This document shows positions 1 through 64,000 of a stretch of 64,000 nt of DNA, one piece after another. The DNA comes from Croceitalea dokdonensis DOKDO 023 (lineage in GTDB: Bacteria > Bacteroidota > Bacteroidia > Flavobacteriales > Flavobacteriaceae), in the NCBI RefSeq assembly GCF_001306415.1, contig NZ_LDJX01000002.1, forward strand, positions 558,001 to 622,000. Reading direction: 5' to 3'. The translations under genes and the position numbers were made by a program. The notes under the pieces were generated by a model. The model was not told the DNA's origin, did no database searches, and was given only the letters and a program-made list of their open reading frames with translations. Numbering within the stretch: position 1 is the first letter of the stretch; each line of letters starts with the position of its first letter.

Positions 1-516
1 AAGCTCTGACTCCACACTTTGTGAAATGTTAGTCAAAAACTTGTCCCGATCAGAGTTGATTTCTTCGATATCCATGGAAGCCACCACTAGACGGAGCTGG
101 CCAAAAATGATTTCTTTAGCCAAATCCTGCACTTCCTGCATGCCCAATCCCAATAACCGTTCGGCAGCATTTTGCATGACGCCTGGCTCTGTGGAGACAC
201 CAATGGTAAAGCGTGACGGTACATTTACCCTTATATTCTGCTTACTCAATGCATTTGCCAAATCTACCTCTATGGAAATTGGGGTCAGATCCAAATACTC
301 ATAATCCTGTATCACTGGCCAGATAAAGGCAGCACCCCCATGAATACACTTAGCGGAATTGCCGGTACCTACCTTACCGTAGACCACCAAAATACGGTCT
401 GATGGACAACGTTTGTACCTTCTAATAAATGATATGATGATGATGAAGAAAAATAGGATGGCAAAGCCAATGGCGAGCAAAGATGCGCCGCCGCCCAATT
501 GTAATGGTAAAAGCAT
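1..516 (-). CDS. Flotillin/SPFH-domain protein, 3' part cut by window edge
   Basis: The reading frame is open from the ATG at 516 to the window edge, giving about 172 residues of the N-terminal part. It begins with a Gly-rich stretch and one membrane helix (about residues 10-33, ending FFFIIIISFIRRYKRCPSD), followed by an SPFH-like beta-rich domain (RILVVYGKVGTGNSAKCIHGG, then LTPISIEVDL and RFTIGVS). The helix plus SPFH layout and the NfeD gene just upstream on the same strand (4 bases between stop and start) are typical of the flotillin-NfeD operon, which organises membrane microdomains. The family assignment is good; the C-terminal coiled coil lies outside the window, so full length and oligomerisation region cannot be judged. 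Confidence 0.85.
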   Translation of the reverse strand, partial: MLLPLQLGGGASLLAIGFAILFFFIIIISFIRRYKRCPSDRILVVYGKVGTGNSAKCIHGGAAFIWPVIQDYEYLDLTPISIEVDLANALSKQNIRVNVPSRFTIGVSTEPGVMQNAAERLLGLGMQEVQDLAKEIIFGQLRLVVASMDIEEINSDRDKFLTNISQSVESEL

Positions 517-520
517 ATGG

Positions 521-1099
521 TTATTTATTTAATGATTCAACAATCAAGATTCCGTTATCGGTCACTTCTTTAACTTTGATGACATTGCCCTGTACCAAGT
601 CCTTGGTGTTGTCCGTCAACGCCTCCATTTCCCGCAAGGTGCCTTGTACCCTAATACTCACTTTGCCAATGCTACTGCGTTTGGCGCCAACGGTCAAATA
701 TACCTCGCCTATTTGGTTGAGCGCGTTGTGCAGTTTTAAGGTACCGCTATGCTGCAATTTGGCCAGGTAATAAAATAGGGCGGCCATGGCCGTCATCATG
801 GCCAAACCACAGATTACGGATATCACCACGGTTAGCCCCGTAGATAAACCATTATCCAGACAAGAAATACCGGACCAGCCAAAAATGGTTAAAAAGCCCA
901 TTAGATTTTTAAAGGAAAGGAACTGAAAGCCAATGCCGGTATCCCCGTCGATTTCGGCATCAACATCACCCCCCATATCATCGGCATCACCACCAACCAA
1001 AGTCAATATCATCAAGACCAAAAAAATGGCGGATGATACCAAGGCGGTAATCCAATAAATTTTTTCAAAAAGCGATAAGGCGGCAAACCAGTTTTCCAT
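521..1099 (-). CDS. NfeD-like membrane protein with OB-fold
   Basis: A 192-residue protein. It starts with a membrane helix (ITALVSSAIFLVLMILTLVGG, about residues 18-38), then an acidic loop (GGDADDMGGDVDAEIDGD), a second hydrophobic segment around residues 62-73 and a third (LTVVISVICGLAMMTAMAAL) around residues 88-107. The C-terminal ~70 residues (IGEVYLTVGAKRSSIGKVSIRV ... GNVIKVKEV) fit the OB-fold of NfeD proteins. NfeD proteins partner with flotillins, and here the flotillin gene follows after 4 bases, so the two are almost certainly co-transcribed. This is the short NfeD class without the ClpP-like protease domain. Function in membrane organisation is inferred from family context. Confidence 0.85.
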   Translation of the reverse strand: MENWFAALSLFEKIYWITALVSSAIFLVLMILTLVGGDADDMGGDVDAEIDGDTGIGFQFLSFKNLMGFLTIFGWSGISCLDNGLSTGLTVVISVICGLAMMTAMAALFYYLAKLQHSGTLKLHNALNQIGEVYLTVGAKRSSIGKVSIRVQGTLREMEALTDNTKDLVQGNVIKVKEVTDNGILIVESLNK

Positions 1100-1248
1100 G
1101 GTGGTTAGGTGTTGGTTAGTATTTTACCTCGGTACCTGCCAAGGTATGCTTCATAACAAAATTCTAGTTTCTAGGCCAAACTTGGTTGGCATACCCGTTG
1201 GCGACTAAATTAAAGGTTTAAGATAAGACTTTACTTAAAATCTAAGGT

Positions 1249-2415
1249 CTATTTAGAAAGTAAAACACTTACGGCATTGCCCCCAAAACCCACGGCATTT
1301 ACCATGACATAATTTAAGGAAGTTGGTGGTTCTTGGGGTTTGGTATATGGCACATGGATCGTTTTTTGGTGTTGTAACATCAACACTGCCAATTCTACGC
1401 TCAACATACCGGAGGTTCCAAAGGTGTGGCCCACTTTCCATTTATTGGTAGTTAAAAATGGGATTTTGTTACAAAACACCTTTTCAATGGCATGCATTTC
1501 CGATACATCGCCCTTTATGGTACCTGGGGCATGCATCACAATTACATCTATTTCCCCAGGTGAAATTCCCTTTAAGGCCATCTTCATGGAATCCTGAAAA
1601 CATTGGGCATCGGCAGAAATGGAAACATTATGGCGCAAGGGCTCCGTGGCATACCCTATTCCTACAATACTGGCCATGCGGTTGGTTACCTGCCCTACTT
1701 CCAAACAGGCCATAGCGGCACCTTCACCAAGCACCATCGTGTTGGTGGACTTCTCCAAATCAAGGGCACGACAGGGAAATGGAACCCCATTTTGAGGTTT
1801 CGCATAAATTTTTAATGCCTGCATTTGGGCAATGGTAAAGGGAGTCAAAGGAGCTTCCGAGCCACCTACCAAAAATTGTTGCGCCAAACCGCTTTGCAAC
1901 CATGCTACCCCATTTAACAAAGCGTGGAGTGCCGTGGAACAGGTAATGGAATGGGAGATGGTGGGGCCATGGGTCTGTAGGTCATGTGCCAACCAAGAGG
2001 AAATATTGCCCAAAGTAGTGGTTGGGGATGCCAACACAGCTGTTTTGCCGTCTTCCAAGAATTGGGCATGGTGTTGCTCAAATAGTGCTGTTGCCCCGCG
2101 GGAAGAACCTATATTTATTCCATACTCCTTCCTAACTTCTTTCCAGTTGGCCATTTCCACCGCTCTTCTTGCGGCAAAAAGTGCAAAAAGTACCGTACGG
2201 TCCAAATGCTGGTATTTGGGCTCATGCCCACTAAGCGATATAATGCGCTGGTTATCTTGGGATGACAACCTGCCCGCCCAAACAGATTGCTTTTGGTAGG
2301 GCATCTTTGACAACAGGTGCTTATTTGTAAGGTACTGTTCCCAAACATCACCCAAGGAGCACCCCAGAGGGGATATGGATGCCAAGGCAGTTATGGATAT
2401 GGGTTGGTTCAGCAT
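1249..2415 (-). CDS. Beta-ketoacyl-ACP synthase (KAS I/II type)
   Basis: A 388-residue ketosynthase. The start at MLNQPISITALASISPLGCS is preferred over an ATG 120 bases further upstream, because the longer form would overlap the divergent gene at 2478 and adds no recognisable residues; a TAnnTTTG box also lies 14 bases upstream. The Cys-His-His triad is visible: Cys159 (SITCSTALHALL), His295 (VMHAPGTIKGD, the equivalent of NAHGT) and His330 (KVGHTFGTSG). It condenses acyl-ACP with malonyl-ACP. The canonical NAHGTST motif is altered, so it belongs to a divergent subfamily rather than housekeeping FabF. It lies on the same strand as bioA, bioD and bioF; a role in making the pimeloyl precursor is possible but is only inferred from position. 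Confidence 0.85.
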   Translation of the reverse strand: MLNQPISITALASISPLGCSLGDVWEQYLTNKHLLSKMPYQKQSVWAGRLSSQDNQRIISLSGHEPKYQHLDRTVLFALFAARRAVEMANWKEVRKEYGINIGSSRGATALFEQHHAQFLEDGKTAVLASPTTTLGNISSWLAHDLQTHGPTISHSITCSTALHALLNGVAWLQSGLAQQFLVGGSEAPLTPFTIAQMQALKIYAKPQNGVPFPCRALDLEKSTNTMVLGEGAAMACLEVGQVTNRMASIVGIGYATEPLRHNVSISADAQCFQDSMKMALKGISPGEIDVIVMHAPGTIKGDVSEMHAIEKVFCNKIPFLTTNKWKVGHTFGTSGMLSVELAVLMLQHQKTIHVPYTKPQEPPTSLNYVMVNAVGFGGNAVSVLLSK

Positions 2416-2428
2416 ATTAAATTCGCCA

Positions 2429-2436
2429 CAAAAGTA
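2429..2436 (-). promoter_or_regulatory. Candidate -7 box (TACTTTTG) for the ketosynthase gene
   Basis: On the minus strand this reads TACTTTTG, matching the Bacteroidota consensus TAnnTTTG, and ends 13 bases before the chosen ATG. A TTG lies about 22 bases upstream (2459-2461), within the loose spacing known for flavobacterial promoters. It supports the shorter start. Confidence 0.4.
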
Positions 2437-2477
2437 AAAGTTCTTACCTTCATATCTCCAAACCAAAACTAAAAAGG

Positions 2478-2915
2478 ATGAACAACGAGTTGGTGCCACA
2501 ACCCAGTTGGTGGAAAAGAAATTGGAAATGGGCATTGCCCGTGGGCGGTTGCCTGGGCATTATCATTTTTGCGGTAGTTTTATTTACGTCCATCTACTTT
2601 GGGGTTACAAAGATCATGGAGGAGTCCGAGCCCTATGTGGAGGCCTTTGCGCTAATCCATGAAGATGAAGCCCTGTTGCAGGTCATGGGGTCTCCCATTA
2701 CCCGTGATGGTGCCGTTCAGGGTTCCATTAACAACAAAAACGGAAATAAAACCGCCCAGATGACCATTCCCATAGCCGGCCCTGATGCCTCGGGCACGCT
2801 TTACGTAGATGCCTATGGACGCGGGGAAATTTGGAAATATCATGAAATCACGGTACAGGTTGGGAATCAAGAGTTTGACTTTACGGATAGGCTGAAGAAC
2901 TTGAAAAAGAACTGA
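2478..2915 (+). CDS. Coa1/Tim21-like membrane protein (cytochrome c oxidase assembly factor type)
   Basis: A 145-residue protein with a short basic N-terminus (PSWWKRNWKW), one membrane helix (LPVGGCLGIIIFAVVLFTSIYFGV, about residues 20-43) and a C-terminal domain with the pattern of Coa1 family proteins: EDEALLQVMGSPI, then GSINNKNGNKTAQMTIPIAGPDASGTLYVDA and a final EITVQV. The family is related to the mitochondrial cytochrome oxidase assembly factor Coa1; the bacterial role is not established. It is transcribed divergently from the ketosynthase and stands alone. Confidence 0.75.
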   Translation: MNNELVPQPSWWKRNWKWALPVGGCLGIIIFAVVLFTSIYFGVTKIMEESEPYVEAFALIHEDEALLQVMGSPITRDGAVQGSINNKNGNKTAQMTIPIAGPDASGTLYVDAYGRGEIWKYHEITVQVGNQEFDFTDRLKNLKKN

Positions 2916-3188
2916 CCTGTAGGTCTGCGCTTTGCGCTGCACGCCGATTGATATGGAATAAAGTACCGTTTTTATTTGGCAGCCTTTTTCAAGGCAGTCT
3001 TGTCAACGAACAACCCAACCACTTTGTGTTGCAATGCATGCATGCCTGCTTCAGGAAGGGTTTCAACCAATGATTGTGACCAATGAGCGCTACAGATGCA
3101 ACATATATTGACATTCTTAATTCAGGATAAGCTAGCCCTTACTGCTACAAAAGGGGCGTTTATTGCATAATGCTTCTAAGTCCGAACA

Positions 3189-4082
3189 TCATCGTATGCC
3201 CTGTACCGCCATTTTCAGGGTATATATAGCATCCATGGCCGTAATAAAGAGTACATCTTGATTGGGTCCACCGAAAGTGACGTTTGCCGTCCATTTTTTA
3301 GGGACGGGAATATGATGCACACGGGTGCCCTGAGCATTGAATATGGTTACACCATCACCCGTGAGATACAAGTTGCCCTGGTTGTCGAGGGTCATACCAT
3401 CTGAACCCAATTCACAGAAAAGCTGGCGTTTACCCAGACTCCCATCGTCGTTTATTGGATAGACATAGGTCTTCTTATCTCCAATATCCGCCACGTAGAG
3501 GGTCTTGCCGTCGGCAGTACCGATGATTCCATTGGGCATTACAAAGTCTTGCGCCACAATTTTTAGGTCAAGCATATCAGGGGTAAGGTAATAGACACGG
3601 CGTTCATCAATCTCGGGTTCAGTATGGTTCCACCAAGGCCTTTTGTAGAAAGGATCGGTAAAATAGATACCTCCTTTGGGATCTACCCAAAGATCATTGG
3701 GTCCACCCAGTTTTTTCCCTTCAAAGCCAGATACCAGTACGGTCACGTTTTTTTCGGTATCGATACGCCATAGCTCATTCTTCTCATCGGCACAGGAAAA
3801 CAGATTGCCGTTATGGTCAAAGTAAAGTCCATTGGAACGTCCTGAAGGTTGTAAATAGGTACTGACCGAATTACTGGCCGCATCCCATTTTAAGATACGG
3901 TCGTTGGGTTGGTCGGTAAAATAGACATCACCATTTTGGTGCATTGCAGGGCCTTCGGTGAAGTCATATCCCTCGGCGACCAAATAAAGTGCTGCACCCT
4001 CGGCAACGATACCCTGGGCGGTACAGGAGGTACCGCAAAACCCACAAACGGCAACAATAAAAAATAGGCTACTGATTTTCAT
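3189..4082 (-). CDS. Exported SMP-30/gluconolactonase-family beta-propeller
   Basis: A 297-residue protein with an N-terminal signal (MKISSLFFIVAVCGFCGTSC) that may be a lipobox-type or ordinary signal peptide (Cys at 20). The mature part is an SMP-30/gluconolactonase six-bladed propeller: TEGPAMHQNGDVYFTD holds the first metal-binding Glu, GGPNDLWVDPKGGIYFTDPF and MPNGIIGTADGKTLYVAD give the Asn ligands, and LGSDGMTLDNQGNLY gives the Asp ligand. All the usual divalent-metal ligands are therefore present. Members hydrolyse sugar lactones or related esters; the real substrate here cannot be read from sequence. It is in the periplasm or on the cell surface. A 74-base gap separates it from bioA upstream. 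Confidence 0.88.
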   Translation of the reverse strand: MKISSLFFIVAVCGFCGTSCTAQGIVAEGAALYLVAEGYDFTEGPAMHQNGDVYFTDQPNDRILKWDAASNSVSTYLQPSGRSNGLYFDHNGNLFSCADEKNELWRIDTEKNVTVLVSGFEGKKLGGPNDLWVDPKGGIYFTDPFYKRPWWNHTEPEIDERRVYYLTPDMLDLKIVAQDFVMPNGIIGTADGKTLYVADIGDKKTYVYPINDDGSLGKRQLFCELGSDGMTLDNQGNLYLTGDGVTIFNAQGTRVHHIPVPKKWTANVTFGGPNQDVLFITAMDAIYTLKMAVQGIR

Positions 4083-4156
4083 ATTCCAAGGTGCGAAAGT
4101 TAATCATTATTGCCTTCTTTAGACTTTTTGTTTTTGACCGAAAATGTACTCTTGAT

Positions 4157-5452
4157 TTAAAAAACTTCAAGCAATTCTTTAATAGCACTATAGATTTTTT
4201 TTAACTGTGCATCGGTAATAACGTAAGGCGGAAGCACATAAATGGTATTGCCCAAAGGACGAAGGTTGATGCCCCGCTGCATAAAAAATGCGTACAAACG
4301 GTCTCTTAATTTGCCATAACGGTCCGTGTTCAGCTTTAGGTCAATGGCCAAAATCACACCAAGACTACGGGCGTTCTGGACCTTTGGGTGAACATGTACG
4401 TTACGGACAAACGCACGGTGTTGCCTTTGGATGTCCACTCTACGTTCTAGGAGTTGTGCTGATTGTAATAGGTCCAAGCCCGCCAACGCAGCGGCACAAC
4501 CAATAGGGTGGGCGCTGTAGGTATGTGCATGAAAGAATCCTTTGGCGACCTCATCGCTTAAAAAGGCATCAAATACGTTCTGCGTACAACTGGTAATGCT
4601 CAAGGGAAACATACCAGCAGTCAAGGCCTTGCTCAAACAGATGATATCTGGCTGGTGGTCAAGGTAATCACAAGCAAAGTTTTTTCCGGTCTTGCCAAAC
4701 CCGGTCATGATCTCATCGGCCACACAAAGCACATTCGCTTTTTTACAGCTTGTAATCAGGGCATCCAAGCCTTTGGCGGAATGGAACTTCATTCCCGCTG
4801 CTCCCTGCACCAGCGGTTCAAAAACAAAAGCGGCGCAGTGGTTGTTCTCCAAGATGGTTTCCAACCGTGCCAGAACCTGTTCCAAATTTGTATCCGTGGG
4901 AGCCGGAATTCGTTCCACCTTTAACAAAAAGTCCTCAAAAGGGCCGTTGTAGGAAGACAATCCAGAGGCGCTCATGGCACCAAAGGTATCGCCGTGAAAT
5001 CCATCTTCAAAAGCTATGAGGGTGTCCCGCTTTTTGCCTTGATTATGGTAATACTGTAAGGCCATTTTTATGGCAGCTTCCACAGCCGTGGAACCATTAT
5101 CGTTAAAAAAGATCTTGGCTTGGTTATTAGGCAAAATTTGCATTAGCCGCTCAGACAGTTCAATGGCCGGCCTATGGGTAAACCCACTGAACATCACAAA
5201 ATCCAACTCCTGCATTTGTTTGGTCATGGCCGCGGTAATATGGGGATTGCCGTGGCCGTACATGGCCGTGTACCACGAGGCAATACCATCAATATAGGTC
5301 TTGCCCATATCATCTTGGAACAAGGCCCCTTTTGCCTTAACAATGGCCAATGGCTTGGCCGCCGTATGGTGCTGGGTCAACGGGTGCCAGAGGTGCTTGC
5401 CATCCCTTTGGGCCAAGTTTGGCCCTTGTATCAAATCGTTAAAATCACTCAT
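4157..5452 (-). CDS. bioA: Adenosylmethionine-8-amino-7-oxononanoate aminotransferase
   Basis: A 431-residue class-III PLP aminotransferase. It transfers the amino group of S-adenosylmethionine to 8-amino-7-oxononanoate, forming 7,8-diaminononanoate in biotin synthesis. Recognisable elements are HLWHPLTQH near the N-terminus (BioA hallmark for the SAM/KAPA pocket), DGIASWYTAMYGHGNP, the PLP-binding Asp in VADEIMTGFGKTG (Asp246) and the Schiff-base Lys275 in CLSKALTAGMFPLSIT. Length is normal for BioA. The start is the only ATG that precedes the conserved N-terminus closely; it lies 40 bases from the divergent GT39-like gene, so a shared promoter region is likely. Confidence 0.95.
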   Translation of the reverse strand: MSDFNDLIQGPNLAQRDGKHLWHPLTQHHTAAKPLAIVKAKGALFQDDMGKTYIDGIASWYTAMYGHGNPHITAAMTKQMQELDFVMFSGFTHRPAIELSERLMQILPNNQAKIFFNDNGSTAVEAAIKMALQYYHNQGKKRDTLIAFEDGFHGDTFGAMSASGLSSYNGPFEDFLLKVERIPAPTDTNLEQVLARLETILENNHCAAFVFEPLVQGAAGMKFHSAKGLDALITSCKKANVLCVADEIMTGFGKTGKNFACDYLDHQPDIICLSKALTAGMFPLSITSCTQNVFDAFLSDEVAKGFFHAHTYSAHPIGCAAALAGLDLLQSAQLLERRVDIQRQHRAFVRNVHVHPKVQNARSLGVILAIDLKLNTDRYGKLRDRLYAFFMQRGINLRPLGNTIYVLPPYVITDAQLKKIYSAIKELLEVF

Positions 5453-5492
5453 TTTGCCTACCTTGCAAAGATGGTGATAAAACCAAAAAAAT

Positions 5493-6995
5493 GTGAGTCC
5501 CTTGTTTAAAAAACCTATTGCTTTTTTTCAGTCGTTTTATCATGATCTGCGAGAACCGCAGCTATTTTTGCTATTATTTGGCATAGCTTACCTTATCCGC
5601 TTTCCCTTCTTTTTCCGTGATTATATTGATCGTGACGAAAGCACTTTTATAGTCATGGCGCAATCTTGGGTAGATGGTCATTTACCCTACACTGAGCTTT
5701 GGGATTTAAAACCGCCCGTGGCCTTTCTTTTCTTTGCTGCCATCATTTATCTGTTTGGGAAGAGTTTTATTGCCATACGGATAGGAGGGGTAATCCTTGT
5801 GGCCATTACGGCTATTTTTACCTATAAGGTTGGAAAACGCAGCGGCTATAAGAAGGCAGGATTTTACAGCGCGTTTTTGGCAGTGGTTTTGCAAAGCCTT
5901 TTTGGTAGTTTGCAGGGGGTGATGTCAGAACATATCTGTATGGCCTTTTTTATGGTTGGGCTATATTACTTTATGTTTTATACAACGCACTGGGGAGCGC
6001 TGGTTTCCGGCTTGTTTATGGGCTTGGCACTCATGTCCAAACTTAATTTAGGCTATGCCCTGATATTCTTGTTTGGACTGTCATTTTTTATTGGATTGCG
6101 CAAAAAAACAGTTCCTGCCACCCTTGCAAGACTGGCTATCTCTGGCACGGGAATTTTAACGGTGGTTGGGTTCACCGCACTGCCCTATGCTTTACAGGGG
6201 CAAACTGCCCTTTGGTTCGCTTCCGTTTTTAAAGCTCCAATGGCCTACGTGGCAGCCTCGGATGCCAGCTTCATTAAGGTGCTGCCCTACGTACTTCCAA
6301 CACTGTTGTTTCTAGGGTTGAGTTTAAAAAAACGGTGGCTAGACCCAAAATCTAGTCCTATATGGATGCTCATTGCCGTTACCCTTGGTGTCCTTTTTTC
6401 ATTCTTACAAACTGGAAAGGCAAATGGACACTATCTCATCCAATTATACCCTAGCTTACTCATCCTTGTTGGAGCGGCCTTGACGAAAATGAAAGTGTCC
6501 TTACCCAAAAACTACAAGGCTGCACTTCTTGTTCTTTGCGTATTTGTTCCCATGGAAACCTACCTGGAAATGGGGGCCGTGGTAAAACACAAATTAGAGG
6601 AAGGGACCTTTTTTAATGGCGAGGGCATCAGGGTTCCACACTATTTTAAGACCAACGCAATGGAAACGGACCGTGTGCTTTTTTTAGAATACCATATTGG
6701 TTATTGGTTACTGGATAGCAAACCGCCGAGCAAGCCCGCAACACATCCCAGTAACATTTTACGGGACCAATTATTTCCATTTATGGAAAATCCCAGAAAA
6801 ACATCAGGACTAGAACTACAGTTCTTATTGGAAGAACAACCACCGGAATATGTGATCACACGGAAAAATCGTCGGACCTTTGACAAAAAGGAATACCGCG
6901 CCAATTTTTATATTACCCTTACTCTTGCAAATAACTACCAACCGTTGGATACCGTTGATCAGGCCATCATTTACCAAAGGCTACCAGGCCAGTAG
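5493..6995 (+). CDS. GT39-like membrane glycosyltransferase (ArnT/PMT superfamily)
   Basis: A 500-residue integral membrane protein with about ten hydrophobic segments. Near the N-terminus it has RDYIDRDESTFIVMAQSW, the acidic D/E motif of the first extracytoplasmic loop in ArnT/PMT (GT39/GT83) enzymes that use lipid-linked sugars, followed by GHLPYTELWDLKPP, also typical of this superfamily. The C-terminal ~120 residues are soluble. It probably transfers a sugar from a polyprenyl carrier to a lipid or protein on the outer face of the inner membrane; the acceptor is unknown. It is divergent from bioA (40-base spacer) and overlaps the convergent bioD gene by 15 bases. Confidence 0.8.
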   Translation: MSPLFKKPIAFFQSFYHDLREPQLFLLLFGIAYLIRFPFFFRDYIDRDESTFIVMAQSWVDGHLPYTELWDLKPPVAFLFFAAIIYLFGKSFIAIRIGGVILVAITAIFTYKVGKRSGYKKAGFYSAFLAVVLQSLFGSLQGVMSEHICMAFFMVGLYYFMFYTTHWGALVSGLFMGLALMSKLNLGYALIFLFGLSFFIGLRKKTVPATLARLAISGTGILTVVGFTALPYALQGQTALWFASVFKAPMAYVAASDASFIKVLPYVLPTLLFLGLSLKKRWLDPKSSPIWMLIAVTLGVLFSFLQTGKANGHYLIQLYPSLLILVGAALTKMKVSLPKNYKAALLVLCVFVPMETYLEMGAVVKHKLEEGTFFNGEGIRVPHYFKTNAMETDRVLFLEYHIGYWLLDSKPPSKPATHPSNILRDQLFPFMENPRKTSGLELQFLLEEQPPEYVITRKNRRTFDKKEYRANFYITLTLANNYQPLDTVDQAIIYQRLPGQ

Positions 6996-7598
6996 CGCTT
7001 CACGAAATAAGGCAGCGTATTTTTTTATGGTAGGTTGGTCAAATTTAGTCTCTTCATTGATCCTTCCAAAAAATCTTGCCCCTGTTTTCTTTAAAATGAT
7101 GCTTTCTGTAGTTTGATGCTCATCCCCGCTAAAAATAATGCCAGGTTCAAATCCCTTGGACTGCAAGGCCCCGAGCGTCAATAAGGTATGGTTGATGCTC
7201 CCCAAATAGTGCCGGGAAACCACAATAACCCTGTACTCCGGTAAGATAAGATCAAAAATGGTATCGGTATCGTTCAATGGTACCAATAGCCCACCGGCAC
7301 CCTCTATGACCAAATGGTTGTCCGTTTTAGGGGGTTGTATCTGCTTAACATCTATAGTAAGCCCATCTATCTCTGCCGCGCCATGCGGACTCATTGGTGT
7401 CCGCAGGGCGTAACTATTTGGATGGATTACGGTCTTAGTATTGGAAATGAGCCGTTGTACTTTATGGCTGTCAGAATTGTCCAGGTCACCTGCTTGTACC
7501 GGCTTCCAATAATCCGCCTGCAAAGCCTCCGTAACAATGGCAGAGGCTACGGTCTTTCCAACCTCAGTGGAAATGCCTGTGATAAAAATGTGTTTCAT
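6981..7598 (-). CDS. bioD: Dethiobiotin synthetase
   Basis: A 205-residue ATP-dependent carboxylase that closes the ureido ring of 7,8-diaminononanoate to dethiobiotin. The P-loop GISTEVGKT is at residues 8-16 (Lys15), the second substrate Lys is in YWKPVQAG, and EGAGGLLVPLND is the BioD signature for Mg-ATP binding. Length is slightly below E. coli BioD, which is normal. Its start overlaps the stop of the upstream DUF2007 gene by 4 bases, so it is translationally coupled at the end of a bioF-DUF2007-DUF2007-bioD operon. Its 3' end overlaps the convergent glycosyltransferase gene by 15 bases. Confidence 0.95.
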   Translation of the reverse strand: MKHIFITGISTEVGKTVASAIVTEALQADYWKPVQAGDLDNSDSHKVQRLISNTKTVIHPNSYALRTPMSPHGAAEIDGLTIDVKQIQPPKTDNHLVIEGAGGLLVPLNDTDTIFDLILPEYRVIVVSRHYLGSINHTLLTLGALQSKGFEPGIIFSGDEHQTTESIILKKTGARFFGRINEETKFDQPTIKKYAALFREALLAW

Positions 7599-8008
7599 GC
7601 TGTATTGAAATTATGATGGCAAGATGTGCAGCGATATTCATATTTGGTATGCCAAGGCAAGGCACCTAGAACCAACCCTACAAACCAAGCTACAAAGGCC
7701 TTAAATGAGTTGACCGTAGTGGTAAATACCGTTTTTTCCGCATGGCATTGTGGACATGTGACAAGCGTTCCGTTATCAGTCAACGAATACTCAGAGATAG
7801 CATTTAAAATAGATATGGCCTGTGGCACATCCTTTTGTTTTACTACCAGTTTTACGCCTCCAATGGCATTGCTCAACAGTGGGTCTGTGTTTATGGTATG
7901 ATAATCCAGCATATTTACCACTATACCTTCGGATTCTAGTTTTCCCTTGATGACAATGGCTTCCGCTGGATACGTAGACCTGGCTATTACTTTATAATCG
8001 TTCTCCAT
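7595..8008 (-). CDS. DUF2007-type protein with zinc ribbon and membrane segment
   Basis: A 137-residue protein. The N-terminal half (YKVIARSTYPAEAIVIKGKLESEGI ... LSNAIGGVKLVVKQKDVPQA) is a DUF2007 'putative signal transducing' domain, related to PII-like small folds. A CPQC ... CTSC pair (about residues 86-132) forms a likely zinc ribbon that brackets a hydrophobic segment (FVAWFVGLVLGALPW). The start at 8008 is chosen because the alternative at 8044 would overlap the upstream paralogue's 3' end and adds a basic stretch with no match to that paralogue. It is a paralogue of the gene upstream (8019-8402) and lies between bioF and bioD. Function unknown. Confidence 0.75.
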   Translation of the reverse strand: MENDYKVIARSTYPAEAIVIKGKLESEGIVVNMLDYHTINTDPLLSNAIGGVKLVVKQKDVPQAISILNAISEYSLTDNGTLVTCPQCHAEKTVFTTTVNSFKAFVAWFVGLVLGALPWHTKYEYRCTSCHHNFNTA

Positions 8009-8018
8009 GAACCTAAAT

Positions 8019-8402
8019 CTATTGCGCTTTTGTAATAAATTCACAATGCGTACAACGATACTTTTTAGGTTCTAAAAAAGGAAACAATTTATGCATAAGC
8101 GTTTTTCTCAGATAAACTACTTCGGACTTCTGCGCTTTACAATTGGGACAGCTGATCAATTCCCCATTATCATCTACCGCAAAATTACGGACCTCATCAA
8201 AAATGGCTTTGGCCCGTTCACTATCCTCACGATATACTTGCAGTTTTATGCCACCAAGCGCGTTACTGGCAAAGGGCTCTACACCAACTATATTGGCATC
8301 CTTTAAAGTGACCTCAATCCCTTCGGATTCCAGTCTACCCTTAATAATTTGCACATCTGCCAAGAACTCAAAACTCCCCAATGTCACCAAATCCTTACCC
8401 AT
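8019..8402 (-). CDS. DUF2007-type protein with C-terminal zinc ribbon
   Basis: A 127-residue soluble protein. The N-terminal DUF2007 domain (LVTLGSFEFLADVQIIKGRLESEGIEV ... ASNALGGIKLQVYREDSERAKAIFDE) matches its neighbour at 7595-8008 residue by residue in several places (KGRLESEG, SNA.GG.KL.V). The C-terminal part has CPNC and CTHC knuckles (about residues 90-121), probably binding zinc. It lacks the membrane segment of the sister gene. The start overlaps the bioF stop by 8 bases, showing co-translation with bioF. Why two such proteins sit inside the biotin operon is not known; many DUF2007 proteins simply accompany metabolic genes. Confidence 0.78.
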   Translation of the reverse strand: MGKDLVTLGSFEFLADVQIIKGRLESEGIEVTLKDANIVGVEPFASNALGGIKLQVYREDSERAKAIFDEVRNFAVDDNGELISCPNCKAQKSEVVYLRKTLMHKLFPFLEPKKYRCTHCEFITKAQ

Positions 8403-9543
8403 ATACTTTTGCCATTAACGCCACAATCCCCTTTAACTGTTCTTTTGTATTAAACGCATGCAAACAAATCCGTATCCGCTCCTTGCCCTTTGCCACTGTA
8501 GGTGCTAAAATGGGTTTTGCCCCAAAGCCATTTTGTTGAACGGCCGTAGCAATGGCCTTGGTTTTTGTATTTCCACCGATTACGGCAATCTGTATGGCAG
8601 AACTACTAGGTAAAAATACATGCTCCAAGCCATATTGCACCACCGTATCTTGAAAAAACTTGATATGATCTCTTAGTACATTTTGCCGCTCTAGCCCATC
8701 CTTGGTATACAACCATTGAAACGATGCCAAGACCATGGCCGCGCTAGGTGGTGCCAGAGCTGTGGTATACATAAAACTGCGGGCAAAATTAATGAGGTAG
8801 GTCTTTAAGTCCTTGGCGCCCAAAACTGCCGCCCCATGGCAACCCATGGCCTTTCCAAAGGTGATGATACGGGCAAAGACCGCATTTTCCAACTCCGTAC
8901 CTGCTACCAATCCCTTCCCAAAAACGCCAAGGGCATGGGCCTCATCCACCACCAAATACAACTTGTTGTCCGTACAGTAGGTTGCAAGCGCTGATAAATC
9001 CGGAATATCCCCGTCCATGGAAAAAACGGATTCTGTTACCACATATATTTCGGCCGTGTTTGGTTCTGTTTTTTTAACTCGATGAAGCACTTGGCGTAAA
9101 TCCTGCAGATCGTTGTGTTTAAACTTATAGGCTTTGGCCTTGCCCATTTGAATGCCGTCGCGTATGCTGGCATGTACCAGTTGGTCATACAAGACCACAT
9201 CACCCCGCTGCGGCACGGATGAAAAAAACCCGATATTGGCGTCATAGCCCGAGTTAAACAGCAAGGCACCCTCCACATTAAACTTTGATTGCAAATACGT
9301 TTCAAGCTCTTCATGGATGGCATGGTTTCCCGAAAGTAATCGTGAACCCGTTGCCCCGTGGAAGGTTTTATAAGCTTGTAAAATACGGGCTGCACCAGCC
9401 TGAATTTCGGGGATTCCGGCAAAACCGAGATAGTCATTGGAAGAAAAATCCACCAGATCTGATGCTTTGTCCAAACGGCGAAGGGCATCTTCCGCTTTGC
9501 GAGACGCTAATTTATCCGATAGTTTTACTGGGAACTTGGGCAT
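8395..9543 (-). CDS. bioF: 8-amino-7-oxononanoate synthase
   Basis: A 382-residue PLP enzyme of the alpha-oxoamine synthase family. It condenses pimeloyl-ACP (or -CoA) with L-alanine to give 8-amino-7-oxononanoate, the first committed step of the biotin ring pathway. Visible landmarks are FSSNDYLGFAG, HGATGSRLLSGNHAIHEELE, the PLP-stacking and Asp residues in VVDEAHALGVFGK (Asp200, His203) and the Schiff-base Lys231 in ITFGKAMGCHGAAV. Length fits the family. It is the first gene of a four-gene minus-strand operon ending with bioD. No bioC or bioH homologue is seen in the window; bioB is also absent. Confidence 0.95.
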   Translation of the reverse strand: MPKFPVKLSDKLASRKAEDALRRLDKASDLVDFSSNDYLGFAGIPEIQAGAARILQAYKTFHGATGSRLLSGNHAIHEELETYLQSKFNVEGALLFNSGYDANIGFFSSVPQRGDVVLYDQLVHASIRDGIQMGKAKAYKFKHNDLQDLRQVLHRVKKTEPNTAEIYVVTESVFSMDGDIPDLSALATYCTDNKLYLVVDEAHALGVFGKGLVAGTELENAVFARIITFGKAMGCHGAAVLGAKDLKTYLINFARSFMYTTALAPPSAAMVLASFQWLYTKDGLERQNVLRDHIKFFQDTVVQYGLEHVFLPSSSAIQIAVIGGNTKTKAIATAVQQNGFGAKPILAPTVAKGKERIRICLHAFNTKEQLKGIVALMAKVYG

Positions 9544-9547
9544 GAAT

Positions 9548-9555
9548 CAAAAATA
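9548..9555 (-). promoter_or_regulatory. Candidate -7 box (TATTTTTG) for bioF operon
   Basis: The minus strand reads TATTTTTG, a perfect TAnnTTTG match ending only 4 bases before the bioF ATG. If real, the transcript would start at or next to the start codon (leaderless). No convincing -33 TTG was found at the usual distance, so confidence is low. Confidence 0.3.
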
Positions 9556-9613
9556 CGATCTTTATACATATGCCGTAGCTTGGATTTTTCCGGCAGAGGC
9601 AAAATAAGAAATT

Positions 9614-9786
9614 GATTGGTACGCTGAATACGTTGAGATGATTACGGATTCAAAACATCCATATTTCCCAGTTAAAGTTCACCTCCGCTAGCAGGCAGCC
9701 ACTATGCCGATCATGGAATCATATTAAAAATAGATAATGAAGGGACGCATTTGGGAATCATGGAATTATGGAAAATCGAACAATAA
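9614..9786 (+). pseudogene. Possible small gene remnant in the bioF-DUF2007/DUF2975 gap
   Basis: The 370 bases between bioF and the DUF2975 gene hold no intact gene. Two protein-like stretches on the plus strand are in different frames: one reading DWYAEYVEMITDSKHPYFP... up to a stop at about 9690, the other reading HYADHGIILKIDNEGTHLGI... and ending at 9786. Their join sits at a short GC-rich stretch (ctagcaggcag). This suggests a decayed, frameshifted gene fragment, but I do not recognise the family and chance cannot be excluded. Confidence 0.3.
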
Positions 9787-9861
9787 ACCTTAGCTGTGCA
9801 GGCAGTAGCGTGACGCTCGCGCTAGTTGGGGCATCGCTTGAAGCTGAAGGTGCAACTATTT

Positions 9862-9911
9862 ATTATTGTTTATCAATAATTTTTTTATATTTGTTATCGT
9901 AAAACAATAAT
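9862..9911 (+). promoter_or_regulatory. Promoter with inverted-repeat operator before DUF2975/XRE pair
   Basis: TTG at 9866-9868 and TATATTTG at 9886-9893 (spacing 17) match the flavobacterial promoter consensus TTG-N17-23-TAnnTTTG. A perfect inverted repeat ATTATTG-TTTAT-CAATAAT (9862-9868 and 9874-9880) covers the -33 element and spacer, and a third half-site CAATAAT (9905-9911) ends two bases before the ATG at 9914. This layout is what an autoregulating Cro-type repressor would use; the XRE gene two cistrons on is the natural candidate. Confidence 0.65.
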
Positions 9912-9913
9912 AA

Positions 9914-10429
9914 ATGAAATTATTTGGACCAAAATCTTTGTCTTATTATCTCTTTTTTGCAAGCCGCATTGCTGCGATAGGCAGTATCCTTCTCGTTGCC
10001 TATATCTTACTCTCGTTGGGCCTTGGAAATTATACCTTAGTAAAGGGCCAATTTCAAATTCCTTTACCACCTTTTGGCAAGACCTATATCAAAGGTTTTT
10101 ATGAAACGGACGTTATTGTTACGATTAGTTTGTTGATGGTATTTTTTACCGTTTTCTTTTACTTGCTCTCCAATATTCTAAAAACATTTAAAGCAGAAAA
10201 ACTGTTTACGTCAAAAGCCATTGCCCAGCTTCATTATTTTGCCCTATTGAATTTAGTGGTGGGACCTCTACTTTACCTTATCATCCACGTTGCCATCATG
10301 CAAAAAGCAAATTTCAATGATATCCACAACCTATTTTTAGGGTTGATCTTGGGTACTTTTGCACTTTTTACCGCCGCCGTTTTTAAGCGTGGCTACGAAG
10401 TACAGGATGAAAACGATTTAACCATTTAA
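9914..10429 (+). CDS. DUF2975 four-helix membrane protein
   Basis: A 171-residue membrane protein with four predicted helices (about residues 14-36, 66-90, 106-128, 138-158) separated by short loops; KTFKAEKLFTSKAIAQL between helices 2 and 3 is typical of DUF2975. The family has no established function but is very often paired with a small XRE regulator, as here: the regulator starts 2 bases after this stop. The pair is usually viewed as a small regulatory module in which the membrane protein may modulate the DNA-binding partner. Promoter and operator are described separately. Confidence 0.85.
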   Translation: MKLFGPKSLSYYLFFASRIAAIGSILLVAYILLSLGLGNYTLVKGQFQIPLPPFGKTYIKGFYETDVIVTISLLMVFFTVFFYLLSNILKTFKAEKLFTSKAIAQLHYFALLNLVVGPLLYLIIHVAIMQKANFNDIHNLFLGLILGTFALFTAAVFKRGYEVQDENDLTI

Positions 10430-10431
10430 CC

Positions 10432-10635
10432 ATGGGTATTATTGTAAACTTGGATGTGATGCTCGCCAAACGCAAAATGAAGAGCTACGAACTGGCGGAA
10501 GCGGTGGGCATCACCACGGCCAATCTGTCCATACTAAAAACGGGCAAGGCCAAAGCCATACGCTTTTCCACTTTGGAAGCCATTTGCAGAACGCTGGATT
10601 GCCAACCGGGCGATATTTTGGAATATCATTTATAA
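10432..10635 (+). CDS. Small XRE/Cro-type transcriptional regulator (YozG-like)
   Basis: A 67-residue protein consisting of a single helix-turn-helix domain: MLAKRKMKSYELAEAVGIT forms helices 1-2, TTANLSILKTGKAKAIRFSTL holds the recognition helix, and LEAICRTLDCQPGDILEY is the conserved C-terminal signature of YozG-like regulators. There is no ligand-binding domain. It follows the DUF2975 gene with a 2-base gap, so the two are translated together. It likely binds the ATTATTG repeats upstream of the pair (inference). Confidence 0.9.
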   Translation: MGIIVNLDVMLAKRKMKSYELAEAVGITTANLSILKTGKAKAIRFSTLEAICRTLDCQPGDILEYHL

Positions 10636-10652
10636 AGATCCCTTTTAAATCT

Positions 10653-11198
10653 CTAAAGTGTTACCTTTTTCTGCTCGTGGGGATTAGTGGCATCCCAAAG
10701 GTCTACCTTAAGAAAACGGGCAATTTCTTTTCCCATTTGTAGGGATACCGTAGCGTTATAATTAAAATAAACCCGCTTTCTCCCTCCCTTCTTAAGCCAC
10801 AGGTTTACCTCGTACCGGACGGGGGCACGGGTATTAAAATTTACAGAATAGGATTTGTGGGCCTTAAATACGGAAACGTAAGCTACGGGAGATAGTTTTT
10901 TCCATTGTCCAAATCCAAACATTCCCAACTGCCACTGACTTTTAATCCTACCCAACTTCCTATCGATTAAAATGCTATTGTTCTTGGCTAAGAGCACACC
11001 AATACCTGCCAAGACTATGGCCATATAAAGGGGAGAAACTTGAAATTTTTCGTACTCATATTCAGGTCTTAACATATTATATCCCGTAAAAAACAGGAGC
11101 AGGAAAAAAATGCTCAGGGAAAACGCCAAGGTAGATAGCAATAATTTTAACAAAGGTGGCCTACCTTCAGAAATCACGATATGCTCTTGATTTTTCAT
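10653..11198 (-). CDS. Small two-helix membrane protein, unknown function
   Basis: A 181-residue protein beginning MKNQEHIVISEGRPPLLKLL. An ATG 72 bases upstream exists but would run the gene into the terminator hairpin at 11261-11290, so the shorter start is preferred. Two membrane helices (about residues 18-40 and 56-73) are followed by a soluble beta-rich domain (LGRIKSQWQLGMFGFGQW, APVRYEVNLWLKKGGRKRVYFNY). The pattern of two helices then a PH-like beta sheet resembles many bacterial bPH/YcxB-like proteins, but I do not recognise the family. It converges with the XRE gene, 17 bases apart. Confidence 0.65.
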   Translation of the reverse strand: MKNQEHIVISEGRPPLLKLLLSTLAFSLSIFFLLLFFTGYNMLRPEYEYEKFQVSPLYMAIVLAGIGVLLAKNNSILIDRKLGRIKSQWQLGMFGFGQWKKLSPVAYVSVFKAHKSYSVNFNTRAPVRYEVNLWLKKGGRKRVYFNYNATVSLQMGKEIARFLKVDLWDATNPHEQKKVTL

Positions 11199-11260
11199 CC
11201 CTACAAAAAAAAGAAAAAAGAGGGTGCCAAAAAAAACCGAATTTAGTTGCTGATAAAAGC

Positions 11261-11290
11261 AAGCCCCCACCAGTGAATACGCGGGGGCTT
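11261..11290 (-). terminator. Rho-independent terminator of the beta-helix gene
   Basis: On the minus strand, AAGCCCCC and GGGGGCTT form an 8-bp perfect stem around a 14-base loop, followed by GCTTTTATC. It lies 50 bases after the stop of the gene at 11340-12671. Confidence 0.65.
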
Positions 11291-11339
11291 AAAGTCCATA
11301 CATTGGAGACCTAGTTAAGATAGGGACATGGCCATACTA

Positions 11340-12671
11340 TCAATTCCATTTTGGTATGGTACACCCCTTGCCATCCCAAGGATATTGCCCCGCCGGCAAT
11401 GCCTCTTCCACAGTGATCAATGGTAAAAAAATCTCTGCATCCATGGCCACTTCACCAGCTTGCAGGTTAAGGCCAAATATGCTTCTAAGTTGATTGGCTC
11501 CTGTATTGGGCACGGTTACGGCAGCATCTACCACCTCACGGCTCAATTCTTGCCTGCCTGCATAAATTTTGGCCCAACGTTCTGCCACCGGAATTTTAAT
11601 GAGCATCCCTTGGTTACCATCACTGGTTGGGGTCACGTGCATGGCTTCGTCTAGGATATCCGTTACGGCCATTTTGTCGTTAATCTCCTTATAGTCATAG
11701 GTTCCGTTTCCCGCAAACAAGTTATTTATTAAAGTTAGTTTGGCCCCTTTGTTATAAATGCCGCCCATATGGCCGTACCCCAAGGTATTGTTCTGTACGG
11801 TGGCCACCAAGTTTTGGTCAAACGCCAACGCATCCCCACCGTAAGAAGCAATGGCATCATGTTTCCAGGTAAATAAGGAGGTATTGTTCTTAATTTCAAA
11901 AACTGGGAGTTTTGTCTCGTCCGTGCCCACATAGCCGGTCCTGGCATGGATGCCATAACCGGTATTGTTAATGCTAAGGTTATTTTGCACTACCCCCTTG
12001 CCGCCTTGGAAGACCCTGACCGAAATAGCGCCTTCCGAAGGAGCGGTATTCATGACCACACAGTTCATTACGGCAATATTGGTAAAGTTACTGCCCACAA
12101 TTACAATACCGCCAGACTCTGGGGAAGGATTTTGTAAGGTCTTGGGGCTTGCCTTTCTTCTAATGGCCAGATTTTTGTCTTGATGGTATCTATTTCTGGG
12201 TCCGTTGTCTACGATGATTCCGTCTACGATAATAACCCCACCCGTAGATTTTTGCCCATTGCTTTCGCGTTGTTGATCTGTTCTTATATAGATTCTTGGC
12301 GTGGTCAACTTTTTATACTCATTGGTGCCCGTGAAAATGGATTTATGGGCACCCCATGGGTCTCTCTTGCTAAATGTGGTATCATATCCACCAATAATGG
12401 TGACTGGGACATTGATTTCATCGGAGCCCCTAGATCCTTTGCTCATATATACTCCTTCCGCAACATGGATACGGTCATTGGGTTTTAAGTGATGTAAGAT
12501 GTTCCCCAAATCCTTGGCAGGCCTTTCTTGGGTACCCAATTGCCCAGAACCGGTGTTTTTGCTTACGTACCAGTCCCTGCCCCCATTGGAAAAATTAGTA
12601 GAGGTGTGTTGTGCCAGTGTTGCGCCAATGGTACAAAAAAAGACCATGGCAACTGCTTGTATTTTTTTCAT
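11340..12671 (-). CDS. Exported right-handed parallel beta-helix protein
   Basis: A 443-residue protein starting at MKKIQAVAMVFFCTIGATLA, a clear signal peptide ending about residue 21; an upstream ATG would only add a non-signal stretch. The opening WYVSKNTGSGQLGTQERPAKDL ... IHVAEGVYMSKG is the classic start of PL-6/pectate-lyase-like beta-helix proteins (choice-of-anchor type DUF1565 region). The middle has repeated Asn/Val-rich rungs (GSNFTNIAVMNCVVMN, VVQNNLSINNTGYGIHARTG, VATVQNNTLGYGHMGGIYN, LTLINNLFAGNGTYDY), the usual PbH1 repeats. The substrate is probably a polysaccharide, but no catalytic residues can be assigned. It stands alone with its own terminator. Confidence 0.82.
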   Translation of the reverse strand: MKKIQAVAMVFFCTIGATLAQHTSTNFSNGGRDWYVSKNTGSGQLGTQERPAKDLGNILHHLKPNDRIHVAEGVYMSKGSRGSDEINVPVTIIGGYDTTFSKRDPWGAHKSIFTGTNEYKKLTTPRIYIRTDQQRESNGQKSTGGVIIVDGIIVDNGPRNRYHQDKNLAIRRKASPKTLQNPSPESGGIVIVGSNFTNIAVMNCVVMNTAPSEGAISVRVFQGGKGVVQNNLSINNTGYGIHARTGYVGTDETKLPVFEIKNNTSLFTWKHDAIASYGGDALAFDQNLVATVQNNTLGYGHMGGIYNKGAKLTLINNLFAGNGTYDYKEINDKMAVTDILDEAMHVTPTSDGNQGMLIKIPVAERWAKIYAGRQELSREVVDAAVTVPNTGANQLRSIFGLNLQAGEVAMDAEIFLPLITVEEALPAGQYPWDGKGCTIPKWN

Positions 12672-12950
12672 TACAGTAAAGTTTAAAATGATTTTAAATG
12701 TTACAGCAAGGTAATTGACCTGCAAATGGTTTTTATCCGTGAAATCATTACCTTAAAAAAATCCATGAAATCATAGAGGCCCCTTTTTGTAGGGAACGTC
12801 TTATTGGGACATAGGAAAGCATGTACTTTGTACTTGGGATGCGATGTTTAAGATACCTTGATCATCCCATTCTTTTTTGCCTGTGTTCCCAAACCCTAAA
12901 ATCCGTCCGAAGGGAAATGGCGTACCAGTCCAAATACCGTAGGCAGGACC

Positions 12951-13595
12951 CTATTTATGAAGCTCGTACTCCAAAACTACCTTAACCAGGCCAGCGGTAT
13001 TTCTGGTTCCGGTTTTAATGAGCATGTTACGCCTATGGGTTTCTACCGTACCAAAACTTATAAAGAGCTTATCCGCTATCTCTTGTGTGGTGTGTTCTTC
13101 TAAAATGAGTTCCAAGACTTCCTTTTCCCGTCTGGATAGTTTGGGAAACAAGCCTTCTGGGGAATGCTTCTTTTTATGGCTCCCCATGGTCGTAAGAATG
13201 ATTTCGTTGGATGCCGCATCTAGGTACATTTTGCCCTGATAAACCGTTTCAATGGCATGGACCAGTTCATCTTGGCCCGCATTTTTAAGGACATATCCTT
13301 TGGCCCCATTGCCCAGCATCATTTTGATAAGGCTACTTTCCTTGTGCATGGTAATGGCAATGATTTTTAGGTCTGGGTATTCTTTTACCATTTTCTTACA
13401 GGCCTCAATCCCGTTCATTCCTGGCATATTAATGTCCAATAGCAGCACATCTGGTTGTAATTGTGGGAGCAGTTCAAAGGCTTCCTTGGCATCTAGGGCA
13501 TGGCCAATAACTTCAATACCATCCTTGTGCCCTAGTAAAAGTCTAAACCCATCTATTACCATCTTATGGTCATCCACTATCAGTACTTTAATCAT
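12951..13595 (-). CDS. NarL/FixJ-type response regulator
   Basis: A 214-residue two-domain regulator. The receiver domain has the acidic pair (VDDH), the phosphorylated Asp54 (LLLDINMPGMNG), the switch Thr (IAITMHKES) and Lys (GYVLKNA). The C-terminal LuxR-type HTH reads LSRREKEVLELILEEHTTQEIADKLFISFGTVETHRRNM (about residues 149-190). It is the likely partner of the divergently placed TPR histidine kinase at 14894-16864; two genes for a lipoprotein and a membrane protein lie between them on the same strand as the regulator and may be targets or co-sensors. Confidence 0.93.
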   Translation of the reverse strand: MIKVLIVDDHKMVIDGFRLLLGHKDGIEVIGHALDAKEAFELLPQLQPDVLLLDINMPGMNGIEACKKMVKEYPDLKIIAITMHKESSLIKMMLGNGAKGYVLKNAGQDELVHAIETVYQGKMYLDAASNEIILTTMGSHKKKHSPEGLFPKLSRREKEVLELILEEHTTQEIADKLFISFGTVETHRRNMLIKTGTRNTAGLVKVVLEYELHK

Positions 13596-13647
13596 AAGGG
13601 ATAGGTTTTGGTTGGTCTCCTAAAGATAGTAAAACTCAAAACTACCC

Positions 13648-14349
13648 TCATAACCGTATCCCTTCTTCCAAAAGAAAACCGGTAATTTCATCATCTTCAC
13701 TATGTACCGATCCATTTACGAAATAGGGCCGGTGATAGCCATCCTTAAATGTCATAAAACCGGAATACTGATAATGTCTAGTGTTGTCTTTGGCCGTAAT
13801 TACGCCAATACCGGTAAGCTTATAGTTCTGTAATGTACCGTGGGCATCGGTAAGGTTCACCATATAATTGGCAATGCCGTCTGCCAAGGTGGGTGTGTAA
13901 TACTCTGGTAACATCGCTTCTGCGATATCATCAAAATCCTTGGCCAAAAGGGCTTGTGAAAACCCATGAAATATTTTGGCCTGATCATAACAGGTTTGGA
14001 CTATGTGCCCATCATATTTAAATTTTTCGCTTTTTCCGGATGCTGAATTAATGATTTCCACGGTTATGACCTCACAAGCGGCCTGTTCCTCCTTTGGCAG
14101 GCCCCCAAAAAACATACTCGCGATGTTGGTAGACGTCTGGCCCGTACTTAGGGTATCCAACATTTTACTGTTTTTTACAATAATGTTGAACGCACTTTGC
14201 CCACTGGCATTTGCTGTTTTATTGAGGCTCTTGGTATATGTGACCGTGGCACCGTAATGTGCGGCTATCTTATCCATGGCGTTCTGTTGATTCTCTGAAG
14301 CACAGCCTACACACAGAACAACTAGGAGGCAACAAAATATTGTTTTCAT
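13648..14349 (-). CDS. Lipoprotein of unknown function
   Basis: A 233-residue protein starting MKTIFCCLLVVLCVGCASEN, with a lipobox (CVGC) placing the acylated Cys at residue 16. An ATG 24 bases upstream would overlap the upstream gene's stop; the shorter start leaves a 10-base gap and a typical lipoprotein signal. The mature part is an alpha/beta protein without a recognised domain (KIAAHYGATVTYTKSLNKTA, ITVEIINSASGKSEKF, HYQYSGFMTFKDGYHRPYFVNGSV). It follows the small membrane protein at 14360 and precedes the response regulator by 52 bases, so the three may form one operon. Confidence 0.75.
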   Translation of the reverse strand: MKTIFCCLLVVLCVGCASENQQNAMDKIAAHYGATVTYTKSLNKTANASGQSAFNIIVKNSKMLDTLSTGQTSTNIASMFFGGLPKEEQAACEVITVEIINSASGKSEKFKYDGHIVQTCYDQAKIFHGFSQALLAKDFDDIAEAMLPEYYTPTLADGIANYMVNLTDAHGTLQNYKLTGIGVITAKDNTRHYQYSGFMTFKDGYHRPYFVNGSVHSEDDEITGFLLEEGIRL

Positions 14350-14359
14350 AAGTTGATAT

Positions 14360-14713
14360 TTATAAGGTTTCATATTGATTTTTAAGATAATTGGACACCT
14401 CTTCTTCCAAAGCTTTTATCTCCGCTTTTTTGGTATACCAGAGGATGCCGTAAAACAGCAGTCCGCCAACAAGGGTAAAAAAGAGCAACAAAACAAAGGT
14501 GATAAACATCCAAGAATGCATGATGTTGATGTTGCCAATGACCCTGAGCTCATCGCCTTTGGGAATAACGACCACCATGGCCGCTTTATCAACGACATTC
14601 AACGCCTTTTTGTTCAAAAAAGCTTGTTTAACCTTGTAATTTGGAAATTTCTTTTGGAGTTGTTCCTTGGCCCCAAAAGCATCAAAAGGTGAGGGTAATG
14701 TAAACGCTGTCAT
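14360..14713 (-). CDS. Small membrane protein, unknown function
   Basis: A 117-residue protein. The first ~65 residues are soluble (FGAKEQLQKKFPNYKVKQAFLNKKALNVVDKAAMVVVIPKGDELRV), followed by one long or two short membrane helices (MHSWMFITFVLLLFFTLVGGLLFYGILWY, about residues 65-93) and a charged helical tail (KKAEIKALEEEVSNYLKNQYETL) that may form a coiled coil. I do not recognise the family. It is the first gene of a probable minus-strand operon with a lipoprotein and the response regulator, divergent from the TPR kinase. Confidence 0.65.
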   Translation of the reverse strand: MTAFTLPSPFDAFGAKEQLQKKFPNYKVKQAFLNKKALNVVDKAAMVVVIPKGDELRVIGNINIMHSWMFITFVLLLFFTLVGGLLFYGILWYTKKAEIKALEEEVSNYLKNQYETL

Positions 14714-14893
14714 ACTTTTATTTTGATAAGCGCAAATTAAGAACGCTCAGCTGGGTAGGCATCCCCCTATTCATCTATGGGCAAAAAATCTATGAATTCA
14801 TGGATTTTTGAACAGCGCTGCTTCTATATCTTTGATTTCAAAATTATTGGCTACATTACTTTCCCAAAGTTTAACCATAGAAACCTATTGCCA

Positions 14894-16864
14894 ATGCGCC
14901 CTTGGACCACAACATTCCTTTTTACCCTTGTATTTGCCCTAGCGGCCATTGGCCATGCACAAAAAAGCCCGGACCAAGAGCTTGATAGCCTTCTGCAGTT
15001 GCCCTTGACCCCTATTGAAAAAGTAAAAAACCTGCATTTATTGGCATCTAAGTACCGCTATACCCCACCCACAAAAAAAATCTTGGACACCGCCTTGTTC
15101 CTGTCACAAAGGATAGGGGACAATTGGATGCGTTCCAATAGTTATTACGCCTTGGGCAACTATTATTTTTACCGGAGCCAACTAGATTCCTGCCTAAGTG
15201 CCCTAGACTTGGCAGAGGAGCATCTCAGCTTTGGGGACCATATGTTAAAGGCCTCCATTTTATCCACACGCTCCGGAGTATACAGTCGTTCTGGCGACGT
15301 GCTACTTTCCATCGATGCGGCCATAGCCGCAAAAGGACTTTTGGAACAGCTAGATACCATTCCATTGGATTCCACCGACCGCATTAAAAGAAAGGGGAAA
15401 TTACTGACCGTCAACAACAGTCTGGCCAATCTATACCTAAAAATAGAGGATATGGACCTTGCCTTGACCACCTATGAAGAAGCGTTTAGTTTGGCAAGCA
15501 AACTGGACAATCCGCCGGGCATGGCCATCATATTAAGTAATAAGGGGGAACTTTTGCACCGGATGGAACGCTACACGGAAGCCCTTAAGGTCTCCAAAGA
15601 AGCTAAAAAGCTCAAAGAAGACGCCAAACTTCCATTGCGGTACATAGCCCTATCAAACTATAATATGGGCAAGACCTACCACGCCATGGACAGTATAGCA
15701 CTGGCCCTTGCACTGTTAAACAAGGCATTGGATCAAAGCCAACAGGCATCCTATGAACGGGGGCAAATGTTGGCACTTGCGGAGCGCGGTTCGCTATACC
15801 TTGCCCAAGACCGCATAGAAGAGGCTAAGAACGACTGTAAGACGGCCTATGAACTTGCGGAAAAAACCAAGGAGGTAGATGCAAAGATTAGCAGTTGCAA
15901 CTGCCTTTACCAAGTGGAAGAGCAACTGGGAAATACAGAAAGCGCCCTTGGCTACCATAAAAATTACACCAAACTAAAGGACTCCCTCTTCAGTGAGAAA
16001 AACGTTAGGAACCTTACGCGGGTTACCATGCAGTACGAGTTTGACAAAAAACAAGAAGCGCAAGCACTAGCGGCCAAGGCAAGGGATCGCAAACGAAACC
16101 TATTACTCGCCGCCTCTGGCCTTTTGGTCATTTTTGCCTTGATACTCGCCTCCTTTTTTAAAAAACGATTACAATACAGGCAGACCATATCACAACAGGA
16201 ACAAAGCCTAAAAAACCAAGAAATAGCGCGGCTGGAACAACAACAAAGAATTACGGCAATACACGCCATGGTCAACGGCCAGGAAAAAGAACGCGCAAGA
16301 ATAGCCAAAGATCTGCATGATGGTCTAGGAGGGTTGTTAAGTTCCGTAAAATCCCATTTTATCGCCACACACCAAAAGATCAAAGAGCCAAATATCATTG
16401 AAAAAACTACGGCATTGATTGATGAAGCCTGTACCGAGGTACGCCGCATCTCCCACAATATGATGCCCCATGCCCTAGCCATTTCCGGTCTGGAGGATAG
16501 TGTGCGGGATATTGCAGAGCGCCTGGAAGTGGAAAGCTATGAAGTAACTTTGGAGATACAAAACCTGCCTAAAATGGACCACACCCAAGAGGTGATGGTT
16601 TACCGCCTAATCCAAGAAATCATTGCCAACATTAAAAAACATGCGGAGGCCAAACATATCCTAATCCAGTTATATAGCCAGGAGAATAGGGTCTACCTTA
16701 CCATTGAGGACGACGGCAAGGGCTTTAATGTTGCAAAAGCCAGGAAAACCAAAGGATTGGGCTTGGAAAATATGGAAAGTAGGGCCGCCTATTTAAACGG
16801 AAGTTTGGATTGGGATTCCAAAATGGGTTCAGGAACTACCGTGAACCTTAGCTTTGGGGTTTGA
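14894..16864 (+). CDS. TPR-containing sensor histidine kinase (HisKA_3)
   Basis: A 656-residue kinase. The start at MRPWTTTFLFTLVFALAAIGHAQ gives a clear signal peptide; a longer form beginning at 14777 would not. Residues ~30-390 form TPR-like helical repeats (SYYALGNYYFYRSQLDSCLSAL, ALTTYEEAFSLASKLDNPPGMA, YNMGKTYHAMDSIALAL). A membrane helix (about residues 398-418) leads to a coiled coil and the HisKA_3 dimerisation domain with phospho-acceptor His475 (IAKDLHDGLGG). The HATPase domain shows the N-box (IIANIKKHAEAKHI) and G-boxes (DDGKGF, GLGLENMESRA). The TPR part is periplasmic, the kinase cytoplasmic. The cognate regulator is probably the divergent NarL-type gene at 12951-13595. Confidence 0.92.
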   Translation: MRPWTTTFLFTLVFALAAIGHAQKSPDQELDSLLQLPLTPIEKVKNLHLLASKYRYTPPTKKILDTALFLSQRIGDNWMRSNSYYALGNYYFYRSQLDSCLSALDLAEEHLSFGDHMLKASILSTRSGVYSRSGDVLLSIDAAIAAKGLLEQLDTIPLDSTDRIKRKGKLLTVNNSLANLYLKIEDMDLALTTYEEAFSLASKLDNPPGMAIILSNKGELLHRMERYTEALKVSKEAKKLKEDAKLPLRYIALSNYNMGKTYHAMDSIALALALLNKALDQSQQASYERGQMLALAERGSLYLAQDRIEEAKNDCKTAYELAEKTKEVDAKISSCNCLYQVEEQLGNTESALGYHKNYTKLKDSLFSEKNVRNLTRVTMQYEFDKKQEAQALAAKARDRKRNLLLAASGLLVIFALILASFFKKRLQYRQTISQQEQSLKNQEIARLEQQQRITAIHAMVNGQEKERARIAKDLHDGLGGLLSSVKSHFIATHQKIKEPNIIEKTTALIDEACTEVRRISHNMMPHALAISGLEDSVRDIAERLEVESYEVTLEIQNLPKMDHTQEVMVYRLIQEIIANIKKHAEAKHILIQLYSQENRVYLTIEDDGKGFNVAKARKTKGLGLENMESRAAYLNGSLDWDSKMGSGTTVNLSFGV

Positions 16865-17783
16865 GTTCACTACTTTTACCAAAGGTTTGGAAACCTTTGA
16901 GCTTACCTTCAAAGTCATAATATGTCGTGAGGTTTAAAATGATCATGATTGCTGAAAAAAAGTAAAGATTTAATATCAGAGCGATACCTAAGTGCATGCA
17001 TACAATGCCAATTAACCAGAATCTACGAAGTGGTTTGTGATTAATCAAGAAATAAAATATTTCCTGCAATATCACAAACCAGCCCATGCCAATCATCACC
17101 CATGGATAATCTGCCAACCATTCTAGTTGTAGATTAAAATCTAAATTGGAATAGGGCAATGTAAATGTTTTCCAGATTGATTCACCATTGCGCCAATTAT
17201 AACCCAGGAGCTTATCAAAACCGGAAAAAAAGTAGGCAATGCACATAAATATGCCCATGTATTTTCTAATAATAGGAAAATCTAACCTAGCCCTTAAACC
17301 ATCTATTTTCTTATGGAACAAGATTGCATCCAAAGAAAATGAAACATTACTAGGAAGAAAACAAAGCAGAAACAAACAAATACTAGCAAAATAATCCATC
17401 CCGTAATTAAAAAACGTATTGGTCTTCACTATGGAAATATGCAAAACCAATAGAAGGAAAGCAGATGGCTGGGTAAAAAGCCCAACCAATAAAAATAGCA
17501 CAAATAGGATAAAAAGTAATAGTGTAAGTTGAAACGTGAAATCAATATCCCAACCAAAGTACTGAGACCATCTTAAAAGGCTCATATCATAAGATCCTAG
17601 ATAAAAGTTGGTGACCTGGTTTGGAATGAGGGAACCACTACCGAACAAGTAATCAAAATCGGCATAAATAGCACTAATATGCGCTATTAAGAACAGTGCG
17701 ATGGCTATCCTGAAAAAAACCAGATAAAGGGTTTCTCCAGTGCTTTTGGAATTATTATTTGTAAAGATGGCCCCAAACTTCAT
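16848..17783 (-). CDS. HTTM-domain membrane protein (SdpB-like)
   Basis: A 311-residue polytopic protein with about seven hydrophobic segments. The run of RIAIALFLIAHISAIYADFDYLFGSGSLIP, then QYFGWDIDFTFQLTLLLFILFVLFLLVGLFTQPSAF, and IAYFFSGFDKLLGYNWRNGESIW matches HTTM (horizontally transferred transmembrane) proteins, the group that also holds vitamin-K-carboxylase-like SdpB of the Bacillus cannibalism-toxin system. It starts 29 bases inside the 3' end of the gene upstream (17755-18357), which indicates translational coupling. It overlaps the convergent kinase by 17 bases. In SdpABC systems such proteins mature a secreted toxin; that role here is inferred, not shown. Confidence 0.78.
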   Translation of the reverse strand: MKFGAIFTNNNSKSTGETLYLVFFRIAIALFLIAHISAIYADFDYLFGSGSLIPNQVTNFYLGSYDMSLLRWSQYFGWDIDFTFQLTLLLFILFVLFLLVGLFTQPSAFLLLVLHISIVKTNTFFNYGMDYFASICLFLLCFLPSNVSFSLDAILFHKKIDGLRARLDFPIIRKYMGIFMCIAYFFSGFDKLLGYNWRNGESIWKTFTLPYSNLDFNLQLEWLADYPWVMIGMGWFVILQEIFYFLINHKPLRRFWLIGIVCMHLGIALILNLYFFSAIMIILNLTTYYDFEGKLKGFQTFGKSSELKPQS

Positions 17784-18357
17784 TTCTGCTATAGGTTTTA
17801 GATTGTATCATTGTATAAATGGGCTTCATATCAGCATCCGCTTTTAATTGACTTAACAGTGGATGATGGTATAGATAAACGTTAGAGGTTACGTAAGCAC
17901 TTCTCTCAGTATCCAAGAGCACCCGCGTTGAGAGACCTTTAAGAAAAATATCGCATTTCTTGATATCCATGGAATCTGGCCTTTGATTAAGGTAGGCTTC
18001 AAACATTAGATAGGCACTTTTAACCCTGGTGCCGGTCTCCTTAACCCTAAACAACGGGAAATTTGTTTTTTGCAGCAAAATACTGTCTTTAGAAAACACC
18101 TTAAATTCAGTAATGTATTCACTCGCGACATTAGGTGCAAAAAACCCAAAACCTGTATCAAGGCCCGTATGTGATAAAAACGTAGCTATAGGGTTTTCAA
18201 GAATAAAGTTAGTAGCACAAAGTAGCGTGTTGCCCGTTAAAAGCGTATCTGCTTTATCTTCATAATAAAACTCTGTATAAGAGGTAATAGTGCTCCTAAC
18301 ATTGACGCTAATGGTCAAAACGAAAACGATAAGAAATAGTAATTTATATAGTCTCAT
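17755..18357 (-). CDS. Membrane-anchored partner of the HTTM protein, SdpA-like in position
   Basis: A 200-residue protein starting MRLYKLLFLIVFVLTISVNV, one N-terminal hydrophobic segment that is either an anchor or a signal peptide. The rest appears extracytoplasmic, with GFGFFAPNVASEYITEFKVF, a motif that recalls the 'GW.FF' motif of SdpA proteins, and SAYLMFEAYLNQRPDSMDIKKCD. It overlaps the HTTM gene by 29 bases, so the two products are made together and probably interact. The terminator directly upstream (18371-18400) separates it from the small exported protein at 18411-18836. Family not firmly recognised; the SdpA link is a suggestion based on layout and a weak motif. Confidence 0.65.
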   Translation of the reverse strand: MRLYKLLFLIVFVLTISVNVRSTITSYTEFYYEDKADTLLTGNTLLCATNFILENPIATFLSHTGLDTGFGFFAPNVASEYITEFKVFSKDSILLQKTNFPLFRVKETGTRVKSAYLMFEAYLNQRPDSMDIKKCDIFLKGLSTRVLLDTERSAYVTSNVYLYHHPLLSQLKADADMKPIYTMIQSKTYSRNEVWGHLYK

Positions 18358-18370
18358 AATCAAAAAAATA

Positions 18371-18400
18371 AAAACGCCCAATGTTTTCATAGGGCGTTTT
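18371..18400 (-). terminator. Rho-independent terminator after the 141-aa exported protein gene
   Basis: Minus strand: AAAACGCCC and GGGCGTTTT form a 9-bp perfect stem with a 12-base loop, followed by TATTTTTTTG. It begins 10 bases after the stop at 18411 and ends 14 bases before the next ATG, so it may also act as an attenuator between the two genes. Confidence 0.8.
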
Positions 18401-18410
18401 AATAGGTGGC

Positions 18411-18836
18411 TTACCTGTAATTATCCATGACGGCATCAATGTTTTTTTGATGACTTGCCATTTCATCGGCCGCAAACTTTTTCTTTCTCCATATAGTCTT
18501 AGAAAAAATACTTTTGGCCGCCTTCTCATTAACTACGGCAGTTTTAGAGCTTTTATGGACAGCCACGGTTTCTTGCCAACCTTCAACGCCGCGCAAATCT
18601 GACAAATCTAGGATTTCACCAGAAAGGTCAATTTTGTTTGCCTTTTTGGAAAAGGCTTTTTTTTCCTTCCAACCTTCAATGTTGATTTTTTTTAACACAT
18701 CTTCAATGTCCATTTCCAAATTCATTACTTGGTAATTTCCGTCCCTTAATTTTACCACTTTTCCTTGCTGTGTACTTTCAAAAGAAAACAACGTTAAGGA
18801 TAGGACAATCCCTACTGCTAGAATTACATTTTTCAT
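18411..18836 (-). CDS. Small exported protein of unknown function
   Basis: A 141-residue protein with a signal peptide (MKNVILAVGIVLSLTLFSFES). The mature chain is rich in Lys and Asp/Glu, with VLKKINIEGWKEKKAFSKKA and DLRGVEGWQETVAVHKS as two similar-looking stretches (G-W followed by a charged helix). No Cys in the mature part, no recognised domain. It lies upstream of the SdpA/SdpB-like pair on the same strand, separated by a strong terminator. It could be an effector or a structural periplasmic protein; nothing in the sequence decides this. Confidence 0.7.
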   Translation of the reverse strand: MKNVILAVGIVLSLTLFSFESTQQGKVVKLRDGNYQVMNLEMDIEDVLKKINIEGWKEKKAFSKKANKIDLSGEILDLSDLRGVEGWQETVAVHKSSKTAVVNEKAAKSIFSKTIWRKKKFAADEMASHQKNIDAVMDNYR

Positions 18837-19053
18837 ACTAATATTTGATTTAAACTAAAACGCACCTATGCAATTTTTGGGCTGCTAGATACTTGCAATA
18901 CGCCAAGAATTCCCATCAATCGGTTTAATTTTTTTTTCTAATGTTGGCTCCATATATTTTTATTCTACCAAAGAGGTGTTCATAGCCATCATTGTTTAAA
19001 TCTTCCCGAATTTCTTTGGTTCTTTATTTTTTGGGGACAGTTGATTATTAAGA

Positions 19054-19524
19054 CTATTTCCCTAAAAAAGTCTGTTCTACCATTTTCCCAGATTGCTTTA
19101 ATGCCTTTATGGCCCTATTGATGCTTAAGGTGGCCTTTACCTGTCTTGCTACGGAATGGCTATCTATTTCCTCTAAAATCTGAGGTACGCTCACCATTAA
19201 AATTTTAATGTTCTCTTCAAGGATTTTAAATTCATCCTTGGGTTCGGCCGCCGCAATGGAAAGTTCCTCAGCTTCATTTGCGTCTTCAGTTTCCGTTTCA
19301 CCCTCGCCATCGGCATCGCCTAAAATCTGGTTATCCTCTGCGTTGATTTCCGATACCATACCGTAATGAAAATCGAATGTGGTGTTGTATATCTCAAAAG
19401 CAGCGGCCACAAATTGGTCCACACTTTCAATGTTGGATTTGGCCTTTGGTGGGGTCAACCTTTTTTGTGCCTGTACCCAGCCCAAAAAAAATAAGCTGAG
19501 ACAGCAGATGATGGTATTTTTCAT
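19054..19524 (-). CDS. Exported acidic protein of unknown function
   Basis: A 156-residue protein with a signal peptide (MKNTIICCLSLFFLGWVQA, cleavage before QKRL). The centre is a very acidic low-complexity stretch (GDADGEGETETEDANEAEEL, about residues 70-89) between two helical regions (SVDQFVAAAFEIYNTTF and FKILEENIKILMVSVPQIL). The acidic insert is probably a flexible linker. I do not recognise the family. It lies in a run of small exported minus-strand genes and is separated from the next by 76 bases. Confidence 0.7.
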   Translation of the reverse strand: MKNTIICCLSLFFLGWVQAQKRLTPPKAKSNIESVDQFVAAAFEIYNTTFDFHYGMVSEINAEDNQILGDADGEGETETEDANEAEELSIAAAEPKDEFKILEENIKILMVSVPQILEEIDSHSVARQVKATLSINRAIKALKQSGKMVEQTFLGK

Positions 19525-19600
19525 TTTTCTTGATTTTTATAAAAAAATGGGGCGTATCATAGAAAGAATACAGTACGCCCCCGTCTTTGCAGAAACGTGC

Positions 19601-20146
19601 CTATTTGGCGTTAATTCTATATTTGAACCTATTGGCCACAGATCTGTTCTTCATGGCCACGGTAATCACCTTGCCTTTTACTCCCGTCAACGTAAAGGTC
19701 TTTGTTTTTCCGTTCCTATCATTGGGAAAAGTATAGGTCTTAAGGTTCCGGTTAACCCCGTCCCGTCCATGGGAACAGATAACCACTTTGGTCTCTGCCC
19801 TACCATCAAACTTGTTGATGGTAATCTTAACCGTATTATTAAATGAAGGTGGGGTTACAAACGTACTTTGGGTTTGGCCGGTAATACTTCCGGTTTCATT
19901 TCCCCCATCTATTTCCAAATACCTAGGGCCAATGGTAGCGGAACGGTTGCCTGCAATATAGTTCCAGGCCCGCTTCACTTTCTTTACTTTATTTTTAAAG
20001 GGAACTAGAGAAATATTGGGCTGCCAAGGACCAAATTTTTCCCACGTACGATCCGCCATACGCTCCCCATTACTGCAACTTTGCGCTTGCACGTTAGCTA
20101 CCAAAAAGAATAAAAATACGGTACTTAAAAGAATTGAATTTTTCAT
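19601..20146 (-). CDS. Exported protein of unknown function, beta-rich
   Basis: A 181-residue protein starting MKNSILLSTVFLFFLVANVQAQ, a clear signal peptide; the upstream ATG at 20206 is rejected because it places a hydrophobic stretch before this signal. The mature part has SCSNGERMADRTWEKFGPW followed by beta-rich segments (SATIGPRYLEIDGGNETGSITG, NTVKITINKFDGRAETKVVICSHG, KTYTFPNDRNGKTKTFTLTG, GKVITVAMKNRSVANRFKY), suggesting a compact beta-sandwich. Family not recognised. It follows the atpDC genes on the same strand but after a strong terminator. Confidence 0.7.
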   Translation of the reverse strand: MKNSILLSTVFLFFLVANVQAQSCSNGERMADRTWEKFGPWQPNISLVPFKNKVKKVKRAWNYIAGNRSATIGPRYLEIDGGNETGSITGQTQSTFVTPPSFNNTVKITINKFDGRAETKVVICSHGRDGVNRNLKTYTFPNDRNGKTKTFTLTGVKGKVITVAMKNRSVANRFKYRINAK

Positions 20147-20249
20147 GATTTTAATGATTTTAATGATGACCGCAAGGTATAGGAAGCATAGCCACTGAAC
20201 ATCCATCTAATCTGGTACCCATAAAAAATCCATGAATTCTGGTAACAAA

Positions 20250-20277
20250 AAAACCCGCTGTGAATACAGCGGGTTTT
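20250..20277 (-). terminator. Rho-independent terminator of atpDC
   Basis: A 12-bp perfect stem, AAAACCCGCTGT paired with ACAGCGGGTTTT, with a 4-base loop, lies 22 bases after the atpC stop. On the minus strand it is followed by a T-rich tail (GGGTTTTTTTG); it would also work on the plus strand. Confidence 0.85.
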
Positions 20278-20298
20278 CTTTCTTTGAGTTTAAGTGCA

Positions 20299-20577
20299 TC
20301 AATCTGCCAACACAATGATTTTGTTGGCCTTCATCTCAATGGTGCCGCTAGAAATGGCCAAGATGGTCTCCCCGTTATTGCCGATGGTAAACTTGTGTTG
20401 AAAATCTTCATCTATTTTAAGGTCTCCCTGAATCTTTACGTCACCTGCCTGTAATAATGAAAGAACGGGGGCGTGGTTCTGTAACATCTGGAACTCACCA
20501 TTGACTCCAGGAACGGTAACTGAACTTACCTCACCGGAAAATAAAGTGGCTTCTGGGGATACGATTTCTAAATACAT
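20299..20577 (-). CDS. atpC: F0F1 ATP synthase epsilon subunit
   Basis: A 92-residue epsilon subunit starting MYLEIVSPEATLFSGEV; an ATG 12 bases upstream is possible but MYLEIV is the usual start in this group. The protein is the N-terminal beta-sandwich of epsilon (VSSVTVPGVNGEFQMLQNHAPVLSLLQAGDVKI ... IGNNGETILAISSGTIEMKANKIIVLAD); the C-terminal helical hairpin is missing, as is normal in Bacteroidota. It links the central stalk to the catalytic hexamer. It follows atpD by 76 bases. The other atp genes are not in this window, so the beta-epsilon pair is split from the rest, also usual in this phylum. Confidence 0.95.
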   Translation of the reverse strand: MYLEIVSPEATLFSGEVSSVTVPGVNGEFQMLQNHAPVLSLLQAGDVKIQGDLKIDEDFQHKFTIGNNGETILAISSGTIEMKANKIIVLAD

Positions 20578-20653
20578 ATTTTTTATCATTTAGAGTGACG
20601 AATTTAGTGTGAGTGGAGTTCCAAAAACCCTGAATTCCAAACCCTATCTTAGA

Positions 20654-22255
<1,602 letters not shown>

Positions 22256-22281
22256 TTAGGGTTTGCTTTTTTTCTACAACA

Positions 22282-22311
22282 AAAAAGGCATCCAAAACTG
22301 GACACCTTTTT
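22282..22311 (-). terminator. Rho-independent terminator of the TonB receptor gene
   Basis: On the minus strand AAAAAGGTGTCC pairs with GGATGCCTTTTT (12 bp with two G-U pairs, 6-base loop), then TTGTTG. It lies 21 bases after the receptor's stop. Confidence 0.65.
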
Positions 22312-22332
22312 ATACTTAAATATAGTTACGTT

Positions 22333-25083
22333 TTAAGGATTTATGGTCCAGGAGACATAGTACTGTGCACCAATAAAACCAGTCCCAACGGCGGTAAAGT
22401 ACTCTTGGTTCAATAGGTTGGCGCCACCTACTTTAAAGATGGAATCTATGCTAGGCACCGCAAAGCTTACTTGGGCATCCAACACGCTGAACGAAGGCAC
22501 GTCACCATCAGCAAAAGCATTTTGCCAAAGGAAGGTATCCGACCAGCGATAGTTGATATTAAACCCAACGTTTTTAAACACTTGGGTATTCCCAAAGGAG
22601 GCTTTTACCTTATGCTCCGGGGTGTTAAACTGTGGTCTAAAATCCGGATCGGCCGCTTGGTCAAATTCAAAATCCGCCCAAGTATAATTAATGCCAAAAT
22701 CAAAATCACCAAAAACCTTAGCTTCAACCCCGATGGTGGCCCCATAGGACTCCACTTCTGTTAAGGAATTCGTATATACTTGAAAAACCTGCGTGTCTTG
22801 GTTACCTAATGCCTGTAAAGAGAGGGAATTATCTCCAACCTGTCCGTAAAGTGGAACAATGACGTTTCGTTGTGAGATAAAATCATTAAACTGGTTGTAA
22901 TATACATTTCCATCAATGGTCACCTTACCTATTTGGCCTCGATACCCCACCTCTAATGCAACAACCTGCTCAGGCTGAACTAGATTTGTATTTGAAGCTT
23001 CTATTCGCCCTTGTTGAAGTGCACTTGCTGAAAAGGCATTTTCATACGCATCCCTACCCGTTAGGGTCACGTTAGACAAACCGGTATCTATTTGGCCTTC
23101 TGGAGAAACTGGTAATGTTATGGAATAACGGTCTAAATTGGACGGTGCTGAACCCACCAATATGGCAGCCCCTGCATTTAAACCAATAAACAAATCCTGA
23201 GTTGTTGGGTTTCTAAATCCTGTCTGCCATGATGCCCTAAAGTTGTGGTTTCTATTTTCACCTGCGGTATAGGTTAACGAAGCTCTTGGGGAAAAGAAGC
23301 CATCAAAAAATTCGTTTTTGTCATAACGTACGGAACCGGTGAATTTTAACCTATCATCCAAAAATTGCTTTTGAATCTGGGTATACAATCCGAATTCGCT
23401 GTAGGAAATTGGACCATCAATATCCGTAAAAATAGTTCCTTGGGAATTGAGCTCATATTCCCTAAAAGAACCACCCACCTGAATGTCTGCAAAATCAGCC
23501 GTTAAGTGACTAAAGTTGTAATTGGCATCCACATGCCTAAGTTTTGTCCTGTCTATAAATCTAGAGCCTGTGGTCAAATCCCCATCGGAGGTTACCGCGT
23601 TAAAAGCACTTTGAAATTCTGGTGTACCAGGCAACAAACGTCCTGTATCAGCGGCAGCTCTTGCAGCAGCATGTGCCTGTTCATCGGTAGCCAAAAGACC
23701 ACTGCCAATACCTAACTTGGCCCCAATAAAAGTCTGGGCATATTGTTGAAACCATTGTTGATCACCTTTCCATCGTCGGTTGATATTGATGGCCGTAAAT
23801 CGGGTATCATAGGAATCTCCTGCATTTTCCGAGGTAATATAACCACGGACAAAGAAATTATCGTTTCGTATCTCTAGCTTGTGTTGCTGCAAGGAAAAGT
23901 TATCGATATAATAGCGGTTGGCTCCTTGGTAAAGCGTAGAACCCCTTCCAATTCTGCTGTTCCAAACAATTTCCAAATCATCTCCAAAAGGACGATAATG
24001 TACAGCACCATCAAATTTAACACTTTGGGCGTCGTAATCGGTCAAATCACTTTCTAAATAACCTGTTCTAGTTACTCTGGCACTCCCAAGCGTTCCGGAA
24101 GGAAGCCCTGCCAATGCATCGAAGTTTAAGGGGATGGAGAAGTCATCTCCATAAACATTCAAACCATCATACGCCGGATTGCTGCGATCTGCACCTGGAT
24201 TGCTTAAATCGGTCTGATTCACCGCAAACCAATCCGTTCCTTGCATGTAAGAGAAGTTTGCTTTTACCGCAAATTTATCGCTAAAGGCATGGGCCGCGCG
24301 AATGCCCACATCATAATATGGATTGTCCCCAGCAGCCTCTTGTGAGGTTAATCCGGTTTTAAAATAAGAGCTAATGCCTTGAAAATCAAAAGGGCTCTTA
24401 CTTCTCATAAATAAAATCCCATTAAAGGCATTGGCCCCGTAAAGCGCGGAAGAAGCACCTGGGAGAATTTCTACGCTCTGAACGTCCAAATCATTCATGC
24501 CTACCAAGTTTCCAAGCACAAAATTTAACGCCGGAGAGGAATTATCCATTCCATCTACCAACTGCATAAAACGGGTATTGGCAAAGGATGCAAATCCCCT
24601 GGTATTGATGGACTGGAAGGTTAAACTGTTGGTATTGATGTCCACCCCTTTTAAATTTTCAAGTCCGCCATAAAAAGAGGCTGCAGCGGTATTTTGAATT
24701 TCCTTGAGTCCAAAACGCTCCACGGAAACGGGGGATTCAAACAGGCGCTCCGGAGTCCTTGAGGCCGAAATCACAATTTCATCAAGCATCGTAGAAGATT
24801 CATTTAAAGTAACGGTAAGGGTTTGGTTATTGGCCGTTACGGTGACCTCAGCATCCGTATACCCAAGGCTCGTCACCCGTAAATTAAAAGGAGGTGCCTC
24901 ATTGGTGGTCAAGGTAAAGTTGCCATCAAAATCTGCAACGGTACCCTCAGATTTGCCCACAACAATGACATTGGCACTTGGGACGGGCTGGCCGCTATCA
25001 TCGATTACCTTACCGGATACGGTGGTTTGGGCATAGCTAAGCCCCCCTAGCATAACAAAGAATGCTAAAATTAAATTTTTCAT
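22333..25083 (-). CDS. TonB-dependent outer-membrane receptor with CarboxypepD_reg domain
   Basis: A 916-residue receptor. The start at MKNLILAFFVMLGGLSYAQ gives a normal signal peptide; 28 extra residues from an upstream ATG do not. Residues ~22-105 are the carboxypeptidase-regulatory-like domain (TVSGKVIDDSGQPVPSANVIVVG ... VTSLGYTDAEV). The TonB box/plug follows (DEIVISASRTPERLFESPVSVERFG, then SINTRGFASFANTRFMQLVDGMDN and VEILPGASSALYGANAFNG), and the rest is the 22-strand barrel with a terminal aromatic strand (YYVSWTINP). No SusD partner is adjacent. The ligand is unknown; such lone receptors often import siderophores, peptides or small oligomers. Confidence 0.93.
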   Translation of the reverse strand: MKNLILAFFVMLGGLSYAQTTVSGKVIDDSGQPVPSANVIVVGKSEGTVADFDGNFTLTTNEAPPFNLRVTSLGYTDAEVTVTANNQTLTVTLNESSTMLDEIVISASRTPERLFESPVSVERFGLKEIQNTAAASFYGGLENLKGVDINTNSLTFQSINTRGFASFANTRFMQLVDGMDNSSPALNFVLGNLVGMNDLDVQSVEILPGASSALYGANAFNGILFMRSKSPFDFQGISSYFKTGLTSQEAAGDNPYYDVGIRAAHAFSDKFAVKANFSYMQGTDWFAVNQTDLSNPGADRSNPAYDGLNVYGDDFSIPLNFDALAGLPSGTLGSARVTRTGYLESDLTDYDAQSVKFDGAVHYRPFGDDLEIVWNSRIGRGSTLYQGANRYYIDNFSLQQHKLEIRNDNFFVRGYITSENAGDSYDTRFTAININRRWKGDQQWFQQYAQTFIGAKLGIGSGLLATDEQAHAAARAAADTGRLLPGTPEFQSAFNAVTSDGDLTTGSRFIDRTKLRHVDANYNFSHLTADFADIQVGGSFREYELNSQGTIFTDIDGPISYSEFGLYTQIQKQFLDDRLKFTGSVRYDKNEFFDGFFSPRASLTYTAGENRNHNFRASWQTGFRNPTTQDLFIGLNAGAAILVGSAPSNLDRYSITLPVSPEGQIDTGLSNVTLTGRDAYENAFSASALQQGRIEASNTNLVQPEQVVALEVGYRGQIGKVTIDGNVYYNQFNDFISQRNVIVPLYGQVGDNSLSLQALGNQDTQVFQVYTNSLTEVESYGATIGVEAKVFGDFDFGINYTWADFEFDQAADPDFRPQFNTPEHKVKASFGNTQVFKNVGFNINYRWSDTFLWQNAFADGDVPSFSVLDAQVSFAVPSIDSIFKVGGANLLNQEYFTAVGTGFIGAQYYVSWTINP

Positions 25084-25242
25084 TAGACTTGAATTTTGAG
25101 TTAAGTTAGTTTTCAGTGAGTCCTGCAATTGAATGGGAAATATACATTTTTTTGACTTTACACACACTAAAATCTACCGCAAATTATGCATGCATAATAG
25201 TTTTCACGCAAAAATTACCTTGTAGAAGTATGAAATCAATAA

Positions 25243-25269
25243 AAAAGTCGCCCTTTTAAGGCGACTTTT
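25243..25269 (-). terminator. Rho-independent terminator of glmS
   Basis: AAAAGTCGCC and GGCGACTTTT form a 10-bp perfect stem with a 7-base loop, 24 bases after the glmS stop; on the minus strand the tail reads TTTTTTATTG. Confidence 0.85.
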
Positions 25270-25292
25270 ATAATATCTACGGCTTGGTTTCT

Positions 25293-27140
25293 TTATTCTA
25301 CGGTAACCGATTTTGCCAAATTTCTTGGCTGGTCCACATTACAACCACGCATTAACGCAATATGGTAGGAGAGTAGTTGTAAAGGTATAGTGGTCAACAA
25401 GGGCGTAAGCGGTTCTGAGGTTTCTGGTACCTCTACCACATGGTCTGCAAGTTCTTTAACGCTTTCGTCTCCTTCTGTGACCACGGCTATAATACGGCCG
25501 CTCCTAGATTTGATCTCTTGGATATTGCTCACCACTTTTTCATAATGGCCCTTTCTTGTGGCAATAACCACCACGGGCATTTCCTCATCAATAAGCGCTA
25601 TGGGGCCGTGCTTCATCTCTGCGGCAGGATAGCCCTCTGCATGTATATAGCTTATCTCCTTTAATTTTAGTGCACCCTCTAGGGCGACAGGAAAATTATA
25701 CCCACGACCCAAATATAAACAGTTGGTACTGTCCTTGTATTCTGTGGCAATAGTTTCAATAAGGGCGTTGGATTCCAATGCTTTTTCAACCTTTGCCGGA
25801 ATACCCTCCAACTCTGTTAGGTAACCGTGAAATTCGGCCTCGGAGAGCGAGCCCTTCTCTTTGGCCAATTTTAGCGCAATGAGCGTTAATACCGTTATCT
25901 GTGTAGTAAATGCTTTTGTGGAGGCCACGCCAATTTCTGGACCGGCATGGGTGTATGCCCCAGCATGGGTTTCCCTTGCTATGGAACTACCTACTACATT
26001 GCAAACACCAAAGACAAAGGCTCCTTTTTCCTTTGCCATTTTAATAGCGGCCAAGGTATCTGCGGTTTCGCCAGATTGTGAAATGGCGATTAAGACATCA
26101 TTCTCCGTAATTACCGGGTTTCTATATCTAAATTCCGAGGCATATTCTACCTCCACAGGGATTCTGGCCAAATCTTCAAAGATATACTCTGCCACCAATC
26201 CAGCATGCCAAGAAGTACCGCATGCCACAATGATGATACGGTTTGCATTTAAAAACCGTTCCATGTTTTGGTCTATTCCCGCCATTCTAACGATACCCTC
26301 ATCTGCCAACAATCTACCTCTGTAGGTGTCTTTAATGGCTCTGGGCTGTTCATAGATTTCCTTGAGCATAAAATGGTCATAACCCCCTTTTTCAATTTCT
26401 TCAAGATTCAGCTGTAGTTCAAGAATATTGGGGTAGGCAATGGCATCATTCTTTATTTTACGGAGTTTTATTTCCTTGCCTAAGCGGATTATTGCCATTT
26501 CCCCGTCTTCCAGATACACGGCATTGTTGGTAAATTCAATAAAGGGTGAGGCATCAGAAGCTATAAAATATTCACCATCCCCGATTCCTATAGCCAATGG
26601 GCTGCCCAATTTGGCCACCACAATTTCATCTGGCTTGTTCTTGTCAAAAACCGCAATGGCATATGCTCCCACAACTTGGTTCAAAGCAATTTGGACCGCT
26701 TTTCCCAGCATGACACCTTCTTTGTTCTTTACCTCTTCTATAAGATTGACGAGGACTTCTGTATCCGTATCCGAATGAAATTCGTACCCACGGTTAACCA
26801 ATGCCTTTTTGACGGACTCGTAATTTTCAATGATTCCGTTGTGGATAATGACCAAATCTCCGGAGTTGGAATAATGGGGGTGGGAATTAACGTCATTGGG
26901 AACCCCATGGGTGGCCCATCTGGTATGCCCAAGTCCTAATTTGCCATTGGTAGAAATAGAGACTTTACTTTTACGCTTTAAATCTTCTACTTTACCCTTG
27001 GTCTTGGATAAGTTGGTATTCTCACCATCGAATAATACAATACCTGCACTATCATATCCCCGGTACTCGAGTCTTTGTAATCCTTTAATAATAATGGGAT
27101 AGGCTTCCCTATGCCCTATATATCCGACGATGCCGCACAT
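25293..27140 (-). CDS. glmS: Glutamine-fructose-6-phosphate aminotransferase (isomerising)
   Basis: A 615-residue enzyme that makes glucosamine-6-phosphate from fructose-6-phosphate and glutamine, the entry to UDP-GlcNAc for peptidoglycan and LPS. The N-terminal Ntn amidotransferase domain begins MCGIVGYIGHR with the nucleophile Cys2, followed by LQRLEYRGYDSAGI, LGHTRWATHG and IIHNGIIENY. Two SIS domains follow (IIIVACGTSWHAGLVAEY, AISQSGETADTLAAIK, and LYLGRGYNFPVALEGALKLKE). The C-terminus PRNLAKSVTVE is the conserved sugar-binding tail. It has its own terminator and a candidate promoter. No glmS ribozyme-like leader is seen; the leader is very short. Confidence 0.97.
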   Translation of the reverse strand: MCGIVGYIGHREAYPIIIKGLQRLEYRGYDSAGIVLFDGENTNLSKTKGKVEDLKRKSKVSISTNGKLGLGHTRWATHGVPNDVNSHPHYSNSGDLVIIHNGIIENYESVKKALVNRGYEFHSDTDTEVLVNLIEEVKNKEGVMLGKAVQIALNQVVGAYAIAVFDKNKPDEIVVAKLGSPLAIGIGDGEYFIASDASPFIEFTNNAVYLEDGEMAIIRLGKEIKLRKIKNDAIAYPNILELQLNLEEIEKGGYDHFMLKEIYEQPRAIKDTYRGRLLADEGIVRMAGIDQNMERFLNANRIIIVACGTSWHAGLVAEYIFEDLARIPVEVEYASEFRYRNPVITENDVLIAISQSGETADTLAAIKMAKEKGAFVFGVCNVVGSSIARETHAGAYTHAGPEIGVASTKAFTTQITVLTLIALKLAKEKGSLSEAEFHGYLTELEGIPAKVEKALESNALIETIATEYKDSTNCLYLGRGYNFPVALEGALKLKEISYIHAEGYPAAEMKHGPIALIDEEMPVVVIATRKGHYEKVVSNIQEIKSRSGRIIAVVTEGDESVKELADHVVEVPETSEPLTPLLTTIPLQLLSYHIALMRGCNVDQPRNLAKSVTVE

Positions 27141-27166
27141 AATCTGTTGTGTTTGTTTGACTTTTG

Positions 27167-27174
27167 CAAAGGTA
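27167..27174 (-). promoter_or_regulatory. Candidate -7 box (TACCTTTG) for glmS
   Basis: Minus strand TACCTTTG matches TAnnTTTG and lies 26 bases upstream of the glmS ATG. A weak inverted repeat (CTAG...CTAG around 27190-27208) sits just upstream on the same region. Confidence 0.45.
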
Positions 27175-27254
27175 ACCCCAAATAGAAACTAGCGTTACGT
27201 TAACTAGATATGCTAACGTAAAAAATCTATAAGTGGTATTCTGCACATCTAAAA

Positions 27255-29941
<2,687 letters not shown>

Positions 29942-29977
29942 AAAAGGTAGTTTAACTTTTAGAAAAAAACGTAGCCG

Positions 29978-29985
29978 CAAAAATA
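29978..29985 (-). promoter_or_regulatory. Candidate -7 box (TATTTTTG) for the GT5-DUF4270 operon
   Basis: Minus strand TATTTTTG matches TAnnTTTG, 36 bases before the GT5 ATG. It pairs with the divergent plus-strand box at 30017-30024, so the two operons share a roughly 100-base control region. Confidence 0.45.
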
Positions 29986-30016
29986 CGAAATTTATACAGA
30001 TTACCAGTATTTATGG

Positions 30017-30024
30017 TATTTTTG
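30017..30024 (+). promoter_or_regulatory. Candidate -7 box (TATTTTTG) for panC-panD
   Basis: Plus strand TATTTTTG matches TAnnTTTG and ends 20 bases before the panC ATG at 30045. Confidence 0.45.
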
Positions 30025-30044
30025 CACGCTTTTGCAGCTTGATT

Positions 30045-30890
30045 ATGATGGTTTTAAGACAAAAAAGGGGATTACATGGGTTTTTAAACACGCTAGATCC
30101 CAATCATTCGCTAGGCCTTGTGCCAACTATGGGCGCATTGCATTTTGGGCATTTGTCGCTTATCAAAAAAGCACTTGTGGAAAATGAGACCGTAATCGTC
30201 AGTATCTTTATCAATCCTACCCAATTCGACAACCGGAACGATTTGGAGAAATACCCCGCCGATCTAGAAAAAGACATCGCCCTTTTGGAAGACCTTCCTG
30301 GTGATCTAGCTGTATTTGCGCCCCATAAGGATGATATGTACGACGGACAAGTTGCGGCCGCATCCTATAAATTTAACGGTTTGGACAAAGTTATGGAAGG
30401 AACGTTCAGGGAAGGCCATTTTCAAGGGGTTGCCACCATAGTAGAACTTTTGCTGCGCACTGTTGCCCCCAAAAGGGCCTATTTTGGGGAAAAGGATTTT
30501 CAACAGCTACAAATCATAAAAAATGTGGTTGCACAAAAAAATCTTCCCGTAACCATTGTTGGCTGCCCTATTGTAAGGGAACCCAATGGCCTGGCCATGA
30601 GTTCCAGAAACGAAAGGTTGTCTGCAAAGGCTAGGGAGCAAGCGGGTTTCATCCACCAAACGCTGTTGACTGCCAAATTAAAATTTGGCACGGAAAATGC
30701 TCAAGAAATAAAGGATTGGGCTTTGGGAGTCTTTAACAAAGCAGAAGGCTTTAGATTGGAATATTTTGAAATTGTGGATGAGACTACCCTAACCCCGATA
30801 CAAGCAAAACAGAAAAACCTAAAATATAGGGCTTTTGTTGCCGTTTATGTAGAAGACGTTCGGCTCATAGATAACATGGCCCTCAACTAA
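30045..30890 (+). CDS. panC: Pantothenate synthetase
   Basis: A 281-residue enzyme that joins pantoate and beta-alanine with ATP to give pantothenate. The nucleotide-binding HIGH-like motif [20 protein letters not shown], substrate residues [10 protein letters not shown], the pantoate/ATP site [18 protein letters not shown] and the KMSKS-like MSSRNERLS are present. The start at 30045 (or the adjacent ATG at 30048) is chosen because it lies just after the promoter box and matches the family length; a frame extension further upstream would run through the promoter into the divergent gene. panD follows after 5 bases, giving the whole beta-alanine branch. Confidence 0.95.
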
Positions 30891-30895
30891 AAGTC

Positions 30896-31246
30896 ATGTA
30901 CGTAGAAGTAGTAAAATCAAAAATACACCGGGTAAAGGTCACTGGGGCAGATTTAAATTATATTGGCAGTATAACCATTGATGAGGACTTAATGGATGCT
31001 GCAAATATTATTAGGGGAGAAAAGGTGCAAATTGTAAACAACAACAATGGGGAGCGCCTAGAAACCTATGCCATACCCGGACCTAGAAATTCTGGTGAAA
31101 TTACCTTAAATGGCGCAGCAGCACGTAAAGTTGCCGTGGGTGATGTACTCATTTTAATTACCTACGCACAAATGGATTTTGAGGAGGCAAAGACTTTTAA
31201 TCCATCATTGGTTTTCCCGAACGAGGAGAATAACCTATTGACCTAG
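30896..31246 (+). CDS. panD: Aspartate 1-decarboxylase (PanD proenzyme)
   Basis: A 116-residue pyruvoyl enzyme that makes beta-alanine from aspartate. The self-cleavage site Gly24-Ser25 ([11 protein letters not shown]) is intact, and the catalytic Tyr and Arg environment ([19 protein letters not shown]) is present. Length is typical. It sits directly after panC (5-base gap), so the two are expressed together and supply both the substrate and the synthetase for pantothenate. The next gene begins 2 bases after its stop. Confidence 0.95.
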
Positions 31247-31248
31247 CT

Positions 31249-32214
31249 TTGAAAAACTCGACCAAAAAAGCCTTAAAAACAATCATCCCCATTGCATTAG
31301 GGATTTTTTTGGTTTGGTACTCCTACCAATCCACAACAGTGGAGGACCGTAAACAAATTATAGAAAACATTGGCAATGCCAATCCTTTATGGATAGGCCT
31401 TTCTATACTCATTGGGTTTTTAAGCCATCTTTCCAGGGCCATCCGTTGGAACTATGTATTGTTGCCCTTGGGATACAGCCCTCGCATCAGCAACAATTTA
31501 TTAATTGTTTTTATCTCATATTTTGCCAATCTGGGCATTCCCCGGTCAGGGGAATTTTTACGGGCCACGGCACTTACCAGCTATGAGAAGGTTCCGTTTG
31601 AAAAAGGCTTTGGTACCATTGTAACAGAACGTGTCATTGATCTCATTATGCTCCTACTGGTCATCGGCATTACGTTGGCACTGCAAACGGACATCATCGT
31701 CTCTTATCTCAATGCAAGTGGATTTGGGCTATTGCTATCAGGTATTGTGTTGTTCCTTGGTATTTTTGGACTGTTCATTGTGGTAAAGCTTATCAGGAAA
31801 TCAAAATCTGGCCTCGCCATTAAAATCAAATCGTTCTTATCCGGATTGCTAGATGGTGTTTCCAGTATTTTAAAAATGAAGGATAAATGGGCGTTTATAG
31901 CGCATACCATATTTATTTGGGCATGTTATGTTGGTATGTTTTGGGTCATAAAATTCACGGTAACGGACACCATCTCCCTAGATTTCTCAGAGCTTTTAGT
32001 AGCCTTTGTAGCAGGGGCCTTTGCCATGACCGCCACCAATGGTGGCATTGGAGCCTATCCTATCGCCGTTGCAGCAGCGCTTGCTTTATTTGACATCTCG
32101 GACACCTCTGGAAAAGCGTTTGGGTGGATTATGTGGATTTCCCAAACCCTGATGGTGGTGGTTTTTGGGGCAATATCATTCCTACTGTTACCGTTATTGA
32201 ACAGAAACCGATAA
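31249..32214 (+). CDS. LPG_synthase_TM family membrane protein (lysyl-PG synthase/flippase-like)
   Basis: A 321-residue polytopic protein with about eight membrane helices. GNANPLWIGLSILIGFLSHLSRAIRWNYVLLPLG, YFANLGIPRSGEFLRA and FVAGAFAMTATNGGIGAYPIAVAA are the conserved blocks of the family related to the membrane part of MprF. It starts with TTG at 31249, 2 bases after the panD stop; no ATG occurs in frame before the conserved region, so the unusual start is well supported. It has no aminoacyltransferase domain, so a lipid-flipping or transport role is more likely. Its attachment to panCD is a conserved arrangement in flavobacteria as I recall. Confidence 0.82.
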   Translation: MKNSTKKALKTIIPIALGIFLVWYSYQSTTVEDRKQIIENIGNANPLWIGLSILIGFLSHLSRAIRWNYVLLPLGYSPRISNNLLIVFISYFANLGIPRSGEFLRATALTSYEKVPFEKGFGTIVTERVIDLIMLLLVIGITLALQTDIIVSYLNASGFGLLLSGIVLFLGIFGLFIVVKLIRKSKSGLAIKIKSFLSGLLDGVSSILKMKDKWAFIAHTIFIWACYVGMFWVIKFTVTDTISLDFSELLVAFVAGAFAMTATNGGIGAYPIAVAAALALFDISDTSGKAFGWIMWISQTLMVVVFGAISFLLLPLLNRNR

Positions 32215-32224
32215 CCCTAGACCC

Positions 32225-33367
32225 ATGACCCGTATTTTACTCGTTTTTATTGGTGTGGTATGCCTTAGTGCCAAGGCACAGGTAACCAAAGAAATTTTTG
32301 AGTCGTTTAAACTTCAAGAAAGACGGGACGTCTCCTACTATTACCCAGAAGACTACACAGAAGATAAAAAATACCCTCTAATTATTGTTTTGGATGCGGA
32401 TTACCTTTTTGATATCGTAGTGGCAAACACCAAATTTTATAGTTCACAAGGCAGAATGCCGCAGGCCATTGTGGCTGGCATTCACCAAAGCAAGGAGGAA
32501 CTTCGGTGGTATGATTGTGCCTTTGATGAAGAAAGTGGCCTACCGGATGAGAAAGCAAAACTATTCTACGAATTTATAGGCACGGAGCTAATTCCTTATC
32601 TGGACCTTAACTATAGCACAGCCCCGTTTAAAATGATCGTAGGTTATGATATCACGGCCAACTTTAGCAATTACTTTCTTTTTAAGGAACGTTCACTGTT
32701 CAATGCCTATTTAACAATTTCTCCCCTACTCGCACCAGAAATGGAAAATAGGGTGCCATCCAGGTTACTGGACCATGAAAAAGAAATTTTTTACAATTTA
32801 GTGTTGGAAAAGGAAACTACGGACCACAGGCAACGTCTGCTTCAAATGAACAACGCGATCGCCTCCATACAAAAAGAGAATATCCATTATTTCTTTGACC
32901 AGTATGAAGAACCAGACCATGTGGCCATCGCGGCCTATGGCATCAGCAAGGCCTTTGACAATATTTTTAAAAGTTTTAGACCGATAAGCAAAACGGAATA
33001 CAAGAAGGAACTCTTACTTTCCCAAGAACCTGCAATAGATTATTTGACCAACAAATACGATATGATCAAAAAACTCTTCGGATTTGAAAAAGAGGTACTT
33101 CTTAATGATATCATGGCCATTTATGCAGCATCCTTAAAAAAGGAAGATTATGAATCCATGAAACCCTTGTCCGAAATCTGTAAGGCGCAATTTCCCGAAA
33201 CCATGTTGGGCTTCTATTTTGAAGGAGAATATTTAGAACTGATCGGGGAGCCCAAAAAAGCTTTTAAAGCTTTTGAAAAAGCGTTTCAAATGAATGAAAT
33301 TGATTTTTTGACCAAGGACATGGCACTCAATAAAATAGATGCCCTAAAAGCTGACTTCGGCTATTAA
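32225..33367 (+). CDS. Exported esterase-fold protein with altered nucleophile elbow
   Basis: A 380-residue protein with a signal peptide (MTRILLVFIGVVCLSAKAQ). Residues ~20-260 have the alpha/beta-hydrolase fold of the esterase D/IroE type: YYYPEDYTEDKKYPLIIVLDADYLFD, AIVAGIHQSKEELRWYD, FIGTELIPYLDLNY and then MIVGYDITANFSNYF, where family members have a G-x-S-x-G elbow. Here Asp142 occupies the Ser position and the second Gly is Ala/Asn, so it probably lacks esterase activity. The C-terminal ~80 residues look TPR-like (EGEYLELIGEPKKAFKAFEKAFQMN). It follows the membrane protein by 10 bases and precedes radA; function unknown. Confidence 0.75.
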   Translation: MTRILLVFIGVVCLSAKAQVTKEIFESFKLQERRDVSYYYPEDYTEDKKYPLIIVLDADYLFDIVVANTKFYSSQGRMPQAIVAGIHQSKEELRWYDCAFDEESGLPDEKAKLFYEFIGTELIPYLDLNYSTAPFKMIVGYDITANFSNYFLFKERSLFNAYLTISPLLAPEMENRVPSRLLDHEKEIFYNLVLEKETTDHRQRLLQMNNAIASIQKENIHYFFDQYEEPDHVAIAAYGISKAFDNIFKSFRPISKTEYKKELLLSQEPAIDYLTNKYDMIKKLFGFEKEVLLNDIMAIYAASLKKEDYESMKPLSEICKAQFPETMLGFYFEGEYLELIGEPKKAFKAFEKAFQMNEIDFLTKDMALNKIDALKADFGY

Positions 33368-33422
33368 AACGCTTTATTTTTAAACATTACACTTATCTTT
33401 AGCCAAACTCCAACCAGATAAA

Positions 33423-34784
33423 ATGGCAAAGGTAAAGACCGCTTATTTCTGTCAAAACTGTGGTGCACAACATCCAAAATGGATAGGGCAGTGTTCTTCC
33501 TGCAAACAATGGAACACCGTTGTGGAGGAAGTGGTACAAAAAGAGGACAAGAAAGCGTGGAAACCATCTTCCACTGGGCAACAAAAAGTATCTAAACCCT
33601 TATTGGTAAAAGACATCAGCAACGATAGGGAAATAAGGCTAAACACCTTAAACCACGAATTTAACCGTGTTCTGGGCGGTGGCCTGGTTCCTGGTTCATT
33701 AACCTTGTTGGGCGGGGAACCTGGGATAGGAAAGAGTACGCTCTTGCTCCAAATTGCGCTTAAACTGCAATACAGAACCCTGTACGTTTCTGGAGAGGAA
33801 AGTCAAAAACAAATAAAAATGCGGGCAGACCGTATCCATCCCAATGCGGAAAACTGCTTTATCCTTACGGAGACCAAGACCCAAAACATTTTTCAACAGA
33901 TTTTGGCCCTACAGCCAGATATTGTGGTCATCGATTCCATACAAACACTACATACGGATTATATAGAATCTGCCGCGGGCAGCATATCCCAAATACGGGA
34001 ATGTACGGCAGAGCTGATCAAATTTGCTAAGGAAAGCGGTATCCCTGTCATTCTTGTTGGGCATATCACCAAGGATGGAACCATTGCAGGTCCAAAAATA
34101 TTGGAACACATGGTAGATACCGTGCTCCAGTTTGAGGGAGATCGCAATTACGTATACCGCATATTGCGTTCCTTAAAAAACCGCTTTGGTTCCACGGCAG
34201 AGCTGGGCATCTATGAAATGCAGGGCAGCGGACTTAGGGAGGTCAACAACCCATCTGAAGTATTGATTTCTAAAAACGACCAGGATTTAAGTGGTACGTC
34301 CATTGCAGCCACCGTTGAGGGGATGCGGCCGTTGCTTATAGAAATCCAAGCTCTTGTGAGCACCGCGGTATATGGAACCCCACAACGCTCTGCTACCGGG
34401 TTTAATGCCAAACGGTTGAACATGCTATTGGCGGTGCTGGAAAAGCGCGCTGGGTTTAAACTTGCGGCCAAAGATGTTTTTTTAAATATCACGGGAGGAA
34501 TTTCCATAGATGATCCAGCCACAGACTTGGCCGTTATTGCGGCCATTTTATCCAGCAATAGCGACATCTCCATTGAAAAGGGGGTTTGTTTTGCGGCAGA
34601 GGTTGGTCTCGCTGGTGAAATAAGACCAGTGCAACGGGTAGACCAACGTATCATGGAAGCTGAAAAGCTGGGCTTTCACACCATTTATGTTTCCAAAAAC
34701 AATAAAATAGGTCTTAAAAAAACATCTATCCAAGTGAAATTAGCTTCCAAAATTGAACAGATTGTGATAGAGCTTTTTGGCTGA
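33423..34784 (+). CDS. radA: DNA repair protein RadA (Sms)
   Basis: A 453-residue RecA-like helicase that drives branch migration in recombinational repair. It has the N-terminal four-Cys zinc finger (CQNCGAQHPKWIGQCSSC), the Walker A loop GGEPGIGKSTLLLQ at about residue 97-110, Walker B DIVVIDSIQTLHT, the RadA-specific KNRFG motif (LKNRFGSTAELGIYEM) and a C-terminal Lon-like domain (GGISIDDPATDLAVIAAILSSN, FAAEVGLAGEIRPV). Length is standard. It is a single gene with its own start 55 bases after the upstream stop. Confidence 0.97.
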   Translation: MAKVKTAYFCQNCGAQHPKWIGQCSSCKQWNTVVEEVVQKEDKKAWKPSSTGQQKVSKPLLVKDISNDREIRLNTLNHEFNRVLGGGLVPGSLTLLGGEPGIGKSTLLLQIALKLQYRTLYVSGEESQKQIKMRADRIHPNAENCFILTETKTQNIFQQILALQPDIVVIDSIQTLHTDYIESAAGSISQIRECTAELIKFAKESGIPVILVGHITKDGTIAGPKILEHMVDTVLQFEGDRNYVYRILRSLKNRFGSTAELGIYEMQGSGLREVNNPSEVLISKNDQDLSGTSIAATVEGMRPLLIEIQALVSTAVYGTPQRSATGFNAKRLNMLLAVLEKRAGFKLAAKDVFLNITGGISIDDPATDLAVIAAILSSNSDISIEKGVCFAAEVGLAGEIRPVQRVDQRIMEAEKLGFHTIYVSKNNKIGLKKTSIQVKLASKIEQIVIELFG

Positions 34785-34818
34785 GTGGCTGGCCTTAAAT
34801 ACCCTTGATTTGAAGATA

Positions 34819-35859
34819 TCAAGGAGACGGGTTGGGAATATTTTCATGGATTTCCTGTATCCCCTTGAGCACCTCATCATTTAATTCCACGTTGATACTT
34901 GCTATGTTCTCCTTTAACTGTTCCATGGTGGTGGCGCCAATGATATTACTGGTCACAAACGCCCTACTGTTTACAAAAGCAAGAGCCATTTGCGTGAGGG
35001 ACAGTCCATGTTTTTGGGCAAGATCAAAATATCTTTCCGTGGCCCTTACCGCATTTTCATTACTATAACGGTTAAAATTTGGAAATAGGGTCACCCTGCC
35101 TTTTCTTGGTTTTTTCCCGCCAAGATACTTCCCGCTCAAAACGCCAAAACCTAGTGGAGAATAGGGCAATAAGCCTATTTTTTCACGGATGGCCACTTCT
35201 GCCAAGCCAACCTCAAACAAGCGGTTCAATAAACTATAGGGGTTTTGGATAGTGAGCATCCTAGGCAAATCTTGGTGTACTTTGGCCTCTTCCAGATAAC
35301 GCATGGCTCCCCACGGGGTTTCATTGGATAAGCCTACGTGCCTAATCTTCCCTGCCTGCACCAAATCCCTCAGGGTCTCTAATATCTGGTGGATGTTATC
35401 CTCCCAAAAATCAGCTTTATCGGCATTAAAACCCCGTTGACCAAAAAAGTTGGTATTCCGTTCTGGCCAATGTAATTGGTAAAGGTCTATATACTCTGTA
35501 CGTAGCCGCTTTAAGCTTCCTTCTACCGCAGAAGTGATGGATTCCTTACTGAACCCAGTGGTTCTGATGTGCTTGGTGTAATCACCTGGCCCCGCAATTT
35601 TACTGGCCAATACCACTTTTTCCCGGTTTCCAGTTCTTTGGAACCAATTACCAATAATTTCCTCTGTAACGGCATAGAGTTCTTTTTTGGCGGGCACGGG
35701 ATACAACTCCGCAGTATCAAAAAAATTAACGCCCTGCTCCAAGGCATAATCCATTTGTTGGTGTCCCTCTTCCTCACTGTTCTGCCTACCCCAGGTCATA
35801 GTGCCCAAGCAAATTTTACTTACTCTAATATTGGTATTTGGTATGCGGGTATACTTCAT
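34819..35859 (-). CDS. Aldo/keto reductase (Tas-like)
   Basis: A 346-residue NADP(H)-dependent oxidoreductase starting MKYTRIPNTNIRVSKICLGTMTWG. A frame extension 111 bases upstream would overlap the xthA gene's 3' end and is rejected. The catalytic tetrad is visible: Asp in NFFDTAELYPV, the Tyr in AELYP, Lys in VVLASKIAGPG and His in YQLHWPER. The long loop GPGDYTKHIRTTGFSKESI and the NFFGQRGFNADK insert match the Tas/YajO group rather than small AKRs. Substrate unknown. It lies convergent to radA (34-base gap) and downstream of xthA. Confidence 0.92.
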   Translation of the reverse strand: MKYTRIPNTNIRVSKICLGTMTWGRQNSEEEGHQQMDYALEQGVNFFDTAELYPVPAKKELYAVTEEIIGNWFQRTGNREKVVLASKIAGPGDYTKHIRTTGFSKESITSAVEGSLKRLRTEYIDLYQLHWPERNTNFFGQRGFNADKADFWEDNIHQILETLRDLVQAGKIRHVGLSNETPWGAMRYLEEAKVHQDLPRMLTIQNPYSLLNRLFEVGLAEVAIREKIGLLPYSPLGFGVLSGKYLGGKKPRKGRVTLFPNFNRYSNENAVRATERYFDLAQKHGLSLTQMALAFVNSRAFVTSNIIGATTMEQLKENIASINVELNDEVLKGIQEIHENIPNPSP

Positions 35860-35923
35860 AAAAACTGAAAATCTTGCTGTAAAATTAAGGATTTTGATTA
35901 GGTCTTTCCCTAATCTCGCGAGT

Positions 35924-36685
35924 TTATTCCACCTCCAATAAAATAGGACAATGGTCACTGTGCTTTGCATCGGAAAGTATCACGGAACGGTGTAACCGCT
36001 CTTTCAAGGAGTCGTTGACCATCCCATAATCCAAGCGCCAGCCCTTATTGTTGTTTCTGGCATTGGCCCTATAGCTCCACCAAGTGTAGTTATGCGGTTC
36101 TGGATTAAAGTTTCGGAAACTGTCCACAAACCCGCTTTTAATAAAATTGCCCATCCATTCCCGTTCCACGGGCAAGAAACCGGAAACATTCTTGTTTCTT
36201 ACGGGATCATGGATATCAATGGCCTCGTGACAGATGTTATAATCTCCGCACACGATAAGATTTTCCCGCTCCTTACGCAACTCGTCAGCATATCTCTGAA
36301 AATCGGCCATGTATTTTAGTTTAAACTCCAGCCGGTCCATATTGGTGCCGGATGGTAAGTACATGCTCATGATGGAAATATCACCAAAATCCGCACGGAT
36401 GTTCCTACCTTCAAAATCCATATACGCTATCCCCGTTCCATATTCCACATGATCGGGTTCCTTTTTACATAAAAGCGCTACCCCGCTATACCCTTTCTTT
36501 TGTGCGCTGTACCAGTACGTATGCCCATAGCCGGCCTCGGCAAAAACCCCTAGGTCTAGCTGCTCTTTCATGGCCTTGGTCTCTTGAAGACAAATCACAT
36601 CTGGCCCAACGGCCTGTAACCATTCTATAAAACCTTTCTTTAGGGCAGCACGTATACCGTTGACATTGTAAGAAGCTATTTTCAT
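35924..36685 (-). CDS. xthA: Exodeoxyribonuclease III / AP endonuclease
   Basis: A 253-residue Mg-dependent enzyme of base-excision repair that cuts at abasic sites and trims 3' ends. The start at MKIASYNVNGIRAALKKG fits the family; a second ATG 24 bases upstream is unlikely. Catalytic residues are visible: Asn in YNVNGIRA, Glu in ICLQETKAM, Tyr/Asp in CGDYNICHEAID, Asn-Asp in MVNDS and the general base in SDHCPILLEV. Length is typical of the ExoA/XthA type. The downstream aldo/keto reductase starts 65 bases after this stop. Confidence 0.95.
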   Translation of the reverse strand: MKIASYNVNGIRAALKKGFIEWLQAVGPDVICLQETKAMKEQLDLGVFAEAGYGHTYWYSAQKKGYSGVALLCKKEPDHVEYGTGIAYMDFEGRNIRADFGDISIMSMYLPSGTNMDRLEFKLKYMADFQRYADELRKERENLIVCGDYNICHEAIDIHDPVRNKNVSGFLPVEREWMGNFIKSGFVDSFRNFNPEPHNYTWWSYRANARNNNKGWRLDYGMVNDSLKERLHRSVILSDAKHSDHCPILLEVE

Positions 36686-36820
36686 TCTTTTTTTGTTAAA
36701 AATAGACATTGTTTAGGCTCCAAAGAAACGGTACAACCAAAAAGCATGGCTTACCAAGGCATAGGTATTAAAATTAAATACTACCTTGTACCTAAACTTA
36801 AATCCCAAACACAAACTCCA

Positions 36821-37378
36821 ATGGCAACTAAATTTTCTAAATTTTTTATGGCATTTAGCTTACTTATTTCCTTGGCCACTAGCGCACAACAAAACAATAT
36901 GGATGGGGACTCAGCAAAAAATGAGATTAAGCTCAACGCTTCCAATCTCATTGCTTTTTCATTTTTGGACGGTTCTTATGAATACCTGATCAATGAAGAA
37001 TCCTCTTTTGGCATTGGTATTTTGGCAAGCTTTTCCGATAGCGAAATCAATGATGAATACCGTACTTTTTCTTTGACTCCTTACTATAGACAATATTTTT
37101 CCAAAGGTTATGCCAAAGGCTTTTTTGTCGAAGGTTTTGGCATGCTGAATACCGGCGAGGATGATTTTTTTGATTTTAATGAAGTAACACAAACAGGTAC
37201 GGAACGCACGGAAACGTATACCGATTTTGCCCTTGGAATTTCCCTTGGGGGGAAGTTTGTGACCAAAAGAGGCTTTGTGGCCGAAGTTTATGGAGGTATC
37301 GGCAGAAACTTGCTCGGCAACAGTTCCTTTACGGAAATTGTTGGTAGGGGCGGTATTTCCTTGGGTTATCGGTTCTAA
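36821..37378 (+). CDS. Outer-membrane beta-barrel protein (DUF3575-like)
   Basis: A 185-residue protein starting MATKFSKFFMAFSLLISLATSAQ, a good signal peptide. The mature chain shows alternating beta strands ending in an aromatic terminal strand (RGGISLGYRF): LNASNLIAFSFLDGSYEYLINEESSFGIGILA, SLTPYYRQYFSKGYAKGFFVEGFG and LGISLGGKFVTKRGFVAEVYGGIGRN. This fits a small eight-stranded outer-membrane barrel such as DUF3575/OmpA-like. A second ATG 75 bases upstream gives no signal peptide at its start. It is divergent from xthA. Confidence 0.75.
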   Translation: MATKFSKFFMAFSLLISLATSAQQNNMDGDSAKNEIKLNASNLIAFSFLDGSYEYLINEESSFGIGILASFSDSEINDEYRTFSLTPYYRQYFSKGYAKGFFVEGFGMLNTGEDDFFDFNEVTQTGTERTETYTDFALGISLGGKFVTKRGFVAEVYGGIGRNLLGNSSFTEIVGRGGISLGYRF

Positions 37379-37395
37379 GGTTTACCTTTAAAACA

Positions 37396-37599
37396 ATGAA
37401 AAAGCCGCAAAAAACCAGCACGTATAATAAGGGGCGGGCATTTGCCTTTAGTGGTATCCTGTGCACCACCCTTGGCCTTATTACCTATTATCTAAAGGGA
37501 GCAATGTTTTACTACGGCATCTTATTTTTAATGGGAATGCTCCTAGGTTTTATAGGAGCGTTTTTTATCCTAATGTCTATCCGTAAAGGTCAAGATTGA
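37396..37599 (+). CDS. Two-helix membrane microprotein upstream of TonB receptor
   Basis: A 67-residue protein with a basic N-terminus (MKKPQKTSTYNKGRAF) and two membrane helices (about residues 16-36 and 38-60, AMFYYGILFLMGMLLGFIGAFFILM). Its TGA stop is immediately followed by the ATG of the TonB receptor, so the two genes are tightly coupled. I do not recognise the family; it might assist the receptor's TonB/ExbBD energisation or simply share its promoter, but nothing proves this. Real coding is supported by the frame running without any stop through this tight spacing and by clear hairpin topology. Confidence 0.65.
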   Translation: MKKPQKTSTYNKGRAFAFSGILCTTLGLITYYLKGAMFYYGILFLMGMLLGFIGAFFILMSIRKGQD

Positions 37600-39678
37600 A
37601 TGCACAGACCCACATTCTTACTCCCTTTTTGTTTTATCCTATGCGCACTCTTTTTTGTTCCAAAAACCTACGGCCAGCAAAGAGCTGATAGCATCACCAG
37701 CCTGGATGAAGTAATACTGCTAGAACAGTTTATCAAAAAAAAGGCCATTGGTATTACCCCCTCCTCAAGTTTGGGCACTAAAGATCTAGAACAATACAGT
37801 CCTATAGATTTTGCGAACGGGTTAAATGAAATTACAGGTCTCTACGTATTGTCAGGGGCACTGAACACCAACCGCATCACCATTAGGGGCGTTGGTGCAA
37901 GAACGCCGTTTGGTACGGACAAGTTGCGGATGTATTTCAATGGAATTCCGGTGACCAACGGTACCGGTGTTTCCGCCATAGAAGCCTATGATTTTGAAAA
38001 TATGGGCCGTATAGAAGTGGTAAAAGGTCCTAAAGGCACCTCATTAGGTGCCAATCTGGGTGGTGCAATCCTATTGAATACCAAGGCCCCCGAGGTGGGC
38101 ACCACTTTTTTGAACAACACCTTCACCCTTGGTTCTTATCATATGGTCAAGGATAACCTGTCCTTTAGGCATTCTGAACAAGGTTTTAACCTGAATCTAA
38201 GCTATAACCATTTGCAGACCAATGGCTTTAGGCAAAACAATAGTTTTGAACGGAACGGACTGTTATTAACCTCATCTGTAAAACTTTATCCAAAAGGAAA
38301 ACTGGATTTTTTGGTGAACCATATTGGTTATTCCGCGGAAATACCCAGTGCCATCAACGCTACAGATTTTAGGGAAGACCCTAGGCGCGCCGCAGCCAAC
38401 TGGTTGGCAGCAAGGGGTTTTGAACGCAATGCATATACCTTGGCAGGGGTGTCACATAGCCACTTTTTCAAAAATGGGTTTAAAGCTACGACTGGAATTT
38501 TTTACACCTATTTAGACCATTATGAACCAAGGCCGTTCAATATTTTGGACGAATTTACCAATGGTTTTGGGTTCCGTTCCGTACTGGAAGGCAAACTAGG
38601 GCAAGGGGACCTCACCCTTGGCACGGAACTCTACCGTGATGAATATAATTGGAGCACCTTTGAAAACGAATTTCGGGACAATAATGGCAACGGGAGTTTG
38701 CAAGGCAACCAAATAAGTGATAACAAAGAGTTCCGTAGCCAGTGGAATTTTTTTGCCACCTACACCTTGGCCATCACTAAACGGTTAACGGCCCAAGGTG
38801 GTCTGGCTTGGAACACTACCCGTTTTGATTTTAGGGACTTGTTTAACCAAGGAACGGACAATACATCGGCCACAAGGGATTTTGACCCCATTGTCCTACC
38901 TAGTTTGGGGTTAGCCTATACCGTTAAAAAAGGGAGTTTATTTGCCAATATTGGGCGTGGATTCTCCAATCCCGGCCTTGAGGAAACGTTGACCCCAGAT
39001 GGCGTCATCAATCCAGAAATAGAGCAAGAAAAGGGAGTGAACCTTGAATTTGGAGGAGAGTTCACATGGTTTGCAGATAGATTGCATATGGGGATAACTG
39101 CGTACCAAATGAATATTAAGGACCTTTTGGTAGCAGAAAGATTGGACCAAGATCAATTTATTGGAAGAAATGCGGGGCAAACCAGACATCAAGGTATTGA
39201 ACTAGACCTTAGGTACCATCAAAAACTGGGCGCCAACTGGTTGCTTTCGCCAAGGTTTGGCTACAGTTTTAGCAACCATACCTTTATCGATTTTGTAGAC
39301 GGGGACAACGATTTTTCTGGTAACGCCCTGGCCGGTGTGCCAAGACACCGCTTGAATTCTGGCATTACATTAAGGAAGGCAGACAAATTTGTGATTCACC
39401 TTACACATCAATTTGTTGATGCTATGCTGCTGAACGATGCCAACACTTTAAGTAGTGATGCCTTTAACGTTTATAACTTTTTAAGCCGCTATCATTTCAC
39501 ACTTTCCAAACAGCTGGGCATCGGGTTACATGTTGGAATAAACAACCTGTTTAATCTCAACTACGCACAATCGGTGCTGGTCAATGCACGCGGATTCAAC
39601 GGTGCAGAACCCAGGTTCTTCTATCCTGGCAATGCTCGTAATTTCTTTGCAGGTGTAAGGCTCAACTATATGTTGTAG
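37600..39678 (+). CDS. TonB-dependent outer-membrane receptor (no CarboxypepD domain)
   Basis: A 692-residue receptor with a signal peptide (MHRPTFLLPFCFILCALFFV..., cleavage near TYGQ). The TonB box region is LDEVILLEQFIKKKAIGITP, the plug has NRITIRGVGARTPFGTDKLRMYFNGIPVTNGTG and RIEVVKGPKGTSLGANLGGAI, and the barrel ends GVRLNYML. This is the FecA/siderophore-type short receptor, unlike the 916-residue receptor at 22333. The ligand is probably an iron chelate or other small molecule. It starts directly after the microprotein's stop (TGA/ATG), and no SusD or PUL genes are near. Confidence 0.92.
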   Translation: MHRPTFLLPFCFILCALFFVPKTYGQQRADSITSLDEVILLEQFIKKKAIGITPSSSLGTKDLEQYSPIDFANGLNEITGLYVLSGALNTNRITIRGVGARTPFGTDKLRMYFNGIPVTNGTGVSAIEAYDFENMGRIEVVKGPKGTSLGANLGGAILLNTKAPEVGTTFLNNTFTLGSYHMVKDNLSFRHSEQGFNLNLSYNHLQTNGFRQNNSFERNGLLLTSSVKLYPKGKLDFLVNHIGYSAEIPSAINATDFREDPRRAAANWLAARGFERNAYTLAGVSHSHFFKNGFKATTGIFYTYLDHYEPRPFNILDEFTNGFGFRSVLEGKLGQGDLTLGTELYRDEYNWSTFENEFRDNNGNGSLQGNQISDNKEFRSQWNFFATYTLAITKRLTAQGGLAWNTTRFDFRDLFNQGTDNTSATRDFDPIVLPSLGLAYTVKKGSLFANIGRGFSNPGLEETLTPDGVINPEIEQEKGVNLEFGGEFTWFADRLHMGITAYQMNIKDLLVAERLDQDQFIGRNAGQTRHQGIELDLRYHQKLGANWLLSPRFGYSFSNHTFIDFVDGDNDFSGNALAGVPRHRLNSGITLRKADKFVIHLTHQFVDAMLLNDANTLSSDAFNVYNFLSRYHFTLSKQLGIGLHVGINNLFNLNYAQSVLVNARGFNGAEPRFFYPGNARNFFAGVRLNYML

Positions 39679-40017
39679 TTTTTTTATTTTTGAATCTGTT
39701 GTGGATTTTGATATGTTTTGTCAGTTGGATAGTCATCGATTGAGGAGGTTGGAACACTAAGTGAATTGATAGTGTATCTTTTCCATTTTTAAGTTCATCC
39801 TACTTTAAAACAATTCTAAGGAGGAAATAATACTGATGTAGGAAATAAAATTTTATTTGCTTGCCGGCGGCCAGGTCTAGAGTAAAATTAGGAAGATTAA
39901 AAACTGTTTGCCATACTATGTTTCGTTCCTCAAAATAGCACTGATATGTTGTTGTTTAGACCGTTTAAAATGGACAACGAATCTTATTAAGTCAAATCGC
40001 ACTAAAACAAGGAATAA
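39679..40017 (+). other. Gene-free stretch with AT palindrome before the haloperoxidase gene
   Basis: No coding region is seen in these 339 bases. They hold a perfect 16-bp palindrome AAATAAAATTTTATTT (39843-39858), followed by a GC-rich TTGCCGGCGGCC tract, and a near-consensus box TATGTTTC (about 39919-39926). This is probably the promoter region of the haloperoxidase gene. Confidence 0.4.
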
Positions 40018-41475
40018 ATGAAAAAATACATTGCTGTACTTATTTTTATGACTGTTTTTATTGGATGCAAACAACCGCCAAAGGAAACCATTGAAAAACA
40101 ACCACAGGGAGCGGACAACATTGCTTATAAATGGGGTGAAATGGCCTTGGAAGCCACTGCTTTGGACACGGAACGGTTTTCCCCCAGACCAACCATAACC
40201 TCGCGCTATCTGGGGCTGATATTTACCGCTGTTTTTGATGCGTGGTCCCGCTATGATGCCAAAGCGACTCCGGTGTATTTATCTGGAGTGGAAAGACGGG
40301 CAGCCGCCGAAAGAAGTATAGCAAACAAGGAAGTAGCCATCAGTTACGCGGCTTTGAGAACCCTACAAGAATATTATTACTCAGACAGTGCGCTGTTTAA
40401 AAAATTCATGAAAGACGAACTTGGTCTTGACCCCGATGACAACTCATTGGATGCCACCACGGCCGTAGGCATTGGCAACTTAGCTGCAAAGGCTGTCATT
40501 GAGGCCAGAAAAAATGATGGTGCCAACCAGTATGGAGAAGAAGAAGGCTCCAATGGTGAGCCATACTTTAACTACGTGGGTTATGAACCGGTAAATTCTG
40601 CCGATACCAATGTGGACATTAACCGCTGGCAGCCAAAATACTTTTCTGATGGTAAGGGAGGAAAATTTGCGCCAGGATGTTTGACCCCATTTTGGAACAA
40701 GGTAAAACCAATTGCCCTTAAGTCAGGGGACCAGTTTAGACCGGGCCCTCCACCCTTGGTAGGCTCTGAACAATTACAAGAAGAGATTGCCGAGGTTGTG
40801 GAACTGCAGGCCAACCTAACGGATAAAGAAAAGGCTTTGGTAGAATTCATGCGCGATGGTCCCCAGTCCGTGCAACAAGCGGGGCATTGGTTAAAGTTTG
40901 CCCAAGATGTTTCCCGAAGGGATCACCACACCCTTGACCAAGATGTTAAAATGTACTTTTATAACCAGGTTGTAGCCATGGATGCCTTTATTGCATCCTG
41001 GGATTCCAAAATGTTCTATGACTATGCTAGGCCGTATGCCTTGGTACATGAATATTATGGAGGCCAGACCATAACCGCTTGGGGAGGCCCTGGTAAGGGA
41101 ATGATAGAAATGGACGGTAACCAGTGGCGCCCTTATTCGCCAGATATTTTTTTATGTCCGCCATTCCCAAGCTATACTTCCGGACATAGTACCATTAGTG
41201 GAGGCTGTGCGGAAGCCTTAAAACTATGGACGGGCAGTGATGAATTTGGCGAACATGTGGAACTGGTGGCGGGTGCGCTAACAGAGCCAGATGATTTGGG
41301 CAAAACAGTGACCATCCACTTCCCTACCTTTACAGAAACGGCTGAAATGGCGGGAATGTCTAGGGTAATGGGCGGTTACCACATACAAGCCGATAATGTT
41401 GCGGGGCTAAAATTAGGCCGTGATGTAGCCCATGAAGTCTGGAAATTTTACAAAAAACATGTTGGTGAAGAATAG
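40018..41475 (+). CDS. Lipoprotein of the vanadium-dependent haloperoxidase/PAP2 family
   Basis: A 485-residue protein starting MKKYIAVLIFMTVFIGCKQ, with a lipobox (FIGC, Cys17). The complete vanadate/phosphate motif is present: K-x6-RP in SKMFYDYARPYAL, SGH in PSYTSGHSTISGG, and SR-x5-H-x3-D in MSRVMGGYHIQAD. Family members either oxidise halides with peroxide or dephosphorylate lipids; the motif cannot separate the two, and key second-sphere residues would need modelling. The N-terminal helical domain (ITSRYLGLIFTAVFDAWSRYDAKATPVY) is typical of the bacterial VCPO-like group found in marine flavobacteria. It is monocistronic. Confidence 0.9.
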   Translation: MKKYIAVLIFMTVFIGCKQPPKETIEKQPQGADNIAYKWGEMALEATALDTERFSPRPTITSRYLGLIFTAVFDAWSRYDAKATPVYLSGVERRAAAERSIANKEVAISYAALRTLQEYYYSDSALFKKFMKDELGLDPDDNSLDATTAVGIGNLAAKAVIEARKNDGANQYGEEEGSNGEPYFNYVGYEPVNSADTNVDINRWQPKYFSDGKGGKFAPGCLTPFWNKVKPIALKSGDQFRPGPPPLVGSEQLQEEIAEVVELQANLTDKEKALVEFMRDGPQSVQQAGHWLKFAQDVSRRDHHTLDQDVKMYFYNQVVAMDAFIASWDSKMFYDYARPYALVHEYYGGQTITAWGGPGKGMIEMDGNQWRPYSPDIFLCPPFPSYTSGHSTISGGCAEALKLWTGSDEFGEHVELVAGALTEPDDLGKTVTIHFPTFTETAEMAGMSRVMGGYHIQADNVAGLKLGRDVAHEVWKFYKKHVGEE

Positions 41476-41644
41476 CGAGCTTGGCTTAGTGACCAAAATA
41501 GTGCCTATTTCTGGCCGGGGCTTTTTTAGATCTGAAGGCATAACCCTTCCACCCTGTTTTGCCCTCGGTTCCACCGGTATCACCACACCACAGTCCCTAA
41601 ATACTATCTGGCGTACATTACCAAAGTTAAACTAAGAAGAATTT

Positions 41645-41986
41645 ATGAGCATCCCTATCAATTATATCGAATTTAAATCCACTGACCTTGACGCTACCAA
41701 AGCATTTTATAGTGCTGTTTTTGGCTGGACGTTCACAGATTATGGTGCTACGTATACCGCTTTTACAGATAGTGGTGTTGAGGGTGGTTTTGAATTTACC
41801 AACGAACCCATAGTCAATGGAGTCTTAGTGGTGTTGCATCATGATCAGTTGGAAGCTGTTAAAGAGAACGTCCTTAGAGCAGGTGGAACAATATCCGTTG
41901 ATATTTTCTCTTTTCCGGGAGGAAAACGTTTTCAGTTTTTAGACCCCTCAGGTAATGAACTTGCTGTCTGGTGCAATGCGTCATAA
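41645..41986 (+). CDS. VOC-family (glyoxalase-fold) protein
   Basis: A 113-residue single-domain protein with the paired beta-alpha-beta-beta-beta units of the vicinal-oxygen-chelate superfamily: YIEFKSTDLDATKAFYSAVFGWTFTDYG forms the first unit and VLVVLHHDQLEAVKENVLRAGGTISVDIFSFPGGKRFQFLDPSGNELAVW the second. The terminal FLDPSGNELAVW is the classic glyoxalase-like signature with the metal-ligand Glu. Enzymatic role unknown; many are dioxygenases, isomerases or resistance proteins. It stands between the haloperoxidase and convergent katG. Confidence 0.88.
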   Translation: MSIPINYIEFKSTDLDATKAFYSAVFGWTFTDYGATYTAFTDSGVEGGFEFTNEPIVNGVLVVLHHDQLEAVKENVLRAGGTISVDIFSFPGGKRFQFLDPSGNELAVWCNAS

Positions 41987-42091
41987 ATGTTACAAGGAAT
42001 CCCCAAGAGGCATGTTTTGACAATAAGGTTCTGTGGCGGGACATGTCCCCAGTTATTTTAATTGTTGGCTAGGGCATGGGCCATAAAAAAA

Positions 42092-42115
42092 GCATCCTGA
42101 TTTTCATCAGGATGC
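42092..42115 (-). terminator. Rho-independent terminator of katG
   Basis: GCATCCTGAT and ATCAGGATGC form a 10-bp perfect stem with a 4-base loop, 26 bases after the katG stop; the minus-strand tail reads TTTTTTTATGG. Confidence 0.85.
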
Positions 42116-42141
42116 CTTCTTTTTCATAGCAACAGTATCGC

Positions 42142-44397
<2,256 letters not shown>

Positions 44398-44513
44398 CTA
44401 AAAAACCGTTCTTTTATTTTTTTGCGTTATATTAACATTGGTAATGCCTATACTCAGTTCCTTTGAGTATTGTTTTTGATTATATTAGAAGGGTGAAATA
44501 CCCTTAAAACGAC

Positions 44514-45347
44514 ATGTATCTAAAAACTTTCATTCTCCTCTTTCTTTCGGCTTGGGTTAACCAGGTCATCGGACAGGAGAAAACCAACACCATCCCTAAA
44601 TTTGAATTAGGGAAGGATTTACTATTGGTTCATTACGATTGTAAAACCGATGTAGATGACCTGCACTCCGCTGCGGCATTTGCGACCTTATTAGCAACAT
44701 CTAAATACAGCAAGCTAAATTATCACGTTGTTGGGGGAACTTATGGGATGCAAAAAGGTCTATACGTTCCGCCTGAAGCACTGTTGGATTTAGCTTTTGG
44801 CAGCCAGTGGAGTGATGCCCATAACAACTACGAAGAAGTGTTAAATAGCGTAACGCAACTAGCCACAAAAACGCTTAACGGCAATGGAGCTATTTGGATT
44901 GCGGAAGGCGGACAATCAGACTTTACCTTTGATTTGATGAAAGCCCTTAAAAAGAGCACTGCAGCTATTGATACCAAACGCATACATGTTGTACAGCATA
45001 GCGATTGGAACGAAAAAGTAACTACACCAAAAAAACTGGACTACGTTAAAGAGGTGGCTTCCTATCACAAAATACCGGATGGGAATACCGCCCACAATGG
45101 TACCCCTGGTTTTCGTTCAGAAGAAATTGTGCCTTGGGAAAACAACATTACGGACCCACAATTAACCAAAGTCTGGAAGCTTGCCCTACAACTGGGAAAC
45201 CAATACAATGGCAAGGAAGGGAGGTACCTAAACAAAGCCATTGAAAAAGGGGGACTAGACTTCTCTGACTTTGCAGAAGTATGCTGGATTCTTGGGCTAG
45301 AAAACTTGGAGGACGCCAGCGCTTATTTTCAATTTGTAGCTTACTAA
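44514..45347 (+). CDS. Exported nucleoside-hydrolase-like protein
   Basis: A 277-residue protein with a signal peptide (MYLKTFILLFLSAWVNQVIGQ). Near the N-terminus HYDCKTDVDDLHSAAAFATLL recalls the calcium-binding DTDxGxDDA block of nucleoside hydrolases, and GAIWIAEGGQSDFTFDLMKAL resembles the central GPLTNLA-type strand-loop. The rest lacks the classic substrate residues. It may hydrolyse a ribosyl or glycosyl bond outside the cytoplasm, but the link is to the fold, not to a proven substrate. It is divergent from katG and monocistronic. Confidence 0.65.
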   Translation: MYLKTFILLFLSAWVNQVIGQEKTNTIPKFELGKDLLLVHYDCKTDVDDLHSAAAFATLLATSKYSKLNYHVVGGTYGMQKGLYVPPEALLDLAFGSQWSDAHNNYEEVLNSVTQLATKTLNGNGAIWIAEGGQSDFTFDLMKALKKSTAAIDTKRIHVVQHSDWNEKVTTPKKLDYVKEVASYHKIPDGNTAHNGTPGFRSEEIVPWENNITDPQLTKVWKLALQLGNQYNGKEGRYLNKAIEKGGLDFSDFAEVCWILGLENLEDASAYFQFVAY

Positions 45348-45521
45348 ATGTATTTGCGTCATAAATAGGCTAAATCTATAGGCTTTACAACGCACGAATA
45401 CAGCTAAATGAAGTGGGGCATAAGGTTCAAAACTTTTGTTTTATGAACCCAACCAATAACGGTTTAGCTCCCTTACATACATAATAAAACTATATAATGC
45501 GCACCTAAACCCCCTTAAAAC

Positions 45522-46151
45522 CTAAAGCTCATTGTTAAAGGATTTCCGAATCAACTGGGCCTTACTGTTGATCTTTAACGTTTTGTAAATGTTTTTGATA
45601 TGGCTACGAACAGTATCTAGCGACACACACAAATCATCGGCAATCATTTTATAGCTTTTTCCGTCAACGATGCCGTCCACAATCTCCTTTTGCCTTGGTG
45701 TTAGTTGATGCATTGGGCTGCGGTTTGGTGCAAACCTATTTACAATCTTTCTGGCAATCGAAGGCGACATATAGGAGCCACCCTTGTACACCACTTCAAC
45801 AGCTTCCCGTATTTTTTTTAAGGGTGTTTTTTTGGTTAGGTATGAGCAAGCACCAGCAGACAAGGCACTGAATATTTTGTCGTTGTCCTCAAAGGTGGTC
45901 AACATCATAATATCCGTGTCCGGTAACTTTTCCAATAATAAAGGAATACCTTTAATGCCAGAGATTCCCAAAAGATTAATATCCAAAAGAATAACATCCG
46001 GTGCCTCAATTTCCGGAATGGATTCTATAAAATCCTCCACGGATGATGCAATCTTTTTTAAGTGGATATGTTTTTGCCCACCAAAGAAGGAGTTCAAGCT
46101 TTCTTGAATCAATATATCATCTTCTATGAGTGCTAGTTTAATCATAGTCAT
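45522..46151 (-). CDS. NarL/LuxR-type response regulator
   Basis: A 209-residue regulator with a receiver domain (IEDD acidic pair, phospho-Asp57 in VILLDINLLGISG, switch Thr in MMLTTFED, Lys in SYLTKKTPLKK) and a C-terminal LuxR HTH (LTPRQKEIVDGIVDGKSYKMIADDLCVSLDTVRSHIKNIYKTL). It lies 180 bases downstream of the propeller-type kinase on the same strand and is very likely its partner. An internal ATG two codons in is equally possible as start. In flavobacteria such pairs often control polysaccharide or stress genes; the target here is unknown. Confidence 0.93.
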   Translation of the reverse strand: MTMIKLALIEDDILIQESLNSFFGGQKHIHLKKIASSVEDFIESIPEIEAPDVILLDINLLGISGIKGIPLLLEKLPDTDIMMLTTFEDNDKIFSALSAGACSYLTKKTPLKKIREAVEVVYKGGSYMSPSIARKIVNRFAPNRSPMHQLTPRQKEIVDGIVDGKSYKMIADDLCVSLDTVRSHIKNIYKTLKINSKAQLIRKSFNNEL

Positions 46152-46331
46152 TTTCCAAGCCTGGGTGTTTCCAAAACTTAGTTCAATTTACCACTGTATT
46201 AGGTTATGCAGGCTGGAAATGACACCACAAAGCAGAAATTTATTTAACTATAGGCTCCAAAATGCCAGAAGATTTCCGTAGTTGAAATTACGCTTTTACA
46301 TGGTGGCCCCCAATCACATCTACATGTGAAA

Positions 46332-49300
46332 TTATATAGTAAAGGGCAATTCTAGGTGCACACTAAAACCATTGTTGTTTTGAAAGCGCAAGTTACCTTT
46401 TAAGTTTTTGGCACGCATGCGCATATTCGATAGGCCCAAGCCAGAGGATTTGTAGGTGGTTTTTTCGCTCCCGTTATCCTGAATACTGAGCTTACATCCA
46501 TTGAATTGATTGGTTAGACTAATTTCCACAAAAGTAGCATCCGAGTGCCTCACGATATTGGTCAAAGCCTCCTTAAAAATCAAAAAAATGTCTTGCTTGG
46601 TCTGTGCCGGTAATTTTTTATCCAAATTTTTGATAGTTGAAGCATCCATCGTGAAGGCAATGTCCTTTGGCAACAACAATTCTTCTACTAACTCTCGCAT
46701 ACGCTCAATTAAATCGGCAATGGTTTCCCGTCTGCTGTCTATGCTCCAGACCAAGTCACGCATTTGGGATACGGCATTTCTGCTGATGGATGCAATTTTT
46801 TGCAACCTAGTTTTGTCTGCTTCACTGGCATTGGCTTCCAAAAGTTCTGTTTGCATGGCCAAACCGGATAATAACGAGCCCACCTCATCGTGCAAGTCGC
46901 TCGAAATTTTTGTACGTAAGCGTTCCATAGCTAAGACCTGTTGCAATCGGTATCTAAACATCGAATATACCAATGCTGAAATTGCTATGAGAACTAAAGC
47001 AATAAACCACCAACGCCTGTAAAAAATCTGCTTAACGGTTATGGGCACAGAAAGCATATTAGCGCTTTCGCTACCCTTGGCATTTGCTCCCTTTACCTTG
47101 AGCACATAATTACCTGCGGGCAATTTGTTATATCTTACCGAGGTGGCGTTACCTTGATAAAACCAGCGGTTTTCAAAACCCTCAAGTTTTGTGCTAAATG
47201 TATTTTTGGTGTTCTTAAAATAGCTGGGTAACAGCCAACTGACTTCAAAATATTGGTCATAAGGCGAAGCTGTAAACGCCTTTAGGTCTTTTTGGGCATA
47301 ATCCTTTTTATAGTTTTGCTGTGTTTTGCTGTTATAGCCCGAGATGCCCAAAAGCTGAATATCCGGTGGACTTACCGCTTCTTGCAAGGTTTTTGGATTA
47401 AAGACGTTAACACCGTTCATTCCGCCAAAATAATAAAGGCCGTTACTGCCCTTGAAAAATGAGGAATAATTAAACTCATTGTGAGATAGGCCATCCTCGG
47501 TATAAAAGTTTTGAAACTCTTTGGTGGTCTTATCGAATAGGGACAGGCCGTTGTAGGTGCTTATCCATAACTTGTTTGGGCCTTGGGGTAAAATCGCTAC
47601 CACATTATCGTTTGCTAAACCAACTACGGTGGTATAATTTGTTATAGATGTTCCGTCTGCCGAAATATGGCTGAGCCCACCGCCATAAGTACCTATCCAC
47701 AGGCTACCATCCGTATCTTCCTCAAGGCAGAGGATATGGTGTTTCCCTAACTTTGGTGTTGATGAGGTATTAAAGGTTTGTAACCGAGTTCCGTTCAGGT
47801 TTACTTTAAGAATACCATCGTCTCTTGTACCTATCCAAACACAATTTTTATCACGGCTTTCTTCAAAAAACAAAAAGTTTCTTATGTTGGTTTGTTCATT
47901 TATGTTATTAAAAACAGTTTGGTGCTCTTTGGTTTTAGGGTTAAACACAGTGAGGTATTCTAATGTAAAACCAAATAGTAGTCGCCCATCATTCAATCCT
48001 AAAAGTGGGTTTGGCCCATGGATATTGTTATTAGCCTTAAATTGGTCATAAACCTGTGCGAGCCCTGTTTTTAAGTCTATCTCACAGATGCCATTTCCTA
48101 TGGCGTAGGCTTTGGTTTTGCTACTGTCGGTTACCATAAAACTGGCATCGTACATTAAGTTCAATGGTTTTCCGGACTTGGTTTTTAAGGATAACGAATC
48201 AACTTTTCCCGTTTTAGTTTGGTACCACAATTGATGTTTAGTTTCACAAAGTGAAAATAGGCGTCCCTTGGCATCTTCAAATATACCGCGCATGGAATGG
48301 CCCCAACCTTCTTTTTTGGATTTAAAAAGGTTGGCAAACAATTGTTTTTGTGTTCTTATCTTAAACAAACCATTGTCGGTTGCTACCCAAAGCAGACTGC
48401 TTTTGTCAATAAAAAGATTATTGATTTTAGAGTAATCCAGTTTTGACTTCAACAGGTTTGTATAATCACTAAAAAGACCATCGGTATTCATACAATAAAG
48501 GCCAGTATCACTAGCAAACCAGATGCTACCTTGTTCATCTTCCTTGGCACGGCGTATAATTTCCTTTGTTTTATAAATTGTTTGTGATGCTCTTGTGCTT
48601 GCGTCATAAATATCAATACCACCTCGAGAAGGCGGAAAATAATAGTGGGTATTATGACTATCAAAAAATTGTGGTAGGTAATGTATATCATCGCCATTCC
48701 AATCATACGTATCTAGTATGTGCTCTTCCAACAATTTGCCTTTGGGACTGTACTTATTTGTGCCTCTGGTAGTGGCCCACCATACAGAGCCATCAGCGGC
48801 AAAGCTTAGATTGTTAAAAATATACTTAAAACTATCCACCGTGGTTACGGTATTGAATTTTCCGTTTTCAAATTTCTTTAGGTAAAGTTTTGGATTTTTT
48901 TTATTGGATTGCCAATAATCATCCGTTACTGCCCAAATAGCATTGTCTGGTGCCATGTAAATTTCTAGGACCCGATTGTTTTCAAGCCCTTGGTAATCAA
49001 AAGCAGTAACGGAATCTTTAGAAATGTCCAGCGCAAATAGTCTGTCATTGGCCAAGAACCATACGTAATTAGCAGCAGCATCATAAAGCATATTGGTCTC
49101 TATGAAATCTTCCTCAATAAAAAATGGATTTTGTTTATCATTGGTGTAGGCCTTAAAATTTGTTCCGTCATAGCGGTTAAGGCCTTGTCTTGTACCAATC
49201 CATAGTAAGCCTTTGTTGTCCTGGACAATGTCAGACACGTCCCTAAACAACAGACCATCCCCTGTAGTCAACACATCAATTTGTGACGGGTTTTGAGCAT

Positions 49301-49370
49301 TTAGCGCTTTACCTAATAAAAGGAAGCCCAATACTAAAGAATAGGTAATACGTGTGGTCAGAAGCTGCAA
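46332..49370 (-). CDS. Two-component propeller sensor histidine kinase
   Basis: A 1012-residue membrane sensor. After a signal/anchor (MQLLTTRITYSLVLGFLLLG) come many Reg_prop repeats of the LLWIGTRQGLNRYDG type forming two seven-bladed propellers (about residues 35-680), then a Y_Y_Y domain (SYFKNTKNTFSTKLEGFENRWFYQGN) at about 710-780, one membrane helix (RRWWFIALVLIAISALVYSMF), and a HisKA_3 domain with His827 (ISSDLHDEVGSLLSG). The HATPase shows ALTNIVRHSDA and GLGLSNMRMRA. Unlike hybrid systems of Bacteroides it carries no receiver or HTH; the separate regulator at 45522 fills that role. It is divergent from the RidA-DUF6090 region. Confidence 0.94.
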   Translation of the reverse strand: MQLLTTRITYSLVLGFLLLGKALNAQNPSQIDVLTTGDGLLFRDVSDIVQDNKGLLWIGTRQGLNRYDGTNFKAYTNDKQNPFFIEEDFIETNMLYDAAANYVWFLANDRLFALDISKDSVTAFDYQGLENNRVLEIYMAPDNAIWAVTDDYWQSNKKNPKLYLKKFENGKFNTVTTVDSFKYIFNNLSFAADGSVWWATTRGTNKYSPKGKLLEEHILDTYDWNGDDIHYLPQFFDSHNTHYYFPPSRGGIDIYDASTRASQTIYKTKEIIRRAKEDEQGSIWFASDTGLYCMNTDGLFSDYTNLLKSKLDYSKINNLFIDKSSLLWVATDNGLFKIRTQKQLFANLFKSKKEGWGHSMRGIFEDAKGRLFSLCETKHQLWYQTKTGKVDSLSLKTKSGKPLNLMYDASFMVTDSSKTKAYAIGNGICEIDLKTGLAQVYDQFKANNNIHGPNPLLGLNDGRLLFGFTLEYLTVFNPKTKEHQTVFNNINEQTNIRNFLFFEESRDKNCVWIGTRDDGILKVNLNGTRLQTFNTSSTPKLGKHHILCLEEDTDGSLWIGTYGGGLSHISADGTSITNYTTVVGLANDNVVAILPQGPNKLWISTYNGLSLFDKTTKEFQNFYTEDGLSHNEFNYSSFFKGSNGLYYFGGMNGVNVFNPKTLQEAVSPPDIQLLGISGYNSKTQQNYKKDYAQKDLKAFTASPYDQYFEVSWLLPSYFKNTKNTFSTKLEGFENRWFYQGNATSVRYNKLPAGNYVLKVKGANAKGSESANMLSVPITVKQIFYRRWWFIALVLIAISALVYSMFRYRLQQVLAMERLRTKISSDLHDEVGSLLSGLAMQTELLEANASEADKTRLQKIASISRNAVSQMRDLVWSIDSRRETIADLIERMRELVEELLLPKDIAFTMDASTIKNLDKKLPAQTKQDIFLIFKEALTNIVRHSDATFVEISLTNQFNGCKLSIQDNGSEKTTYKSSGLGLSNMRMRAKNLKGNLRFQNNNGFSVHLELPFTI

Positions 49371-49770
49371 AAGTTAGGGTTGTTGATAATAGCCTACTGC
49401 TAAATATACGAAAGTCACTGGCAAATACCACATGAAAATGTGATTGAACGCGGCTCACTAATCCACTAATTTGCAAACAATTAAAAGCGTTTAGGTGTTG
49501 TATGCCTAGGCTGTAACCGTAAAAACTGGATAGGTTAACATACCCTAGGGCTTTGGATAACGCACAACCAAAACATATGTTTTTAAATCCCTGTACTACG
49601 TAATGTAATCAATCCCGATCTAGAATTTTTTTTCCAATGAGAACACTTAATATTCTTTAAATCTACCCTGATTTGTTTAGAGATGTGATGGTAGAATTTC
49701 AGCTTTAAACCAATAATTAGGACTTGAGTATAACACAATTCTAAACAAAATCAACAAACAAGAAAACAGA
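49371..49770 (+). other. Gene-free divergent control region
   Basis: These 400 bases separate the propeller kinase from the RidA lipoprotein gene. They are AT-rich and contain no convincing coding frame, hairpin or exact TAnnTTTG box; on the kinase side TATATTTA (about 49404-49411) is one mismatch from the consensus. Confidence 0.5.
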
Positions 49771-50277
49771 ATGAAAAAACAAGTTTCCATACTCCTTGTG
49801 CTATTTGCTTGGTCTTTTACCTTTCTAAGTTGCGAACAACAAAAAGGAGAAACCAAAACAATTGAAAAAGAAGCAGTAGTTGAATCCAAAAAACCGGAAT
49901 ACTTCCAGCTTAGACCTGATGTAGAAAGGGCCTATGGCTACAGACATGCCGTAAAGATTGGAAAGAATATCAAAATTTCGGGAGCAGTAAGTATGGATGG
50001 TGAAGGCAACCCAACGGCCATTGGTGATATAGAACAACAGATGAAAAACTGTTATGCCGATTTAGAAAAGATTTTAAAGCACTATGGATGCACCTTTGAC
50101 GATGTGGTTAAGGAGGACATTTTCACTACCGATATGGCTCAAATGTTGGAAAAATCGGCCTACCGGGCAGAGGTTTATAAAAACGGGTTTCCCACCGGTT
50201 CTTGGCTTGAGGTAAAAGGGTTGGCACTACCTGAATTTATGGTGGAAATAGAACTTGAAGTACATAAAGCTGAATAA
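49771..50277 (+). CDS. RidA/YjgF-family lipoprotein
   Basis: A 168-residue protein with a lipoprotein signal (MKKQVSILLVLFAWSFTFLSC, Cys21). The mature domain is a YjgF/YER057c/UK114 fold: VKIGKNIKISGAVSMDGEGNPTAIGDIEQQMKNCYADLEKILKHYGCTFDDVVKEDIFTTDM and PTGSWLEVKGLALPEFMVEIELEV. The catalytic Arg of true RidA imine deaminases (in IPxRxx) is not present in the usual place, so deaminase activity is doubtful. Acylated envelope-located RidA-like proteins are unusual but known in Bacteroidota. It lies about 100 bases upstream of the first DUF6090 gene, same strand. Confidence 0.85.
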   Translation: MKKQVSILLVLFAWSFTFLSCEQQKGETKTIEKEAVVESKKPEYFQLRPDVERAYGYRHAVKIGKNIKISGAVSMDGEGNPTAIGDIEQQMKNCYADLEKILKHYGCTFDDVVKEDIFTTDMAQMLEKSAYRAEVYKNGFPTGSWLEVKGLALPEFMVEIELEVHKAE

Positions 50278-50376
50278 AAGCAGGAACGCTCAAGATGGCG
50301 TATTTTACATAGCCCGTTAACCAGGCACATTACTCTTTACGGGTGGCTGTGCTTCATTATAACTACCCTTAAAGCA

Positions 50377-51156
50377 ATGATAAAATTCTTCCGAAAAATC
50401 CGGCAAAAACTACTCGCTAAAAACCGTTTCTCAACGTACCTGCCCTACGCCATTGGAGAAATCATCCTAGTGGTTATTGGGATTTTAATTGCGTTGCAAA
50501 TAGATAGTTGGAACCAAGACAAGAAAGACAAAAAGTTAGAAGCTCAATATTATTGCAGATTATTGGAGGATGTTAATCAAGATTTTACAAATTATAATAA
50601 TTATATGGCTCTATTAAACGAAAGGATAGACGACAATAACACCTTAATCCAAAGGCTACAAAACCATATAATGCCTTTAGACAGCATTTCACCGCTTATT
50701 CTAAAATCTGTAAAATACGCCAATAGAAATATTACTGCCACTACAGATGCTTTTGAAGATATAAAGCACAGTGGAAACTTAAATATTATCAAAGATTTAT
50801 CCGTAAAAAATCAATTAGCAGACTATTACAAGACTTTAGCAAAAACAAGTGCTGTTATAGAAAGTAACGGTAAGTCAATTACAGATAAACGCTTTTTAGA
50901 AATTGAAGATGTCATAAGTTCTGGATGGATAAAACTCCTAGAAAACATTAATGCAATTGACGCGTCAAAAGTTAATCTAAAATCACTGAAATCAAATATA
51001 AATTTTACTAATGATGTAAGGTTAAAAATGACAAACGATGCTGTCTTTTATTTAGGAATTAACTCTAGAAACAAACAACTGTTGAAATTACTCGAAACCG
51101 AAATTCTATCCATGATTGATTTACTCAATTCAAAATGTCAAAAGCATAGTGATTAA
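50377..51156 (+). CDS. DUF6090-type membrane protein, copy 1
   Basis: A 259-residue protein: basic N-terminal helix (MIKFFRKIRQKLLAKNRFS), one membrane helix (about residues 24-42, with the conserved Glu28) and a ~215-residue C-terminal domain outside the cytoplasm. The common motif is HSGNL at residues 131-135. The sub-type begins YYCRLLEDVNQDF after the helix and shares its full length with copy 7 (also ending NSKCQK.xD). The C-terminus ends SD-stop inside the GTG start of copy 2 (8-base overlap). The upstream leader (cttcattataac) resembles those of copies 3 and 9. Function unknown. Confidence 0.9.
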   Translation: MIKFFRKIRQKLLAKNRFSTYLPYAIGEIILVVIGILIALQIDSWNQDKKDKKLEAQYYCRLLEDVNQDFTNYNNYMALLNERIDDNNTLIQRLQNHIMPLDSISPLILKSVKYANRNITATTDAFEDIKHSGNLNIIKDLSVKNQLADYYKTLAKTSAVIESNGKSITDKRFLEIEDVISSGWIKLLENINAIDASKVNLKSLKSNINFTNDVRLKMTNDAVFYLGINSRNKQLLKLLETEILSMIDLLNSKCQKHSD

Positions 51157-51919
51157 ATTCTTCCGAAAAATTAGGCAAAAACTGCTCGCTGAAAATAGGT
51201 TCAGCAAATACCTTCTATATGCCATAGGTGAAATCGTTCTCGTAGTCATTGGAATCTTGATTGCACTTCAAATCAATACTTGGAGTGAAAATCAGAAAAT
51301 AAAACAAGAAGAAAAAATACTCATCACGGGTTTAATACAAAATATAGAAAGTGACATTAGGAGTTTAATAGCAGTGACAAAAAGTGATAGCACTTTAATA
51401 GATGCCAATAGAATACTATTGAGCGCATTCAAGAATGATTTGATACGAAGAAATAAACCCTTGCTAAAACAGAGAATTTTAGAAGCCTCAGGTACGAGCA
51501 GTTTCATACCCAGTCAAATCACTTTTAATCAAATGCAATTTTCAGGTAAGCTCACTTATATCTTAAACGATTCCATTAAAAATAAAATTCAATCTTATTA
51601 TGATAATGTTTCAAACGTACTCGACTATCAGGAATCTAACTTAAAATTAATATACGGTACGGCCATTGAACTTGCTCCTTTCCTTGATATCAATTCGGTG
51701 TTGCAAATAGCTTTACCGGATTTCGCAAAGATGGAAGTGGACGCCTTTGATAATTCGTTTTTTTATGAAGATATACAATCTGATAGGGTAAAAGAATTTG
51801 CCGATAAATCTACTCTCAAACAAGCGTTGATGGTACCAGTGTACAGGACGCACAGTGAATTACTTCAAGAAGGAATAGCATTAAGGGAAAGTTTGATTCA
51901 GTATATAGATGAAAAATAA
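51149..51919 (+). CDS. DUF6090-type membrane protein, copy 2 (GTG start)
   Basis: A 256-residue paralogue. The start is taken as GTG at 51149 because the alignment with all other copies begins exactly there (GTG-ATT-AAA instead of ATG-ATT-AAA); an upstream ATG would add residues encoded by copy 1's 3' end. It overlaps copy 1 by 8 bases. The membrane helix is intact (AIGEIVLVVIGILIALQINTW). The common motif is FSGKL at 131-135. The C-terminal domain (LLKQRILEASGTSSFIPSQI) does not resemble copy 1. It ends 45 bases before copy 3, with a repeated leader between. Confidence 0.85.
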   Translation: MIKFFRKIRQKLLAENRFSKYLLYAIGEIVLVVIGILIALQINTWSENQKIKQEEKILITGLIQNIESDIRSLIAVTKSDSTLIDANRILLSAFKNDLIRRNKPLLKQRILEASGTSSFIPSQITFNQMQFSGKLTYILNDSIKNKIQSYYDNVSNVLDYQESNLKLIYGTAIELAPFLDINSVLQIALPDFAKMEVDAFDNSFFYEDIQSDRVKEFADKSTLKQALMVPVYRTHSELLQEGIALRESLIQYIDEK

Positions 51920-51964
51920 CGAACCCACAACAACCAATTCTGCATTATAACCAACCACTAACCA

Positions 51965-52708
51965 ATGATAAAATTCTTTCGAAAGATTAGGCAAAAACTG
52001 CTATCTGAAAATAAATTTAAGAAGTATCTAATTTATGCTATTGGAGAAATCATTCTAGTAGTCATTGGAATTTTGATTGCATTGTCAATCAATAATTGGA
52101 ACCAAAAACGTATTCAGAAACTTGAAGAACAGACTATTGTTAAAAACATTCATATTGAATATTTGCAAAACAAAACGAGGGTAAAAATAAAAATTAAAGA
52201 AGCTGAATTATGTGAGGCAGCGCTAAGACAATTAATGAAGATGATAGGTAAAGACGAAGATTATATTAAAAAACAAAATGTCGACAGTTTACTTTTTTAT
52301 GCCCTTGACCCTCCTATCTTCAGACCTTCGGAAAACACCATTTCTGGTCTCATACAATCTGGGCGTTTGGAATTGCTCCAGAATCAGGAATTGGTTGATT
52401 TAATATATGATTGGGGACGAACGATGAAGGCATTGACAGATAGAACAACAAGATTTACCGCAAAATTAGACAACGAGATTTGGCCGTATTTATCAAAAAG
52501 ATATTCCTTTAAAGATATGGATGCCTATGGCCCATTAAATTGGAAAGAAAAATCGAACCTGAAGGTAAATAAACTTCAAATCTTTAAAGAGATTGAATTC
52601 GAAAACAATACTGACGAATTTTTATACTGGATTGCAGATAACAAAAACCTATTGTTAGAATTAGACCTATTGATTGATAAAATTCTTATGGAAACCCAGT
52701 ATGATTAA
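51965..52708 (+). CDS. DUF6090-type membrane protein, copy 3
   Basis: A 247-residue paralogue with KNIHIEYLQNKTRVKIK after the membrane helix and the motif QSGRL at 131-135, the same position as in copies 1 and 2. The helix is followed by SINNWNQ rather than QINNWN, a variant shared only with copy 4. Its leader (ctgcattataaccaacca) matches those of copies 1 and 9, pointing to duplication of upstream sequence too. The stop (TAT GAT TAA) overlaps the ATG of copy 4 by 8 bases. Confidence 0.9.
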   Translation: MIKFFRKIRQKLLSENKFKKYLIYAIGEIILVVIGILIALSINNWNQKRIQKLEEQTIVKNIHIEYLQNKTRVKIKIKEAELCEAALRQLMKMIGKDEDYIKKQNVDSLLFYALDPPIFRPSENTISGLIQSGRLELLQNQELVDLIYDWGRTMKALTDRTTRFTAKLDNEIWPYLSKRYSFKDMDAYGPLNWKEKSNLKVNKLQIFKEIEFENNTDEFLYWIADNKNLLLELDLLIDKILMETQYD

Positions 52709-53492
52709 ATTTTTTAGAAAAATTAGACAAAAATTACTTTCTAAGAATAAGTTCAGCAAGTATCTGATATATGCATTCGGCGAAATTATTCTCGTGGTCA
52801 TTGGAATCTTGATTGCATTGAGTATCAACAATTGGAACGAAAAACAGAAAGACTTGGTCAAGGAGCAATTAATTTTAAAACAATTATTCAGTGAATATCA
52901 AAGTAACCTAAAGCAACTTGATGAAAAAATACTGATGCGCAATCAGGCACTTGAGGCCTGCAATAATTTGCTAAAGCAAATAGATAATCCCACCTCGGCA
53001 ATTGATGAAAACGCGTTTTATCGATCATTGTGGATCATATTTAGGGACCCGACCTTTGACCCCATAAAAAACGATATCGTTGGTTCAGAAAATCTTCGCC
53101 TCATACAGAATGACAGCTTGGTAAGGTTTTTATCCAATTGGTCTTCTGAGGTCTTTCAGGTTCAAGAAATGGAGTTGGAGTACCAAAAATTTCGAACGGA
53201 GATCGTAGGGCCGTGTTATTTTCGATTGGGTATTGCGAGAAACGTAAATAATAACTTATGGAAAGACGGATACACGCCCACCGAGGCATTGGACAAAAAA
53301 TCAAACCGCAAATTCACCATTAAACCAACAAAAAAAAGTGTGGATTTGACAAAGGTTCTTGCCGATGTTGAATTTGAGGGCATTGTGAGCCAAGTAATCA
53401 CAACGCATCAAGTTACAAACATTCAATCGCAAACGTTGCGCAATAGAATCCTGCACATACTGGACATCATAGCACAAGAAATTGAAGAATAG
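52701..53492 (+). CDS. DUF6090-type membrane protein, copy 4
   Basis: A 263-residue paralogue. An in-frame ATG 27 bases upstream is rejected since the array-wide alignment begins at 52701. It carries the SINNWNEKQKD variant of copy 3 after the helix, and the central motif is GSENL (residues 128-132), where the usual SSG is changed. The C-terminal part has a long helical stretch (FLSNWSSEVFQVQEMELEYQKF) likely to be coiled. It ends 24 bases before copy 5. Confidence 0.9.
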   Translation: MIKFFRKIRQKLLSKNKFSKYLIYAFGEIILVVIGILIALSINNWNEKQKDLVKEQLILKQLFSEYQSNLKQLDEKILMRNQALEACNNLLKQIDNPTSAIDENAFYRSLWIIFRDPTFDPIKNDIVGSENLRLIQNDSLVRFLSNWSSEVFQVQEMELEYQKFRTEIVGPCYFRLGIARNVNNNLWKDGYTPTEALDKKSNRKFTIKPTKKSVDLTKVLADVEFEGIVSQVITTHQVTNIQSQTLRNRILHILDIIAQEIEE

Positions 53493-53516
53493 AAGCCAAC
53501 ACGCAATAGTCAAGCC

Positions 53517-54260
53517 ATGATCAAATTCTTTAGAAAAATCCGTCAAAAACTACTCGCTGAAAATAGGTTTTCAAAATACCTGTTTTATGCTGCAGGCGAA
53601 ATCATCTTAGTTATGGTAGGTATTCTTTTGGCACTACAAGTAAATGACTGGAATACCAAGCGATTATTAAAGTCCAAAGAGCAAGTCTATTTACAACAAA
53701 TTAGAATTAGCTTAAACAATGATTTGGAAAACATAAAAGAAACAAAAGAATTTAATGCTTTAAAAGCGTCTTATATAGACTCAACCTTCATTGCATTAGA
53801 ACAGTCTTCTAATCCTGAAAAATATGTGCCTACAATTACTAATTATATTCCTAGAATGACTGAATTTGCTGTTTTTTATCCTAACAGCATTGCTTTTGAA
53901 AATATGACAGCTTCAGAAAATATAGACCTTATTACCAATACGGAGTTAAGAAAAGACCTTTCAATATATTACAAAATAGATTTTGTGAATAGCACCCAAG
54001 AGCGTATTAAAGAGCAAACGCGCCAATTTGCAGATGATATCTTTCCAAAATTGGGCAACAAACAAACTTTAAAACAATTTGCACAACACGACTCTCATTT
54101 ACGCGATATTTCAGAGGTTAGCATACATACTGACGTACAAGTCTATACGCACCTTTTAAATATGGCTTTTATTATGGATAGTCAAAATGAGCTTTTAGAT
54201 GCTACTATTGAAGACATAAAACGATTACTGGATTTAATTAAAGCTAATCTAAAATCATAA
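53517..54260 (+). CDS. DUF6090-type membrane protein, copy 5
   Basis: A 247-residue paralogue whose membrane helix is more diverged than in the others (AAGEIILVMVGILLALQVNDWN). The common motif is ASENI (residues 132-136). The C-terminal domain contains NNDLENIKETKEFNALKASYI and KFAQHDSHLRD-like helices, quite unlike neighbours. It ends 2 bases before copy 6. The divergence of the helix suggests an older member. Confidence 0.9.
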   Translation: MIKFFRKIRQKLLAENRFSKYLFYAAGEIILVMVGILLALQVNDWNTKRLLKSKEQVYLQQIRISLNNDLENIKETKEFNALKASYIDSTFIALEQSSNPEKYVPTITNYIPRMTEFAVFYPNSIAFENMTASENIDLITNTELRKDLSIYYKIDFVNSTQERIKEQTRQFADDIFPKLGNKQTLKQFAQHDSHLRDISEVSIHTDVQVYTHLLNMAFIMDSQNELLDATIEDIKRLLDLIKANLKS

Positions 54261-54262
54261 GT

Positions 54263-55027
54263 ATGATTAAATTCTTTCGCCGTATCCGGCAAAACTTGCT
54301 CTTGGAAAACAAAACTGGTAAATACCTTAAATACGCCCTTGGCGAAATTGTGCTCGTGGTGATTGGAATTCTCATTGCATTGCAGATTAATAATTGGAAC
54401 AATACCCAGCAAAACTTAAAAAAGGAACAAGAAGTATTAAAAAATTTAAAAGCTGAAGTCCTACAGAATTTAGAAGAGATTAAAAGAGACCATGAATTTA
54501 ATGTAGAATGTTTAGATGCTTGTTACACCCTTTTAGAAATCGATAAAGCCAAATCAGTTAATCCTCATAAAATAGATAGCTTAATGGGTACGGCATTAGA
54601 CTACGCCACTTTCGATGCGCGTTTAGGTGTTGTTAATGATGTTATTTCTTCAGGTAAGCTAGAGCTCATAAAAAACGAAGATTTGAGACTTTTATTAAAT
54701 CAATGGACTGGCGAATTAGGTGATTATGTAGAGGATGCAATGGTGCGAAGAAATTTTATTTCTAATAATTATGCCATTTTGACTAGGTACATACCTGTAA
54801 GAAATGGAGATAAAACACAGGATAGGTCCGATTATCAAAAAACATATAAAATAAAACCCATTAAAGTAGACATTAGTAATTACCAAAAATTCATTAATGA
54901 TACAGAAGTTGATAATGCTTGGTATAGCCATTATATAAATCAATCTTTTGTCACGATTAACGAGGAAGAAGTTGAGCGTTTTTTGTTGAAAATATTAGAT
55001 TTAATAGATAAAAATATCGATGATTAA
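54263..55027 (+). CDS. DUF6090-type membrane protein, copy 6
   Basis: A 254-residue paralogue with the N-terminus MIKFFRRIRQNLLLENKTGKYLKY; its first codons share the 'CGCCGTATCCGGC' spelling with copies 8 and 11. The central motif is SSGKL at 129-133. The stop (GAT GAT TAA) lies within the start of copy 7, an 8-base overlap. No Cys-rich or lipoprotein feature; presumed inner membrane with the bulk in the periplasm. Confidence 0.9.
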   Translation: MIKFFRRIRQNLLLENKTGKYLKYALGEIVLVVIGILIALQINNWNNTQQNLKKEQEVLKNLKAEVLQNLEEIKRDHEFNVECLDACYTLLEIDKAKSVNPHKIDSLMGTALDYATFDARLGVVNDVISSGKLELIKNEDLRLLLNQWTGELGDYVEDAMVRRNFISNNYAILTRYIPVRNGDKTQDRSDYQKTYKIKPIKVDISNYQKFINDTEVDNAWYSHYINQSFVTINEEEVERFLLKILDLIDKNIDD

Positions 55028-55799
55028 ATTCTTTCGCCGCATCCGTCAAGAACTGCTTTCTGATGGCAAGTTCTACAAGTACCTACTCTACGCCGTAGGT
55101 GAAATTGTTCTCGTGGTCATTGGTATTTTGATTGCCCTACAAATAGATAGTTGGAACCAAGACAAGAAGAATAGAAAACTAGAACAGCAATATTACTGTA
55201 GATTACTGGAAGACGTTAAACAGGACTATAGTAATTATGAATATTCCCTTGAATTGTTAAACGTAAGAATTAACGCGAATAACATTATGATTCAAAAGTT
55301 GTTAGACGACACCTTACCTTTAGAAAGCATCACCCCAAATCTTTTAAAATCCGTCAAATTTTCTAACAGAAATTATCGAGCCACAACTGACGCTTTGGAA
55401 GACATTAAATCGAGTGGAAATTTAAACATACTAACAGACCTTTCTGTTAAGAACAAGCTGGCCTCTTATTATGAGTCAATGGCTAGAACAAGCTCTATTA
55501 TAGAAACCAATGGAAAAGCCATAACAGATAAACGTTTTTTTGAAAGCAAGGATTTTGTTAGTTCCGGATGGATAAAGCTTGCTCAGCAATTGAACGGTAT
55601 CGATACCACAAAAGTGGACCTTGACTTACTAAATTCAAAAGTTAATTTCACAGCTGAAATAAGGGAAATAATGTTAAATGATGCCATGTTTTATTTGGGA
55701 ATCAATGCTCGCAATAAACAAATTTTGAAATCAGTTGAAAATGAGATTCTATCCATGATCGAATTACTCAATTCCAAATGTCAAAAGCCAAATGATTAA
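55020..55799 (+). CDS. DUF6090-type membrane protein, copy 7
   Basis: A 259-residue paralogue closely related to copy 1 over the whole length (QIDSWNQDKK after the helix, QYYCRLLEDVKQDYSNYEY, then DIKSSGNLNILTDLSVKNKLASYY, and the same NSKCQK tail). It is the clearest full-length duplicate pair in the array, about 4.6 kb apart. The 3' end overlaps copy 8 by 8 bases exactly as copy 1 overlaps copy 2, so gene and junction were probably duplicated together. Confidence 0.92.
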   Translation: MIKFFRRIRQELLSDGKFYKYLLYAVGEIVLVVIGILIALQIDSWNQDKKNRKLEQQYYCRLLEDVKQDYSNYEYSLELLNVRINANNIMIQKLLDDTLPLESITPNLLKSVKFSNRNYRATTDALEDIKSSGNLNILTDLSVKNKLASYYESMARTSSIIETNGKAITDKRFFESKDFVSSGWIKLAQQLNGIDTTKVDLDLLNSKVNFTAEIREIMLNDAMFYLGINARNKQILKSVENEILSMIELLNSKCQKPND

Positions 55800-56571
55800 A
55801 TTCTTTCGCCGTATCCGGCTCACACTAATTGAAAAAAACCAAATGGGAAAGTACTTTAAATATGCAATTGGTGAAATCCTTTTAGTAGTTATAGGAATAC
55901 TAATTGCATTACAGATTAACAACTGGAATGAAAGCCGAAAAGCATCCAAGCTAGAGCAGTCTTATTACTGTCTTTTGCTGGATGATATAGAACAAGACAA
56001 AGTACTAATTAAAGCATTGTTGAAAAACAACGAAAAACGCATAGAAAGTTCTCACAGAGCGATTGCTATAATTCAGAGCGAAAACGCAAACCTGGATGAG
56101 CTAGGAAAAGAAACGTTACTCTCAAGAAGAGATTTATTAGAGTCATTCATACCAAATTCTTCTACTTATGAAGACATTAAATCCAGTGGAAACATAAATA
56201 CGCTTAAAGACAAACAAATTAGGAAATCACTAAATCAATATTTAAAAAAAGTAGAAGGCTTTAACAATACAATGTTAGCAAATGTTACCCTTATAACTGA
56301 TCGATTGACAAAGTTTGAAGATTGGTTTAGTAATGGGGTAGTACACTCAAGTTATAAAGAAATTTTTCCCAAAGAAATACAAGATCAATTAAGCCGTGAT
56401 TTACCTGACAATATTCGTGATGAAATAAAATCAAGATTATATGAAGATTTAGTAATTGAAGGTATAATGTTAAGAAGACGTTCAGAGCTATTTGAAACTA
56501 TGGAAGACGAAGTAGATATAATGAAATCCAAATTAACTAAACGTTGCAAAATTAAAAACAAATTGAATTAA
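55792..56571 (+). CDS. DUF6090-type membrane protein, copy 8
   Basis: A 259-residue paralogue whose first ~50 residues (MIKFFRRIRLTLIEKNQMGK, YFKYAIGEILLVV) are nearly identical to copy 11, but its C-terminal domain resembles copies 1 and 7 more (SYYCLLLDDIEQDK, DIKSSGNINTLKDKQIRKSL). This mix of N- and C-terminal relatives looks like a recombinant. It ends 51 bases before copy 9. Confidence 0.9.
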   Translation: MIKFFRRIRLTLIEKNQMGKYFKYAIGEILLVVIGILIALQINNWNESRKASKLEQSYYCLLLDDIEQDKVLIKALLKNNEKRIESSHRAIAIIQSENANLDELGKETLLSRRDLLESFIPNSSTYEDIKSSGNINTLKDKQIRKSLNQYLKKVEGFNNTMLANVTLITDRLTKFEDWFSNGVVHSSYKEIFPKEIQDQLSRDLPDNIRDEIKSRLYEDLVIEGIMLRRRSELFETMEDEVDIMKSKLTKRCKIKNKLN

Positions 56572-56622
56572 ATAACGCAAGCACAACAATGGCTTTGCTT
56601 CATTATAATCAACCAATAACCA

Positions 56623-57406
56623 ATGCTGAAATTCTTTCGAAAAATTAGACAAAACTTACTAATGGAAAACAAAACAGGCAAACCTGCCTTACCGGCAGGC
56701 AGATACTTTAAATACGCCATTGGGGAAATCATCCTTGTGGTTATTGGAATCCTTATCGCATTACAGATTAACAACTGGAACGACCAACGCAAACTCAAGC
56801 AACAAGAGCAAACCTATTATTGTAAAATAAGCGAAGACTTAAAAACAGATTTAGAGAATATTGATCGCGCTCTGGCCTCCCTAAAAGAACGAAAAAAAAC
56901 CGCGAAGAGATTCCTGATTAACCTATTGAAAATACAGAAAGACAAGACCATTCTTTTACAAAACTATTTGGGTGCTATTCGAGCTTATGACTATATCCCA
57001 ACAAAAGCAGCCATTGTAGATATTACCTCTTCAGGAAAATTGGAAAACCTAAAAAATAGTGCATTAAAAAATGAAATTCTTAATCATTATTCCCAACAAG
57101 ATTATGCACTTAAAATAATCGACAAAAATGATGAGCCATTATTTTCGGCAAATATTTAGCTATGGCGATTATACAAGTTTTGGAATACACGAATTGCCTT
57201 TATATAAAGATGAATATGGTGATAAACTTAGTTCTCTATTAAAAAGCAGTGAATGGCAAAAAGACCCTGATAACGCACTTTTTAAACATCTTAAAGACCA
57301 TATGAATATGACTGTAATACTTTGTACAAGAGAACAACAATTGTTGGATGATATCAAAATATCTTCGGAAAAGTTATTTAGTAAGTTATCCCACTATTGC
57401 CAATAA
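56623..57406 (+). pseudogene. DUF6090-type copy 9, frameshifted and with palindromic insert
   Basis: The first frame (56623-57159) reads 178 residues and stops after IIDKNDEPLFSANI. The +1 frame from about 57128 to 57406 continues the homology with copy 13 (IFSYGDYTSFGIHELPLYKDEYGD..., ending SKLSHYCQ). The intact paralogue copy 13 bridges the break as IIDINDKAHNQKLFEIERFADFGFQEV. A one-base indel near 57130-57145 (in or next to TTATTTT) therefore splits the gene, or there is a sequencing error. It also carries a 21-base in-frame insert (56683-56703; see below). Confidence 0.8.
56683..56703 (+). repeat. In-frame 21-nt palindromic mini-repeat in copy 9
   Basis: Seven codons (PALPAGR) with CCTGCC ... 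GGCAGG arms are inserted between the basic helix (ENKTGK) and the membrane helix (YFKYAIGE). The other copies join GK directly to YF/YL, so the insert adds exactly 21 bases. The same insert at the same codon is in copy 14. Confidence 0.85.
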
Positions 57407-57407
57407 G

Positions 57408-57504
57408 ATGATAAAATTCCTTAGAAGGTCGAACAAAAAGTAAAGGTCTGGCAGACCTTTGATAGCGAGGAGCCAGACGTTGCGTAGGCCAAAAAACAAC
57501 ATAT
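57408..57504 (+). repeat. 97-bp leader repeat A with aborted DUF6090 start
   Basis: It opens with ATGATAAAATTCCTTAGA, the beginning of a DUF6090 gene, then diverges and stops after 11 codons (TAA at 57441-57443). A perfect 9-bp hairpin AAAGGTCTGGCAGACCTTT (57442-57460) follows and GGAGCCAGAC beyond. It ends where copy 10 begins. It is homologous to 59060-59156, which has the same 97-base spacing to the next gene. Confidence 0.8.
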
Positions 57505-58275
57505 ATGATTAAGTTCTTTAGACAAATTAGACAAAATTTATTGTCCGACGGAAAAACTGGAAAGTATTTCAAATACGCCATTGGCGAAATCATCCTTGTG
57601 GTCATTGGTATTCTCATTGCACTTCAGATTAACAATTGGAATGAGCACTTGAAGGGAAAAAAATCAGCCGAGACCCAATTGCGTCAATTATCTCAAAATG
57701 TTTCAGGTGACCTTATATTGTTAAATTCCTTAAAAACCATTGTTACAGGCACCTTAAGGTCGTGTCATAAGCTTTCTGAACAATTTCAACTCATAGAACC
57801 CTTTGATTCATTAACCACAAGCTATATCATAGACAATATCTTCGAACGGAATTTTTATGGTAATACTTCAGCTTTTACAAAATTAAATCAAAGTGATGAG
57901 TTTTCTATTTTACCCAAAACCTTGCAAAACGATATTACACATTACTACAACTTATTAAATCGTGTAAAGGAGCGGGAAGAGATTTCCAATACCTTCATTA
58001 AGAAAGATTATGAGCCATATTATTTTGATAATTACAGTATCTATCACAGAAAAGCTAGCAATCAGCATTCTATTATCACTCAATACTATAAAAACGATAA
58101 AAGGAAACCCGTTGCGCTTAACATAGACAAAATCACAAATGACCATAAAATGGCTACATTAATATATGCTAGATACTACCAATTAAAGAACCAACAAAAA
58201 ACCTACCAAGAGGCTATTGAAAAGGCTGAACAGGTTCAAAAGTCTATTAATGATTATCTAAAATTAAATGAATGA
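57505..58275 (+). CDS. DUF6090-type membrane protein, copy 10
   Basis: A 256-residue paralogue with N-terminus MIKFFRQIRQNLLSDGKTGK. The C-terminal domain is distinct (LRQLSQNVSGDLILLNSLKTI). The central motif is weakly kept (LNQSDEFSIL), the most deviant in the array. It overlaps copy 11 by 4 bases (ATGA). The 97-bp leader repeat A precedes it. Confidence 0.9.
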   Translation: MIKFFRQIRQNLLSDGKTGKYFKYAIGEIILVVIGILIALQINNWNEHLKGKKSAETQLRQLSQNVSGDLILLNSLKTIVTGTLRSCHKLSEQFQLIEPFDSLTTSYIIDNIFERNFYGNTSAFTKLNQSDEFSILPKTLQNDITHYYNLLNRVKEREEISNTFIKKDYEPYYFDNYSIYHRKASNQHSIITQYYKNDKRKPVALNIDKITNDHKMATLIYARYYQLKNQQKTYQEAIEKAEQVQKSINDYLKLNE

Positions 58276-59015
58276 TTAAATTCTTTCGCCGTATCCGGCG
58301 CACACTAATTGACCAAAACCAAATGGGAAAGTACTTTAAATACGCTATTGGTGAAATACTACTTGTAGTTATCGGAATTTTAATCGCACTGCAGATCAAT
58401 AACTGGAATGAAGACAGAAAGACCAACAATGTAAGGAACAATTATCTTAACCAAGTAGTCATAGATTTAGAAGCGGACAAAGCCTATTACACCAAGGTTA
58501 TTAACAGTTTAGAGAAAAATTTGGTGAAATATGAAGGCTATAAATCGTTATACGACACCCCAGATTTAGAGATGTTAGAGGTTCTTTATTATGTAAAAGA
58601 GAATTTCACCAATTTTACGCTTCGAATAGAAATCAATACGAGTACCATTAAAACGATGATAAACACAGGCACCATTAACTTGATTGAAAATCCGCTTCGC
58701 GATGAGCTATCAAAATATGTAGGCAGACAGACAAGGAGCGTTAATATTTATGAGGGTAATGCAGATGCCTCTCAGTTAATAGGTGTCCAATTAATGAGTA
58801 AAGGATACTACCCTCAGATGTTAGAAAGATTAGCTAAACAGCCCAAACTCGCAAGAGCCTTAGGTATTGATGATAATCTTCCAAAAGCCCTACTTGAACT
58901 TGATGCTTATTTAGATTTAGTTGAATTTAATGAAGTTAATGTCATCAAAGCCTTCAAGGAGTTAAAAGCAGTTGCAGATGAGTTAATTGTGCAAATAAAC
59001 AATGAAATCCAATAG
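58272..59015 (+). CDS. DUF6090-type membrane protein, copy 11
   Basis: A 247-residue paralogue. Its N-terminus (MIKFFRRIRRTLIDQNQMGK, YFKYAIGEILLVV) matches copy 8 closely, base for base over long stretches, but the C-terminal domain (VRNNYLNQVVIDLEADKAYYT) does not resemble it. The central motif is NTGTI. The start overlaps the stop of copy 10 by 4 bases. 141 bases separate it from copy 12, filled by leader repeat B. Confidence 0.9.
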   Translation: MIKFFRRIRRTLIDQNQMGKYFKYAIGEILLVVIGILIALQINNWNEDRKTNNVRNNYLNQVVIDLEADKAYYTKVINSLEKNLVKYEGYKSLYDTPDLEMLEVLYYVKENFTNFTLRIEINTSTIKTMINTGTINLIENPLRDELSKYVGRQTRSVNIYEGNADASQLIGVQLMSKGYYPQMLERLAKQPKLARALGIDDNLPKALLELDAYLDLVEFNEVNVIKAFKELKAVADELIVQINNEIQ

Positions 59016-59059
59016 CGAAAGCCTACTAATCTAAGTACATACTAATTGACCTGTAAGCA

Positions 59060-59156
59060 ATGATAAAATTCTTTAGAGGGCCAAACAAAAAGCAAAAGTC
59101 TGGTAGACCTTTTAAAGCCAGGAGCCAGCAAAAGCACTGGCTTTTAAATAAACAGT
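59060..59156 (+). repeat. 97-bp leader repeat B with aborted DUF6090 start
   Basis: It begins ATGATAAAATTCTTTAGA and reads MIKFFRGPNKKQKSGRPFKA before leaving the homology; the hairpin AAAAGTCTGGTAGACCTTTT has one changed base relative to repeat A. It runs to the start of copy 12, again exactly 97 bases. The two leaders share most bases over their first ~70. Confidence 0.8.
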
Positions 59157-59957
59157 ATGATTAAATTTTTTAGACTTATCCGACAAAAACTGCTCTCAAA
59201 CCCGCCCGAACATACCGGTTCCGCACGGGCGGGAAATCGTTTCTCAAAGTACTTGCTCTACGCCATTGGTGAAATTATTTTAGTAGTCATAGGCATTTTG
59301 ATTGCACTACAAATCAATAATTGGAATCTTACCAAACAAGACAGAAAAACAGAGCAAGAAAACCTTCTAGCGCTTCAAAAGGAGTTCTCTCATAATATCA
59401 CCATACTTCAAAAAGTTATCCTTCAGAATAATGAGAATATTTACAGCGCAGAAAAGATGATTCAATCGTTTAGCAAAACATCTAAAGACACCATTACAGA
59501 GCAAACAATGGCTATTTATGGCAGTAAAACCTTTGGTGTAGAAATAAATTTTGAGCCTGAAACTGGTGTTCTCACTGAGATCATAAGCTCCGGTCAATTA
59601 AAAATTATACAAAACAATGAGTTAAAACATAAGTTAGCTGGATTTAAAAGCAAGTTTCATGAAATTGAACAACAAGAAAAAGAAGTTCTAGAGTACCGAA
59701 ACATGGCTATTAAACAAATGATTAATGAAGCTAATATGGAAAGAGTTTATGCAGATTTAGGATTAAGGAAGACATATATTAATACTGAATTTGAGGTCAC
59801 CGGAGCCAAGGCTATGTTGAACTCACTACCTTTTTTAAACCAAATAGTTTTATATCAGTCCAGCTCAAATGTCACTAATCAGGCATTCTACGAACCCATG
59901 GAAAAAGAAATTGAATTGATACTGGAATTAATAGCTAAGCGAGTAAAGGAATTTTGA
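59157..59957 (+). CDS. DUF6090-type membrane protein, copy 12 with 33-nt in-frame insert
   Basis: A 266-residue paralogue. Between LLS and NRFSKYL it carries eleven extra residues (PPEHTGSARAG region), from a 33-base insert at 59201-59233. The membrane helix and C-terminal domain (KTEQENLLALQKEFSHNITIL ... IISSGQLKIIQNNELKHKLAGF) are intact. The C-terminal domain is related to copy 14 (LTDIISSGNLNLIQNEELRQKIASF), showing paired ancestry. Confidence 0.9.
   Translation: MIKFFRLIRQKLLSNPPEHTGSARAGNRFSKYLLYAIGEIILVVIGILIALQINNWNLTKQDRKTEQENLLALQKEFSHNITILQKVILQNNENIYSAEKMIQSFSKTSKDTITEQTMAIYGSKTFGVEINFEPETGVLTEIISSGQLKIIQNNELKHKLAGFKSKFHEIEQQEKEVLEYRNMAIKQMINEANMERVYADLGLRKTYINTEFEVTGAKAMLNSLPFLNQIVLYQSSSNVTNQAFYEPMEKEIELILELIAKRVKEF
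59201..59233 (+). repeat. In-frame 33-nt palindromic mini-repeat in copy 12
   Basis: CCCGCCCG and CGGGCGGG are perfect 8-bp arms around a 17-base centre. Removing these 33 bases restores TCA-AAA-AAT-CGT, the S-K-N-R seen in copy-1-like genes, so the insertion is precise and frame-preserving. It is GC-rich in an AT-rich gene. Confidence 0.85.
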
Positions 59958-60003
59958 TAAACACATCAATGATTGTACATCTGTCTCACCAATCCATTAA
60001 CCT

Positions 60004-60765
60004 ATGATAAAGTTCTTTCGAAAAATCCGCCAAAAACTACTTGCTGAAAACCGATTCAGTAAATACCTTCTTTATGCCATTGGCGAAATCATCTTGGTGG
60101 TCATTGGCATCTTGATTGCCCTTCAAATCAATAATTGGAATGAGAACATCAAATCCATAGCACTGGAAAAAGCCTACTACTGTAAAATTGCAGAGGACTT
60201 GCAGGTAGATATCAAAAATATAGATAGTTCAATGGTCACTATAGATAAGCGTTTAGAAAGTGCAGAACGGTTTTTAAAAAACCTTTTAAAAATTCAAAAG
60301 GATAAACAAGTTATTTTTAAAGACTTTATACCAACATTTAGGTATTATAAATTTATCCCAACTAAAGCAGCTATTGTAGATATTACGTCTTCTGGAAAAT
60401 TGGAAACGCTGCGCAATCAAACCTTGAAAAAAAGAATATTAAGCCATTACACAGAACAAGATAATGCACTACAAATTATTGATATAAATGACAAAGCGCA
60501 TAACCAAAAACTTTTTGAAATTGAAAGATTTGCAGATTTTGGATTTCAAGAAGTGCCAGAATATCAAAGCATAATTGATGAAGAATTGCAAGGATTATTG
60601 TCTAGTACACAATGGCAACAGAACCCAAATGACGAGCTATTTGTAAAAATTAAGGATGTTATGATTTTAGGTATACTTAGAACTCAACGTGAAAAAGAGC
60701 TTCTTACAGCCATTAAAGCTGGTGCCGAAGAATTGAGTGGTTGGTTAGTTGAAAACTGCAATTGA
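60004..60765 (+). CDS. DUF6090-type membrane protein, copy 13
   Basis: A 253-residue intact paralogue that serves as the template for reading the frameshift in copy 9: the two share KAYYCKIAEDLQVDIKNID / TYYCKISEDLKTDLENID, then IPTKAAIVDITSSGKLE and the C-terminal region with SSTQWQQNPND and LLTAIKAGAEEL. The motif SSGKL is present. It ends one base before the start of copy 14. Confidence 0.92.
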   Translation: MIKFFRKIRQKLLAENRFSKYLLYAIGEIILVVIGILIALQINNWNENIKSIALEKAYYCKIAEDLQVDIKNIDSSMVTIDKRLESAERFLKNLLKIQKDKQVIFKDFIPTFRYYKFIPTKAAIVDITSSGKLETLRNQTLKKRILSHYTEQDNALQIIDINDKAHNQKLFEIERFADFGFQEVPEYQSIIDEELQGLLSSTQWQQNPNDELFVKIKDVMILGILRTQREKELLTAIKAGAEELSGWLVENCN

Positions 60766-60766
60766 T

Positions 60767-61552
60767 ATGATTAAATTCTTCCGCCATATCCGCAAAAGAT
60801 TAATTAACCACAACCAAACGGGTAAACCTGCCTTGCCGGCAGGCAGGTATTTTAAATACGCTATAGGCGAGATATTCCTTGTAGTTATTGGGATTTTGAT
60901 TGCGTTACAAATAAATAATCTCAATAACAATAGACAGCAAAGAAAAATAGAGCGCACTTATTTATCATCACTAAAATCTGAATTTAAAACTAACCTAAAT
61001 AAAATTGATGACTGTCTCACAAAAAATAAAAATCTAATAAATTCGGTTGAGAACATGCTATCATTATTTGATACTACTATTCGGGACACCGTTAGTGAAA
61101 AAGTAGTGTCCGACATTATATACTCAGTATTTAAAGGAGATGCAACATACACACCTTCAAAAGGAGTCTTAACTGATATTATTAGCTCTGGGAATCTTAA
61201 TCTAATTCAAAATGAAGAACTAAGACAAAAAATCGCATCTTTCGAGAGCACATTGGATTATTTAAAAATACAAGAAAACTATACGCTTACAACGAAAGGG
61301 ATAATGTTACAGCAATTAAATAAATATGGAAGTGTACGGAGAGTTTTAGCAAACAGAGGTCTCAATTTTAAGTATAAATCAATTTCTGACAATTCAAAAA
61401 ATACAGGGGTTTTTGGTTTAATTGAATTTGAAAACAATCTTTTGGACTACTATCTAACCATTCAGGCGACTAATGGACCAAGATTTTTTGGCGGAATAAA
61501 GGAGCAAATAGAGCAAATTTTGGTTGACCTTGAATTGGAGATAAAAAAGTAA
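60767..61552 (+). CDS. DUF6090-type membrane protein, copy 14
   Basis: A 261-residue paralogue and the last of the array. An ATG 18 bases upstream is rejected in favour of the alignment start MIKFFRHIRKRLINHNQTGK. It has the PALPAGR insert before YFKYAIGEIFLVVIG. After the helix it reads QINNLNNN, so the near-invariant Trp of INNWN is changed. The C-terminal domain is related to copy 12. It is followed by a 108-base gap and the convergent glyS gene. Confidence 0.9.
   Translation: MIKFFRHIRKRLINHNQTGKPALPAGRYFKYAIGEIFLVVIGILIALQINNLNNNRQQRKIERTYLSSLKSEFKTNLNKIDDCLTKNKNLINSVENMLSLFDTTIRDTVSEKVVSDIIYSVFKGDATYTPSKGVLTDIISSGNLNLIQNEELRQKIASFESTLDYLKIQENYTLTTKGIMLQQLNKYGSVRRVLANRGLNFKYKSISDNSKNTGVFGLIEFENNLLDYYLTIQATNGPRFFGGIKEQIEQILVDLELEIKK
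60827..60847 (+). repeat. In-frame 21-nt palindromic mini-repeat in copy 14
   Basis: Seven codons (PALPAGR) with arms CCTGCC and GGCAGG at the same codon position as in copy 9, differing by two bases from it. It lies in the linker between the basic N-terminal helix and the membrane helix. Confidence 0.85.
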
Positions 61553-61660
61553 CGAAAGTGAACCAGCGTTTACATTTGCTTGTAGGTTTAAGGCACACTA
61601 AAACAGTAATACTTATCAATGGCCAAAGATTCCACAACGGAATCATACAAAGCAAGATGC

Positions 61661-63202
61661 TTAAATCCGCTTTAACCATTCCCGCATATCCACCTCTTTG
61701 GCAATGATGCCCTTTACCTTATCCAGCTTAACACGCTGCTGTTCCATGCTGTCCCGGTGGCGAATGGTCACTGTTTCATCTTCCAAGGTCTGGTGGTCCA
61801 CGGTAACGCAAAATGGCGTTCCATTGGCATCCTGCCTGCGGTAACGGCGCCCTACTGCATCCTTTTCATCATACGCAACGTTAAAATCCCACTTTAATTC
61901 ATCTACCAACTTTTTGGCCACTTCTGGCAAGCCATCACGTTTTAGCAAAGGTAAAATAGCAGCTTTGGTAGGGGCCAATACGGCTGGTAATTTTAACACG
62001 GTTCGTGTTGTGTTGTTGTCCAATTCTTCTTCTAGCAGGGAATTGGAAAAAACCGCTAGAAACATGCGGTCCAATCCAATGGAAGTTTCTAACACATAGG
62101 GCACATAGCTTTTGTTTTCTTCGGGGTCAAAATATTGCAGTTTTTTACCAGAATGTTTTTCATGTTGACTTAAATCAAAATCCGTTCTGGAATGGATACC
62201 TTCCAGCTCCTTAAACCCAAATGGGAACTTGAATTCGATATCCGATGCCGCATCTGCATAATGGGCCAATTTTTCGTGGTCATGAAAGCGGTAGTTATCC
62301 GCGCCCATGCCCAATGACAAATGCCAGTTAAGACGTTTTTCTTTCCAAGTATCGTACCACTCCTTTTGCGTACCGGGCTTTATGAAAAATTGCATTTCCA
62401 TTTGCTCAAACTCACGCATCCTAAAAATAAACTGCCTTGCTACAATTTCATTTCTAAAAGCTTTCCCTGTTTGGGCAATACCAAAGGGAATTTTCATCCT
62501 CCCGGACTTCTGCACGTTCAAGAAATTCACAAAAATGCCTTGTGCTGTTTCGGGCCTCAGATACAGGTCCATGGCAGAATCTGCGGAAGCACCCAGCTTG
62601 GTGCCAAACATAAGGTTAAACTGTTTTACATCTGTCCAGTTCTTGGAACCTGATAATGGGCATGCGATTTCCAATTCCTCAATCAGCGCTTTGACATCGG
62701 CCAAATCTTCATTTTCCAATGATTTCCCCAGACGTTTAAGAATTCCGTCTGCCTTGGCTTGGTAATCCAATACCCGCTGATTGGTTTCCAGAAACTGTTG
62801 CTTGTTAAAACTATCACCAAAACGCTTTGCAGCCTTATTTACCTCTTTATCTATCTTGGACTCAATCTTGGCGACATAATCCTCTACCAAAACATCTGCC
62901 CTATACCGCTTTTTTGAATCTTTGTTGTCAATCAAAGGGTCATTAAAGGCATCTACGTGACCAGAGGCTTTCCAAGTGGTTGGGTGCATGAATATGGCAG
63001 CATCCAACCCAACGATATTATCATTGAGCTGTACCATGGCCTGCCACCAATATTCCCGAATGTTCTTTTTGAGTTCTACCCCATTTTGGGCATAGTCATA
63101 GACTGCACTTAAACCGTCATAAATTTCACTGGATTGGAAAACATAGCCGTATTCCTTAGCATGTGAAATTACCTTCTTAAAAATGTCTTCTTGGTTTGCC
63201 AT
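61661..63202 (-). CDS. glyS: Glycyl-tRNA synthetase
   Basis: A 513-residue class II synthetase of the alpha2 type, which charges tRNA-Gly. The start at MANQEDIFKKVISHAKEYGYVFQSSEIYDGL matches the family; an ATG 18 bases upstream adds no homologous residues. Class II motif 1 and 2 regions are visible (LYLRPETAQGIFVNFLNVQKSGRMKIPFGIAQTGKAFRNEI, RMREFEQMEMQFF) and motif 3 (VLETSIGLDRMFLAVF), followed by the anticodon-binding domain (LAPTKAAILPLLKRDGLPEVA, YRRQDANGTPFCVTVDHQ). The gene is convergent with the DUF6090 array, and its 3' end marks the array's right boundary. Confidence 0.97.
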   Translation of the reverse strand: MANQEDIFKKVISHAKEYGYVFQSSEIYDGLSAVYDYAQNGVELKKNIREYWWQAMVQLNDNIVGLDAAIFMHPTTWKASGHVDAFNDPLIDNKDSKKRYRADVLVEDYVAKIESKIDKEVNKAAKRFGDSFNKQQFLETNQRVLDYQAKADGILKRLGKSLENEDLADVKALIEELEIACPLSGSKNWTDVKQFNLMFGTKLGASADSAMDLYLRPETAQGIFVNFLNVQKSGRMKIPFGIAQTGKAFRNEIVARQFIFRMREFEQMEMQFFIKPGTQKEWYDTWKEKRLNWHLSLGMGADNYRFHDHEKLAHYADAASDIEFKFPFGFKELEGIHSRTDFDLSQHEKHSGKKLQYFDPEENKSYVPYVLETSIGLDRMFLAVFSNSLLEEELDNNTTRTVLKLPAVLAPTKAAILPLLKRDGLPEVAKKLVDELKWDFNVAYDEKDAVGRRYRRQDANGTPFCVTVDHQTLEDETVTIRHRDSMEQQRVKLDKVKGIIAKEVDMREWLKRI

Positions 63203-63239
63203 GGGGCAAATGTAAAACAATGCCCAAAAAGAGGGAAAG

Positions 63240-64000
63240 TTATTTTAGCTGAAATTCTGAAGAAGAAAGTAAGCGCTCATCTTCAAAAACATTGAGGGTA
63301 TATATTCCCGGCTCCAACGAGCCTTCCGGTACCGTGATGGCATCGCAGATGCTTATTTCCTTACCGTCATACATGACCTCGGTACGCTTGCTATAGGTAT
63401 TACCGGCCACATTGACCACATTGGCGTTATGCTCTATCACCTTCATTTCAGGAGTTAGAAACTGTAAATACAGCACTTTGATGTCACTATCATTGCTTGC
63501 ATCTCCCAAAATGGTAACGCAACCCCTTAATTTTTCAATGGTAGAGGCCTTATTGGTCTTTAACGGCCTACCAGAGCGTACCCTAAACCCTGAGCCCTCT
63601 GGATTTTGTAGTTTTAGGTAGCTCTTTATTTTTAGTTCTTTGGCCAGTTCCTTGTTCTTTAAACGTGCAAGGGCCTCTGCCTCTTGCAAGGAGCTAGTGA
63701 CCCCTTTTAACTCTTCAATCTGTTTTCTGGTACGTTCGTATTTTTCTGCAAGAAGGGTATTGTTGTATTGTAAAAAGTTATTCTTCACCTTTAGGCTATC
63801 AAACTGCATCTCCAATTTCCTGAGTGCCTTTTGGCTGTCCCGGAGTTTGGCAATGCTAAAGTTTAACCTACCCACAGAATCCAACAATTGTTGCACCTCA
63901 CTTTGGGAATCCCGTAAATCTATTTCATTGATTTCGTTTTCAGCTGATAATCGGTTCAATTCCGTTTTGATCAGGGTCATTTCCTTTACCAACAACTTCT
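63240..64000 (-). CDS. Coiled-coil protein, 5' part cut by window edge
   Basis: The frame is open to the right edge, so the N-terminus is missing. The visible ~253 residues start with a long coiled coil (LNRLSAENEINEIDLRDSQSEVQQLLDSVGRLNFSIAKLRDSQKAL ... LKNKELAKELKIKSY, about 110 residues), then a beta-rich domain (GFRVRSGRPLKTNKASTIEKLRGCVTI ... VLYLQFLTPEMKVIEHNANVV ... EPGIYTLNVFEDERLLSSSEFQLK). Its product may be a periplasmic or cytoplasmic spacer protein; genes of this shape beside glyS are often loosely called 'chromosome partitioning protein' in flavobacteria, which the sequence does not support. Confidence 0.7.
   Translation of the reverse strand, partial: KLLVKEMTLIKTELNRLSAENEINEIDLRDSQSEVQQLLDSVGRLNFSIAKLRDSQKALRKLEMQFDSLKVKNNFLQYNNTLLAEKYERTRKQIEELKGVTSSLQEAEALARLKNKELAKELKIKSYLKLQNPEGSGFRVRSGRPLKTNKASTIEKLRGCVTILGDASNDSDIKVLYLQFLTPEMKVIEHNANVVNVAGNTYSKRTEVMYDGKEISICDAITVPEGSLEPGIYTLNVFEDERLLSSSEFQLK

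What the first reader, a model, noticed from the sequence alone, without database searches (positions are those of the whole stretch)
50377..61552. Fourteen-gene tandem array of DUF6090-type membrane proteins
Seen: fourteen head-to-tail plus-strand homologues in 11 kb, each with a basic helix, one membrane helix and a large presumed periplasmic domain. Known: DUF6090 proteins are small flavobacterial membrane proteins without assigned function, often several per genome. Inferred: such dense clustering with a constant N-module and variable C-domain is the architecture of a diversifying surface or sensor/immunity repertoire rather than of a metabolic operon. It is the best candidate here for an undescribed system.
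Basis: partly seen in the sequence, partly recalled or inferred. Interest (0 to 1): 0.9.

Follow-up and report, generated by a model that had tools for sequence, protein, structure and literature searches.

The report
Swappable membrane-protein repertoire with fixed head
A bacterium carries fourteen neighbouring genes for membrane proteins that share one fixed membrane-anchoring front end but have very different outer parts; comparisons suggest that the outer parts pass between distant bacteria and are joined to each host's own front end, so this looks like an uncharacterised exchangeable protein repertoire whose job is still unknown.

Summary
Fourteen co-oriented DUF6090 (PF19578) genes fill 50377-61552 (one frameshifted, one just under the Pfam cut-off), with two truncated copies of the 5' head between them. 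Each has a basic N-terminal helix, one membrane helix, and a C-domain predicted all-helical, without a fold match. The first ~45 codons are constant; past them DNA identity falls to background.

Across 10 genomes the two halves have different histories. Heads group by genome (nearest head in own genome 64 of 105, shuffles 22). C-domains do not (25.5 of 105, chance), and relatives cross genera and classes. One array looks recently exchanged between two species (C-domain dS 0-0.10, three flanking genes 0.43-2.59), and one head was replaced on a nearly unchanged C-domain. The family is in 97 of 149 sampled genomes of the same family, and in 45 copies in one genome of another class. I found no paper naming it.

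The role is not shown. My best guess is a membrane-tethered immunity-like repertoire (polyimmunity/rAID-like); a sensor repertoire is the main rival. No recurrent partner gene was found.

The parts
50377..51156 (+). g01 DUF6090; C-domain relative of g07 (63%)
51149..51919 (+). g02 DUF6090, GTG start overlapping the g01 end by 8 nt; C-domain orthologue of G007.01 (77%) with a head more diverged at synonymous codons
51965..52708 (+). g03 DUF6090
52701..53492 (+). g04 DUF6090; C-domain 61% identical to G053b.04, a genome of another class
   Evidence: model
53517..54260 (+). g05 DUF6090, 1 bit under Pfam cut-off
54263..55027 (+). g06 DUF6090
55020..55799 (+). g07 DUF6090
55792..56571 (+). g08 DUF6090; its first 150 nt are 87% identical to those of g11
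56623..57159 (+). g09 DUF6090, first part of a frameshifted gene; its head carries the 21-nt palindrome
57128..57406 (+). g09, tail in another frame
57505..58275 (+). g10 DUF6090; C-domain orthologue of G007.02 (72%)
58272..59015 (+). g11 DUF6090
59157..59957 (+). g12 DUF6090; GC-rich inverted-repeat insert in the head
60004..60765 (+). g13 DUF6090 (first structure model)
60767..61552 (+). g14 DUF6090; its head carries the 21-nt palindrome
56683..56703 (+). 21-nt palindromic insert in the g09 head (PALPAGR)
60827..60847 (+). 21-nt palindromic insert in the g14 head; with g09 the only two copies found in the genome
59201..59233 (+). GC-rich inverted-repeat insert in the g12 head
   Evidence: read from the sequence
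57408..57476 (+). truncated head followed by a hairpin element (relic)
59060..59128 (+). second truncated head with the same hairpin element

Best explanation
The array is a repertoire of inner-membrane-tethered, all-helical periplasmic proteins built from two parts. A constant head (basic helix plus membrane helix) anchors all copies alike. A variable C-domain gives each copy its own specificity. SHOWN by comparison: heads and C-domains have separate histories; related C-domains occur in distant genomes while heads follow the host; array content differs between species. INFERRED: arrays and C-domains are exchanged horizontally, and homologous recombination at the ~140-nt head, which recurs about every 750-820 nt, is how C-domains are exchanged, deleted and duplicated without breaking the neighbour, because the head's first bases carry stop codons for the gene before it. 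INFERRED, weaker: the role is pre-emptive protection. Each C-domain would bind and neutralise one kind of agent that reaches the periplasm or inner membrane (a rival's toxin, a bacteriocin or an incoming phage protein), as in polyimmunity loci and rAID arrays, with the copies made together from an operon-like array.
For: Nearest-neighbour test on 105 of 120 catalogued genes (8 of 10 genomes; the 14 genes of G033 and G061, close to G045, and one G006 head not followed by DUF6090 were dropped): nearest head in the own genome 64.3 (shuffles mean 21.6, max 38.4, 0 of 2000 reach it); nearest C-domain 25.5 (mean 21.8, 444 of 2000 reach it). Without G049: 29.9 of 65 (0 of 2000) against 9.0 of 65 (1444 of 2000). 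C-domain relatives whose heads are no more alike than the C-domains: G049.34/G053a.05 C 72%, head 63%, while the G049.34 head is 95% DNA-identical to that of its neighbour G049.35; G033.09/G049.29 C 60%, head 61%. Array exchange: G033/G045 C-domain dS 0-0.10 in 7 pairs, flanking genes 0.43, 0.87, 2.59. Head replacement: G033.02/G045.02 identical codons at same-residue sites 25 of 36 in the head, 185 of 187 in C, p=2.8e-8; window g02/G007.01 20 of 37 against 123 of 160, p=0.008; 10 of 11 chosen pairs have the lower share in the head. Role: low GC, one strand, tight spacing and differing content match the polyimmunity and rAID descriptions read in passages; no partner gene recurs widely, as expected if each protein acts alone on an outside agent.
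Against: No C-domain has a recognised immunity family or fold (10 of 14 proteins, one model). No toxin beside an array caught the eye, but neighbours were clustered and read, not searched systematically for toxins. No recombinase among the genes flanking the window array. In the window the heads show no overall synonymous excess (0.46 observed, 0.44 expected), so recent head conversion is not seen there in aggregate; the g02 result is one of 11 tests, uncorrected. G033.05/G053a.02 goes the other way (head 24 of 37, C 84 of 154), and in G006a.13/G049.26 the head (63%) is more alike than the C-domain (54%). Low GC is not general: the G049 array is 44-49% against 40.5% flank. No expression or localisation data.
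Confidence: 0.4

Rival explanations
1. A sensor repertoire: each periplasmic domain detects a different envelope signal, and the constant head and membrane helix pass the state to one shared partner in the membrane or cytoplasm.
For: The head is far more constrained than the rest: 20 invariant columns, all within the first 40 residues, among them a G-E pair at the start of the membrane helix and G35/A39. Both models give a membrane helix that continues unbroken to about residue 95, as in many bundle sensors (the comparison is recalled). Genome-specific heads fit co-evolution with a host partner.
Against: No output domain was seen, and no kinase, regulator or channel recurs widely next to the genes. 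The fold search gives only very weak hits to bundle sensors (aspartate receptor 2asr E 0.42, NarQ fragment 5jeq E 0.53).
Confidence: 0.27
2. The heads pair with each other, so that the copies form mixed membrane assemblies (an envelope scaffold or adaptor) with different C-domains.
For: Small residues in the membrane helix (G27, G35, A39), invariant in all 14; heads resemble each other within a genome more than between genomes.
Against: A genome with a single match exists (G005); the repertoire content differs widely between species.
Confidence: 0.13
3. The array mostly reflects repeat-driven gene amplification: the head is a good recombination substrate, small nuclease and IS200-type genes settle in the arrays, and most copies have weak or redundant function.
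For: Head relics and hairpin elements; an IS200-like transposase gene joined to heads of G033 and G061, with a decayed relative in G053; DUF559, PDDEXK_3 and GIY-YIG genes in or at arrays.
Against: 13 of 14 window copies are intact; C-domain dN/dS is well below 1; C-domains are kept across classes at 54-61% identity in two pairs.
Confidence: 0.12

Closest known systems
DUF6090 (Pfam PF19578)
   Same: All 14 proteins match it, 13 above the cut-off.
   Different: The model starts at about head residue 28 and the matches cover mainly the membrane helix and the first part of the C-domain; Pfam lists no function. The array structure and the head/C-domain decoupling were not found in print: no held paper contains 'DUF6090' or 'PF19578'.
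Homogeneous polyimmunity loci (Zhang et al. 2012, PMC3482391; passages read)
   Same: Tandem, co-oriented, closely spaced paralogues that are often only distantly related; number and type vary between relatives; not interrupted by toxin genes; known in Bacteroidetes.
   Different: Immunity function not shown; the paralogues share a near-constant membrane head, which the passages read do not describe; G006 and G053 have more than one array.
rAID arrays of gut Bacteroidales (PMC12247911; passages, abstract part included, read)
   Same: Array of co-oriented genes of 100-300 codons with low GC.
   Different: No tyrosine recombinase among the genes flanking the window array; the conserved repeat here is coding (the head); no match to immunity families.

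Membership tests
DUF6090 (PF19578) | Profile score above the curated cut-off | tested here: met
   13 of 14 above 23.5 bits, g05 at 22.5
Homogeneous polyimmunity locus | Tandem same-strand paralogues with small spacers | tested here: met
   14 genes on one strand; 11 of 13 junctions 51 nt or less
Homogeneous polyimmunity locus | No toxin gene inside | tested here: met
   No other plus-strand gene of size lies inside the window array, only the tail of g09; some other arrays hold unrelated genes, not scanned for toxins
Homogeneous polyimmunity locus | Number and type of genes vary between close relatives | tested here: met
   8 of 8 genus genomes have the family, 1-17 matches; repertoires largely different in those compared. 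Species level only, not strains
Homogeneous polyimmunity locus | Members are immunity proteins that neutralise toxins | not testable with these tools
   No meaningful match in padloc and ncbifam (10 of 14 proteins) or PDB sequences (profile)
rAID | Tyrosine recombinase beside the array | tested here: not met
   Flanking genes are a RidA-like protein and a sensor kinase on one side and glycyl-tRNA synthetase on the other
rAID | Co-oriented genes of 100-300 codons, GC under 41% | tested here: met
   247-266 codons (g09 broken), array bins 33-35% GC
rAID | Conserved intergenic motifs | tested here: inconclusive
   Repeats reaching upstream of the start precede some genes (families D5 and D9); not compared with rAID motifs
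Bundle sensor (MCP-like) | Fold match to a known sensor domain | tested here: inconclusive
   No PDB match at E 0.001 or better for the g13 model

The most novel reading that the evidence does not exclude
A previously undescribed modular membrane repertoire in Bacteroidota: a constant coding head serves both as membrane anchor and as the recombination point at which horizontally acquired C-domains are exchanged and adapted to the host, possibly helped by small nuclease or IS200-type genes that live in the arrays. It would be a bacterial system of constant and variable parts for recognising outside agents.
Probability: 0.3. Interest if true: 0.87.

Novelty: new variant of a known kind. Interest (0 to 1): 0.7.

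Why it matters
A family without a known function and, as far as the searches show, without a paper occurs in 97 of 149 sampled genomes of the window's family, one per genus (94 over the Pfam cut-off), and reaches 45 matches in one genome of another class. That related C-domains occur across classes while heads stay host-specific makes a clear, testable claim: the head is host-adapted, the C-domain carries a portable specificity. If the role is immunity, this would be a large unmapped reservoir of defences.

Tried and rejected
Gene conversion in the window as the cause of head conservation: rejected in aggregate, since synonymous codon identity 0.46 is close to the 0.44 expected from codon usage; G049 (0.50 against 0.35), G006a (0.57 against 0.48), G053a (0.56 against 0.40) and G053b (0.63 against 0.40) do show an excess, G007, G033 and G045 a small one, G006b none. 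G001 values that use DNA are unreliable: its sixth gene runs off the contig and its DNA was empty in my script.

Phage or plasmid cargo: tblastn with g13 only found nothing in 50,697 phage and 72,556 plasmid records; in viral contigs 78 stretches matched a pattern and none was confirmed. PHROGs was not searched.

Dispersed repeat as source of the 21-nt head palindrome: rejected; with up to 2 mismatches 2 copies exist in the 3.88 Mb genome, both in heads. In the genus 6 copies in 3 of 8 genomes (that pattern included head sequence, so copies outside heads in the relatives were not sought). The hairpin element of the head relics: 2 copies in the own genome, 0 in 7 relatives at up to 2 mismatches, though looser likenesses are visible in G003 and G006.

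A partner gene: 275 proteins within 1.5 kb of DUF6090 genes in 61 loci, 60 of them with such a gene, clustered by BLAST; the widest cluster spans 5 genomes (amidohydrolase-like by eye), the others 3 or fewer, mostly shared synteny or small nuclease genes.

Array nucleases as drivers: DUF559 (4 genes), PDDEXK_3 (3), GIY-YIG (1) and IS200-like (2) genes lie in or within 200 nt of arrays. Seeds from these found 12 matches in 0.82 Mb of DUF6090 loci and 0 in 1.6 Mb of glyS loci. Biased, because the seeds came from the arrays and glyS regions are conserved. In genomes chosen for having one, most copies lie elsewhere: at arrays 3 of 17 PDDEXK_3, 2 of 24 Y1, 4 of 11 DUF559. Kept as a lead.

Defence island: G049's array is followed by SspB/C/D-like genes; neighbours in other genomes were not scanned for defence genes.

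Rfam: no match in 44000-64000. Fold search of the g04 model in the viral library: nothing at E 0.001.
Full report
WHAT IS THERE. Fourteen DUF6090 genes lie head to tail on the plus strand between a RidA-like gene and a two-component sensor kinase gene on the left and glycyl-tRNA synthetase on the right. Thirteen are intact; g09 is frameshifted. Five of 13 junctions overlap by 4 or 8 nt and 11 of 13 are 51 nt or less. The first 11 nt of the head contain a stop codon in frame +1 in all 14 genes and in both other frames in 9 of 14, so the head of one gene can end the gene before it. The genome has two further single copies on other contigs.

TWO PARTS. The 20 invariant columns of the 14-protein alignment all lie in the first 40 residues. 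In ungapped comparison, DNA identity between window copies is about 46-74% over the head and falls to 28-35% past it; the other arrays show the same fall. AlphaFold models of g13 and g04, from alignments of the 14 window proteins, agree in secondary structure: a short helix, a helix from residue 18 to about 95 that includes the membrane stretch, then further helices, with a poorly predicted stretch near 180-210 (mean pLDDT 79, pTM 0.67 in both). That these form a bundle is inferred; I did not measure the geometry. There is no PDB match (g13 model) or viral match (g04 model) at E 0.001, and no meaningful sequence match in PDB, ncbifam or padloc (the last two libraries were given 10 of the 14 proteins). 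The charge pattern suggests head in the cytoplasm, C-domain in the periplasm (inferred).

WHERE ELSE. All 8 held genomes of the genus have the family, with 1 to 17 matches. Of 149 genomes of the window's family (one per genus) 97 have it, 94 over the Pfam cut-off; the number scored is capped at 21 for several. In a phylum sample 7 of 61 have it, among them 5 of 5 genomes of family f20 in another class, one with 45 matches, 40 of whose heads lie within about 53 kb among other genes. The window's family is taken to be Flavobacteriaceae because its GlyRS is nearest to Flagellimonas olearia (90%). None of 80 glyS loci from named relatives carries a DUF6090 gene in the DNA held, at most 10 kb on each side, nor do the glyS surroundings fetched from G002-G006; in G007 one copy lies about 10 kb from glyS. 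G007 shares the left flank (kinase and RidA) with the window and has an array there; G006 and G001 share another site next to what looks like pgk (the name is recalled from the sequence).

SEPARATE HISTORIES. From 10 genomes I catalogued 120 heads. The nearest-neighbour test kept 105 from 8 genomes (dropped: all 14 genes of G033 and G061, which are close to G045, and one G006 head not followed by DUF6090). The nearest head is in the own genome for 64.3 of 105 (shuffles mean 21.6, none of 2000 reaches it); the nearest C-domain for 25.5 of 105 (mean 21.8; 444 of 2000 reach it); with C-domain matches of 50 bits or more only, 15 of 70. For the window: 9 of 14 heads and 1 of 14 C-domains. Without G049 the contrast holds. 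Three pairs from different genera or classes have C-domains 54, 60 and 72% identical but heads only 61-64% identical in DNA, while each head is closer (78-95%) to a paralogue in its own genome whose C-domain is not among the 35%-or-more matches. The best-of-many comparison favours own-genome paralogues, so the shuffled nearest-neighbour test is the fairer one. Window g04 has its closest C-domain in another class (61%).

EXCHANGE SEEN CLOSE UP. G033 and G045 are different species of one genus. Seven of their array genes are in the same order with C-domain dS 0-0.10, while three flanking genes have dS 0.43, 0.87 and 2.59; the arrays differ at one end and by single genes. G033.02 and G045.02 have nearly the same C-domain (185 of 187 same-residue codons identical) but different heads (25 of 36), p=2.8e-8. 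Of 11 chosen pairs 10 have a lower share in the head (one by a hair) and 1 a higher one. Four of these involve window genes: g02 p=0.008, g01 0.13, g10 0.44, g12 0.24, uncorrected.

ODD COMPANIONS OF THE HEAD. A 21-nt palindrome sits at one fixed point of the head in g09 and g14 and in four heads of G003 and G006, and was found nowhere else in the window's genome. In G006 one such head runs in frame into an unrelated DUF4440 domain behind what looks like a lipoprotein signal. In G033 and G061 an IS200-like gene (Y1 transposase) is joined to two different heads at about the same point, with a decayed relative in G053. Two truncated heads followed by a hairpin element lie between window genes; the element was not found in 7 relatives at up to 2 mismatches, but looser likenesses precede genes in G003 and G006 (by eye).

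FUNCTION. Nothing here shows the role. Clustering of 275 neighbours in 61 loci found no gene family in more than 5 genomes, and those in 3-5 are mostly shared synteny or small nuclease genes. I rank an immunity-like repertoire first, because the array anatomy fits the published descriptions of polyimmunity loci and rAID arrays (passages), because single C-domains are conserved yet portable, and because no fixed partner is seen. The sensor reading is close behind, because the head is so strongly conserved. I searched papers for DUF6090, PF19578 and related phrases and saw none on this family in the listings; most papers of subscription journals are not in that library.

LIMITS. Genomes are one per species, so there is no strain-level test. 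The head/C-domain comparisons rest on 8-10 genomes, with G049 giving 40 of 120 genes. DNA-based values for G001 are unreliable. Saturated synonymous sites weaken the window/G007 comparison.

Noticed in passing
L106:16212-17087 (G006): A DUF6090 head with the 21-nt palindrome runs in frame into an unrelated DUF4440 domain behind a lipoprotein-like signal.
   Followed up: partly
L127:8395-9060, L132:9437-10105, L129:7331-7624: An IS200-like (Y1) transposase gene is joined to two different DUF6090 heads at about the same point; a decayed relative lies in G053.
   Followed up: partly
L160:2011-2430, L180:4502-6325, L152:18670-18999: Small DUF559 (endonuclease-like) genes inside or at the end of DUF6090 arrays in three genomes, in one as two copies of equal length and equal score.
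   Followed up: partly
L126:4591-9884 (G049): The largest array seen is followed by SspB/SspC/SspD-like defence genes.
   Followed up: no
L109:8068-8547, L131:3634-4098: Small proteins with a hydrophobic stretch holding the text SLIFVG sit beside or near DUF6090 genes in two distant genomes; no Pfam match at E 0.001.
   Followed up: no
window 49771-50277: RidA-type (L-PSP) protein with what looks like a lipoprotein signal at its start, left neighbour of the array and kept in G007.
   Followed up: no
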